38,722 bases of DNA from a virus: positions 1 to 38,722 of the IMG/VR virus record IMGVR_UViG_3300020125_000129; one strand, written 5' to 3'. The notes under the pieces were generated by a model. It saw only the letters and a program-made list of their open reading frames with translations. It did no database searches and was not told where the DNA came from. Shown here in pieces: positions 1-38,722 of the stretch. The position numbers and the translations under genes are program-made. The first letter of the stretch is position 1. Each line of letters starts with the position of its first letter.

Positions 1-96
1 CTGTAGCTGCATGCGCTGCATCATCTGCATCCGCATCTGCTCCGGCATGGCCGCCAGCTTGTCCATCACGCGGATCGGGCGGTTGATGCCTACCCA
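1..96. repeat. Terminal redundancy, left copy
   Basis: Identical to 38627-38722 except at position 91 (t here, a at 38717). The first 90 bases match exactly. The repeat lies inside the portal gene and keeps its frame. The mismatch changes a Val codon GTA to GTT, so it is silent. The simplest reading is a circular or circularly permuted genome whose contig ends overlap, with one strain-level polymorphism. Confidence 0.95.
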
Positions 97-1503
97 TGTC
101 GTGCCGTTGAGTTCGTCCGTGATCCGCACCCACTTGCCGCCGGACCAATACTCGCGCGCCGCCATCCACGCGATTTCGTAGATCTCGCGTGACCAGTAGC
201 GCAGCGCATCGGCGAGCGGCTCGTTCTGGGCCTGTCCGCCCGCCTGCTGAGCGAGGATGGCACGACCCGACAACTCGCGTGGATCAGTGCCGGACAACGC
301 CGCATTGGGGCCGGATAGCTGCATCTCGGCGGTGGCGTGCTGCAACAGCTGAAACTGTCCGGCGGCGAGGTCGGCCGACTGTTCGATCTCGAATTTCATG
401 CCGGGCATGACCTCGACGTAGCCGTCCGGCCGGGCCACCTCGCGGCGTGCCTTGTCCACGTCCTGCACGGCGCCCTGCTCGGCCACCACCTGGCGGACGG
501 ACAGCAGGTGCAGCGCCTTCGAGCGTCGCTTGTTGATCTCGTCCTGCAGGCTGATGAGGCCGCGCACCATGCCGTAGCGCTGGTTTTCCCGATTTATGTA
601 GCTCGACCGCAGTCTGATGCTGCATGCGCTCTTGCCGCGCCGGTCCTTGAACTTTGACCGCTCCGGGTTGGCCAGCAGGCCGTTCTTCGTGAACGTCGCG
701 CGCCACCACGCTCCGCGCTCCTCCCAGTGGCATTGCACGACACGCACGCGACGGCGCCGGTTGTCGGTCCAGAACGCGGTCTCCGGTCTGTCATTGTAGT
801 AGAAATCCACCGACGAGAATGACGCCTCGATTACGTCATCCGCATCTGGATATGTGCCCTCCAACTGGTCGCGATCCATCCAAATCACTATGCCCTTGTA
901 GCGCGCATCGCTGAAATCAAGCGTGCGGCTATGCGGATCGTAAAACACGCGGTCGCTGGGGACGTGCGTTATGCGGATATTGGCCCCACCCTGGCCGTCA
1001 TCCTCAAGACTGATCTCTGCGCCTCCGAATCCCTCGACCAGCATGTTCTCAAATACGGCGGAGCGGACGAGGCTGAAATTGTTGTCGTCGCTGATGTAGC
1101 GCAGCGCCTGTGTGGCGGCCTGCGCGCGATCTTCCTCGGCCGGCGTGCGGGCGAATGCCTTGGGATCGGTGCGCGCCTTACGCTCCATACCGCAGAGTAG
1201 GCTGACCTTGTCGTGAATCTTGTTCACCACGATCGGCGGCTGTCCACGCTTCTTCAGTTCGTCCAGTTCCTCCTTGCTCCACTGCACGTGGTCGAAATAT
1301 TCCCTGTCACGCTCGGCAAGCTGGATCTCATCCTGACGTGCGAGCTCGCTCTCCTCGAACCACCGCACCAGCCGGTCGTGCAGGTCGTCGAGATCGCGCG
1401 GATACTCATCCCCCATACCGCTGCCGGTGAGGTCGGAGACGGCCGGCGGCTGGTCAGGGCCGCGTGGCTCGTGGACGTGGATGTGGATAGCGGTGTCGCT
1501 CAT
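1..1503 (-). CDS. Portal protein, N-terminal 501 codons (continues at 38626-37532)
   Basis: Dodecameric portal at the capsid vertex, through which DNA is packaged and ejected; P22 gp1-like by sequence and order. The ATG at 1503 forms an ATGA overlap with the alpha-CTD-like gene. The frame is open to base 1, and the 96-base terminal repeat carries it on at 38626. The joined product is 865 residues, longer than P22 gp1 (725). Features seen are an acidic N-terminus, the motif QPPIVVNKIHDKVSLLCGME, and RYGMVRGLISLQDEINKRRS, which is typical of this portal family. The C-terminal half, at the other end of the window, is very rich in Gln and Ala. The preceding gene pair encodes terminase, as expected. 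The split is caused by linearisation, not by mutation. Confidence 0.93.
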   Translation of the reverse strand, partial: MSDTAIHIHVHEPRGPDQPPAVSDLTGSGMGDEYPRDLDDLHDRLVRWFEESELARQDEIQLAERDREYFDHVQWSKEELDELKKRGQPPIVVNKIHDKVSLLCGMERKARTDPKAFARTPAEEDRAQAATQALRYISDDNNFSLVRSAVFENMLVEGFGGAEISLEDDGQGGANIRITHVPSDRVFYDPHSRTLDFSDARYKGIVIWMDRDQLEGTYPDADDVIEASFSSVDFYYNDRPETAFWTDNRRRRVRVVQCHWEERGAWWRATFTKNGLLANPERSKFKDRRGKSACSIRLRSSYINRENQRYGMVRGLISLQDEINKRRSKALHLLSVRQVVAEQGAVQDVDKARREVARPDGYVEVMPGMKFEIEQSADLAAGQFQLLQHATAEMQLSGPNAALSGTDPRELSGRAILAQQAGGQAQNEPLADALRYWSREIYEIAWMAAREYWSGGKWVRITDELNGTTWVGINRPIRVMDKLAAMPEQMRMQMMQRMQLQ

Positions 1504-1928
1504 TGGCTCGGTTGCTGGGTTCCGGCGACGGCGCCTGTGCCGCCTAGCAGGCCGGCGCCATTACCTCGTGGCTGCGGATAGTGAACCATTGCATCGAGCA
1601 GCGTCGCTGCCGCCTGTAGATGCGCGGCAATGGCACGGAGTTGCTGGGCGTACTGCTGTGGACGGAAGCCCAGCACGTCATTGGCCTTCAGGTAGGCGCC
1701 TATCGCCTCCTGAACTTCGTTGAATGACTTCCGCCCGAAATTGGGTATCCGCCTTAACTCGAAGTCGCTCAACTCCAGCAGACGCTCGATCGTGTCGATG
1801 CCCTCATCCATGAAGCAGTGGCGTATCCTGGTAGAGAGACCACTCAACTCGCTGATCGGCGTCTTGCTACGACCTGAGGCTGCGCGGTAGGCGTTGAATG
1901 CCTCGACATACTCCTGGCGGTCACTCAT
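1500..1928 (-). CDS. RNA polymerase alpha-CTD-like small protein
   Basis: 142 residues. Residues 24-80 look like the C-terminal domain of the RNA polymerase alpha subunit: PISEL, then LSTRIRHCF, a helix, and PNFGRKSFNEVQEAI at 62-76. The last segment matches the alpha-CTD helix-hairpin-helix consensus PN(F/L)G(R/K)KSLxEI. The Arg aligned with E. coli R265, and the GxKS-type loop that contacts DNA, are present. There is no alpha N-terminal domain. After the domain come a helical stretch (90-116) and a Gly/Gln-rich tail. The gene lies between terminase and portal, overlapping the 89-residue gene by 8 nt and portal by 4 nt. In hosts this domain binds UP elements and activators. Here it could compete with, or recruit, host polymerase (inference). 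Another helix-hairpin-helix family is the main alternative. Confidence 0.8.
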   Translation of the reverse strand: MSDRQEYVEAFNAYRAASGRSKTPISELSGLSTRIRHCFMDEGIDTIERLLELSDFELRRIPNFGRKSFNEVQEAIGAYLKANDVLGFRPQQYAQQLRAIAAHLQAAATLLDAMVHYPQPRGNGAGLLGGTGAVAGTQQPSQ

Positions 1929-2190
1929 CCCGTGCTGCCTTCACTGCGGCCTCACCAAAGTCCCTGAACCAGTGCGCCACGAACGCGAGGCGGTCGGCGT
2001 CGGTGCGGACGCCATCGGCCTTGGCGTATGCGGCGAGGAACGCCGCGGCCCACTTGTCGGGGTCGGCGCCGACCTCGCGCTGGAACCGCGCGCCGGAGAG
2101 GGGTTCAGTCATCGCGAGCGAATGACGTATCTCGTCCCGGACCCACCCTGCAAACGCTTGGCGATCGGCATCGGATAGGGGTCCAGCCAT
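1921..2190 (-). CDS. Hypothetical 89-residue protein between terminase and portal
   Basis: I do not recognise a family. The product is 89 residues, charged, mostly helical in appearance and rich in Ala, Asp and Arg, with several Trp (GWVRDEI, DKWAAAF, AHWFRDF). No signal peptide or membrane segment is seen. The ATG at 2190 follows the terminase stop by one base, which makes it the natural coupled start; upstream in-frame starts would run deep into terminase. Its 3' end overlaps the alpha-CTD-like gene by 8 nt. The position suggests a packaging or head-assembly accessory role, but nothing in the sequence proves it. Confidence 0.75.
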   Translation of the reverse strand: MAGPLSDADRQAFAGWVRDEIRHSLAMTEPLSGARFQREVGADPDKWAAAFLAAYAKADGVRTDADRLAFVAHWFRDFGEAAVKAARDE

Positions 2191-2191
2191 C

Positions 2192-3643
2192 CTACGCCAC
2201 CCTCCAGTTCTGAACATCTGAGCGGCCGGCACGCTGGAAGGCCGCAGACCAACTGTCGCGCACGACGGGCTTGATGGTATCACGCACGAACGGCCGCGAC
2301 ATGCACGCATAGCGGCACGAGTCCGGCGCGTGGTCCTCCATGTCGCTATCCACGTCCTCTGGCCGTGCGTCGTCGTGCTGCAGCGCCGGCAGGGTGCGTA
2401 TGAGGTCGCGCGACGTGTTGAACAGCAGCAGCATCGGTGCGCCGTCAGCGTCGCCCTCAAGGCGCGCACGCACCTGGTCCCAGCCGCCCATGGCGCCACG
2501 GCCTGCAACACGCTTGTTGTCGGCGGGGCGGAAATGTACGCCGAGGCCCATCATGCGGTGGGCGATCGATGGGCCACCGTCCTCGGCGAACATGGCGGGG
2601 TCGGCAACGCCGGTCATTGCTGCGGGATCGTCTGCCTCGCGCGCTTTGATGCCAGCAGCGATCACCTCGGCGGTCATGCGCAGGCCGACGTTGGGTTCTC
2701 CTGGCCGCATGCCATACCATTCGCGATAATTGACCAGCGCGCCGCGGGCCATGCCATCGCTACCGTCGCTGACTGCCCACCAGTGGCAGGCGAACGGGCG
2801 AGCGCTGCCCCAGTCGAATGAGCGGAACCGCAGCCAGTGCTCGGGCAACGAACGCGGCGCGATGACGTGGCGCTCCATGGAGAACTCGGGAAAGAACGCG
2901 CCACTGACAACCGACCAGTCGCCTTCGAGCCAGGCGCGCACCAGTTCGGGCGAGCCGGACGCACGCAGGCGCTGCACGTAGTCGGGGCCGAGGTAAATGT
3001 TATCGGCCACCCGTGACGGGATGTAGATGCGCTCCAACCCCGTGGCATCCTTGAGCACCCGCCAACCCATCGGCGCCTGGTCGATGTAGCGGGCACGCAG
3101 CCATTGGTGCCCAGGACCGCCAGGGTTGCCGGTGAGCCGCATACCGACTGGAACACCGTGGCCGGAGCGCAGCGTTGCCATGAGCTTGAGGATCGGCGAC
3201 GGCGACGGGAAGTTGCCGGCCTCCTCGATGTAGACCCGCGTATAGCTGGCGCCTTGGTAGACCTCGGCGTCGGCGTCGCGTTCGAGATAGGCGAACGTGA
3301 GCCGCGCGCCGTTCGGCATGATGACGCGCATCGGGTTGACGGTAAACTGCGCGTTGATCTTGGAGTAGATGGCCCGGCCACGCTCGAACAGTTCCAGCAG
3401 TTCCGTCCGTGAACGCCGCACCATCAGGCCGATGGCATTGACGCCATACTTCTGCGAATGGGCAGCCCACTCGCCCAGCACCGCGTCGCTCTTGCCACCG
3501 CCGCGAGCCCCGCCGAAGAACACCTCGAACACCGGGCAGTCGCAGAACGACGACTGCGGCCCCGGTTGCGGTGTCCAGGCGGACGCTATTCCGCTGGGGG
3601 CGGGTCGTGGTCGATCTGCGCGGGTGCGTGCTGCGTGAGCCAT
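2192..3643 (-). CDS. Terminase large subunit (packaging ATPase-nuclease)
   Basis: Motor of headful DNA packaging: an N-terminal ATPase drives DNA through the portal and a C-terminal RNase H-like nuclease cuts the concatemer. Over 483 residues I see Walker A GGARGGGKS (44-52), Walker B with catalytic Glu VYIEEAG (137-143), a coupling-type TGNPGG motif near 171-176, and nuclease acidic residues at SFDWGS (D277) and GVADPAMF (D348). I chose ATG 3643, inside the 3' end of the small subunit (58 nt overlap). A GTG at 3748 would add 35 basic residues of low complexity that look like read-through of the overlapping frame. The gene is followed at once by the 89-residue gene. Its order, small subunit, large subunit, portal, is standard for tailed phages. 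Confidence 0.95.
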   Translation of the reverse strand: MAHAARTRADRPRPAPSGIASAWTPQPGPQSSFCDCPVFEVFFGGARGGGKSDAVLGEWAAHSQKYGVNAIGLMVRRSRTELLELFERGRAIYSKINAQFTVNPMRVIMPNGARLTFAYLERDADAEVYQGASYTRVYIEEAGNFPSPSPILKLMATLRSGHGVPVGMRLTGNPGGPGHQWLRARYIDQAPMGWRVLKDATGLERIYIPSRVADNIYLGPDYVQRLRASGSPELVRAWLEGDWSVVSGAFFPEFSMERHVIAPRSLPEHWLRFRSFDWGSARPFACHWWAVSDGSDGMARGALVNYREWYGMRPGEPNVGLRMTAEVIAAGIKAREADDPAAMTGVADPAMFAEDGGPSIAHRMMGLGVHFRPADNKRVAGRGAMGGWDQVRARLEGDADGAPMLLLFNTSRDLIRTLPALQHDDARPEDVDSDMEDHAPDSCRYACMSRPFVRDTIKPVVRDSWSAAFQRAGRSDVQNWRVA

Positions 3644-4002
3644 TCGTTGGTGCTGCTGATAGGTGTCGGGACGAAGATGGCGAACGGTTGCTGGCCGGTG
3701 TTCTCGACGACGCTGGTATCTTTCCAACCCATGCGCGTCTTGGTCCACCAGATCTGTGCGGCGACGTTGTTGTGCTTCACGGCGTTGGCGTAGAGCGCCT
3801 GGGCGACGCGGACGTTGGCCTCGGTCATGCCGGTGTCGAGTTCGCGGCGGAAGTGCTTGGTGAGCGTCTTGCGATCGATCTCCAGCGCGTTGGCGATTTC
3901 CTCCTGGCGGATGCCAAATCCGGTCATGGTGAGAACCTGCCGGCGCTGATCCTCAGTTGGCCGGTACAGCTTCGCGGTGTGTGGCTTGGTATGGCGTCCC
4001 AT
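3586..4002 (-). CDS. Terminase small subunit
   Basis: 138 residues. This is the DNA-recognition subunit that marks the packaging start and regulates the large subunit. The N-terminal half has a clear helix-turn-helix: YRPTEDQRRQVLTMTGFG, then RQEEIANALEIDRKTLTKHF (about 33-52). It is followed by a helical segment ending NNVAAQIWWTKTRMGWKD, characteristic of this terminase-small type in proteobacterial phages. The C-terminus is Pro-rich. The ATG at 4002 overlaps the 3' end of the HNH gene by 50 nt. That overlap is larger than others in this operon and may reflect insertion of the HNH gene next to it. The large subunit starts inside its 3' end. Confidence 0.9.
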   Translation of the reverse strand: MGRHTKPHTAKLYRPTEDQRRQVLTMTGFGIRQEEIANALEIDRKTLTKHFRRELDTGMTEANVRVAQALYANAVKHNNVAAQIWWTKTRMGWKDTSVVENTGQQPFAIFVPTPISSTNEWLTQHAPAQIDHDPPPAE

Positions 4003-4531
4003 CTGGCCTCGTCGCGGTTTGTCCGGTGAAGTTCGTCTTGCGGGTTTGCCCCCACGTTTCGGTCTTGCGATGGCACGGAGCGCATAGCGTCCGTCCGTTT
4101 GCTACGTCGAACCGAAGTTCTGGGAACGTAGCGAACGGCTTGATGTGGTCGGCCTCCAAGCGAACGCGGCAGCCCTTGGTGCTCTTGGCTCGGCATGTCT
4201 GGCAGACGTAACCGTCCCTCTCGAACACCGAACGCCGCCAGTCTGCGTATCTGCTACTGCGCCGCAACCTATAGTGGACCTCTGTCACGCCGCCCTTCCA
4301 CATGGGCGCGTTTTCTCCGGAATTGGCCTGCCGCATAGCTTCGATGGTCGCCGCCGAATGGCGGTAGCCGTGTCGCCAATTCTTTAGGCCCTTGTTCCAG
4401 GGGACGTTGCCCTGGGCAAAAGTGGAGGGCGTGCGCTTATAATCCGTGCGGTCGAACGCAGAGCATCTCCGCGAACAGTATCGCTGCCCCTTCCTGCCAG
4501 GAAAGGTGATATTACACCTGCTGCAAGTCAT
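3953..4531 (-). CDS. HNH homing-type endonuclease with zinc finger and NUMOD3-like motif
   Basis: 192 residues from ATG 4531, chosen because it starts directly at a Cys cluster (MTCSRC, then YCSRRC) and overlaps the upstream gene by only 20 nt. GNVPWNKGLK and a GENAPMWKGG segment resemble NUMOD3 DNA-binding modules. The HNH core spans about 107-157: zinc Cys pair C110/C113, catalytic ADHI (127-130), N145, and C150-C153-H154. Such enzymes nick or cut at a site in endonuclease-free relatives and spread by homing; some phages also use HNH proteins in terminase cutting. It lies directly before the small terminase, so a role in packaging cleavage is an alternative. A homing role is my preference because two other HNH genes sit between virion genes. 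Confidence 0.87.
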   Translation of the reverse strand: MTCSRCNITFPGRKGQRYCSRRCSAFDRTDYKRTPSTFAQGNVPWNKGLKNWRHGYRHSAATIEAMRQANSGENAPMWKGGVTEVHYRLRRSSRYADWRRSVFERDGYVCQTCRAKSTKGCRVRLEADHIKPFATFPELRFDVANGRTLCAPCHRKTETWGQTRKTNFTGQTATRPDGTPYQATHREAVPAN

Positions 4532-5792
4532 CTGCTTCAGTCCGCGCTGCGCCACGCTGCTTGCCTGTCTCTGAGAATGTCTTGCCTGTGGCGAGTAGCG
4601 TAGCATCTTGACCTGTAAAGGCCATCCACCTGAGTGCGGTCACGTCGCAGTAGGCTGGCGATATCTCGATGGCGTGGCAGGCGCGTCCGGTCGTCTCGGC
4701 GGCGATGATGGTGGTGCCTGAGCCGACGTATAGGTCGGCGACCACATCCTGCGGGTTGCTCCACTGGTTTAGGATATCAACGAACAGCGATGTTGGTTTT
4801 TGCGCGGGATGAACCCTATTTCGAGCATCCTGTGCGTTGGCTGAACTCAGAAACCCGAACCAGTCATGCCGCAGCATACGTCGCTTATGCCGTTGCCTAG
4901 ACCAAATCAGCTCGAACTCGGAGCCGATTGCCTCGGATTGGGTATCTTTCCGTTTATCCCAAACGAGCCAACTTCCCTCGTTCCTATCAGGTAGCAACTC
5001 AGCATAATAATCCGCGCCGAACAGAAACACCTCCCTCGCTGGCCCACACATCGCAAATACCGCAGAAATCAGGTGGGGCGAGAAGTCCTCGTGATCGCCG
5101 ATTATATGGTCATATTTACCACCGCGCGTTCCCGACCTTGCGCCCAATGATCTGAGGCTGCCTCGTATGGCCGAGAAATCAGTGTTTAGCTTCATTCCAT
5201 AAGGCGGGTCAGTAAGCACCACGTTGGGCTTCACACCCCCCAGCGCGAGCGACACATCCACCTCGGACGTTGCATCGCCGCACACCAGCCGATGGCGTCC
5301 GAGCAGCCACACGTCGCCGAGTTGCGTGACCGGTTCGGCCGGCGTTTCCGGCACATCGTCAGGATCGGTGAGGCCATCGGTGTGGTCGGCGAACACGCCG
5401 AGCAGCTCGTCCTCGCCGAAGCCGGTGAGCGCCAAGTCGAAGCCACCCTCGCGCAGGTCCAGCAACTCGGTGCGCAGCAGGTCGTCGTTCCACGAGGCGT
5501 TGAGCGCCAGCTTATTGTCGGCGATGCGGAGCGCGGCTTTCTGCGCGTCGGTGAGGCCGGTGAGCACGAGGGCGGGCAATTCCGCCATTCGGAGCTGGCG
5601 CGCGGCGGCGAGGCGCCCGTGACCGGCGATGAGGACGTTGTGTTCGTCGATCAGCAGCGGATTGGTGAAGCCGAACTCGCGGATTGATGCGGATATTTGC
5701 GATATTTGGGCTTCGGAATGTTCCCGCGCATTTTTAGAATACGGTGTGATTTCTGATACTTGCGTGATTTTCATCGCCGGGAATTCGAGCAT
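4512..5792 (-). CDS. ParB/sulfiredoxin-like domain fused to DNA methyltransferase
   Basis: 426 residues. The N-terminal 100 or so form a ParB/Srx-like nuclease-type domain: ITPYSKNAREH, then ADP/DNA-contact motif AGHGRLAAARQL (56-67). The C-terminal part is an amino-methyltransferase using S-adenosylmethionine. Catalytic motif IV is TDPPYG (194-199), HPAQKP is at 328-333, and the AdoMet loop DLYVGSGTTIIAAE is near 353-366; this order indicates the beta group. The product should methylate adenine N6 (or cytosine N4) in DNA, probably protecting phage DNA. Such ParB-methylase fusions are common next to terminase genes. The ATG at 5792 lies 21 nt after the NusG-like stop; an internal ATG at 5774 is also possible. 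The target sequence cannot be read from the gene. Confidence 0.9.
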   Translation of the reverse strand: MLEFPAMKITQVSEITPYSKNAREHSEAQISQISASIREFGFTNPLLIDEHNVLIAGHGRLAAARQLRMAELPALVLTGLTDAQKAALRIADNKLALNASWNDDLLRTELLDLREGGFDLALTGFGEDELLGVFADHTDGLTDPDDVPETPAEPVTQLGDVWLLGRHRLVCGDATSEVDVSLALGGVKPNVVLTDPPYGMKLNTDFSAIRGSLRSLGARSGTRGGKYDHIIGDHEDFSPHLISAVFAMCGPAREVFLFGADYYAELLPDRNEGSWLVWDKRKDTQSEAIGSEFELIWSRQRHKRRMLRHDWFGFLSSANAQDARNRVHPAQKPTSLFVDILNQWSNPQDVVADLYVGSGTTIIAAETTGRACHAIEISPAYCDVTALRWMAFTGQDATLLATGKTFSETGKQRGAARTEADDLQQV

Positions 5793-5813
5793 CGGATTTA
5801 TGCGTTTCCGGCA

Positions 5814-6401
5814 TTAGTCGCGTGGGATAAGGCTATCGATGCTGACCGTAACGTCCCGGACGTGTCCGAACAGCATGAGCGCGACGTGAGCGATTCCCCG
5901 TGTCACGGAGACGACGACGCCGGGGTGATCGCGGAACGGCCCCGTGGCGAGGCTGCAAGGGGTGCCAGGAGCCCATTGGCTACCGGCTGGGGGGATATAG
6001 CGGCGGGCGTCCTCAGTGGCCTGTAGCGCGTCCACGAGGCCGTGTGGCGCCCACTGGATCTGGTCGTGGTGTTTGAGCACGGAGCGGACGCCTGGTGTTT
6101 CGTAGATGGGTCGCCAGGAATTGCGGCTGTCGTGGTGGACGAAGAGGTAACCGGGCCAGAGCGGGACGACGACGTTGTGCCAGAGGGTGGGCAAGACGCG
6201 GTCGCGGCGGCGGGTGGCGTATTGGGGAAGGAAACAGCGATAGCCGCGGCGGGTGAGGTTGTTGTTGGCCCAGATCTCGGCTTGGGGGTGTGTGACGGCG
6301 ACGACCCAGCCGGAATTGCAGCGGCACCCGGTGTGGTCGGCCGGGCTAAGGCTAGCTAAGTCCGCTGTGGGTTGGATGTCAACGGCGGTGATGGCGTTCA
6401 C
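5814..6401 (-). CDS. NusG/RfaH-family transcription antitermination protein
   Basis: 195 residues. After about 30 N-terminal residues comes a NusG N-terminal (NGN) domain: GWVVAVTHPQAE (31-42), RGYRCFLPQ (52-60), the family hallmark PLWPGYLFV (80-88), and TPGVRSVL (102-109). A KOW-type SH3 segment follows (about 143-193, PGTPCSLATGPFRDHPG onward). NGN proteins bind the clamp helices of RNA polymerase and suppress pausing; RfaH-type specialised paralogues act on chosen operons. The gene sits in the middle of the long leftward operon, just before packaging genes, where lambdoid phages would need an antiterminator. I infer a Q-like role for late transcription. Its ATGA overlap with the membrane protein gene fixes the start. 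Confidence 0.87.
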   Translation of the reverse strand: MNAITAVDIQPTADLASLSPADHTGCRCNSGWVVAVTHPQAEIWANNNLTRRGYRCFLPQYATRRRDRVLPTLWHNVVVPLWPGYLFVHHDSRNSWRPIYETPGVRSVLKHHDQIQWAPHGLVDALQATEDARRYIPPAGSQWAPGTPCSLATGPFRDHPGVVVSVTRGIAHVALMLFGHVRDVTVSIDSLIPRD

Positions 6402-6634
6402 CGGACTCTCGGGAAGAGGGGTCCGCCGCCGATGGCGCAGAACAGCAGGTCGGCGACGAGGTAGATCACGAAGACGCAGACGACGGCCCAGATCAGGATG
6501 TTGATGGTTGCGGGGATGCGGCTATCGACGGAGCTGAGCATTGGGAGGACCCAGATGCGCAGGATGGCGATGACGGCGCATAGGACGACCAGGACGACGA
6601 GCATCTGGACGATCCAGGCGACTGAGAAGCACAT
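6398..6634 (-). CDS. Small two-pass membrane protein (possible holin)
   Basis: 78 residues with two strong hydrophobic segments: about 5-31 (VAWIVQMLVVLVVLCAVIAI) and about 44-69 (INILIWAVVCVFVIYLVADL). They are joined by a short polar loop, and the tail is basic. The size and two-helix layout are compatible with a class II holin, but no lysin is adjacent, so this is only a possibility. The ATG at 6634 overlaps the preceding stop by one base (TGATG). The stop overlaps the NusG-like start (ATGA), so it is translated within the operon. Confidence 0.75.
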   Translation of the reverse strand: MCFSVAWIVQMLVVLVVLCAVIAILRIWVLPMLSSVDSRIPATINILIWAVVCVFVIYLVADLLFCAIGGGPLFPRVR

Positions 6635-6867
6635 CAGGCGACAACCTCCAGGATGGGGCGCCGGTGGTGCCGGTGGCGCGGGTTGCGCAGGCCGGAGCGG
6701 CGCCAGGCTTCGGCGAGCTGTTCGGGGTCGAGGCGCACCGGCTGACGGGGCTTGAAGTCGGCGTACTGGGTGGCTGCCTGCTTGGCGACGCCGATGGCAT
6801 CGAAGTGGGCTTTTGCCTCCCGCAGCAGACGTGCGCAGCGCTCGGGATCGCGGTCGCTGTCGGTCAT
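6634..6867 (-). CDS. Hypothetical 77-residue basic protein
   Basis: No recognised family. The product has 77 residues, a helical, charged N-terminal half (ERCARLLREAKAHFDAIG) and an Arg/His-rich stretch near the C-terminus (RNPRHRHHRRPILEV), which could contact nucleic acid. It is coupled on both sides: ATGA with the DUF1376 gene upstream and TGATG with the membrane protein downstream. The ATG at 6867 is preferred over one at 6933 because the longer version would read through the end of the DUF1376 gene. Confidence 0.7.
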   Translation of the reverse strand: MTDSDRDPERCARLLREAKAHFDAIGVAKQAATQYADFKPRQPVRLDPEQLAEAWRRSGLRNPRHRHHRRPILEVVA

Positions 6868-7766
6868 GCCGCGTGCTCCCGAAGCCACGTGAGTTGCTCC
6901 TCGACGGTCCGCACCGGATCGCAGGGCTGCCACTTGTAGATGCTGGTATCAACCGCAGGTTGCGCCTCTAGCTGACGGACCTGTTCGTCTGCGCCGCGCA
7001 CCACGCCATAGGGGACGTGCGTGGTCAGGGCCTTGGCGACGCGGCTGACCTGGGCTGCGACGGGACCGGAACCCACGCTGTCGGTGACGGGTTTCAGTGG
7101 CCGCATGGCATTGTGAGGCAGTGGGGTTTCGTCGGCGCCGACCTCGTCGAGCAGGGTCCGCAGCGCATCGGCGGGGGGCGTTTCTTCTCGCGCGCGGCTT
7201 CCAACCGTCAGATTAGAAGGTAAAGAGGAAGATTTCTTCTCTTTTTCTTCCCCGCTGAAGGTTTTGGTACTTGGTGATGGTAAGACCGATTTCGCAACCG
7301 TTTCCGGCGGCGTTTCGCAACGCGTTTGAGACGGGTTCGGAAACGCGGATGAAACGCGTTTCACAGACATTTCAGGAGGACCGTGGCCGTTCGGTTTTGT
7401 GGGAGGGTGTGAGCCATCCTTGGCCCGCCAAGCCCTCAACCTTTGGTTGTCGTTGTGGCGCTGCTCGTTGGCGCGCTGCCAATTCTCATGCGCCCTGGCA
7501 AGCTCGTGGTCGCAGCGCTTTTGGTGCAGCAGCCCGTCGCGCTCGGTAAAGAACCGCCTGACCACAGGCCCAACGGTCTTTTTCCACAGGCGAAGCTCAG
7601 TGCGGGCGATCTGCGCCAACTTCGCGTCGGCAACAGGCAGCGGGCCATTGCGCCAATAATACATCAGCAGCAGGAGGTAAGCCCCATGCTGGGCGCCATC
7701 GAGTTCCATGGTGTCGCCGAGATAATCGCCGATGTAGAGCGGCATCCAACTGTCGTTGTAGCTCAT
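6864..7766 (-). CDS. DUF1376/YdaU-like protein (replication region)
   Basis: 300 residues. The first 80 show the DUF1376 signature: SWMPLYIGDYLGDTMELDGAQHGAYLLLL, then YWRNGPLP. This family occurs in the replication modules of many prophages, including YdaU of the Rac prophage, and its N-terminus resembles a winged-helix DNA-binding fold. The rest is low-complexity linker, with a Ser/Lys/Glu-rich patch near 165-185. ATG 7766 gives an ATGA overlap with the PD-(D/E)XK gene. Lying after a DnaA domain IV protein, it most likely takes part in starting phage replication, perhaps as an initiator or helicase-loader substitute; that role is inferred from position. Confidence 0.8.
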   Translation of the reverse strand: MSYNDSWMPLYIGDYLGDTMELDGAQHGAYLLLLMYYWRNGPLPVADAKLAQIARTELRLWKKTVGPVVRRFFTERDGLLHQKRCDHELARAHENWQRANEQRHNDNQRLRAWRAKDGSHPPTKPNGHGPPEMSVKRVSSAFPNPSQTRCETPPETVAKSVLPSPSTKTFSGEEKEKKSSSLPSNLTVGSRAREETPPADALRTLLDEVGADETPLPHNAMRPLKPVTDSVGSGPVAAQVSRVAKALTTHVPYGVVRGADEQVRQLEAQPAVDTSIYKWQPCDPVRTVEEQLTWLREHAA

Positions 7767-8305
7767 GGCTTCGGCTCCCACTGGACCGCGTTGCAGGCGT
7801 CAGCCCAAAGCGCCATCGTTGGCGCCGGATAACCCCAACTCGTGGGCGGCTCATTGATGGGACCAGTGCCTTGCGTGGCGGTGACCCAGAGTTTTCGGTC
7901 GCGGGAAATGCTGATGAGATCAGCATAGAACACCGGCCTTTCGGGATCTGGAAACCACAGCAGCCACGCTGGTGCGTGGGTAGCGGCCCACCAACCCACC
8001 TCCAGGGGACCATCATTGCCGAATGGTGCCAGCCGCATAACAAACACCGCCTCGCCGCGCGCGGCGTCCTGAACCCGTTTGAACAACTCGGGATCAGGCT
8101 CGGTGAGCGGCTTGATCTCGATCAGCGCATTGAATGGTGATGTGATCGCGAAATCCGGTGACCACTTACCCAGATCGAACGGCTCGTATTCGTATTGCCA
8201 TCCCAGCCGGTCGAAGAACGCGCCCCACCGCGCCTCCAGCCGGCTGCGGTACATCCGCCCCCGGTAGAGCGTCGGGATCGCGGCGATGGTGTATTCCGTG
8301 CTCAT
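7763..8305 (-). CDS. PD-(D/E)XK-fold nuclease-like protein
   Basis: 180 residues. The order of acidic residues fits a PD-(D/E)XK nuclease: YRSRLEARWGAFFD (E24), then WSPDFAI (D51), then LIEIKPL (E63, K65). YRGRMYRSRLEARWG, with a following aromatic EYEPFDL, is characteristic of small phage endonuclease-like proteins. The C-terminal half has several Trp and no membrane segment. Coupled by ATGA overlaps to the DnaA-domain gene upstream and to the DUF1376 gene downstream, it is probably a replication or recombination nuclease. Substrate is unknown. Confidence 0.78.
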   Translation of the reverse strand: MSTEYTIAAIPTLYRGRMYRSRLEARWGAFFDRLGWQYEYEPFDLGKWSPDFAITSPFNALIEIKPLTEPDPELFKRVQDAARGEAVFVMRLAPFGNDGPLEVGWWAATHAPAWLLWFPDPERPVFYADLISISRDRKLWVTATQGTGPINEPPTSWGYPAPTMALWADACNAVQWEPKP

Positions 8306-8580
8306 GGCACGGACCTCCGCAGGCCCTCGACCACCCCGGCGAACTCCCGGTCGGCCGCCATCAGCCCGTCCACCCGCCGGCACGCCTGCATGACGGTGGT
8401 GTGATCGCGGCCAAACGCCCTGCCAATGGCCGGAAAGCTGGCGGTGGTGGTCGTCCGCGCCAGCCACATGGCGATCTGGCGGGAGCGGGCCGGCGCTTGG
8501 CGGTCGGACAGCAGATCGCACAGCGTCACGCCCATGCGGGCCGCGACGAGGCGTTGAATGTCGGCAATGGTCATGGACAT
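8302..8580 (-). CDS. Stand-alone DnaA domain IV (DnaA-box binding) protein
   Basis: 92 residues that correspond only to the C-terminal domain of the replication initiator DnaA. IADIQRLVAARMGVTLCDLLS is its first helix, RQIAMWLAR follows, and the signature GRDHTTVMQACRRV lies at 57-70; in DnaA this signature reads DHTTV and contacts the 9-mer box. There is no AAA+ ATPase domain. It could recognise DnaA boxes in host or phage DNA, either to recruit replication to a phage origin or to block host initiation. It heads the replication sub-operon behind the structured leader at 8600-8700. A second in-frame ATG lies at 8574. Confidence 0.88.
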   Translation of the reverse strand: MSMTIADIQRLVAARMGVTLCDLLSDRQAPARSRQIAMWLARTTTTASFPAIGRAFGRDHTTVMQACRRVDGLMAADREFAGVVEGLRRSVP

Positions 8581-8599
8581 ACCCCTTGCGTTGCCGCCC

Positions 8600-8700
8600 G
8601 AGGTATGTTTGAAACTGGAACCAGCGACGGTTCTCCAGTCTCAGCGCATACCTCAGTGCAGTCGGTTTCGTCTCAGTATCGCCCCGGTTCCCGCCGGGGC
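8600..8700 (-). other. Structured intercistronic leader before the DnaA-domain gene
   Basis: The 206-nt gap 8581-8786 has no gene that I trust but is full of inverted repeats. An outer pair GAGGTATG (8600-8607) and CATACCTC (8647-8654) encloses a second pair, ACTGG-AACC (8614-8622) with GGTT-(CT)-CCAGT (8629-8639). A separate GC-rich hairpin is GCCCCGG (8681-8687), loop, CCGGGGC (8694-8700). Read as leftward RNA it would precede the DnaA-domain gene. It could be an attenuator, protein-binding site or replication element. Function is unproven. Confidence 0.5.
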
Positions 8701-8786
8701 GTTCTGCTTTCATGGCACAGAAACGATTGAGTCGGAAGGCGGTCATTTCCGGCCTCCATGCACGTCGTCGTCTAGCGCCCGGAAAC

Positions 8787-9212
8787 TCATGCCGCCACTC
8801 GTCCTCTCAGCGGCACTTGCACGCTCACCGCGTCCAGCGCCTCGACCACCGTGCGGCAGACCGCAACCGGAAACCCCGCCGCCGCGAGCTGTGGATGCAG
8901 CACCTTCTGCGCCGGCGACAACGCACCGCCGCGCTCGCGCTTCAGTTCGAGCAGCGCCACGCGGCCATTCCAGAACACCCCAAGATCCGGCCAGCCCGGC
9001 AGCGCGCCGAGCCGCTTGCGCCGCGCGCCCTCGGCAGCGGACGAGGCGTTGCGCAGCTCCCAGGTGTTCAGCACCGCGCCCTTCGGCAGCAGCACCCGCA
9101 GCGCCTGATAGACCGCCGCGTGCAGGTCGTCCTCGGGTGCGACGGGTGCCGTCAGCCGGAACCGCCGCGGCGATGCCGTGGGTGCGCCAGCTATGCCGCC
9201 CGACACCCTCAC
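8787..9212 (-). CDS. VRR-NUC domain nuclease
   Basis: 141 residues from GTG 9212, which overlaps the GcrA-like stop as GTGA, the standard coupling in this operon. An upstream ATG would only add the shadow of the GcrA gene. The VRR-NUC fold is clear: E-D-D-L-H near 27-31, GALPGWPDLGVF (69-80, D76), ALLELKRERG (87-95, E89 and K91), LSPAQK (99-104), and VCRTVVEALDAV. These are the active-site positions of PD-(D/E)XK enzymes of the Holliday-junction and flap nuclease type. In phages such small VRR-NUC proteins accompany replication or recombination genes, and it probably resolves branched phage DNA. Confidence 0.88.
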   Translation of the reverse strand: MRVSGGIAGAPTASPRRFRLTAPVAPEDDLHAAVYQALRVLLPKGAVLNTWELRNASSAAEGARRKRLGALPGWPDLGVFWNGRVALLELKRERGGALSPAQKVLHPQLAAAGFPVAVCRTVVEALDAVSVQVPLRGRVAA

Positions 9213-9607
9213 GCCACCGGCTCCCGGTAACGCGGGTAGACGCGGGCATGATGCTCCGGGCACCAGGCCGTGCCAGGCTTTACCGCCATGGCGCAGACGC
9301 GCCACATCGGCGACGTACCATCGTGCCACTGGCAACCCCGCGCCGGCGGCATCGGCCGCTCCGGCGCCAGTGGCGGAGTGATAATCGCCTCGACCACCGG
9401 CTGGCGCACCACCACCGCCGGCTGCTCACTGCGCGGCCGGCCGGTGTTGCCCCTGTTGTCGCCCTGCAGCCGGATACCGAGGCGCCGGCATTTGCCGACC
9501 ACCTGGTTTTTGGTGAGGTCCATCTCCCGGCTGATCTCCGAGCCGGACAAGCCCTGCTCCGCGAGATCACGCAACAGCACCACGCGAGTGTCGGGCCAGG
9601 GGCTCAT
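9209..9607 (-). CDS. GcrA-like transcription regulator
   Basis: 132 residues with both ends of the GcrA family. The N-terminal HTH is PWPDTRVVLLRDLAEQGLSG, then SEISREMDLTKNQVVGKCRRLG (residues 3-44). The C-terminal Cys/His motif is GCQW (91-94), RVCAM (103-107) and AWCPEHHARVYP (115-125). Host GcrA of Alphaproteobacteria binds sigma-70 RNA polymerase and promoters near methylated GANTC sites to drive cell-cycle genes. The linker is shorter here than in host GcrA. ATG 9607 gives an ATGA overlap with the HTH gene upstream. Lying third in the leftward operon, it may be an early-to-middle activator of phage promoters or a competitor of host GcrA. This homologue also supports an alphaproteobacterial host. 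Confidence 0.85.
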   Translation of the reverse strand: MSPWPDTRVVLLRDLAEQGLSGSEISREMDLTKNQVVGKCRRLGIRLQGDNRGNTGRPRSEQPAVVVRQPVVEAIITPPLAPERPMPPARGCQWHDGTSPMWRVCAMAVKPGTAWCPEHHARVYPRYREPVA

Positions 9608-9978
9608 GACCACACCCCAGCCGGCCAGGACCGCAGCAGCGGCGCCGTGGCCCGCTCGGAACGCGCGACCGCAAGCTCCCACGCCAGCGCCTCACGGGCG
9701 CGGTGGGCCGCTGCAGCCCAGCGATTGGCGCCATACTGCGGCTTGCTCGGCAGCTCGGCGCGGTGCTTGCGGAGTTGGTGGGCCACGGCCATCGGCGTGC
9801 GCCCGAGCCGCTGGGCAATCACCTTGTGCGCCGCCCCCTCCCATCGCCACCGGATGGCGCGACGCAGATCAGGCATGGTCCAGGGACGGAAGGCCGGCCG
9901 TACGTTTTCGGACACACTCCGTTTTGAGTGAGCGTCACCGTCGCGCGCCTGGGGCGCGGTGGCTGGTGCGCATGCCAT
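9604..9978 (-). CDS. HTH/SANT-like DNA-binding protein
   Basis: 124 residues if it starts at ATG 9978. The core is PWTMPDLRRAIRWRWEG, then HKVIAQRLGRTPMAVAHQLRKHRAEL. It looks like a three-helix Myb/SANT or GcrA-type HTH: conserved Trp, then a second and a recognition helix. The C-terminus is Ala/Arg-rich. No partner domain is seen. The start is uncertain because no good Shine-Dalgarno precedes 9978; the ATG at 9876 is another choice. It overlaps the GcrA-like start (ATGA), so the two small DNA-binding proteins are made together, probably as early regulators. Confidence 0.72.
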   Translation of the reverse strand: MACAPATAPQARDGDAHSKRSVSENVRPAFRPWTMPDLRRAIRWRWEGAAHKVIAQRLGRTPMAVAHQLRKHRAELPSKPQYGANRWAAAAHRAREALAWELAVARSERATAPLLRSWPAGVWS

Positions 9979-10018
9979 CAGGGTGCGGCGAGTAGGGGTC
10001 GGTGGGGATGGGCCGGCA

Positions 10019-10219
10019 TCAGCCGGCCCGGCCCGGAAACAGATCGGGCCGCAGCCGACGCTTGGGGATCTTGGTGAGCCGCGCCACTGCCGCGACGTGG
10101 CGCTCCGGCACCCGCCGCCACTGGCTGACCGCCGCGGGAGTTATCCCAATGGCCCTGGCGATCTCAGTGACCGCCAGCCGCTGACGAAACGCCTCCTCCA
10201 GGATCGGGTCACGTTCCAT
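10019..10219 (-). CDS. Cro/YdaS-like HTH repressor
   Basis: 66 residues, nearly all one HTH domain: DPILEEAFRQRLAVTEIARAIG, then ITPAAVSQWRRVPERHVAAVARL. The SQW and VPERHV pattern is typical of YdaS/Cro-type small repressors. It is transcribed leftward, divergent from the CI-like gene, from a promoter I read at 10249-10277. One operator copy (10224-10238) lies between that promoter and its start, suggesting self-repression. It is the first gene of the long leftward operon, the position of cro in lambdoid phages. Confidence 0.88.
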   Translation of the reverse strand: MERDPILEEAFRQRLAVTEIARAIGITPAAVSQWRRVPERHVAAVARLTKIPKRRLRPDLFPGRAG

Positions 10220-10223
10220 GGAG

Positions 10224-10238
10224 CCTACTTTACGTAAG
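10224..10238. promoter_or_regulatory. Operator copy 1 (CTTAC-N5-GTAAG family)
   Basis: CCTAC-TTTAC-GTAAG, one mismatch from the perfect palindromic form at 10827. It lies just downstream of the leftward promoter and 5 nt upstream of the Cro-like start codon, so bound protein would block leftward initiation or clearance. Confidence 0.65.
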
Positions 10239-10248
10239 GCATTCCTAG

Positions 10249-10277
10249 ATTACAATACGGAGAATGCGTTGCTACAA
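10249..10277 (-). promoter_or_regulatory. Leftward promoter for the Cro-like gene and long operon
   Basis: On the minus strand -35 TTGTAG (10277-10272), 17-nt spacer, -10 TGTAAT (10254-10249). Transcription would begin near 10242, right beside operator copy 1. Sigma-70-like; not experimentally shown. Confidence 0.6.
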
Positions 10278-10298
10278 TCACCTTAACTCGTGTAAGGT
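10269..10298 (+). promoter_or_regulatory. Rightward promoter for the CI-like gene
   Basis: -35 TTGCTA (10269-10274), 18-nt spacer, -10 TAAGGT (10293-10298), which matches the promoter at 10815-10843 in layout. Operator copy 2 covers the -10. An alternative is TTACAA (10250-10255) with TACAAT (10273-10278), spacer 17. Confidence 0.5.
10282..10296. promoter_or_regulatory. Operator copy 2 (CTTAC-N5-GTAAG family)
   Basis: CTTAA-CTCGT-GTAAG, one mismatch from the palindromic form. It sits inside a longer inverted repeat, ACCTTA (10280-10285) with TAAGGT (10293-10298), and overlaps the proposed -10 of the CI-like gene, so it fits autoregulation. Confidence 0.68.
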
Positions 10299-10316
10299 AG
10301 GACGGAGCTACTTCAG

Positions 10317-10778
10317 GTGTGTGGAATGGAGGGTCGCGACCGACTGCGGAGGGCGCGCGTGGCGCGTGGGCTGCGGCAGCAGGACCTTGCCGATGCGCTA
10401 GGCGTGAGCGCAACCGCAGTACTGATGTGGGAAAATCCGCGGTATCAGCGGAGCGTCCCCGTTAGGTTCCGCAAGAAAATCAGCGAAATCCTGGACATAG
10501 ACGAGGCGGACTTGGTTGACCAAGATACACCGGCGCCGGCCGAGATGTCCAAGCCAAAGCACCCGCGGCCAAGCCCGAAAGAGCATGGGCTGATGACTAC
10601 GGACAAGGTCGAAACCCAACTCCTGAAGCTGTTCCGGCTAATGCCAGAACCCCTGAAGCTGGTGCAGTTGGCGCAGTTCGTTGAGTGTATTAGTGGCAGC
10701 AACCCTGATCGCGAAGGCCGCAATGCGTTCAATCAGGAGGGGTTCTCCAGCGGCAGCGCGGCACACGAGTCGCGCTAG
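10317..10778 (+). CDS. CI-like XRE-family HTH regulator (no peptidase domain)
   Basis: 153 residues. The N-terminal XRE/lambda-repressor HTH is GRDRLRRARVARGLRQQDLADALGVSATAVLMWEN (about 6-40), followed by a helix FRKKISEILDIDEADLVD. The C-terminal half has a Pro-rich linker and a helix LLKLFRLMPEPLKLVQLAQFVECI. There is no LexA/CI-type Ser-Lys peptidase domain, so RecA-triggered self-cleavage is not expected and induction must work another way. I chose GTG 10317 because GGAG (10304-10307) lies 9 nt before it; ATG 10326 is the alternative. It is divergent from the Cro-like gene and is followed by a hairpin terminator. Confidence 0.85.
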   Translation: MCGMEGRDRLRRARVARGLRQQDLADALGVSATAVLMWENPRYQRSVPVRFRKKISEILDIDEADLVDQDTPAPAEMSKPKHPRPSPKEHGLMTTDKVETQLLKLFRLMPEPLKLVQLAQFVECISGSNPDREGRNAFNQEGFSSGSAAHESR

Positions 10779-10793
10779 GAGCTGAACATTTAA

Positions 10794-10813
10794 AGCCGGA
10801 TCGCAATCCGGCT
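10794..10813 (+). terminator. Hairpin after the CI-like gene
   Basis: AGCCGGAT (10794-10801), loop CGCA, ATCCGGCT (10806-10813): a perfect 8-bp stem 15 nt after the stop codon. It is followed by CTTGC rather than a long T run, so termination may be partial. It separates the repressor gene from the next promoter. Confidence 0.55.
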
Positions 10814-10814
10814 C

Positions 10815-10843
10815 TTGCAAGTCTAACTTACGTGATGTAAGGT
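10815..10843 (+). promoter_or_regulatory. Rightward early promoter
   Basis: -35 TTGCAA (10815-10820), 17-nt spacer, -10 TAAGGT (10838-10843). Operator copy 3 occupies the spacer and first bases of the -10. It would drive the recombination operon from 10872 onward. Confidence 0.62.
10827..10841. promoter_or_regulatory. Operator copy 3, perfect palindrome
   Basis: CTTAC-GTGAT-GTAAG, a perfect 5-5-5 palindrome between the -35 and -10 of the rightward early promoter. It shares the half-site GTAAGG with the two copies in the divergent region, so one repressor could control both arms. Confidence 0.72.
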
Positions 10844-10871
10844 CTCGGCTCGCATCGAGTGAGCCTTGGCC

Positions 10872-11147
10872 ATGATGACCATTCGGCACTTAGACGACCT
10901 CCCAAACATCTTCGACCTGCCCACGATCGGCGGCAGTAGCCCGCGCCCGGTGACCGGCGCCTGCGACGCAGGACAGGATAATCCTGTCACCCCAAATTAC
11001 CGTTGGGCAAGCGGGTTGCTGCGTGATTTCGCCGTGAATCGCGCCGGCACCACTGTCATAAATTGCCAACCCGTGACTGTAACATCAGCAACGACCGGTA
11101 ACCCGTTAACGGTGCGCCGTAAGTCGTACGTTCCGGGAGTAGTCTGA
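10872..11147 (+). CDS. Hypothetical 91-residue early protein
   Basis: No family recognised. First gene after the early promoter. It starts MMTIRHLDDLPNIFDLPTIGG and ends with a basic segment (LTVRRKSYVPGVV); the middle has YRWASGLLRDFAVNRAG. ATG 10872 or 10875 are both possible, and the Shine-Dalgarno is weak. A 17-bp palindrome lies inside the gene. Its stop is 1 nt from the start of the next gene, which supports it as a real operon member. Confidence 0.65.
   Translation: MMTIRHLDDLPNIFDLPTIGGSSPRPVTGACDAGQDNPVTPNYRWASGLLRDFAVNRAGTTVINCQPVTVTSATTGNPLTVRRKSYVPGVV
10972..10988. repeat. 17-bp palindrome inside the first early gene
   Basis: GACAGGAT-A-ATCCTGTC: perfect 8-bp arms around one base. 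Its 8-1-8 layout matches the palindrome at 18499-18515, though the arms differ. It could be a regulator binding site just downstream of the early promoter, or chance. Confidence 0.45.
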
Positions 11148-11148
11148 G

Positions 11149-11364
11149 ATGCTCGACGCCCTGTGCCGCGACATCCGCGGCTATCGCCTACGTGACATGC
11201 TCGGCGCCATCGAGGAGTTCTGGCACGCCACCGGCACCGAGCGCGACTTCTGGCGCACCACGGCGCTGAACCGCATCGCCGAGTTCCGCCGACTGCATCT
11301 CAACCCCGAGCGCGCCGCGTTCGAGGCCGCTGTCGCTCGTTCGCAAATCAGGAGGGCCGCATGA
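11149..11364 (+). CDS. Hypothetical 71-residue protein
   Basis: No recognised family. The product is mainly helical and charged, with LRDMLGAIEEFWHATGTERDFW and LNRIAEFRRLHLNPERAAFE. It begins 1 nt after the previous stop and overlaps the next gene by 4 nt (ATGA). Probably a small accessory of the recombination operon. Confidence 0.7.
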   Translation: MLDALCRDIRGYRLRDMLGAIEEFWHATGTERDFWRTTALNRIAEFRRLHLNPERAAFEAAVARSQIRRAA

Positions 11365-11627
11365 GCCACGAGATTTATGCCTCCGTGCGCGTGACGTTGC
11401 CGGACGGCCCCGCCGACATGGCCAACGCCTTGGGCGAGATCGCCACAGCGTGGGCCAATTTCCTGGCCGGGTTCGACCAATACAGCGCCAGCAGCACGGT
11501 ATCGTTCACCGTCAACGAAACCCGTAGCCGCGCTCCCGCCACCGGCGCCAGACGCGGGCGGAAACCGCGCAAGGTGTGGCCCGAACTCGTCGCCGCAGGC
11601 GAAGAACCAGCAGGAGAGGCCGCATGA
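11361..11627 (+). CDS. Hypothetical 88-residue protein with basic C-terminus
   Basis: No recognised family. The N-terminal half looks like a small alpha/beta fold (SHEIYASVRVTLPDGPADMANALGEIATAWANFLAGFD, in two parts). The C-terminal half has a basic patch GARRGRKPRKVWPE that could bind DNA or RNA. ATGA overlaps on both sides tie it to the operon. Confidence 0.7.
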   Translation: MSHEIYASVRVTLPDGPADMANALGEIATAWANFLAGFDQYSASSTVSFTVNETRSRAPATGARRGRKPRKVWPELVAAGEEPAGEAA

Positions 11628-11857
11628 CCGACGCATGCCGCATCGTCGCTGAACTCAGGGCCGCCGAACTCGTGATAGCGCTCCAGGCGGCGATCGCAGG
11701 CGAACCGCATTGGCGTTCGCATGCCACCCGGCTTCTGCACTCGATCGCCGATCTGGAACTGCCGGAACAGGTCACCGACGCCCTGCGCGCGGTCGATGAG
11801 CGCAAGCGCTGCGCCGAGGTGATGCACGACGTGATGTGGAGCGACTGCAGTGGCTGA
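11624..11857 (+). CDS. Hypothetical 77-residue helical protein
   Basis: No recognised family. The product is helical (RIVAELRAAELVIALQAAIAG, then LLHSIADLELPEQVTDALRAVDERKRCAEV). ATG 11624 overlaps the previous stop (ATGA) and the 3' end overlaps the Gp157-like GTG start by 8 nt. An upstream start at 11576 would add only Arg-rich shadow sequence. Confidence 0.68.
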   Translation: MTDACRIVAELRAAELVIALQAAIAGEPHWRSHATRLLHSIADLELPEQVTDALRAVDERKRCAEVMHDVMWSDCSG

Positions 11858-12314
11858 CATTTCTCCGTACAAGTTGACCGCCGCCATGGCTGCCGTGTCG
11901 CGCCTGAAGGCCGAGTTGGCCAGCCAGGACGCCGACATGATCCTGGCCAGCATCGAGAGCGAGACGAATGCGCTCGAACTGATGGACAAGGTGCTTGAGG
12001 CCGTCGTTTCGGACGAACTGATGGTGGAGCAGGGCAGCGCACGCCTGAAACGCATCGAGGCGCGTGCGCAGCGGCACCGGCTGATCCTGCGCGCGATGAT
12101 GGAGCAGATCGCGGAGAAGGTTGAACGGCCACTTGCAACGCTGTCGATCAGCTACCGCACCAAGCCGGTCGTGACCGACGCCAGCCGGTTGCCGCCCGAG
12201 TTGATGCGGACGGCGCCGGATATGACCGCCCTCGCCCGCGCGCTGAAGGATGGCGCCGTTGCCGGGGCGGAACTGTCAAACCCTAGCCCCGTGCTCACAC
12301 TAAGGACAGCGTAA
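11850..12314 (+). CDS. Gp157-like phage protein
   Basis: 154 residues resembling the siphovirus Gp157 family. The N-terminal part is a long helical region with repeated Glu/Leu (ESETNALELMDKVLEAVVSDE, ARLKRIEARAQRHRLILRAMMEQIAEKV). The conserved C-terminal block is PLATLSISYRTKPVVTDASRLPPE, then a D-x-x-A-L-A-R-A-L-K-D-G stretch and a GAELSN-type end. Gp157-type proteins are nearly always next to single-strand annealing recombinases; their precise role is uncertain. GTG 11850 overlaps the previous gene. The stop shares its last base with the RecT-like start (TAATG). Confidence 0.8.
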   Translation: MADISPYKLTAAMAAVSRLKAELASQDADMILASIESETNALELMDKVLEAVVSDELMVEQGSARLKRIEARAQRHRLILRAMMEQIAEKVERPLATLSISYRTKPVVTDASRLPPELMRTAPDMTALARALKDGAVAGAELSNPSPVLTLRTA

Positions 12315-13201
12315 TGAACGCGATCACTACCACCACGATGCCGCTGCATGACATGCAGACGCTCGCTGTCGCCATCGCCAAGAGCGGACTGTTCGGCATC
12401 CGCACGCCGGAGCAGGCGCTCGTCCTCATGGCCATCGCTCAGGCCGAGGGGCGTCACCCGGTTGAGGCAGCGCGCGACTATGACATCATAAACGGCAAGC
12501 CAGCCAAGAAGGCCGAGGCGATGCTGCGCGATTTCATCCTGGCTGGAGGAACCGTGAAATGGAACAGCCTGACCGACGACCTGGCAGACGCCACATTCAC
12601 CCACCCGCAGACCGGCGAGGTGCGGATTGATTGGGATATGAAGCGGGCGCAGACGGCGTTCGGGAAGAAGGACATGTACAGCAAGTTTCCGCGCCAGATG
12701 CTACGGAGCCGCGTGGTGTCGGAGGGCGTGCGCACGCTTTGGCCGCTGGCCACGTCGGGCATGTACGAGCCCGGCGAGCAGGCCGACATCCAGGCCAAGG
12801 ACGAGCACACCGGCCCCACGATCGAACCCGACACCCGCGACGCGCTAAACGACGCCGTGCCGCTGAAGGCCGTCGCTGCGAACACGCCCAAGGCGCCGGT
12901 CAAGCGTGCCCCGGTAGACGCCGGGGATGCCTACCAGGCGCCGCCGCCACCAGTCCGCACGCGCGGCCAGTTCCTCGATGCGCTATCGCTGTCGATCGCC
13001 GACGCGCTTAGAGAACAGGACGCAGCCGAGGCGGTGGATCGCATCATCTGCGGCCCTGAGGTCGAGCGCGCCAAGGCCGAGTTCCGCAACGGCAATCTGG
13101 AACGGCTCAACCGCATCATCAAAGACGCGCTGAAAGCGATAACGCCGCCGGAGGACGATCAGGTTGGCGAGATCGTCGGCGAGAAATACGCCGCCGGCTA
13201 A
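12314..13201 (+). CDS. RecT-like single-strand annealing recombinase
   Basis: 295 residues. The N-terminal two thirds fit the RecT recombinase type common in proteobacterial phages: FGIRTPEQALVLMAIAQAEGRHPVEAARDYDIINGKP, then AEAMLRDFILAGGTVKWN, and SKFPRQMLRSRVVSEGVRTLWP (given in separated pieces). RecT proteins anneal complementary strands during recombination and concatemer formation, normally with an exonuclease partner. No RecE/lambda Exo homologue is next to it, so the VRR-NUC or PD-(D/E)XK protein may supply strand resection. The Pro-rich linker after residue 165 leads to a helical C-terminal domain. It starts one base into the Gp157-like stop. Confidence 0.83.
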   Translation: MNAITTTTMPLHDMQTLAVAIAKSGLFGIRTPEQALVLMAIAQAEGRHPVEAARDYDIINGKPAKKAEAMLRDFILAGGTVKWNSLTDDLADATFTHPQTGEVRIDWDMKRAQTAFGKKDMYSKFPRQMLRSRVVSEGVRTLWPLATSGMYEPGEQADIQAKDEHTGPTIEPDTRDALNDAVPLKAVAANTPKAPVKRAPVDAGDAYQAPPPPVRTRGQFLDALSLSIADALREQDAAEAVDRIICGPEVERAKAEFRNGNLERLNRIIKDALKAITPPEDDQVGEIVGEKYAAG

Positions 13202-13214
13202 CCCCACGGACTGA

Positions 13215-13235
13215 CGCAGCACTGCGAATGCTGCG
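13215..13235 (+). other. Intercistronic hairpin after recT-like gene
   Basis: CGCAGCA (13215-13221), 7-nt loop, TGCTGCG (13229-13235), 13 nt after the RecT-like stop and without a T run. It lies in the only 70-nt gap of the early operon and may tune mRNA processing or partial termination. Confidence 0.4.
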
Positions 13236-13271
13236 CCAGCCCTAACCACCAACCGAGAGGATACCTCGATC

Positions 13272-13484
13272 ATGGCTATCAGGACCCTAAGCATGTCGCT
13301 CGCCGCCGTCATCACCCTGTCCGCCTGCCACTTCGACAGGAATTACCAAACCCCGCAGCAACGCCTGGACCAGCAAATCAAGGACGGCTTCGCCGAAGAT
13401 GAGCGAAGCCGGAAGCTGTTGCACTCCGTGGTGATCCAGACGCTTCGCGCCCGTGGCTACACGATCCCCGCAGAACTTGAGTGA
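13272..13484 (+). CDS. Small lipoprotein
   Basis: 70 residues with a lipoprotein signal peptide: basic start MAIRT, hydrophobic LSMSLAAVITLS and lipobox LSAC at about 16-19, so the mature protein begins at the Cys. The mature part is short, polar and helical (NYQTPQQRLDQQIKDGFAED). Membrane-anchored lipoproteins of this size encoded by phages include superinfection-exclusion and Rz1-like proteins. No Rz partner is seen, so I do not assign a function. GAGAGGATACC upstream provides a Shine-Dalgarno. It overlaps the next gene as GTGA. Confidence 0.75.
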   Translation: MAIRTLSMSLAAVITLSACHFDRNYQTPQQRLDQQIKDGFAEDERSRKLLHSVVIQTLRARGYTIPAELE

Positions 13485-13708
13485 TTTTTACAGACGCAAT
13501 GACCCAGGTTCATCTGACCCAGATCATCCCAGGCGGCATTTTGCCGAACGACCACTGGCATCGCGGGACCAATGACGGGACCTGCTCGCGGTGCCGCCGC
13601 GAGGCTCGATGGGGAGATGGCGTGCCCGTGATGCTGTGGAAGAACGACGGCAACGACATGCTGATCTACTGCGAGGCATGCCTGGGTGATCCGCTGGCCG
13701 TTCGATGA
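13481..13708 (+). CDS. Small zinc-ribbon-like protein
   Basis: 75 residues (57 fewer bases if it starts near ATG 13499). It has two Cys pairs, CSRC and CEAC, about 30 residues apart, a typical four-Cys zinc site, with aromatic residues between them (VMLWKNDGNDMLIYCEAC). GTG 13481 forms a GTGA overlap with the lipoprotein stop, which I prefer. The stop overlaps the next start (ATGA). Function unknown; such small zinc ribbons often bind nucleic acid or host proteins. Confidence 0.7.
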   Translation: MIFTDAMTQVHLTQIIPGGILPNDHWHRGTNDGTCSRCRREARWGDGVPVMLWKNDGNDMLIYCEACLGDPLAVR

Positions 13709-14223
13709 TGTGGCAGATGTCGCACCGCGCTGCTCCGCGCTCGCGCGTCATCGCCGATCGCCACTACAACCGCCAGAAGATCGGCGCGCCGCAGTTCGTG
13801 CCGCCCGGCCGGTGCCTCGTCCTACACGCCAAGACTGACACTGGGTCAGCGCTGTGGATCACGTCATGGCCGTTCGCAGAGTTCGTCAAACACGACTGGG
13901 CCGGCGCCTGGATGTGCTCGGCGTTCCGCAACGAGGGAGCTGGCCTCGCGTCCGATCTGATCCGCCAGGCCATCGCCGCGACGCGCGCCTACTTCGGCGA
14001 GCCGCCAGAGCTTGGCATGATGACGTTCATCGACCGCAGCCAGGTCAAGCCGACAATGGTGCATAGCAAGCCGACCTGGGGCTGGACGTGGAAGCGCGTC
14101 GGTTTCCGCGAGGTCGGCGAAACGCGGCAGGCACATCTGCTGGCTCTTCAACTGTCGCCCGCGGATATGCCGCCACCAGCCTATGCCGTGAACGGCCAGC
14201 CGTGGCTGGTTTTTGCAGATTGA
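13705..14223 (+). CDS. Conserved-looking hypothetical protein, possibly GNAT-like
   Basis: 172 residues, not assigned with confidence. It starts RVIADRHYNRQKIGAP, continues CLVLHAKTDTGSALWITSWP, then WMCSAFRNEG and ASDLIRQAIAATRAYFGEP, and ends in a beta-rich segment with GWTWKRVGFREVGETRQAH. The alternation of strands, the mid-protein helix and the late GF motif resemble N-acetyltransferase (GNAT) folds, but the acetyl-CoA loop (Q/RxxGxG/A) is not clear. ATGA overlap with the previous gene fixes the start. Confidence 0.65.
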   Translation: MMWQMSHRAAPRSRVIADRHYNRQKIGAPQFVPPGRCLVLHAKTDTGSALWITSWPFAEFVKHDWAGAWMCSAFRNEGAGLASDLIRQAIAATRAYFGEPPELGMMTFIDRSQVKPTMVHSKPTWGWTWKRVGFREVGETRQAHLLALQLSPADMPPPAYAVNGQPWLVFAD

Positions 14224-14250
14224 TAAAGTGCGTTGAAACGGACGTTTGAT

Positions 14251-14268
14251 GGAGTGGCCGATGGCTGA
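14251..14268 (+). repeat. 18-nt repeated translation-start region, copy 1
   Basis: GGAGTGGCCGATGGCTGA holds the Shine-Dalgarno GGAG and start ATG of the gene at 14261. An identical copy at 14507-14524 serves the next gene. Confidence 0.7.
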
Positions 14269-14524
14269 TCCCATAGTGACCGACGCCATGCTCGATGAGC
14301 AGCGCGAGGCGTTGCACGCCAGCCTGGACAGCGTCAGCGCATCCATCGACAGGATGCGCGAGAGGATCGACTGGATGCAGTCCGAACTCCTGGCCGCCGC
14401 AGAGCAGTTCTCTCAGTATGCCAACTACCACTGGGCAAAGACGCCGCCAGATCGGGAGAAGGCCGAGGCCAATTTCACCTGGGCCATCAGATGTCGTGCG
14501 GCGGCAGGAGTGGCCGATGGCTGA
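14261..14524 (+). CDS. Coiled-coil hypothetical protein
   Basis: 87 residues. A long heptad-like helix covers about residues 8-55 (DEQREALHASLDSVSASIDR, then MRERIDWMQSELLAAAEQF). No family recognised. ATG 14261 is chosen because GGAG (14251-14254) lies 6 nt before it. It starts 37 nt after the previous stop. The 3' end overlaps the next gene by 8 nt within the repeated 18-mer. Confidence 0.68.
   Translation: MADPIVTDAMLDEQREALHASLDSVSASIDRMRERIDWMQSELLAAAEQFSQYANYHWAKTPPDREKAEANFTWAIRCRAAAGVADG
14507..14524 (+). repeat. 18-nt repeated translation-start region, copy 2
   Basis: Identical to 14251-14268. Here the TGA at its end also terminates the upstream coiled-coil gene, while its ATG starts the membrane protein. 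Confidence 0.7.
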
Positions 14525-14726
14525 GACGCGCGTCTGGGGCGTGCTCGACTGGCGACAGCACGCTGTCTGCTCCGTCGTGTGCGCCCTGGCCGCGGTCGCA
14601 GATGTTGCGATGGGCTATCCCTGGATCGCCCTGATCCCGGCATTCGCCTCGGGCGCGTGCTCAACGCCGGCCGTGGATTTCTGGTATCGCCGCCACAGAT
14701 CTGAGCCGGCGGGGCGAACATATTAG
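14517..14726 (+). CDS. Small membrane protein
   Basis: 69 residues. The hydrophobic region of about residues 16-50 (AVCSVVCALAAVADVAM, then YPWIALIPAFASGACSTP) can form two short helices; the C-terminus is basic (YRRHRSEPAGR). The start ATG 14517 follows GGAG by 6 nt in the repeated 18-mer. Function unknown; a holin or exclusion role is possible from size alone. Confidence 0.62.
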   Translation: MAETRVWGVLDWRQHAVCSVVCALAAVADVAMGYPWIALIPAFASGACSTPAVDFWYRRHRSEPAGRTY

Positions 14727-14742
14727 TGGACGTGATCAAAAC

Positions 14743-14771
14743 TGCTCAAAAGTGCGCAGGGGTTTTGAGCA
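14743..14771 (+). other. Inverted repeat in the 91-nt gap after the membrane-protein gene
   Basis: TGCTCAAAA (14743-14751), 11-nt loop, TTTTGAGCA (14763-14771), a perfect 9-bp inverted repeat in non-coding 14727-14817. It lacks a following T run. It may be a weak terminator of the early operon or a regulatory site. Confidence 0.45.
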
Positions 14772-14817
14772 ACGCGCTTACCACGCCTTTCACGGACCTG
14801 CCACGATTGGACCAAAC

Positions 14818-14919
14818 ATGAACGAAATCAGCGCGATGCCCCTGCTCCTCGCCGGCCTCGGCGCGCTGATCGCGATGGTGGCGCTGCTGGTCGCCGCCTG
14901 GCGAGTTCGCACGACATGA
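14818..14919 (+). CDS. 33-residue single-pass membrane peptide
   Basis: A short frame from ATG 14818: a six-residue polar start, one long hydrophobic segment (LLLAGLGALIAMVALLVAAW) and a basic end RVRTT. This is the topology of phage membrane micropeptides. No strong Shine-Dalgarno is visible, so support is modest. Its stop abuts the stop of the convergent gene at 14920. Confidence 0.42.
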   Translation: MNEISAMPLLLAGLGALIAMVALLVAAWRVRTT

Positions 14920-15126
14920 CTAGTTGCTTTGCTTTACTAAGCAACTTTCCACGATCTTGGTCAGGAGTTGGTTTCGATAATCCGCGTTGTGCTGCACCAG
15001 GTATATCAGGGCGCCGCTGAAGCAAATGTTGAGCACGACCAAGACTAGCATGGCAGGAGGCAATACACGCATGGCGGTCTCGCTGACCGACGCGATCAGG
15101 CCATGCGTGGTGGTCGGCTCGCTCAT
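14920..15126 (-). CDS. Small single-pass membrane protein
   Basis: 68 residues. The membrane segment lies near 20-43 (VLPPAMLVLVVLNICFSGAL), with a polar C-terminus (DYRNQLLTKIVESCLVKQSN). ATG 15126 overlaps the winged-helix gene stop (ATGA), so it belongs to the leftward accessory operon. The 3' end contains an AT-rich inverted repeat, GTTGCTT (14923-14929) and AAGCAAC (14939-14945), which may act as a weak terminator between the converging operons. Function unknown. Confidence 0.7.
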   Translation of the reverse strand: MSEPTTTHGLIASVSETAMRVLPPAMLVLVVLNICFSGALIYLVQHNADYRNQLLTKIVESCLVKQSN

Positions 15127-15377
15127 CCCGGCTTCTCCGCATCGAGGCCGGCCCAGACGTAGCCGACGCCCGGCGCGGTCAGCACCATCGCGGGGCCGAG
15201 CTGCTCGCGCAGCTGGTGGACGTGCGAGCGCAGGCAGTGGTGAGCGTGATGCCCGCGCCGCTCACCGGGCCACAGCGCGGCATTGAACTGGGCGAAGGTC
15301 ACCACCTCGCCACATCGCTCCACGAGCATGCAGACGATGCGGGCCTTGACGTGGCCCATCACGTCGCCATCGCCCAT
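15123..15377 (-). CDS. Stand-alone PhoB/OmpR-type winged-helix protein
   Basis: 84 residues matching only the DNA-binding effector domain of OmpR/PhoB response regulators: VMGHVKARIVCMLVERCGEV, then TFAQFNAALWPGERR, a recognition helix CLRSHVHQLREQL, and the wing ending TAPGVGYVWAG (compare GVGYR in host proteins). There is no receiver domain with its phosphorylated Asp, so DNA binding would be constitutive. ATG 15377 lies 19 nt inside the 3' end of the 568-residue gene and matches the domain start. It probably regulates phage or host promoters; the target is unknown. Confidence 0.78.
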   Translation of the reverse strand: MGDGDVMGHVKARIVCMLVERCGEVVTFAQFNAALWPGERRGHHAHHCLRSHVHQLREQLGPAMVLTAPGVGYVWAGLDAEKPG

Positions 15378-17065
15378 TTCCGCCGGCAGTAGCTGTTGCC
15401 GTCCGTGTTGCGCTGCATCTGCTGCAGCAGCCAATCGTAGCACGCCTGGGCCTGTGGCACGCCGGCCCGCGCAGCTAGTGCCAACGCACCCAGCGAGTAG
15501 CTCGGATAGGTCAAGTTCGTGGCAGCGGGCAGCGTGTCGGGATCGTCATGCACGCAGGCATCGGGCTGCATGCTGGCGTTGAGATCCCAGGCCGCAGCCC
15601 AGTGCGGCACCACCTCGGCGCCCCGCTCGCTGCGTATCGCCACCTCGTACGGCGATGGCACCGCACGCACCCAGCCGCTGGTGCCGTTGGTGCGCGCCAT
15701 CACGTCGAGCGCCTTCCACTCCAGCACCGGCCGCCAGTCCTCGCCGCCCATGCCGACGATCCAGCCCAGCACGCTGGTCAGGAAATCCTCCTGCCAGGGC
15801 GCCACCCATGTATCAGCGGGCAGCGGTGGATCAGCCGGGGCGCCTATGCCGTCGGACACCAGCGACAGGTTGCACGCTGGCGGCTGATCGCTACCCACAA
15901 AGCGCGACATGAACCACTGCTGTTCGTCGTCCATGCGGGACTTGAAGATGCCCTGTGGCAGCAGCCAGGACGGCACGGTGTCGGGTGTCGTCTCTGCCGC
16001 TTGGGCCAGCGCACGCAACGTCCATGCCACCGCTCTGACGGCGTTGCCAAGGTTGTAATTCGCCCGTGCACCGGGGCTGAGCATCACCACGTTGTAGACG
16101 CACGCGCACTGCATCGCCTCCAGCGCATAGGGATCGCCGGTCAGCAGGAACGGCAAGAACGCCAACGACGGCTCATGCGCCACATCGAGCACGACGGGTG
16201 AGGTGGGGTTGCTGATGTAAGGGTCTGCACCACTCGGTGAATACATCGTGGCGTTAGGGTATTGCATCCAGTCCAGCGGGGCATTCGTGCGGTCATCCCG
16301 GAAATGCCAGGTGAGCGTGCCCGACGCCTCAAGCTGCGCCAGCACCGACGCCCATGCACTGTCAGTGCCCTGGCACAGATACTCAGCCTGCGCCTCGGTG
16401 AACAGGCCGATTTCGTCCCGCTCGCCGGTCGATGGGATGTAGGCGGTGATACCGGCGAGGTCCATTGGCCCAGCGTATGTGCGGGCGTTGGACAGCGGGA
16501 TGGCCGAGCCGAACAGATCCTCGGAGTAGCGTGGCAGCAATCCCCCGGCAAAGTCCGCGGCCTGATAGATGATCGGCCGCGGTGCACTCTGCCAACGCCA
16601 GCGCGAATGCCAGTAGTGTTCCGGTGCCTGCACCACGGCGAGCGTGCTTGGGCCACGCATGATGGTGGCGGTGTAGGCACCCATATTGGCCGGCTCTACG
16701 TCCCACAAGCCACCGAGTTCAAACACCACCTCCAGGCGCTCATGGCCCCGATCGTCGCCGCCCAAGTCGGGACGGAACATGACGCGGAAGCCCGGTAAGT
16801 CGTCGTGCGTGGCCAGCCGACAGCTTTGGATGAAATGCCCGCCGGGCGCGTGGTAGTCGCCGAGGTCGGTGCCCTCGTCCTCGTGGAACGTGTAGACGGT
16901 GCCCTCATAGTCGATCTCGACGGTGAGCCAGCCCGTCGGCTCCGGCCCTGGCGTGGGTTCAGGCGGCTCTGGCGTGGTCTCCGGTTCCAGCGTCACCGTG
17001 GCGATGATGTCCACGGGGGCGAACCCGTCCACCTTGAGCGTCGTGGTGATGGTTGCGTCAGTCAT
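15359..17065 (-). CDS. Large unrecognised protein (568 residues)
   Basis: I do not recognise a family. The N-terminus is a short beta-type segment (TITTTLKVDGFAPVDIIATV), then a Pro/Glu linker (TPEPPEPTPGPEP), then a probable beta domain (about 45-170). A long Trp-rich part follows with repeating helix-loop patterns (for example VLGWIVGMGGEDWRPVLEWK and YSLGALALAARAGVPQAQAC), resembling an alpha/alpha toroid as in some polysaccharide lyases or glycosidases. No signal peptide. ATGA overlap with the methyltransferase stop sets the start. It could be a virion or cell-wall-acting protein, but no catalytic motif is clear. It lies outside the main structural block. Confidence 0.75.
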   Translation of the reverse strand: MTDATITTTLKVDGFAPVDIIATVTLEPETTPEPPEPTPGPEPTGWLTVEIDYEGTVYTFHEDEGTDLGDYHAPGGHFIQSCRLATHDDLPGFRVMFRPDLGGDDRGHERLEVVFELGGLWDVEPANMGAYTATIMRGPSTLAVVQAPEHYWHSRWRWQSAPRPIIYQAADFAGGLLPRYSEDLFGSAIPLSNARTYAGPMDLAGITAYIPSTGERDEIGLFTEAQAEYLCQGTDSAWASVLAQLEASGTLTWHFRDDRTNAPLDWMQYPNATMYSPSGADPYISNPTSPVVLDVAHEPSLAFLPFLLTGDPYALEAMQCACVYNVVMLSPGARANYNLGNAVRAVAWTLRALAQAAETTPDTVPSWLLPQGIFKSRMDDEQQWFMSRFVGSDQPPACNLSLVSDGIGAPADPPLPADTWVAPWQEDFLTSVLGWIVGMGGEDWRPVLEWKALDVMARTNGTSGWVRAVPSPYEVAIRSERGAEVVPHWAAAWDLNASMQPDACVHDDPDTLPAATNLTYPSYSLGALALAARAGVPQAQACYDWLLQQMQRNTDGNSYCRRKWAMAT

Positions 17066-18288
17066 TCGGCAGCATCCGCAAACAGATCAGCCATGCGCTC
17101 GGTCTCCGGGTCTTCGGCAGGCGGGAACGCGGTGAACAGCGGCGCGTCGTCGCGGCAGCGCTGCATCGCCATCTCGGTGTATGACGGGTTGAGTTCTATG
17201 CCGATGGCGTCGCGTTGCAGGCGATCGGCGACCAGCAGCGTGGTGCCGGCGCCGGCGAAGGGATCGAGGACAACGCAGGGAACGGGATCGCCAGCCTCGC
17301 ACTTGCACGATGGCGACCAGCCGAGTGTCTCCACATCCTTCAGCTTCCGCACGTCGTAGGGGCGCGCCGACATAGCAGCGACAGGATCGCCGCCGGCCTT
17401 GCGTTTCATGTTGTTGTTGCCGTTCCCCGCATCCGTGTAGCTCACGGATGTCTCCCGCACCCACGGCTTCCCGCACCGGCTGCATGCGCCGCGCTCGCTG
17501 GTGCCCGCCCGGATGCAGCGCTCGGCCAGGGCTGGGGGGTACGTTGCGAAGTGGGCTTGTGAATACGGATGTGTGGGCAGAGTCCAAACATTACGTAGGT
17601 TGCGGCCGGCACTCTCGTTGCTCGCCTGCCGTCCACCACCGTCGTTGCGATCAGGATTGCCAGGACGTGACGGAATCTCGTTCCACCAGTCCCGACTGTG
17701 CGGCTCCCGCACCGCCTCGGCATCGTAATAGTAGCGAGCGCTACGACTGAGCAGAAACACGTGCTCATGGGCACTGGTCGGGCGGTCGGTGCAGCTCTCG
17801 GGCATGGGGTTGGGCTTGTGCCAGATGATGTCGGAGCGCACCCACCAGCCGTCAGCCTGCAACGCGAGCGCCAGGCGTGCGGGCATCATCATCAGGTCTT
17901 TGTGCTTCAGGCGATGTGCCGCAGGGTCGCGGTTTGCCCGGTATCCGGCGCCCTTCCCGCGTCTGGTCTCCAGCGTATCGGCACCGTTCGATCCGCCGCC
18001 ATGAACGGTCTGCGCCGGCATGTCAGAGCCGCCACGCGAGGCGGCGTAGCTGTCGCCTATGTTGAGCCAGAGCGTACCATCAGGCCGCAGCACCCGCTTA
18101 ACCTGCTGAAACACGCCGACCATCTCACGGAGATAATCCTCCGGCGTCGCCTCCAGCCCGATCTGGCCATCCACGCCATAATCCCTGAGCCCGTAGTATG
18201 GCGGAGACGTTACGCAACAGTGTATACTTGCGGCTGGCATGTCCGCTAGAACGTTACGGCAATCACCTGCAAGGAGTCTTATGCTCAT
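17062..18288 (-). CDS. DNA methyltransferase with zinc-ribbon insertion
   Basis: 408 residues. The motif order is that of a beta-type amino-methyltransferase: RLLAGDC near the start, catalytic TSPPYYGLRDYG (27-38), and the AdoMet motif DPFAGAGTT (342-350). The SPPY form is common in N4-cytosine enzymes but also occurs in N6-adenine ones. A Cys pair C269/C272 and C328/C330 suggest a zinc ribbon inserted in the target domain. It would modify phage DNA, probably against host restriction. Start ATG 18288 overlaps a rightward small gene head to head by 8 nt; a GTG at 18303 would add five residues. First gene of the leftward accessory operon. Confidence 0.88.
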   Translation of the reverse strand: MSIRLLAGDCRNVLADMPAASIHCCVTSPPYYGLRDYGVDGQIGLEATPEDYLREMVGVFQQVKRVLRPDGTLWLNIGDSYAASRGGSDMPAQTVHGGGSNGADTLETRRGKGAGYRANRDPAAHRLKHKDLMMMPARLALALQADGWWVRSDIIWHKPNPMPESCTDRPTSAHEHVFLLSRSARYYYDAEAVREPHSRDWWNEIPSRPGNPDRNDGGGRQASNESAGRNLRNVWTLPTHPYSQAHFATYPPALAERCIRAGTSERGACSRCGKPWVRETSVSYTDAGNGNNNMKRKAGGDPVAAMSARPYDVRKLKDVETLGWSPSCKCEAGDPVPCVVLDPFAGAGTTLLVADRLQRDAIGIELNPSYTEMAMQRCRDDAPLFTAFPPAEDPETERMADLFADAAE

Positions 18289-18433
18289 GTCACACCAGAA
18301 CACGGATAAGGCGGCGGCTCAGTCAGAGATGGATAAGCTGCGCGAGGAACTGCTCAACGATCCAAAGGTCCGCATCGGTCAGAACGTTCTGCGCGACCGG
18401 ATGCGGGAAAAGGCGGAACGACAGCCCGAATAG
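18281..18433 (+). CDS. 50-residue charged helical protein
   Basis: AAGGAG (18271-18276) precedes ATG 18281 by 4 nt and ATG 18287 by 10 nt; either start gives a small helical protein (QSEMDKLREELLNDPKVRIG, then QNVLRDRMREKAERQPE). No family recognised. It is divergent from, and overlaps by 8 nt, the methyltransferase gene. Longer upstream starts lack a Shine-Dalgarno. Confidence 0.62.
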   Translation: MLMSHQNTDKAAAQSEMDKLREELLNDPKVRIGQNVLRDRMREKAERQPE

Positions 18434-18498
18434 GGCATCGGGCTACTCTCCAAACGAACGATTGCAGACACCAGGAGATTCTGTCGGCGTTAGTGTCG

Positions 18499-18535
18499 GA
18501 TTGTCATTGACAATCTGTAGCCCCGGTGATACACA
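18499..18535 (+). promoter_or_regulatory. Promoter with overlapping 17-bp palindromic operator
   Basis: -35 TTGACA (18507-18512, perfect), 17-nt spacer, -10 TACACA (18530-18535). The palindrome GATTGTCA-T-TGACAATC (18499-18515) covers the -35, so a bound repressor would shut the promoter. It lies in the 125-nt gap 18434-18558 and faces the micro-gene cassette 18559-19517. The operator differs from the CTTAC-N5-GTAAG class. Confidence 0.6.
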
Positions 18536-18558
18536 GCGTCATCATCAGGAACCACTAA

Positions 18559-18708
18559 ATGACCTACTACCTCAAAGCTGCAGCGATCATCGCCCGCCAC
18601 CCGCTGAACGTCGCTCGGCATCCGAAGGCCGGCTACATCATCCGCAACATCGTGCGCCGCCAGTTCCGCTTGCACTGGCTGCGCGACGTGGCGAAGGGCC
18701 ACAACTGA
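18559..18708 (+). CDS. 49-residue basic protein
   Basis: A short frame from ATG 18559 with AGGA 8 nt upstream, just after the promoter at 18499-18535. The product is basic and helical (YYLKAAAIIARHPLNVARHP, then GYIIRNIVRRQFRLHWLRDV). It is coupled by TGATG to the next gene. No family recognised; the amphipathic, basic make-up suggests membrane-surface or nucleic-acid binding. Confidence 0.6.
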   Translation: MTYYLKAAAIIARHPLNVARHPKAGYIIRNIVRRQFRLHWLRDVAKGHN

Positions 18709-18836
18709 TGGACCGCTTCGCCTTCAGCCTTAGCGCGCCGGCCAAGTCTTGGCTGGAGCGTGAGGCCGAGAGCCTCGGCATCACCGTCGCCGAGCTGCTG
18801 CGCAGGCTCATCGACCAGGTGAGGACCGGCAAGTGA
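18708..18836 (+). CDS. 42-residue ribbon-helix-helix-like protein
   Basis: The sequence MDRFAFSLSAPAKSWLEREA, then ESLGITVAELLRRLIDQV, reads as a short strand followed by two helices, as in Arc/MetJ or CopG regulators (strand FAFSLSAPAKSWL, helix EREAESLG, helix TVAELLRRLID). It is a good candidate for the protein binding the palindrome at 18499-18515, which is just upstream of its own gene pair (inference). TGATG and GTGA junctions tie it to both neighbours. Confidence 0.65.
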   Translation: MDRFAFSLSAPAKSWLEREAESLGITVAELLRRLIDQVRTGK

Positions 18837-19045
18837 GCGACACGCCCGCCAACGACCACGCACCCAGGATTGCCGTGCTGGAGGAAATCGCCCGCGGCAC
18901 CAAGGCGGCGCTGGAGCGTATCGAGCGTCAGCTTGAAACCGTCCAGCGCAACGCCCGATCGGATTTCCGCTGGCTGCTCGGCCTCTATCTCGCTGGCACC
19001 GCCGCCATCCTCGGCGTTATCGCCCACACCCAACACTGGATCTGA
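18833..19045 (+). CDS. Coiled-coil plus C-terminal membrane segment (XhlA/holin-like)
   Basis: 70 residues. A heptad helix (RIAVLEEIARGTKAALERIE, then RQLETVQRNARSDFRW) is followed by a single membrane segment LLGLYLAGTAAILGVIAH. This is the layout of haemolysin XhlA-type lysis accessory proteins and some holins. Start GTG 18833 (GTGA overlap). A lysis role is possible, but no endolysin is adjacent. Confidence 0.65.
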   Translation: MSDTPANDHAPRIAVLEEIARGTKAALERIERQLETVQRNARSDFRWLLGLYLAGTAAILGVIAHTQHWI

Positions 19046-19047
19046 AC

Positions 19048-19215
19048 ATGGACGACGAACTGAAGCGCCACATGGAGGCAATGGAAGGCCGGCTGATGGC
19101 CCGCATCAACGACGCGCTGCTGCGGCTGGTGGACGTGCGCGCTGACCTGCGTGACGTGCGGCGCGAGATGACCACCCACATAGAACGCCGCGTCGAGAAA
19201 CTGGAGGGGTTGTGA
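19048..19215 (+). CDS. 55-residue coiled-coil protein
   Basis: Almost entirely helical and charged (DDELKRHMEAMEGRLMARIN, then DVRADLRDVRREMTTHIERR). It starts 2 nt after the previous stop and shares TGATG with the next micro-gene. Probably a soluble partner of the adjacent membrane peptides. Confidence 0.6.
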   Translation: MDDELKRHMEAMEGRLMARINDALLRLVDVRADLRDVRREMTTHIERRVEKLEGL

Positions 19216-19289
19216 TGCTGCCTATGATCGGGTTTTTTCTACTCATATTCTTCGCGGGATGCTTGGCGTATTGGGGCTGGCTCGACTAA
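19215..19289 (+). CDS. 24-residue membrane peptide
   Basis: ATG 19215 in a TGATG junction. The peptide is one hydrophobic helix (MIGFFLLIFFAGCLAYWGW) ending LD. GGAGGGG lies just upstream (19203-19209) as Shine-Dalgarno. Very short, but translational coupling supports it. Confidence 0.5.
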   Translation: MLPMIGFFLLIFFAGCLAYWGWLD

Positions 19290-19427
19290 GGAGTCTCACG
19301 CCCCGGGAGCATTCCTCCTCACGATCGTGCTGGCCTTTCCGGCCTTCCTGGCCCTCAAGCTGATGTGGATTATCGTGACGTTCATCATAATGTTCTAATA
19401 CCGAGACGAGAAACTGGAGAACCTGAT
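19290..19427 (+). other. 138-nt gap with a hydrophobic open frame lacking a clear start
   Basis: No confident gene. One rightward frame ending TAA at 19395-19397 encodes a strongly hydrophobic stretch (AFLLTIVLAFPAFLALKLMW, then IIVTFIIMF), but the only usable start is a GTG inside it. An AAGGAG at 19288-19293 has no start codon at proper distance. It may be a decayed or unusually started membrane peptide. Confidence 0.35.
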
Positions 19428-19517
19428 ATGACAAATACAGCCGAGGTTATAGGCGGATTGATTGTAATCGGCATCACGCTGCTGGTGGTGGTTAAGGTCG
19501 TTCTGTTCCTGCTCTAG
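19428..19517 (+). CDS. 29-residue membrane peptide
   Basis: ATG 19428 with GGAG (19416-19419) 8 nt upstream. The peptide has a polar start MTNTAE and one hydrophobic helix (VIGGLIVIGITLLVVVKVVL). Its TAG overlaps the TAG of the convergent ejection-protein gene in the shared tetramer CTAG (19514-19517). Confidence 0.55.
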   Translation: MTNTAEVIGGLIVIGITLLVVVKVVLFLL

Positions 19518-21661
19518 TTATTGAACTCGGCCGCCCGGCCGCCTGCCGTTTGGGATAGTGCTCGAACAGCAGGCCGCACGTACTGCCCAATCTGTGCGCG
19601 CCGCTGCTCGTCCATCAGCAGTCGGTTGCGCAGCGCATCAGTCACACGCTGCCTTGCATCGGGGTTGGTTACGAACAGCCGGTTTGCCAACGCATCGGCC
19701 GTCGCCGGGGTCATGCCCTGGCCGAAGCGACGCACAAACATATTCTGACCGCCCTGAATGGCGCCCTGGAATGGGTGGCCGCTCAGGGCCAGCCGTATTG
19801 CCTGCATGGCAGGCCCGGACGGATCAATGCCCATATCCTCGCCGCCCGCTCCCAGCCGATGCGTCTGCGATCCGGCGCGGGGACCGACATTGCGCTCCAC
19901 GTCGGTGTAATCCACCTCGCGGCGCAGCGTCTCGTTTAGAGCAGTTCGCTCCTCAGGACTGAGTATGCTGCCCAGGCGGCGTTGCATCGTGTCGTCTTCC
20001 AGAAAGTCGCGTGCCGCGCCGGATGCCGACGCCGGATCACTGACCTTGTCGGAAAAGTTGCGTCCGGCACCGAGCCGGTAAGCGTCGCGCACGTCAGGTG
20101 GCCGCGACGGGTCCATGGCCTCCGCCACCCGGTCGCGGTCAGTGCGAAACGCCGCCTTGCCGGCCTGCGTCGCCTCCATCTGTGCCGTAGGGCCGCCCCA
20201 CGCCGCCCTGGCCTGGGCATAAGCCGGGTTATTTTCGTCCAGCAGACCGACCCATGTCCGGTTCATGTTGTTGACGGCGCGGCCCCGCTCATCGAGATGC
20301 AGGACGCCGGTCGTCTTATCCCGGTATGTTTCAACGATCTGGTCCATGCCGCGCTTGATTGCGTCCAGCGTCCGCATGTTGGGCACGCCGACGATGCGTG
20401 GCGTGCCATCCTCGTCATAGCGGATTGCCGGGTCGTGCGTCGGCACCTCGGCTTCGCCCCGCGCTCGCCGCGTGTTGTTCTCAATCCGCTGGATTTCCAG
20501 GCCCTGGCGCAACCCGGTCTGGCCGATTGGCTCGTCGATGATGTGCTGCATCCGATCGGTCATGCCGGCCGGCTTGCCGAACGCCTCGTCGTAAAGCGGC
20601 GGTGCCTCCGAGCTGCGCTGCGCTCGGCGGCCCGCGGTCGCTTCCGCTATGTCGGTGCCGCTGCCACCACCGAACGCCTCGTCGCCCGCCGTCATGAGCC
20701 GGTCTGGTCGGCCAGCGCGCCTGGCTTGCACGAAATCGTCCGCCGCCTGCATGGATGTCCCTGGCGTGTTGGCCGCGGTAGCGCCCAGGTTGATGGTGTT
20801 GCGCCCGCCCACGTCCACCAGCGCGGTGGGGTTGTCGCCAGCGGCGGCCATACGCGTCGCCGCATCGTCTACGCTGACGCCACCACGATCGAGCGACCGA
20901 ATGATCTGCCGGTCGGCCGCAGTCGGGGCATCGCGCCAGCCTAGTGAGTGGAACACGCGGCCAATCGCAGCCGGCGCGGCGGTGGCAATGCCCTTTATAG
21001 CCGGCGCCACCAGAGCACCCGTCCCAGCTCCGACCGCAGCGTCTTCTAGGCGAGATCCGACGCCTCCCTCACCTTCGCCGAACCCGGCAACGCCACCGGC
21101 CGCAGCGCCGCCGCCGGCTATACCGGCACCTGTCTGCAACCAGCCGGGAATAGCGGACATCATCGGATTGATCTTGGAGACGAGCGGCCCGAACAGGCCG
21201 GCTGCGCCAGATACCAGGCGACCTGCGCCAACTGCTGCGGCTGCCGGTGCGGCAACCACCATCGGCGCGACCGCACCCGCCACCTGGCCAGCGACGTTCG
21301 ACACCGGATTGGTCGCAGCATCGATGCGATTCTGCTCACGAGATGCAGCCACGCTCTGATCGTACGCCTGCCCCATAGTGGGGCGTCCCTCAGAGCCATG
21401 GATTAGATTGCCGATACCCTGAGCCAGCGCATCGGTGCCGCCACGCAATTCGTCGCCGAACCCGAAGGTAATACCCTTCACAGCACCACGCAGAGCGCTG
21501 CCGACCGTGGACGGCTCAGATCCCGGCAGCGGCTTCCATGTGCCGCCGTCGTTGACCATCTCAGTGCCGGTTTCGGGGTTCTTTGCACGCTGGGCCGGCG
21601 TCCATTGCCCGTCCTGCCCGAGCGTCAGGTAATTGCCCTGACCATCCGTTGCAATCGGCAT
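19514..21661 (-). CDS. Internal virion/ejection protein (gp16-like position)
   Basis: 715 residues, last gene of the structural operon. The N-terminus (ATDGQGNYLTLGQDGQWTPA) is a short adaptor-like motif common in phage internal proteins. A Gly/Ala-rich hydrophobic region follows (about 105-165 and 180-240, for example NVAGQVAGAVAPMVVAAPAA), suited to membrane insertion during DNA ejection. The rest is polar and helical. Known short-tailed phages place three ejection proteins here (P22 gp7, gp20, gp16); the last is the largest membrane-active one. TAATG junction with the preceding gene. Confidence 0.78.
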   Translation of the reverse strand: MPIATDGQGNYLTLGQDGQWTPAQRAKNPETGTEMVNDGGTWKPLPGSEPSTVGSALRGAVKGITFGFGDELRGGTDALAQGIGNLIHGSEGRPTMGQAYDQSVAASREQNRIDAATNPVSNVAGQVAGAVAPMVVAAPAAAAVGAGRLVSGAAGLFGPLVSKINPMMSAIPGWLQTGAGIAGGGAAAGGVAGFGEGEGGVGSRLEDAAVGAGTGALVAPAIKGIATAAPAAIGRVFHSLGWRDAPTAADRQIIRSLDRGGVSVDDAATRMAAAGDNPTALVDVGGRNTINLGATAANTPGTSMQAADDFVQARRAGRPDRLMTAGDEAFGGGSGTDIAEATAGRRAQRSSEAPPLYDEAFGKPAGMTDRMQHIIDEPIGQTGLRQGLEIQRIENNTRRARGEAEVPTHDPAIRYDEDGTPRIVGVPNMRTLDAIKRGMDQIVETYRDKTTGVLHLDERGRAVNNMNRTWVGLLDENNPAYAQARAAWGGPTAQMEATQAGKAAFRTDRDRVAEAMDPSRPPDVRDAYRLGAGRNFSDKVSDPASASGAARDFLEDDTMQRRLGSILSPEERTALNETLRREVDYTDVERNVGPRAGSQTHRLGAGGEDMGIDPSGPAMQAIRLALSGHPFQGAIQGGQNMFVRRFGQGMTPATADALANRLFVTNPDARQRVTDALRNRLLMDEQRRAQIGQYVRPAVRALSQTAGGRAAEFNN

Positions 21662-23907
21662 TACTGGATCACCTTAAAGCCCTTAGGCGGAGGTGGGACA
21701 GCGGCAGCGGATGAGCTAGCTGTCGGCGGTTTGTAGGCTGGTCCCGCATCACGGGTGAGGTTCGCCAGCACTGTCTCGCGGTTCTTGGCCTTCTGCGCCA
21801 GTACGGCCGGCTGGTCGCCTGGTTGTGGAATATACTGCTGTCTGGCATTGACGAACTCCGACTCAGAGATCGCCGCGCCGCTCTCCTTTCGCAGAACGGC
21901 GTTGATGAAATCACGCTCCGCCTGTATGTGCTGCTGAAACTCGGACGACACAAAACTATTGCCAGCAAGCGGCACTTTACCGAGCAACTGCTGCCAACGG
22001 CTCATCGCAGCCGGAGATGTATCGGTGATAATCGGCAAGGCATTTACCATGCGATCGGCAAATCCGGCGGCCTGGCTTTGCGGCTCTGTCATCTGCGGCG
22101 CCTTCGCCGCGCCCGGCGTTGTCAGTACCTCCGGCAGCGCGCCACCCGGAGGCTCCGGTAGAGACGACGGCAACCGTCGCGTGATCGTCGCGGCAATCGT
22201 TCCGCCTGGATTGTTGGGATCGGTGATCTGGAGTGCCTGCCCTCCCCTCTGTTGCAGCGCATAGTAGCTGCCGGCGTATTGTCGCTTCACTTCCTCCGAC
22301 GCTGAGCCGTCCCGGATTTCGTTGGCATGCTCATACAGATAGCTCTCGTGCTGGGCGTCTACGTCATTGCCCTGCACCGGGCGGCTCGCTGCTTTCGCTT
22401 CCTGAGCAGCTTTCTCGGCGGCCCGCTGGTCGGCCGCCTGCGACAACCGCAGTTGCTCTGCCTTCCGTTGGTCGTCCTGCTGCGCCAACCTCAGCCGCTC
22501 AGTATCCCGCTGCCCACCCTCCTGCGATAGCCGCAGGTTCTCAGCCGCTATCGCGTCGGCCTTCGCCTTCTCGTTGGCCGCCTGCGCGTCGTTCTGTGCC
22601 TGACGGACATCGCCGCGATACTTCTCCTGCCGGGCGAGGTTGGCATTCTGCCGCTGCTGCACCTCCTGCGTCAGTTGCGGGCCAGTCATGCCGGATCGCT
22701 TGGCGCGGTCGAGGTCTTTGTAATCCTGCCGCGTCAGGTGGTTTCCATCCATCTCGTCCGGGGCCGGAACTGCGACGGGCGCGACTAACGGAGGCGCTGT
22801 TGCCGCTGGAGGCTGTGGGGCCGGGGATGCTGGGGCTGCGGGCGGCGCTGCTGGTTGCGCCTGCGCCGTCGCTGGCAGTTGGTTGACGAGACCACCGCTC
22901 GGCAGTGCCCACAAGCCATCGACGCCAGCGACTGGCACCGGCTGCCCTGTGGCTGCGGCCTTCGCCTTCGCTTGGTCCGGCGGGAGTGGCGCCTGCGCCG
23001 CTGTGGTGGTCCCAGAGCCGGCTCCAGGCGCTGCTGGTGGCGTCCCGGCGCCGGGACCGGCTACCTGCACCGCGCCGGGGTTGCGGGCCACCACACCGCC
23101 TCCTGGGGCCGCCGGCTGGGCCGCTGGCCTGACAGTGGCCAATTGGTATTGGCCCTGCTCGTCCTTGATCCAGTCCTTTGGCCCCTTCTGCCATGGGGCA
23201 GCGCCGTATTTGCCATAGACCGCATTGAACACCTGATCCTGCACCGCTTCCGGCGCCTCGCGTGCCGTCGGGTACTTCGCCGGGTCCAGGCCGGCGAGTT
23301 GCATGCCCTCACGCCAGGTGCTGTTGACGAACTGATATTTGCCGGATGCGGTGGCGCCGCGCGCGTAGGCCGCTGGATCGGCCTTGGCCACGTAGTTCAG
23401 CGCCGTCGGATCGCCACCGGATTCCCGCGCCACGATGAGCGCCCGGTCGTGCTCGCGATCACCGGTAAGGCCGTCGCCTGGTGCCGCCGCGGTGCCACCA
23501 CCAACTGCGGGCGCCGCCGCGCCTGTGTTGAACCCCGGCGTCGGGATAGCCGTGCCCGCCTGACCCAGCTTGAACTGCTCCGCGCTCGATGTGCCCAACT
23601 GAAACAGCGCATGGGTCGCATCGTCACCGGGATAAGATGACGGCGCGTTCTTGAAGTAGCCGGGGGCCGCCGCCCGCGCGTTTGCCAGCAGCGTCGGATA
23701 CGCCGCAGCGCGTGCCTCCGGCGTCGTATACTGTGACAGCAGTGTGCCGGCGAGCCGCGACGCCATCTCCATCTCGTGGCCGCCGATGTCCTGCTGCTGC
23801 TGCAGGAGTTGGTTCTGGCCGCTCTGAAGATCGATCCCGGTCTTTCCCGAGATCGAGTCATACAGGATGTTCAGCGGGACCGAGCTGGAAACCTGGGTGC
23901 CTGACAT
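21661..23907 (-). CDS. Internal virion protein with lytic transglycosylase domain
   Basis: 748 residues. Residues about 150-250 form a lysozyme-like/transglycosylase domain: RALIVARESGGDPTALNYVA with catalytic Glu in ARESGG, then ASGKYQFVNSTWREG. A long Pro/Ala-rich linker (265-390) and a charged coiled coil follow, built of about 14-residue repeats (LRLSQ..DQR..E, about 455-505). The C-terminal motif SGAAISESEFVNARQQYIPQ and PGDQPAVLAQKAKNRE is characteristic of phage internal/ejection proteins. It should locally open peptidoglycan as DNA enters the cell. This virion lysin is the only recognisable muralytic enzyme in the genome. Confidence 0.88.
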   Translation of the reverse strand: MSGTQVSSSVPLNILYDSISGKTGIDLQSGQNQLLQQQQDIGGHEMEMASRLAGTLLSQYTTPEARAAAYPTLLANARAAAPGYFKNAPSSYPGDDATHALFQLGTSSAEQFKLGQAGTAIPTPGFNTGAAAPAVGGGTAAAPGDGLTGDREHDRALIVARESGGDPTALNYVAKADPAAYARGATASGKYQFVNSTWREGMQLAGLDPAKYPTAREAPEAVQDQVFNAVYGKYGAAPWQKGPKDWIKDEQGQYQLATVRPAAQPAAPGGGVVARNPGAVQVAGPGAGTPPAAPGAGSGTTTAAQAPLPPDQAKAKAAATGQPVPVAGVDGLWALPSGGLVNQLPATAQAQPAAPPAAPASPAPQPPAATAPPLVAPVAVPAPDEMDGNHLTRQDYKDLDRAKRSGMTGPQLTQEVQQRQNANLARQEKYRGDVRQAQNDAQAANEKAKADAIAAENLRLSQEGGQRDTERLRLAQQDDQRKAEQLRLSQAADQRAAEKAAQEAKAASRPVQGNDVDAQHESYLYEHANEIRDGSASEEVKRQYAGSYYALQQRGGQALQITDPNNPGGTIAATITRRLPSSLPEPPGGALPEVLTTPGAAKAPQMTEPQSQAAGFADRMVNALPIITDTSPAAMSRWQQLLGKVPLAGNSFVSSEFQQHIQAERDFINAVLRKESGAAISESEFVNARQQYIPQPGDQPAVLAQKAKNRETVLANLTRDAGPAYKPPTASSSAAAVPPPPKGFKVIQ

Positions 23908-24524
23908 CAGATGGTGCTCAGCGGCGCGTTATCAGTGAAACCGCCCGCCGACGGCCCACTGATCCAGCTCTGAAAGTCCTTGTTGGTCAGCAGCGCATTC
24001 GCGGCGGTCCCTAAGGAACTCGCCGTGTTTCCGTAAATTGAACTCTGTGCGTTGGCACCGCCGATCGCTGTAGCACCAGCGGCATTGGCCGTTGAAGCGC
24101 CGCCCGCCGCAGCGTTCTCGCCGAGCGTGGATAGCGCGTTGAGGCGAGAGAAGTACTGCCCGAAGTCGGAATTGGCTAATCCCTGACCGAATGTCTGCTC
24201 GGCCTGCAAAGCGGCACCGCTGCGGCCGAGGCCTTTCGCCGCTGCGCCGGCGTCTACTGCCCGTAGGCCCTCGCCCATCTGCCAGGCATATCCGGGCGAT
24301 GTCTGATAATTCGCCATGGCAGCATCAGCCGCCGGCTGCCCGTTAAGCCCCAGCAGATCGCCCTGTGCCTGAAGCGGCGCCAAGCCGGCTGTGCGATATG
24401 GCGACAGATCCTGCCGTTGCTGCTCGAACTGCTTCTGCGCCTGCGCCTGTCCTGCCTTCGCGGCACCGGACTGCAGCAACCCGCCACCAAGCGCTCCGGC
24501 AGCACTAACCCCAGCCGCCGCCAC
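23907..24524 (-). CDS. DNA transfer/ejection protein, 5' end probably frameshifted
   Basis: Product of 205 residues from GTG 24524. It resembles podovirus DNA transfer proteins: membrane-like AAAGVSAAGALGGGLLQSGA, then FEQQRQDLSPYRTAGLAPLQ, YQTSPGYAWQMGEGLRAVDA, and GLGRSGAALQAEQTFGQGLA. The real start seems to be ATG 24556: GGAGG lies 8 nt before it and the upstream stop is 3 nt before it. That frame ends after six codons (MTLSVN, TAA). Reading the main frame from that point by a -1 shift would give MTLSVN-LIPWAVAAAG, a natural N-terminus. So there is either a one-base deletion near 24536-24540 or a programmed shift. It is one of the three ejection proteins. Confidence 0.78.
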   Translation of the reverse strand: MAAAGVSAAGALGGGLLQSGAAKAGQAQAQKQFEQQRQDLSPYRTAGLAPLQAQGDLLGLNGQPAADAAMANYQTSPGYAWQMGEGLRAVDAGAAAKGLGRSGAALQAEQTFGQGLANSDFGQYFSRLNALSTLGENAAAGGASTANAAGATAIGGANAQSSIYGNTASSLGTAANALLTNKDFQSWISGPSAGGFTDNAPLSTI

Positions 24525-24559
24525 CGCCCACGGGATTAGTTTACACTGAGCGTCATAAC

Positions 24560-24904
24560 TCAGTCCTCCAAATCTAGAGTTGCGTGCTGCGACACCGCAG
24601 GCTCGTCGCCCTCGATGTGATCGACGTTGTGGATGCACGCCAGAGCCACGTCGTTGGTCAGCGTCAGGAACGTGTGCAACTCGTTCGCCGGTATCCGCAC
24701 CACCGCCGGCGCGCGGTAGTCGCCCAGCATCTCCTCGCCGCGCCAGGCCCGCACCGCACCACGCATCAGCAGCGTGAGATGTGGAAACTCGTGCGCGTGC
24801 TGCGGAAGCAATGTGCCGGCATCCGATACGCTCCAGAGCTTGCAGAATATACCCGCATACAGAACGAGTTCCGCCTCTTCCGGCTGGTGTTCAGCGCGCT
24901 GCAT
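24560..24904 (-). CDS. Cupin-fold protein
   Basis: 114 residues with a compact cupin pattern: LPQHAHEFPHLTLLMRGAVR (metal ligands H36, H38, perhaps H42), a turn, then RIPANELHTFLTL (H77). Cupins are small metal-binding barrels. Start ATG 24904 overlaps the oxygenase stop (TGATG); the stop lies 3 nt before the ATG of the ejection-protein gene. Paired with a 2OG-Fe(II) oxygenase inside the structural operon, it may act with it on the same substrate (inference). Confidence 0.78.
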   Translation of the reverse strand: MQRAEHQPEEAELVLYAGIFCKLWSVSDAGTLLPQHAHEFPHLTLLMRGAVRAWRGEEMLGDYRAPAVVRIPANELHTFLTLTNDVALACIHNVDHIEGDEPAVSQHATLDLED

Positions 24905-25455
24905 CACTCCACCCGCATCGAAACAATGAGTGTCACACGATCCGTCTCGCCCTCGTTCACCGTGCTGTGCGTCTTGAGGTTGTCGAACAACCACGCCTCG
25001 CCGACCTTCATGGTCACCCGCTCGTCGCCGCATGTGCTGTAGCAGCGATCGTTGCTCGCGAGCGGCAGATACGCCTTGGTGCGGAAGAACTCGGGATGCC
25101 ACCGCCCACGATCGTCGTGCGGCGCAACCTGCTGGCCGGCGGGCACTCTCGTGATGAGCACGCCGCCGAGCTGCACCGCCTCCAGCCGCGCCATCAGCCC
25201 GAACACGATGGGCCGAAGATGCGGCAGCGCGTGCCAGGCGGGATAGAACACCAGCGTGAACGGCTCGACGTAGGATTCGCGGGACACCAACTCGGCGGGA
25301 TCGCGGAACCGGACCCAGATGTCATCGGTTCCCTCGAACGAACCTACGCCGGCCGTGCGCGCGTTGTGCCGGTTCCAGAGCGCCGGTTGCCGGTAGAGAT
25401 CAAGCACAAGCGGCAACACCTCGACACCCGCCGCGATCTGCTGGAAGTGCCGCAT
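24904..25455 (-). CDS. 2-oxoglutarate/Fe(II)-dependent hydroxylase-like protein
   Basis: 183 residues of the aspartyl/asparaginyl beta-hydroxylase type. GGVLITRVPAGQQVAPHDD gives the first iron ligands H113 and D115, WLFDNLKTHSTVNEG the second His (H163), and TDRVTLIVSM the Arg (R173) that binds 2-oxoglutarate. The N-terminal third is predicted helical and Trp-rich. Start ATG 25455 follows GGAGG by about 4 nt. Such enzymes occur in the tail regions of many environmental phages; the substrate might be a tail or receptor-binding protein, or a host polypeptide. The gene overlaps the cupin start. Confidence 0.82.
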   Translation of the reverse strand: MRHFQQIAAGVEVLPLVLDLYRQPALWNRHNARTAGVGSFEGTDDIWVRFRDPAELVSRESYVEPFTLVFYPAWHALPHLRPIVFGLMARLEAVQLGGVLITRVPAGQQVAPHDDRGRWHPEFFRTKAYLPLASNDRCYSTCGDERVTMKVGEAWLFDNLKTHSTVNEGETDRVTLIVSMRVE

Positions 25456-25473
25456 CACCCCTCCGGGGACATT

Positions 25474-25992
25474 CTAACGTGCTCTACGCGCCCTGATGGC
25501 GCCGCTGGCCGTCACCCCGCCGCTGAAGAACCCCACGGCCACCACCCACACCGTCGTGGCCGCCGTGACGTTGTAGCGCCGCGGTGCTGTGGCCAGTTGC
25601 TGCTGCGTCGAGCCTGGCGGGATCGTGGCGTTGATGAGCACGTCAATCCCGCCAACACCGCAGCCGAACGCGGATAACGTGCCGCCCGAGGCCACGAACT
25701 GCACATGGCCCGACACGTCCCAGTCGCCCGCCGTCAGCGACAGCGACACGACGTTGGCACTTGCTGCGTTGGTCAGAGGCGTCGAGGCGCTCGCGGTCAG
25801 GTATTCGCCGATGTCACCGGCCGCCGCGTCGGAACCGTCCGTCACGCCCTTGCGCAGCAGCTCCGGCATCGCCGCCAGAGCATCCGCCACGCGCTGGTGA
25901 TACGCCGTCCAGGCATGCGTCTGCTGCCCGTCGTCGGCCACCGGCACCTCGTTGACGGGTGGCGACACCCGCAGGTCGGCCACGCCCGACAT
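25474..25992 (-). CDS. Tail/neck-associated beta-rich structural protein
   Basis: 172 residues. The N-terminal third is helical (QTHAWTAYHQRVADALAAMP). The C-terminal two thirds is a beta-rich domain: NVVSLSLTAGDWDVSGHVQF, then VLINATIPPGSTQQQL, and TTVWVVAVGFFSGGVTASGA. The SLTAGDWDVSG motif recurs in small structural proteins of proteobacterial phages. It shares TGATG-type coupling with the gp10-like gene and occupies the place where P22 has the tail needle, but it is too short and not visibly trimeric coiled coil, so I do not call it a needle. Confidence 0.7.
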   Translation of the reverse strand: MSGVADLRVSPPVNEVPVADDGQQTHAWTAYHQRVADALAAMPELLRKGVTDGSDAAAGDIGEYLTASASTPLTNAASANVVSLSLTAGDWDVSGHVQFVASGGTLSAFGCGVGGIDVLINATIPPGSTQQQLATAPRRYNVTAATTVWVVAVGFFSGGVTASGAIRARRAR

Positions 25993-27476
25993 CAGGATGA
26001 TCCAGCACTGATCTCGGCGTCGATCGCATACAGCGTAACGCGGCCCGCGGTGACGATGCTGAACACCCTCTGACGGAACGAGCCGAGACGGGTGGTGTAA
26101 ACCCGCTGGCGGCGGCCGGCTGTATCGGCGCTGCCGGTATAGAGGGTGCGCGCCCCGCCGGTGTAATTCCAGCCGCCGTCGTCGGACCAGATCAGCGCCA
26201 CGTCCACATCGCCGCCGGTTTCCATCTCGACTTCCAACCGGCTGCAGAAGGCGCGGCGCGTGCCGGCCCAGAGTGGCGGCGTTATGATCTGGCGCATCAC
26301 CTGCACGCCGGCCTCGGTCGCATCAGACGCCGACATGACATAGCTTTTGCCATCGGTGCTGCTGCCGAACACGTACGTGGAACTGAGCCGGCCCACCGCG
26401 CCCGGCAGCCATTTGCCCAAGCCGTCCACCGTACTGGAGCGGTCGTGCCACAGCTTGGTCGCGCAGTCATACACCAGCGTGCGAGTGCCGAACGTGATCG
26501 CATAGAACCAGTGGCCATCCCACATGAATGCCAGGGCGGTGGTCACGGCGGCGGGCGTCTCGCCCCGGATGATCGCCTCGATGGCGTGGGTCGAAACCCG
26601 CACCGCGGCATAGCCTTGGGACCGCACCACGATACCGGCATTGGTCAGCCAGAAGATCGAGCCGTCGCACTCCACAAACGATTTGATGGCCGTGGTGCCG
26701 TGATTTATCACACCGCCCGCGCGGCGGCGGAACGGGAAGAAGGAGATCCCCGGCGTCGTTTCCAGCCCGGACGAACCGGCATCATACCAGACTTCCACGT
26801 CCTCGTTGCCGATCAGCCACAACTCGCCCCGCAGCACCAGTACGCGGCGCAGCAGGTTCGGGACGCCATCGGCGTAGGCGAAGTCCAGCGCATCAAAGGC
26901 GGTCGGGTCGAGCAGCAGCGAGGTAAAGAACTGCGAGTCGAGGTCGTCCGAGGTGAACACGAAATAGCCGTCGAGATACGCCACCGACCGAGCACCCGGA
27001 AACGTCCCGCCTATCTGATTGACCGCAGTATCGTTGTGCCCGCAGGTGAAAGCGTTGGGCGGCACGCACACCACCACGGCGTTGACGCCGACCGCGATGG
27101 TACTCATCAGGTTCTGCGGATAGTCGGCGCCGGACGGCGTGCCGATATCGCCGAGATCCTGCACGACGATCGGCCCGTTGAACACCAGTTGCCCCAGCCG
27201 GTAGAAATGGGTGCCGGAGACGACGTAGAGCGCGCTGGGCCAGTCGCCGTTCATCGCGGTGACCGGCCCGGTGCCGAACGTCCAGCCGCTATCCACCAAG
27301 CCGGGGGTAGGCACCAGCGCCACCTCGGTGCGCGCGTCGGACGGCGCCTGCTCGGCGTGCAGGTTCAGCAGGAACTTCGCCGACAGCGGCACCGATGCGT
27401 GCTGATACGACTCCAGCGGAAACGGTATCCGCTTCATGCCGCTCGCCGGTTGGGCTTGTTGCTGCGTCCCCGACAT
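25992..27476 (-). CDS. P22 gp10-like packaged-DNA stabilisation / tail hub protein
   Basis: 494 residues resembling the P22 gp10 family of tail hub proteins that close the portal after packaging. Marks are the start MKRIPFPLESYQHASVPLSA with NLHAEQAP (P22 family: short N-terminal strand then PTPGL), repeated strand pairs (ALYVVSGTHFYRLG, SVAYLDGYFVFTSDD, LRGELWLIGNEDVEVWYDAG, SIFWLTNAGIVVRSQGY), and WFYAITFGTRTLVYDCATKLWHD, consistent with a beta-propeller. It follows a tailspike gene rather than gp4, because spike and fibre genes are inserted between them. Confidence 0.86.
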   Translation of the reverse strand: MSGTQQQAQPASGMKRIPFPLESYQHASVPLSAKFLLNLHAEQAPSDARTEVALVPTPGLVDSGWTFGTGPVTAMNGDWPSALYVVSGTHFYRLGQLVFNGPIVVQDLGDIGTPSGADYPQNLMSTIAVGVNAVVVCVPPNAFTCGHNDTAVNQIGGTFPGARSVAYLDGYFVFTSDDLDSQFFTSLLLDPTAFDALDFAYADGVPNLLRRVLVLRGELWLIGNEDVEVWYDAGSSGLETTPGISFFPFRRRAGGVINHGTTAIKSFVECDGSIFWLTNAGIVVRSQGYAAVRVSTHAIEAIIRGETPAAVTTALAFMWDGHWFYAITFGTRTLVYDCATKLWHDRSSTVDGLGKWLPGAVGRLSSTYVFGSSTDGKSYVMSASDATEAGVQVMRQIITPPLWAGTRRAFCSRLEVEMETGGDVDVALIWSDDGGWNYTGGARTLYTGSADTAGRRQRVYTTRLGSFRQRVFSIVTAGRVTLYAIDAEISAGSS

Positions 27477-28960
27477 CAGAGGCGCACCCCGCGCGCGGTC
27501 AACGTGCCGGCGTAGAGAACATTGATCGTGGTATTGGGCGGGACAAAGACGTTGAGATTAGTGTTGGCCGGGGCCGCGCCGCCCAGGATAAAGACGCCGC
27601 CGATATCCACCATATTGATAATGCCATCAGAGTACAGCGACAGGTTCTCCGGCCGCGCCTTGGTGCTGTAATGCCATGGCGAGGCGCCTGTCGTCAGGTT
27701 CAGGGCGACCGGCGGGACACCGAGGTTGTTGACGATGATGTTGCCCGTTCCGGCATCGCTGATCGGCGTCGGGCAGTTCACGAAGGTGTTGGAACCGACT
27801 ATGACCCCGCCGCTGCCGGCGTTCAGGCTGACGCACGGCTGCGGCAGATTGTAGAAGCTGTTGCCGACGATGGTGCCGCCGAGTTGCGATCCGCCGGTGA
27901 CGATAATGCCATACCCCGTGGCCTGACCGACCGTTCCTCCGCCAAATGAATTGCCGACGATGGCCAGTTGCGCCTCACCAGTGGTTTGGATCGCTACGCC
28001 GGCCAGCGGAACGATGAACAGAGAACTGGCGATCTGCACGTCGAACAGTGCAATATTCAGCGTGATGGCATTCGTGCAGTTGAACTGCGAGTTGGCGATC
28101 GAAAGCTGCGCCTCCCCGGTCAATGCCGGCACGAAGATACCAGAGTTACAGCCGGTGAAATTGCAGTTCACACAGGCGACGCCCTGAATCCAGTTGCCAT
28201 AATTCAGCCCGACGCCGAGGTTGTTGAATGTGCAACCATCGAAGTTGTAGACGACGCCCGGCACGGCGGACGTGGCGGTTAGCGTCAGGCCGAAACCACT
28301 CTGGGTGTAAGTCCCCGCGTCGGTGTGCCCCGCCATCAGCACATTAAAGAACGACACCTGGGTCAGTCGGTCTATTGCGACACATGAGCCCCAATAGTGC
28401 GTTTGCCCGGCATACCAGTCCGTACCGCGAAAGGTGACGTTGGACACGTCCGACTGCGCTGAGTTCGGCCACGACACGTTGCCGAGCGTCAGATTGAGCG
28501 CCAGCCCGGTGCCGATGCCGTTGGCGCCCGTGACGAACGTCATGTCGCGGATATGCACCGCGTTGGCCTCGCCCGGCAGGTTGATGGTGAGGCCGCCACC
28601 CGCCGCCCACACGAGTTGCGTGATGTCCGCGCCGGCGCCGAGCACGGCAAGCGTGGCGTCGGTGCCGAGCGTCACCGGAATATTCGCTGCCAGCGCATAC
28701 TTGCCGGCCGGGAAATAGAGCGATCCGCCAGCGGTCCGCACCGCATTGAACGCCGCAGTCACGGCGGCGGTATCGTCTGTGACGCCATCGCCCACGGCGC
28801 CGTAGCTCTTGACCGACACGATGGCGCCCTTCGTGGCCATATACGTGGCAAGGGCCGGAGCGGTGAACCGGCCGGAGCCGGCGCGCTCGGCCACCAGCGA
28901 CGAGGCGTCGGTGACCGCGCCGAGGTCTGGCATATCGACAATGCGTATGCTGCCACTCAT
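27476..28960 (-). CDS. Tailspike with right-handed beta-helix (pectate lyase-3 type)
   Basis: 494 residues from ATG 28960 (ATGA with the 171-residue gene). A short virion-binding N-terminus (about 1-55) precedes VKSYGAVGDGVTDDTAAVTA and SLYFPAGKYAL, the entry motif of the pectate-lyase-3/glycosyl-hydrolase-28-like beta-helix domain, followed by many regular short strands with Asn and Gly turns (for example NCNFTGCNSGIF, IVGNSFYNLPQPC). It should bind and probably depolymerise a host surface polysaccharide. A second beta-helix spike at 31659-33248 suggests two receptor specificities. Confidence 0.88.
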   Translation of the reverse strand: MSGSIRIVDMPDLGAVTDASSLVAERAGSGRFTAPALATYMATKGAIVSVKSYGAVGDGVTDDTAAVTAAFNAVRTAGGSLYFPAGKYALAANIPVTLGTDATLAVLGAGADITQLVWAAGGGLTINLPGEANAVHIRDMTFVTGANGIGTGLALNLTLGNVSWPNSAQSDVSNVTFRGTDWYAGQTHYWGSCVAIDRLTQVSFFNVLMAGHTDAGTYTQSGFGLTLTATSAVPGVVYNFDGCTFNNLGVGLNYGNWIQGVACVNCNFTGCNSGIFVPALTGEAQLSIANSQFNCTNAITLNIALFDVQIASSLFIVPLAGVAIQTTGEAQLAIVGNSFGGGTVGQATGYGIIVTGGSQLGGTIVGNSFYNLPQPCVSLNAGSGGVIVGSNTFVNCPTPISDAGTGNIIVNNLGVPPVALNLTTGASPWHYSTKARPENLSLYSDGIINMVDIGGVFILGGAAPANTNLNVFVPPNTTINVLYAGTLTARGVRL

Positions 28961-29472
28961 GCCAGGACGGGCTCCAAAATATCGGTAGTGACCGGGATCG
29001 AGGTATCGGTGAGCAGCGAGGTCGGCGGCAACTGGAACACCGCGCCGCCGAGACGAATGTGCAGGATGCCGGACATCAGCGTCTCGGCGCTCTGCGTGTC
29101 GTAGCTGAGTTGCACCGCCCAGATGCAGCGGCGTGGCCAGAGGCTCATGGTGCCGGAGGGGAACGTGAAGTCGAACGCGCCGAGCGACGATGAGACGGTG
29201 CCTGGAATGCTCGCCAGGAGTTGGCCCGTGACCGGATGCCACATGCCGTATTCATGCCAGTACTGACCCGGCACATCGGCCCAGACCACCATCGCCAGCG
29301 TCGGCCCGCCGATGCCGCCGGTGAGGTCCAGCGCCTGCGAGCATGGATCGTCGCTGTCCACCACGGTCACGCGCAGATAGAGGCTGTCGGCAGCGGCCAG
29401 CACCAGGTCGCGCCGCGGGATGTGCAGCGGGCTGGTGCGCATGTATGGCACGGTCATGGCCATGGATGGCAT
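28957..29472 (-). CDS. Hypothetical 171-residue beta-rich structural protein
   Basis: I cannot name the family. The protein is beta-rich: HIPRRDLVLAAADSLYLRVT, VVDSDDPCSQALDLTGG, and a central WADVPGQYWHEYGMW. The early part resembles the N-terminal beta-sandwich of BppU-type baseplate/tail adaptors. It is followed at once by the tailspike gene (ATGA), so it may be an adaptor connecting spike and virion. Confidence 0.7.
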   Translation of the reverse strand: MPSMAMTVPYMRTSPLHIPRRDLVLAAADSLYLRVTVVDSDDPCSQALDLTGGIGGPTLAMVVWADVPGQYWHEYGMWHPVTGQLLASIPGTVSSSLGAFDFTFPSGTMSLWPRRCIWAVQLSYDTQSAETLMSGILHIRLGGAVFQLPPTSLLTDTSIPVTTDILEPVLA

Positions 29473-29475
29473 GCG

Positions 29476-29655
29476 CTACTCCTCCGCTGCCGGCTGCCGG
29501 CCCATGCCGCCGTTGACGCGCATCGGCAGCGGCGCGGCGCCGTTGGCCTCGTCCTGCAACGCGCGGGTTGCGGCCATGAACGTGCCGACCTCGCCGCCCT
29601 GCAGCCACACCCGTTGCATGAATTGCAGGATCACGTTGGCGATTTCGGGCGTGAT
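29476..29655 (-). CDS. Small 59-residue protein with apparent ATC start
   Basis: The product would read (M)TPEIANVILQFMQRVWLQGG, then EVGTFMAATRALQDEANG, a form of short helical protein found in phage tail modules. No ATG, GTG or TTG lies at its natural beginning. The frame starts at ATC (29655-29653), and GGAG lies 8 nt upstream in good position. Either ATC is used as a rare start, or a point change turned ATG into ATC. The next in-frame start is a GTG eight codons in. The stop is 3 nt before the 171-residue gene. Confidence 0.6.
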   Translation of the reverse strand: MTPEIANVILQFMQRVWLQGGEVGTFMAATRALQDEANGAAPLPMRVNGGMGRQPAAEE

Positions 29656-29656
29656 G

Positions 29657-29746
29657 TCACACGCTCCGTTGCGGACGCGGGAGGGTGTGGGACTCGCAGA
29701 TGCACACGCCCAGGCGGAAGATGCAGGTGCAGGGAAACGGCGTCAT
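29657..29746 (-). CDS. 29-residue Cys-rich peptide
   Basis: ATG 29746 overlaps the old fibre-gene end as ATGA, and the TGA is 1 nt before the ATC start of the 59-residue gene. The sequence MTPFPCTCIFRLGVCICESH holds two CxC pairs and a His, a possible metal site. The coupling on both sides supports it as real despite its length. Confidence 0.52.
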   Translation of the reverse strand: MTPFPCTCIFRLGVCICESHTLPRPQRSV

Positions 29747-29799
29747 GGCGTGACCGAGCCGGTGATGGTGCCGGCGGCGCGCACGTTGCCGGAGGCGTC
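29743..29799 (-). pseudogene. Orphaned 3' end of a tail-fibre gene (scar of HNH insertion)
   Basis: Encodes DASGNVRAAGTITGSVTP and stop. The intact fibre gene upstream ends DASGNVRAAGTITGSTTP. So 17 of 18 residues are the same, while only 3 of 18 codons are identical. The HNH gene lies between the two copies. The copy here keeps the ATGA junction with the next gene, so it is the ancestral 3' end; the fibre gene received a replacement end with the endonuclease. Minus-strand reading upstream of it is only the antisense of the HNH gene. Confidence 0.82.
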
Positions 29800-29901
29800 C
29801 AGCAGCGTTGATATCGCTATCAGAAACACGTAGAATACGGGACGCAGCCTGCTTGCGACAGGTCTGCGCCCCTGACCACCAATCCTTGATGGAGGATCGC
29901 C

Positions 29902-30477
29902 GTGGCCGACATCATCAAAGTCTGTTCCGTTCAGAGCTGCAAGCGTCCGGCACATACGCGCGGATTCTGCCGGAAACATTATGCCTATGCTCGACGCCAT
30001 GGACTGACGCCAATTTATCGGTGGACGAAGGACTTCTGGGATGCTGTCGATCGGAGTAGCGGAGATATTGCGTGCTGGCCATGGCAAAGAGGCACCTCCC
30101 GCCTTGGGTACGGGATGGGCAGGCTTGTCGGACGCACCCAACAAGCGCACCGCATATCCTGGCAGCTTACCTACGGAGAAATACCAGCCGGCCTCAATGT
30201 TCTTCATAAATGCGACAACAGACCATGCTGTAACCCGCTGCATCTTTACCTTGGAACGCAAAAAGATAATGCCGGCGACAGAGAGGCTAGAGACAGGGGA
30301 AACCATGCCAAAGGGACGCGTATAGCGAGCGCTCGCCTGTCTCCCGACAGGGTCGTTGCTATACGTGGAATGCGGAAGTCCGGGGCGTCCCACCGAGAGA
30401 TAGCTGCTACGTTCAATGTCGGAGAAACGACAGTGTCCAGAGTCCTTAAGAGAATAACGTGGGACCACGTTCCATGA
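29902..30477 (+). CDS. HNH homing-type endonuclease inserted in tail-fibre region
   Basis: 191 residues, on the strand opposite to the structural genes. An N-terminal zinc site is formed by C8, C13, C23 and H26 (CSVQSC, TRGFCRKHY). The HNH_3-type core is AHRISWQLTYGEIPAGLNVL, then HKCDNRPCCNPLHLYLGTQK. A C-terminal helix-turn-helix (ASHREIAATFNVGETTVSRV) aids site recognition. GTG 29902 has GGAGG 6 nt upstream. A hairpin (29843-29868) lies before it. The base composition is richer in A and T than the neighbours and it breaks the operon, all signs of transfer. It also carries a recoded 3' end for the fibre gene it interrupted. Confidence 0.88.
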   Translation: MADIIKVCSVQSCKRPAHTRGFCRKHYAYARRHGLTPIYRWTKDFWDAVDRSSGDIACWPWQRGTSRLGYGMGRLVGRTQQAHRISWQLTYGEIPAGLNVLHKCDNRPCCNPLHLYLGTQKDNAGDREARDRGNHAKGTRIASARLSPDRVVAIRGMRKSGASHREIAATFNVGETTVSRVLKRITWDHVP

Positions 30478-30488
30478 TGACAAGATGG

Positions 30489-31625
30489 TCATGGAGTCGT
30501 GCTTCCTGTAATAGTTCCAGCGGCCCTGACGTTACCAGAAGCATCAACTGACCACTTATTCACTCCACCCACAGTATAATATAAGCGACCTGTCCCTGCC
30601 TCATAATGTAAGTAGGCGCCCGGCGCGGAGTTCAGCGCGGGTCCGCCGTTGAAATCCACCACATGCCCGGCGGACATCGTAACCGCCGACACGGGGTTGG
30701 CGGAGCCGGTCGGCGTGATCGCACCGCGCGTGTCGAGGACGTTGCGCACCTGCGTATTGATGCCGAAGCCGATCGCCGACTGATAGTTGGTATGGGCATC
30801 GGAGGAGGTGCTGCCGTAGGTTCCGGCGGTGAACCACACACCATGAGACACCTCGAACTGCGTGGTGTCTGCGAGGTTCTGCCGCACCGCGACGATATCG
30901 AGGATCTTGCGCACCCCGACATTGCCCCACGACTGGGTGTTGACGGCGTTGTCGGCGCGGTTGGCAACAACGTCGATCTCCAGCGGGATCACCTGCGCCC
31001 CGGAGGTCAGCGAATCAGTGTCGTTCTGGTCGATCGCGTTGGTGATCGCGCCCCATATCGGGTCTTTGGCACCGGCTGCGCGAATGCCTTGCAGAAAGGC
31101 ACCTGAGATGGTGCCGCCGCTCGTGCCGGACGTGGTTGCTGTGGAGATCAGGTTCCATTCGTTGGTCGCATTGCCGGCCCCGTACGTGCCCAGAATGCGC
31201 AGGGCGGCATTGTTGAATGCCGATCCAGGTGTGCCGCCGGTGAATGAGGTTGTGCGCGTAAGCTGGAGATCGGCGAAGTCGGTGGCTGTCGTGGTTGGCC
31301 GGCGCAGGATGGTGCGATCTGCCAGATTGAGGCCTGGGAAGCCGCTGCCCTGGCTGTTGACGAACACCGGCACCTGCCCGACCGCCGTGCCCAATTGCGT
31401 CAGCGGCACAACTTTGTTCCACACGGCATTGACCCGGCCGTACGCGAAGCCGTCCACCGGCGCCTCGCCGCCGCCGAAACTGCCGGGCGGTCCAGCGGGT
31501 CCGGGAGGTCCGGGCGGCCCAGGCTCGCCGCGCCACGCATCGCCGGTGGGATCGCACGGCACGTCGGGCGGCTGCGGGTGTCCGCTGAACCCAGGGCCGC
31601 CGGGGATCACCAGGCCGTCAGGCAT
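30489..31625 (-). CDS. Tail fibre with collagen-like repeat and replaced 3' end
   Basis: 378 residues. The N-terminus carries a collagen-like stretch (GEPGPPGPPGPAGPPG), which forms trimeric rods in phage fibres. Then comes a beta-rich body (for example WNLISTATTSGTSGGTISGA) and an end typical of fibres (LYYTVGGVNKWSVDASGNVR). The last 40 or so codons (30489 to about 30612) are visibly richer in A and T than the rest, and their final 18 codons are a synonymous recoding of the orphan end at 29743-29799. It should take part in host attachment. Confidence 0.8.
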   Translation of the reverse strand: MPDGLVIPGGPGFSGHPQPPDVPCDPTGDAWRGEPGPPGPPGPAGPPGSFGGGEAPVDGFAYGRVNAVWNKVVPLTQLGTAVGQVPVFVNSQGSGFPGLNLADRTILRRPTTTATDFADLQLTRTTSFTGGTPGSAFNNAALRILGTYGAGNATNEWNLISTATTSGTSGGTISGAFLQGIRAAGAKDPIWGAITNAIDQNDTDSLTSGAQVIPLEIDVVANRADNAVNTQSWGNVGVRKILDIVAVRQNLADTTQFEVSHGVWFTAGTYGSTSSDAHTNYQSAIGFGINTQVRNVLDTRGAITPTGSANPVSAVTMSAGHVVDFNGGPALNSAPGAYLHYEAGTGRLYYTVGGVNKWSVDASGNVRAAGTITGSTTP

Positions 31626-31658
31626 CGCGGACCTCCGGGAACTGCGTCACGTTGTCCA

Positions 31659-33248
31659 CTAGTGCAGATGCCAAGTGCCGGCGCTGCACACGACGGGCGC
31701 GACGGTGGTACCACTACCAGCCGGCGCCGCGTTATAGACAGGGGCCGCTGCCTGATCGCTTACCAGCACGGTCAAACCGCTCACCGCGCCGCTGCACGCC
31801 GGTAGCGTGGCGACTGTGTATGACTTGATGAAAAGCCCGGTATCGACACGCAGGCTGCCGGTGCCGGTCGTCGGCGTAAGACGCAGATCACGCGCGCCGG
31901 CAGCGCCAGAGAACGCCCATTTCCAAATGTCCTGGTTCGGCCCGTGGTCCCAGGTCGCCATGGCGTTGGCAGAGGTTGAACACTGCCACTGCCCCGTGCC
32001 TGCACCAGCGGCCAGCGCATCGTTCAGACACTGCCCGAACCCGGCCAGATTGTTCGATATGACCAATCCCGGATATTGGGCATCACCCATGAACGTCTGC
32101 TGCGTCGTGCGGTTGTTGAGGTCGCTCTGGACATTGAGTTGTGAGCCCACTTCAACCGTAGGCTCGACGCCACCAGACAGGCTGTTGAGACGGAAGAAGT
32201 TATGGTACGGGCAGGTGGTATTCGGAGACACAGATGTGCCGGCATAAGGAACGCACGTCGCGATGCTGGTGGTTCCCCGCGATATCCCGGCGCGTTGCGT
32301 GTATGTGTTCTGGAACATATTGCCGATCGCCGACTGGCTGCCGGTGCCGCCACGATACTGCGACAGGTCGAACGAGACGCTGCCGGCCGAACCGAAGATC
32401 CTGCCGCCCAGGATATTGTTGTTTGAGCCGCCATCGAACAGCATGCCGGTGCCATTGGATGTCGCGATCTGCGGGTTGATGAACGTCCAGAACGCCGAGC
32501 AGTAGACCGCTCCAGACACATCGCCGCATTTAAGATCGACGCCTCCCATTGTTGATGGTGCGCCGTCCACGAACAGGTTGGTAACGAGCCACCCCTGCGT
32601 GTTGGTCGCGAAGCCGCCGGCAGTCGTATCGGATTGCAGTGCCCAGGTCGTCGCCTGCCGCAGATGGACGTTCTCGATGGTGCCCTGTTGGGCGCCGTTG
32701 ACGTAGATATCGACGGTGGCTGCGGCGTTGCCGTCCAGCGTGAGATTGCTGATGCCGTTGTAATAGATTGGCGTCGCGGTGGGCGATGTGACCGACACCA
32801 TCGGTGAGGCGCCGCCGGCCCACAACAGGCTGCACTGCGCGACGGCCGCCCCGACCATCGTGCCGCCCTGGCATTGCAGCTTCACGCCAGTCGCGGTGAT
32901 GGTCAGTGTCGCGCTTATCTTGCAGGTCTTGCCTGCCGGGAAGAACACCGTGCCGAACTTGCTGGCGGCAGCGTTGATCGCCGTCTGTATGGCGGTCGTG
33001 TCGTCGGTCGTTCCGTCGCATTTAGCCCCGGTATCCAGCGCCGACAGCCCGAAGTCTGCCATGCGGTCGGCCAGCAATCGCGGCACAGTTCCACCCGTGG
33101 CCGTCACTGGCGCGGTAAGTTCGCCGCCGCTGGTTGTCGTGCCCTGAACCGTCAGCGACTGGAATGCCGGGCTGCCGGCCGGCGTCTGCGCTTCCGCTGG
33201 CACCAGCAGACAGGCCGCGAGAACGGCGGCGAGGCGCAGGACTTTCAT
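31659..33248 (-). CDS. Beta-helix spike protein with N-terminal signal peptide
   Basis: 529 residues from ATG 33248 (ATGA with the collagen-like gene). It begins MKVLRLAAVLAACLLVPAEA-QTP, a textbook Sec signal peptide with AEA cleavage site, which is odd for a virion spike. After an adaptor (LTVQGTTTSGGELTAPVTAT) comes the pectate-lyase-3 entry DTGAKCDGTTDDTTAIQTAI and VFFPAGKTCKI, then regular beta-helix strands. Several Cys occur in the helix body, which also fits an exported protein. It may be a tailspike whose leader is a common recombination cassette, or a secreted depolymerase. Confidence 0.82.
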   Translation of the reverse strand: MKVLRLAAVLAACLLVPAEAQTPAGSPAFQSLTVQGTTTSGGELTAPVTATGGTVPRLLADRMADFGLSALDTGAKCDGTTDDTTAIQTAINAAASKFGTVFFPAGKTCKISATLTITATGVKLQCQGGTMVGAAVAQCSLLWAGGASPMVSVTSPTATPIYYNGISNLTLDGNAAATVDIYVNGAQQGTIENVHLRQATTWALQSDTTAGGFATNTQGWLVTNLFVDGAPSTMGGVDLKCGDVSGAVYCSAFWTFINPQIATSNGTGMLFDGGSNNNILGGRIFGSAGSVSFDLSQYRGGTGSQSAIGNMFQNTYTQRAGISRGTTSIATCVPYAGTSVSPNTTCPYHNFFRLNSLSGGVEPTVEVGSQLNVQSDLNNRTTQQTFMGDAQYPGLVISNNLAGFGQCLNDALAAGAGTGQWQCSTSANAMATWDHGPNQDIWKWAFSGAAGARDLRLTPTTGTGSLRVDTGLFIKSYTVATLPACSGAVSGLTVLVSDQAAAPVYNAAPAGSGTTVAPVVCSAGTWHLH

Positions 33249-33595
33249 GGCACCACCATCAGCACGCCGCCGTTGGACCATATGTCGCCGTGAATCAGAC
33301 CGCTAGGTGACGTTGGCAGTGCGGAAACGTTCAGCCGCTGCACGGTGACGGGGCCGGTGACGATGCCACCGGTCAGCGGTAGAGTCGGCGTCCAGGTCAC
33401 GGTGCTGCCGCCTCGACCGTAGATCTTCCCATCGGCCGGCGCCTCGGCGAACGGTGCGCCGGGAACGCCCTGGATTCCCTGGGGACCCTGGGGTCCCATG
33501 GGTCCGACCGGACCTGGGGGGCCGACCCATCGCTCAGGATCGGGCGGGCCTTCGGCCGTCGTACTGTAGTCGGAGTACTTAATGCGATACGCCAT
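33245..33595 (-). CDS. Collagen-like short fibre protein
   Basis: 116 residues. A collagen-type region (GPPGPVGPMGPQGPQGIQGV) is flanked by an N-terminal MAYRIKYSDYSTTAEG and a beta-rich C-terminus (GGIVTGPVTVQRLNVSALPT). The C-terminal part resembles the adaptor segment of the neighbouring spikes (LTVQG/TVQRLNV). It is probably a virion fibre or linker. Coupled to both neighbours. Confidence 0.75.
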   Translation of the reverse strand: MAYRIKYSDYSTTAEGPPDPERWVGPPGPVGPMGPQGPQGIQGVPGAPFAEAPADGKIYGRGGSTVTWTPTLPLTGGIVTGPVTVQRLNVSALPTSPSGLIHGDIWSNGGVLMVVP

Positions 33596-34240
33596 TTAGA
33601 AATACGTCCCCACCACGGTCTGCCCGCTGGTTGGCAGCGCCACGTATCGGAAGATCGACAGCATCGCCTGCTGGGTGTCGTTGGCGTCCGTGTCCATGCC
33701 GAACAGCGGTGCCAGCGCATCGGCCGCAAGCGTGGCATACGGATCGCTGAGCGCGTCTGGAATATCGAGTGACGACCAGCGTGCGATGCCGCGCATGACG
33801 AGGTCGTTGTGGACCGCCTGCACCGCCTGCTGCGCGTTGTCGTCAGCCGACAGCACCATCGCGCCCTTCTTCACGCGCCCCTCCAGCAGCGCCACGACGG
33901 CCGGGTCCACGGCCTTGCCGAACGACGACGCCCCATAGGCAGCCGTGAGCTTGGTGTATTCCTCGGCGAAGGCGCGCGGCATGGCGGTGCTGTCCCACCA
34001 CACAATGCCCTGGGCATCGAGCGACGCATGCACCGAGGCCACTTTGTCCACCATCAGCGCCTGATCCGTGGCGGATGGTGTCTCGTCCGAGGCGATCACC
34101 CCGAGTTCCACCAGCGCCGCGGTGGCGATAGTTGCGGCGGGAACCATCTCGGTAAGCGTCGGGGAGTCATCGAGCGGCACCACGCGCACGCCGAGCCGAC
34201 GCAAGGCTTGCTGCGCTATGGTGCCGATCGAGATCGTCAT
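33596..34240 (-). CDS. P22 gp4-like head-tail adaptor / tail accessory factor
   Basis: 214 residues, helical. It shows a common gp4-like core: TIAQQALRRLGVRVVPLDDS, the conserved GIVWWDSTAMPRAFAEEYTK, and ARWSSLDIPDALSDPYATLA. In P22 gp4 attaches below the portal and begins tail assembly. ATG 34240 is chosen from the ATGA overlap with the Ig-domain gene. It directly follows coat and decoration genes, as in P22 where gp4 follows gp5. Confidence 0.82.
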   Translation of the reverse strand: MTISIGTIAQQALRRLGVRVVPLDDSPTLTEMVPAATIATAALVELGVIASDETPSATDQALMVDKVASVHASLDAQGIVWWDSTAMPRAFAEEYTKLTAAYGASSFGKAVDPAVVALLEGRVKKGAMVLSADDNAQQAVQAVHNDLVMRGIARWSSLDIPDALSDPYATLAADALAPLFGMDTDANDTQQAMLSIFRYVALPTSGQTVVGTYF

Positions 34241-34857
34241 GTCACGACGTGCGCGTTGCTGGGAGGCGCTGCCGTCGAGCCAGCCGCGTTGGTGGCTGTG
34301 ACGGTGCATGTGGCGCTCTTGCCCACGTCGCCTGCCTGCACCTCGTACGTCGCGGCATCGCTACCAGCCGCTGCGTCGTCGAGCTTCCAGACGTAGGCGT
34401 AGCTGGTCGGCTCCCCGGTCCAGTTGCCCATCGTGCTGGAAAGCGTCGTGCCGGCCTGCGACACCACAGGCACATCGACGACTGTCGGCGCACCTGGTGT
34501 GGTTGAGCCGCCGGGCGGTGCCTCGGGGTCCGTCGACTCTCCGCTAGGGTCCGATGGATCGAGCCCCATCTCCACGTATCCGGCATCGCGCAGCAGCGTG
34601 TTCTTCGCGATGTCGGTATAGACGCCCATCGCCCCGGCGCGTGCGGCGCTGTCGAGTTCCAGCACCACCTGGGCGCCTTGCGTGCGTCCGGCGATCTCCT
34701 CCGGCGTGGGCGGCTCGATCTCGGCCGCCGTGGCAGCGGCCTGCACCGAAGCCGAGACTGGCGAGACGTGCCGGCCGGGCGGCGGTGCGGGCTTTGCCGG
34801 TGGCGCATGCCGCTCGTGCTCGCGCCGACCGCCGCGGTCGTGTCTGTCGTTTGCCAT
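34237..34857 (-). CDS. Virion protein with C-terminal Ig-like domain
   Basis: 206 residues. The N-terminal 60 are basic and Pro/Ala-rich, then a helical segment AGRTQGAQVVLELDSAARAG and a Pro/Gly linker. Residues about 125-205 form an Ig-like beta-sandwich (VVSQAGTTLSSTMGNWTGEP, YAYVWKLDD, and GKSATCTVTATNAAGS). Such domains decorate many tailed-phage capsids and tails and help weak surface attachment. Between capsid and gp4-like genes, it is likely a capsid decoration or head-fibre protein. Confidence 0.82.
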   Translation of the reverse strand: MANDRHDRGGRREHERHAPPAKPAPPPGRHVSPVSASVQAAATAAEIEPPTPEEIAGRTQGAQVVLELDSAARAGAMGVYTDIAKNTLLRDAGYVEMGLDPSDPSGESTDPEAPPGGSTTPGAPTVVDVPVVSQAGTTLSSTMGNWTGEPTSYAYVWKLDDAAAGSDAATYEVQAGDVGKSATCTVTATNAAGSTAAPPSNAHVVT

Positions 34858-34869
34858 GTGCTGAGTTCC

Positions 34870-35979
34870 CTATGCGTCAGGCGGCGCGGACGAGAAGATG
34901 GCCATCGAGCCGTTATCGACGGGTTTCGTCGTATCCACCGTGGGGTCAGTGCCGAAGCGCAGCTTTTGCACGCCGCGGATTTCTTCCACGCCGGTCCCCT
35001 GGAAGAAGCCATAATCCCTTGAATTCGTTATGACTTTCGTCCGCTGTGCCCAGGCGATGCCGATGGCCTGCGCGCCGGCCAGATACGATGCCGCAACGTC
35101 GGAAGGACCGCCGCCGACACCCGCCAGCACCGGAAGCTCGGGGATTTCGCGCAGGATCAGGCCGTCGTAGATGACATCTCCTGCGGTGAACAACGGATTG
35201 TCGCTGCCCCTGTTCCACGCATACTGCAGCGCGTTGATGATGACGGGATCTAGCATCAGGTCACGCCACACCAGGGACGGTATGAAGACGACATACCATT
35301 CCTCGTCGTTATTGAGCCTGATCGGCCGGATCTTCGGCGTTGCCGTGCGCGCGATGCGCTTGGCCAGCGTGAGCTGCGCCGCGGACATCTTGCCGGTCGC
35401 CGTGGTGATGGTGGCCAGGGCGGTTGCCATGACACCCGACACCGCGTTCGCCTTGGAATTGCCGAACAGGATGCGATCGGCGTTGTTGACCATCCAGTAG
35501 TTGCGCTGTGCCGCCGACGCCGCTGCGTAGGACAGCACGACATTGGCGTCAGCCGTGATCGAGCCGAACGCGGTGATGATGTCGGTGCGCAGCTTGTTCG
35601 CGGCCCAGTTTTTCAGCACTGAGCGCGCGCCTTGGAGCAGATCGATGACGGATTTCTGCTCGTCCCAGTCAGACACCGCGACCGCGTGGCGAAGTACGCT
35701 AACGGTTACGTTCAGGCTGCGGGCATTCAATATTTCTTCGTTGCCCTCTAGGACAGTATTCCCAGTGACCCCTGCTCCGACGAGATTTCTGACTGTCGGA
35801 AACACGACGGTGTCGCCTGGTTTCCTAGTCAAGTCGGTCTGGAGCTGGATCATCGCGTCCATGCTCGTGCCGAAGTAGGGCGAGAACTGGTTTTCGCGGA
35901 GGAATTCGACCCAGAAGTCAGACTGCCATTGGATTGGCGTCAGGCCCGGTCTTGCCGGGGTAGCAATCATGTCGGCCAT
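34870..35979 (-). CDS. Major capsid protein (N4-gp56/DUF4043-like)
   Basis: 369 residues. The N-terminal region is like the N4-gp56/DUF4043 capsid family: QWQSDFWVEFLRENQFSPYF, then LTRKPGDTVVFPTVRNLVGA, GNEEILNARSLNVTVSVLRH and AVSDWDEQKSVIDLLQGARS. The central part includes EEWYVVFIPSLVWRDLMLDP. The expected HK97-type coat fold fits its size and its position after scaffold. AGGAG lies 9 nt before ATG 35979. Upstream spacing is unusual, because an HNH gene lies between scaffold and coat. Confidence 0.9.
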   Translation of the reverse strand: MADMIATPARPGLTPIQWQSDFWVEFLRENQFSPYFGTSMDAMIQLQTDLTRKPGDTVVFPTVRNLVGAGVTGNTVLEGNEEILNARSLNVTVSVLRHAVAVSDWDEQKSVIDLLQGARSVLKNWAANKLRTDIITAFGSITADANVVLSYAAASAAQRNYWMVNNADRILFGNSKANAVSGVMATALATITTATGKMSAAQLTLAKRIARTATPKIRPIRLNNDEEWYVVFIPSLVWRDLMLDPVIINALQYAWNRGSDNPLFTAGDVIYDGLILREIPELPVLAGVGGGPSDVAASYLAGAQAIGIAWAQRTKVITNSRDYGFFQGTGVEEIRGVQKLRFGTDPTVDTTKPVDNGSMAIFSSAPPDA

Positions 35980-35995
35980 CGCCGAGCACTCCTAT

Positions 35996-36085
35996 TTACA
36001 TCGCTCCTTTCGTGTTGATCGCGCCCGTTGAATGCTCGGCGGCAGCCACTGCGCCCGTTTCGGTCGGCGGCACCTGGGTAGGCAC
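35996..36085 (-). CDS. Short frame between HNH gene and capsid gene, possible remnant
   Basis: A leftward frame ending TAA at 35996 would encode VPTQVPPTETGAVAAAEHST, then GAINTKGAM, from a GTG at 36085 (no Shine-Dalgarno). It is open further upstream (KIRAQ before it) and looks like the end of a real protein. It may be a small gene or the 3' end of a gene interrupted by the HNH element. Region 35980-36138 otherwise holds only the capsid Shine-Dalgarno. Confidence 0.35.
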   Translation of the reverse strand: MPTQVPPTETGAVAAAEHSTGAINTKGAM

Positions 36086-36138
36086 TTGCGCCCGTATTTT
36101 CCTGTCCCGGCGGCGGACACTCCTGCTACAACCGCAGC

Positions 36139-36678
36139 ATGGAGACCTGGAAACCTGTTGTTGGCAGCGATGCGTACGAGGTCAGTGACCAAGGGCGTGT
36201 GCGCTTAGTGCGGCCTGATCCGCGAACGGCATCTGTTGGTGGCATAATGAAACTCGCGCCGGGTGGTGGCGGCTATCTGCGCGTACGGCTGGCTCCTAAT
36301 CATCAGAAGCATCTGTCTGTTCATCGTCTCGTCTGGCAGGCCTTTATGGGCACCATTCCTGTCGGTCTCACGATTAACCACCTAAACGGTGTCAAGACGG
36401 ACAACAGGCTTAGGAACCTAGAAGTCTGCACACGTTCGCAGAACACTCAGCACGCAATTAAGACCGGCCTGTTCATTCCGAACGGAACCCCCGGCGGCGG
36501 CCCAGTCCTGTTCGGCGAAGAAAATCCGTCGGCCAGACTTACCGTCAAGACAGTGAGAAAAATCCGGAGACTCAAGAGTGGCGGCATGCGAGGCGCCAGG
36601 ATCGCGCGGCACTTGGGACTGAAGGAACGAACTGTCTACCACGTGTTAGCTGGGGACTATTGGAGTCTCCTCGACTAG
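36139..36678 (+). CDS. NUMOD4/HNH endonuclease inserted between scaffold and capsid genes
   Basis: 179 residues, opposite to the structural operon. NUMOD4-like start METWKPVVGSDAYEVSDQGR, then the HNH core HRLVWQAFMGTIPVGLTINH with LNGVKTDNRLRNLEVCTRSQ, and a C-terminal helix-turn-helix (MRGARIARHLGLKERTVYHV). This layout is standard for freestanding HNH homing endonucleases. It overlaps the scaffold stop by 4 nt on the other strand. No clear Shine-Dalgarno precedes ATG 36139. It is one of three HNH genes here. Confidence 0.9.
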   Translation: METWKPVVGSDAYEVSDQGRVRLVRPDPRTASVGGIMKLAPGGGGYLRVRLAPNHQKHLSVHRLVWQAFMGTIPVGLTINHLNGVKTDNRLRNLEVCTRSQNTQHAIKTGLFIPNGTPGGGPVLFGEENPSARLTVKTVRKIRRLKSGGMRGARIARHLGLKERTVYHVLAGDYWSLLD

Positions 36679-37505
36679 AACCGGCGGAACTGGCCGTTGG
36701 CCGATCGCCTGTTCTGGATCGGTGCGAGAACGTCTTCGAGGCTCGGTTCTCCGGTCCATGTCGATGCTGTGCGTCCTGCGACGCTGCGCGCGGTGGCGAG
36801 CGACGGCTGCATGCCCACGGCGGGTGATGGTGGAGGTGCTGCTTTCGCCTCGGCCTCCCATTTCGCGCGGGCCTCGGCCTCGATGCGCGCCCGGTAGGCG
36901 GACGGGTCGTCGCCGACCTCGCGGAGATGCCGCAGCCGGTCCACCTCGCGCGTCATCCATGCATACGGATTGGTCTGGCTGTAGAGCTTGCCGAACAGCG
37001 TCTGATCGCGGGCGGCGAGTTGCTTGAACTCGTTCACGTACTCATTCAGCTTCTCGTCGCCGATCTTCTCGCGGATGCGTTCCTCGGAGTTATTCAACCG
37101 CTCGTTGAGCAGCACCTGCTGCAACCGCGCGGTGAAGCCCACCGGATCCTGCGCCGGATCGATCGGCTGCAGCGGCGGCATTTGCTCAGGTGGTGGCTGG
37201 CGGGCCTCCTCCTGCTGGCGACGGATCGCGGTCAGCTCGCCCTCAAGCCTGGCCGCACGCTCCTTCCAATCTTGGCGCTTGCGTCGCTCATCCTCGTAGG
37301 CGCGGCGGGGGATGACCGGCTCGCCGTCAAGCGGCTGCGGCGGCTCTCCGTCGTCCTCAGGGGGCTTGGACTCTGGTGCCGGCTTTGCGTCGGCCTTCGG
37401 CTCCGGCGCCTCCTGGCGTGGCTCTGGGGCCTCGCGCGGGGTTGGTTCCTGGGTTGCCGCCTGCGCCTCGGACGCAAGAAAGCTGTCGAGTGCTTCGTTA
37501 GCCAT
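36675..37505 (-). CDS. Scaffolding protein
   Basis: 276 residues with the make-up of a phage scaffold: acidic, Pro/Glu-rich N-terminus (PREAPEPRQEAPEPKADAKP), a charged coiled coil (YEDERRKRQDWKERAARLEG), a middle helix region with LLNERLNNSEERIREKIGDE, and a C-terminus LEDVLAPIQNRRSANGQFRR that may bind capsid. It lies between portal and capsid, the canonical scaffold position. It guides procapsid assembly and leaves before maturation. The downstream spacing to capsid is enlarged by the HNH insertion. Confidence 0.87.
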   Translation of the reverse strand: MANEALDSFLASEAQAATQEPTPREAPEPRQEAPEPKADAKPAPESKPPEDDGEPPQPLDGEPVIPRRAYEDERRKRQDWKERAARLEGELTAIRRQQEEARQPPPEQMPPLQPIDPAQDPVGFTARLQQVLLNERLNNSEERIREKIGDEKLNEYVNEFKQLAARDQTLFGKLYSQTNPYAWMTREVDRLRHLREVGDDPSAYRARIEAEARAKWEAEAKAAPPPSPAVGMQPSLATARSVAGRTASTWTGEPSLEDVLAPIQNRRSANGQFRRF

Positions 37506-37531
37506 AGTCGTGTCCTTGGATTAGGCCGGCG

Positions 37532-38722
37532 TCAGGGCGCGCTGGGCGCAGCCGGCTGTGGGATCGGCGTCTGGGCGAGCCGATTGGTCGTAACGATCGT
37601 CTGGTGCGTGTTGGCGATGTCGCCCATTGTCTGGTGTGGCGCCTGAGCTGCCTTCGCCTCGTCCAGCGCCGCCTTGGCGTGCGTGGCCCGTGTCTGTGCC
37701 GCCATATGCTCGGCCGCCATCCCCAGCACCTTGGGATCAATCTGCATGCTGTTGATGGCGTCCAGCAGCGGCTGGCCATAGCGCGCGACGGCGCCACGGT
37801 TCAGCACGTATTCACCGGCCTTCGCGGTGATGTATCCGTCATCGGGTCCGGCTGGATCAGGGCCAGATAGCTGATTGATCGGCCCACCCGTGGCGTGGGA
37901 ACGCGGCGGCCCTGCCCAGTCCTGCGGCTGCGGCAGATAGCCCTGGAGCCCATAGGACAGCGCCATCGGATCGGTGGTTGCGTTGTCTACGTAGAACGAC
38001 CGGAAACTCGGATCGTTCTGCTGCGTGTGCAACTGGCCGTCGCGCCCGAGATACGTGCCAGGCAACTGCTGGTGCCATTGCGACGCGGCGACGGGATCTT
38101 GTGGCAGCACGCCTTGGACCAATCCGCCGCTGGCATGCGGCACCATTGGCGCGGGCTGCGGCTGCTGCATCCCCTGCACGCCCGGCGGGTTGTCTGGTGC
38201 GACGTTCGGCTGGCCGTAGGGCGGTGCGCTGAAATCGCTGTGGATGCCGTGGATTTTCGACACGGCGTTGACCTTGCGCTCGGCCGCCAACGCCATGTCG
38301 GCCTGCGCCTTGGCCTGCTTGCCCTGGATGTCGGCCTGGGCGTGCTGCTGTGCCAACTGCCCGGCCTGCTGCTGCGCCTGGCCCGCCTGCTGCTGGTGCG
38401 CCTGCATGCGCTGCAACAGCATGTCCTTGTCTTTGAGCCCGCTGGCCGCGATCAACACGTCGCCCGGTATCAATCCCGGCTGCATTCCCGCCAACTGCAC
38501 CAGTGTTGCGAATTGTTCCGCCTGTAGTGATGGAATATCGATGCCTTCCTCGATCGTTATGTCCACGTCGAGGTCGGTGATGTCGTTCTCGATGCCGACA
38601 ACCTGCTGCAGCCGCGGATCGTCGGGCTGTAGCTGCATGCGCTGCATCATCTGCATCCGCATCTGCTCCGGCATGGCCGCCAGCTTGTCCATCACGCGGA
38701 TCGGGCGGTTGATGCCAACCCA
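37532..38722 (-). CDS. Portal protein, C-terminal part (joins 1-1503 across the circle)
   Basis: The frame is open to the right end of the window and shares the terminal 96-base repeat with position 1, giving one 865-residue portal. This part includes the end of the core (NRPIRVMDKLAAMPEQMRMQ), an acidic strand DITDLDVDITIEEGIDIPSL, and a long helical Gln/Ala-rich stretch (QQAGQAQQQAGQLAQQHAQA), consistent with the extended C-terminal barrel of P22-type portals. The tail is Pro-rich. It ends at TGA 37532, 26 nt before the scaffold start. Confidence 0.9.
   Translation of the reverse strand, partial: WVGINRPIRVMDKLAAMPEQMRMQMMQRMQLQPDDPRLQQVVGIENDITDLDVDITIEEGIDIPSLQAEQFATLVQLAGMQPGLIPGDVLIAASGLKDKDMLLQRMQAHQQQAGQAQQQAGQLAQQHAQADIQGKQAKAQADMALAAERKVNAVSKIHGIHSDFSAPPYGQPNVAPDNPPGVQGMQQPQPAPMVPHASGGLVQGVLPQDPVAASQWHQQLPGTYLGRDGQLHTQQNDPSFRSFYVDNATTDPMALSYGLQGYLPQPQDWAGPPRSHATGGPINQLSGPDPAGPDDGYITAKAGEYVLNRGAVARYGQPLLDAINSMQIDPKVLGMAAEHMAAQTRATHAKAALDEAKAAQAPHQTMGDIANTHQTIVTTNRLAQTPIPQPAAPSAP
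38627..38722. repeat. Terminal redundancy, right copy
   Basis: Second copy of bases 1-96 (one silent mismatch at 38717, 6 nt from the end). See the left copy: it shows that the window closes into a circle of about 38,626 bp. Confidence 0.95.

Follow-up and report, generated by a model that had tools for sequence, protein, structure and literature searches.

The window, i.e. the whole stretch of 38,722 nt that was analysed (IMG/VR record IMGVR_UViG_3300020125_000129), carries a leftward gene block running from a Cro-like gene (10219) to the portal gene (1503). The initial annotation regarded this block as one operon. This is reasonable, since the genes are closely packed on the same strand, except that a promoter-like element (8709–8737) lies inside it. 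The features discussed are the following:

10317–10778: CI-like gene, divergent from the Cro-like gene (HTH_3)
10019–10219, minus strand: Cro-like repressor, first gene of the leftward operon (PF14549/PF15943)
9604–9978, minus strand: HTH protein, sigma-r4/GcrA-HTH-like (weak Pfam match to Sigma70_r4_2, 0.013; PHROG 323, 1.3e-5)
9209–9607, minus strand: GcrA-like protein with an N-terminal GcrA HTH, a Pro-rich linker and a C-terminal C..C..C..H domain (GcrA PF07750, E 8.4e-11, over the N-terminal DNA-binding part)
8787–9335, minus strand: VRR-NUC-type nuclease, directly before the promoter-hairpin element (PHROG 824, 4.9e-19; PF08774 weak)
8709–8737, minus strand: predicted sigma70-like promoter of conserved layout, with −35 TTCCGA (8737–8732), a 17-nt spacer and −10 CATGAA (8714–8709)
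8729–8733, minus strand: GANTC (GACTC), the motif methylated by CcrM, where −35 and spacer meet (position fixed in 37 of the 38 NusG-linked elements)
8680–8701, minus strand: RNA hairpin CGCCCCGG-cgggaa-CCGGGGCG at the predicted 5' end of the transcript, without a U tract (covariation, cmsearch, fold z)
8302–8580, minus strand: stand-alone DnaA domain IV, an origin-binding HTH (PF08299, E 5.7e-21)
6864–7781, minus strand: DUF1376 primosomal-type protein (PF07120, 1.5e-20; PHROG 3992)
5814–6401, minus strand: NusG paralogue with NGN and KOW, 195 aa (NusG PF02357, E 3.9e-10)
4512–5792, minus strand: ParB-N plus N6/N4 DNA methyltransferase, 22 nt after NusG (PF01555, 1.3e-18; PF02195 weak)
2192–3748, minus strand: large terminase (TerL), which opens the late block after NusG (963 phage records matched by tblastn)
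1921–2178, minus strand: orf85, a conserved small protein between TerL and portal
1500–1928, minus strand: stand-alone alpha-CTD-like protein, 142 aa (RNA_pol_A_CTD PF03118, E 1.8e-13, residues 22–76), with start/stop overlaps with orf85 and portal
1503–1557, minus strand: remnant of an ART-like gene, making up the final ~55 nt (3' end) of the alpha-CTD ORF (L064–L068 aligned with the window as DNA in the region before the portal ATG)

The initial annotation had singled out the GcrA-like, NusG and alpha-CTD-like proteins as homologues of host transcription machinery. All three ORFs are present on the minus strand where they had been placed, with the GcrA-like gene first and the alpha-CTD gene last, and profile searches match each to its proposed family (PF07750, PF02357 and PF03118, respectively) above the Pfam cut-offs. 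The same operon also holds the DnaA domain IV gene, which had been overlooked. Homologues of the HTH protein at 9604–9978 are found in G006, G015, G017, G019, G021 and G023. Searches of the window and the three proteins against named phages gave no close matches, and the only prophage match, a 46% portal in Variovorax, does not establish the host.

The NusG paralogue has 219 relatives in IMG/VR. Its structure model (pLDDT 82) predicts an NGN domain and a beta-barrel KOW, has NusG and RfaH as best PDB matches and resembles RfaH bound to the ops complex. The KOW barrel (residues 148–193) matches the KOW of 1nz9, without a separate Pfam KOW match. NusG-like genes in prophages have already been described (PMC11321410, PMC7593976). 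In every relative with a placeable TerL, the NusG gene is found a short way ahead of TerS/TerL (214–2069 bp) and on their strand, and TerL identity is 49–87% in most NusG-bearing relatives. The suggested tie of NusG to the late genes is thus borne out by position, both by this adjacency and by a conserved promoter/hairpin element upstream of most copies.

This element (8680–8737, minus strand) lies between the GcrA-like and NusG genes and consists of a sigma70-like promoter with GANTC, followed by a covarying 5' RNA hairpin. The promoter layout, TTGCnn/TTCCGA-17-CAYAAM, is common to 38 relatives. A consensus scan for sigma70 promoters and terminators gave numbers near chance for both and overlooked this promoter because its hexamers are divergent. 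Copies of the hairpin were initially identified by sequence alone. They show double-sided changes at 9 of 10 pairs, with a covariation score of 0.61 versus 0.13 when shuffled. The fold z is −4.6, and cmsearch detects the window hairpin with an E value of 2e-17, this copy having been part of the training set. Both the 6-nt loop YNGGRA and the 3' flank CTGTAACT are conserved; an Rfam search with the hairpin found no match. The element is present in 37 of 45 NusG loci with more than 2.3 kb of upstream sequence, always on the NusG strand and 0.5–3 kb (median 2.1 kb) upstream, while 7 or 8 loci with sufficient upstream sequence have no significant copy. As a control, the descriptor gave 19 sense matches versus 1 antisense, 0 downstream and 0.35 in shuffles. 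The putative promoter with GANTC and its predicted RNA hairpin together are a previously undescribed, widely conserved candidate switch upstream of NusG.

GANTC occurs in all 38 distinct NusG-linked copies of the element, 37 times at the fixed position, and the site lies outside the columns of the covariance model. It is present in 0 of 4 copies on contigs where NusG was not found (Fisher 9e-6, relatedness not corrected for), so that GANTC-bearing copies are seen only on NusG-bearing contigs. Hairpins lacking GANTC are detected by cmsearch on some contigs without a detected NusG (G033, G035, L131). The hairpin can therefore exist apart from NusG, and strict NusG specificity was rejected. Genome-wide, GANTC is avoided about fourfold (o/e 0.24; 0.11–0.32 across element-bearing genomes). 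Since a Variovorax prophage is also depleted, less strongly (0.47), depletion alone is no proof of a CcrM-positive host.

GcrA binding is strengthened by GANTC methylation, and GANTC mutations cut GcrA promoters by 60–80% (PMC3667746). In the window, the GANTC promoter is situated downstream of the gene for the GcrA-like protein, whose PDB matches are the GcrA structures 5yiu and 7ye1. Residues C92, C105, C116 and H119 are invariant in five phage homologues and follow the same order as in hosts, and this C-terminal C..C..C..H domain resembles the host sigma-interacting domain (SID). A host-SID profile matches the window protein marginally (E 0.02) and those of G015 and G019 better; the structure model (pLDDT 64) is too poor for fold comparison. 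Five contig lineages (G000, G006, G015/16, G019, G021) combine NusG with a GcrA that has the C-terminal motif. In all five, the element is flanked by GcrA on its upstream side and by NusG on its downstream side, an order that fits a relay and agrees with the early-to-late staging suggested in the initial annotation. Phage GcrA is not required, as G017 and G023 have the element and NusG without it.

What is established here comprises the element with its covarying hairpin and fixed GANTC, its same-strand position upstream of NusG and the predicted NusG fold; a mechanism can be proposed from these. The internal sigma70-type promoter (8709–8737), with GANTC at the −35/spacer junction, would start a transcript with a 5' hairpin (8701–8680). 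This transcript would pass dnaA-IV, DUF1376 and nusG into the terminase and portal genes and, by wrap-around, the capsid and tail genes. There is an even chance that host CcrM methylates GANTC and that the promoter is switched on by GcrA of host or phage origin, in which case the upstream GcrA-like gene would start the relay. By analogy to the dfn hairpin with LoaP, the hairpin could bring phage NusG to the polymerase during elongation and make this enzyme resistant to termination, a step we consider slightly less probable. Counting against antitermination, terminators between hairpin and NusG are not above chance (7 found versus 6.5 expected). That NusG would act chiefly on the late operon is likely. 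Overall, the reading in which the operon has a specialised NusG (NusG-SP) in residence, dedicated to the long late transcript and equipped with a leader of its own, is about as probable as its opposite. The complete methylation-timed relay in a phage family of CcrM-bearing hosts, from phage or host GcrA via the CcrM-methylated GANTC promoter to a hairpin that loads phage NusG and read-through of the whole late operon, is a tentative and rather doubtful model. The GANTC-hairpin switch may time late gene expression; if the relay is true, this expression would be coupled to the host DNA-methylation cell-cycle clock.

The element might instead combine a promoter responsive to host CcrM/GcrA with an mRNA-stabilising 5' stem-loop, using host factors only, while NusG is a neighbour acting elsewhere or generally. 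5'-terminal GC hairpins can stabilise transcripts, and both the hairpins on contigs without a detected NusG and the lack of extra terminators suit this explanation. However, the conserved loop and 3' flank exceed the needs of a mere stabiliser and the GANTC-bearing copies keep to NusG-bearing contigs, making it a possible but unlikely alternative to an element that serves the phage NusG.

Between terminase and portal lies a variable slot, and the alpha-CTD gene is the cassette that fills it here; relatives have an ADP-ribosyltransferase-like (ART-PolyVal) gene, an HNH endonuclease gene or nothing in its place. The alpha-CTD gene is absent from all relatives of the same architecture, among them G006 and G012, which are circular. 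L070 likewise lacks it; there, the flanks are near-identical and orf85 is fused directly to the tail AGTQQPSQ. The alpha-CTD genes of L101 and L102 occupy a neighbouring position, not the same slot. The 3' end of the window's ORF derives from a different gene, as the ART-like remnant indicates, which had previously been overlooked. The PDB matches of the protein are alpha-CTD chains. Its DNA-contact (265) determinant is kept (R265, C269, N294, G296, K298, S299 and E302, with N268 replaced by H), while other residues are not conserved. As the ORF has neither the alpha-NTD nor the linker by which it would be joined to polymerase, the protein does not qualify as an RNAP subunit; the 261 determinant is also missing. 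Recent theft from a host rpoA was rejected, given ~40% identity to RpoA CTDs. The protein probably binds minor-groove/UP-like DNA. It may, with low confidence, act as a competitor of host alpha-CTD or adjust a promoter of the late genes. A more specific and rather unlikely version is that it is a decoy that draws UP-element DNA or activators away from host alpha-CTD and takes over the role of the ADP-ribosyltransferase-like protein found in this slot elsewhere. T4 ARTs modify alpha, and both the shared slot and the selective retention of DNA-contact residues would fit. However, a slot that also holds HNH or nothing need not mean a common function, and L101 and L102 carry the gene beside the slot. 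By gene content, the alpha-CTD protein is outside the core system, an acquired, probably DNA-binding cassette and rare cargo.

A DNA signal such as a replication origin or packaging site, with the hairpin acting as DNA and DnaA domain IV binding nearby, is an improbable explanation of the element. Some phage origins make use of DNA hairpins, and the window element adjoins the dnaA-IV and VRR nuclease genes. However, it is strictly on the NusG-coding strand, hexamers spaced by 17 nt precede the hairpin, dnaA-IV is missing in most element-bearing genomes, and a search for DnaA boxes found no enrichment. A very improbable reading is the dedicated takeover system of GcrA-like, NusG and alpha-CTD proteins ending in a late complex, as suggested in the initial annotation from their shared orientation and early-to-late order, and it was rejected by co-occurrence: among ~100 related viral contigs all three genes occur together only in this phage, GcrA and NusG are also found independently (NusG without GcrA in G017 and G023, GcrA without NusG in G031), and the alpha-CTD slot of close relatives holds other genes or none. 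For the trio, such independent occurrence is an outcome that the initial annotation had itself named as refuting.

The striking alpha-CTD gene is thus cargo, not core. The element matters in that a large uncultivated phage group keeps a GANTC site in a putative promoter with a hairpin behind it where the genome otherwise avoids GANTC. It is a small, cloneable means to find out if phages take their timing from the CcrM/GcrA cell-cycle clock. Phage GcrA homologues have already been described in phiCbK (PMC3556154), where the gp222-type PF07750 protein is likewise phage-borne and proposed to alter the host replicative state. In contrast to phiCbK, a large swarmer-cell phage, the phage studied here is of the cI/cro type, and its GcrA gene precedes a GANTC promoter. 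As with lambda N/Q and HK022 put, the latter a cis RNA element, a phage device is placed at the early/late boundary. In contrast to these, no N- or Q-like protein is recognised, a NusG paralogue being present instead, and a covarying hairpin lies directly behind the GANTC promoter. Like RfaH and the resident NusG-SP of plasmid tra operons (PMC7593976), a specialised NusG is tied to one very long, horizontally acquired operon, whereas RfaH relies on ops, a DNA element, and on a KOW that switches its fold; the model of the phage KOW shows a beta barrel.

Very few systems, LoaP being one, are known in which a NusG paralogue has an RNA recruitment hairpin of its own, and the phage pair is a candidate second natural NusG–RNA pair. 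Antitermination by LoaP, a NusG paralogue of Bacillus with NGN and KOW, needs a 5'-leader hairpin, dfn (PMC12691694). The phage shares this protein architecture, a long operon whose 5' leader holds a small RNA hairpin (predicted in the phage) and a proposed operon-specific action. In contrast, LoaP regulates antibiotic operons while the phage operon encodes its own NusG, and dfn has a UNCG tetraloop where the phage has the six-nucleotide loop. By analogy, the phage hairpin–NusG pair may work like LoaP/dfn without being a member of that system, its loop not being of the UNCG type.

The window, one entire IMG/VR virus record, is probably a circularly permuted genome, since its portal gene is split into two pieces at the window ends (1-1503 and 37532-38722). 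Three host-like transcription genes had been read in the initial annotation as one phage takeover system running from early to late, and the genes themselves were confirmed, with matches to RNA_pol_A_CTD, NusG and GcrA all above the Pfam cut-offs. Together with the element found between two of them, these are:

1500-1928, minus strand: alpha-CTD-like gene
5814-6401, minus strand: NusG paralogue (NGN-KOW)
8680-8737, minus strand: element, predicted sigma70-like promoter with GANTC (CcrM) site and RNA hairpin
9209-9607, minus strand: GcrA-like gene

A structure model of the NusG paralogue, built with 18 relatives (pLDDT 82), has NusG and RfaH as its nearest solved structures. The GcrA-like protein carries the GcrA DNA-binding domain (PDB matches 5yiu/7ye1), and in its C-terminal domain C92, C105, C116 and H119 are invariant across five phage homologues with identity down to 27%. 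Host sigma-interacting domains have the same residue order, and their profile gives the window protein a marginal score only. At 8302-8580 lies a stand-alone DnaA domain IV (origin-binding HTH) with the ATPase absent, as also seen in the related contigs G006, G011/12, G017 and L219.

As a conserved set, the trio was not borne out among about 100 related contigs, gathered by NusG, GcrA and portal searches and scored for co-occurrence with Pfam models and local profiles; all are uncultivated contigs, many of them fragments. One large subgroup has NusG in most of its members. GcrA bearing the C-terminal motif is confined to a few contigs (G006, G015/16, G019, G021, G031), and alpha-CTD to the window phage and two more distant contigs, L101 and L102. 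NusG occurs without GcrA in G017 and G023, and GcrA without NusG in G031. Four relatives whose early region differs (the circular genomes G031, G032 and G033, and G035) gave no detectable NusG.

The alpha-CTD gene is cargo, outside the NusG/element core. It lies between portal and orf85 (a small conserved gene following TerL), its start and stop codons overlapping its neighbours; in relatives this slot is either empty or taken by an HNH endonuclease or an ART-PolyVal-like protein (PF18760). Its last 55 nt or so can be aligned to the ART gene's own 3' terminus, so the ART body was apparently exchanged for an alpha-CTD part. L070 has near-identical flanking DNA, but there orf85 is joined straight to this tail and alpha-CTD is absent. 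The domain keeps 7 of the 8 DNA-contact residues of E. coli alpha-CTD; the 261 determinant is not kept, and the NTD and linker of alpha are absent. Since similar small proteins are found in bacteria (Variovorax), the type is not phage-specific. Further small alpha-CTD-like proteins with C-terminal extensions lie between TerL and orf85 (L101:189-533, L102:2861-3196), making them recurrent in this phage group. ART-PolyVal-like proteins of the TerL-portal interval (e.g. L064:4557-5714, L079:71-1078) fill the portal-adjoining slot in many relatives, have a C-terminal tail in common with the alpha-CTD protein and are possibly injected or virion proteins. Three HNH-type endonucleases at module borders (3953-4606, 29902-30477, 36139-36678) are likely mobile.

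Non-coding DNA of 75 bp upstream of NusG (8672-8746) is 93% identical to G015/G016 within diverged neighbouring DNA, and a GC hairpin lies in it. By pattern scan the hairpin was located in 11 contigs; 6 of the 9 other contigs have NusG following it on the same strand, and the remainder are short pieces. The hairpin's reading frame differs between phages, so its conservation is at the nucleic-acid level. A second NusG scan yielded 219 relatives, of which 80 were kept; a hairpin descriptor matched 19 times upstream on the NusG strand, once antisense and never downstream, against 0.35 matches in shuffles. Across 19 copies, nine of the ten stem pairs changed on both sides, a count favoured by construction because a pairing descriptor had been used to select these copies. 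The positional controls and a sequence-only profile, which recovered diverged copies with compensatory stem changes, are free of that selection. A covariance model added many more copies, including G006, G017 and G023, and the hairpin is found in 37 of 45 NusG loci having more than 2.3 kb upstream (including L236, a duplicate left out of the model search), always on the NusG strand and at a median of 2.1 kb upstream. Control bacterial loci gave no significant model match, and no Rfam family matched the hairpin. L229 carries two GANTC-hairpin copies (1941-1996 and 4491-4546) upstream of one NusG.

Outside the model columns, about 39 nt before the hairpin loop, GANTC is found in 37/38 NusG-linked copies (runner-up gapped palindrome, 12 of 38). 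Counting one off-position site, GANTC accompanies 38/38 NusG-linked copies versus 0/4 on contigs where NusG was not found (Fisher 9e-6, uncorrected for relatedness); same-model hairpins without GANTC are L162:5686-5741, L161:1140-1195, L159:9036-9096 and L131:8338-8393 (G035, G033, L131; NusG not found). With its layout of TTGCnn or TTCCGA, 17 nt, CAYAAM and 6-7 nt to the hairpin, the element reads as a predicted sigma70 promoter whose RNA would start with the hairpin. A window scan found no second GANTC promoter of this layout. GANTC is depleted about fourfold in the window and relatives (o/e 0.11-0.32), far below other gapped palindromes, and also in GcrA-positive host loci (0.39). The depletion makes a CcrM-positive host likely; it does not prove one, as a Variovorax prophage shows it too, to a lesser degree (0.47).

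The order GcrA, element, NusG holds in all five lineages having both genes. GANTC methylation enhances GcrA binding, and GANTC mutation cripples GcrA promoters (PMC3667746); LoaP sets the precedent for a NusG paralogue that antiterminates by way of a leader hairpin (PMC12691694). Based on this gene order and these precedents, we propose that the cro promoter would drive early expression of the GcrA-like protein, encoded upstream of the element, and that this protein may then act at methylated GANTC. The resulting GANTC-gated transcript would be led by the hairpin, and phage NusG might bind it and ride on it into the late genes, possibly by antitermination. Between hairpin and NusG, no terminators beyond the chance level were found for NusG to overcome. 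The NusG gene itself is mosaic, with near-identical KOW halves and strongly diverged NGN halves relative to L007, L058 and L008. Two DNA methyltransferases (4512-5792 and 17062-18303) are present, one fused to ParB-N; those of relatives often lie near NusG or terminase. Where TerL could be placed in relatives, it follows NusG on the same strand after 214-2069 bp. This arrangement is the layout described for plasmid tra operons, where NusG-SP genes reside in the long operons (PMC7593976).
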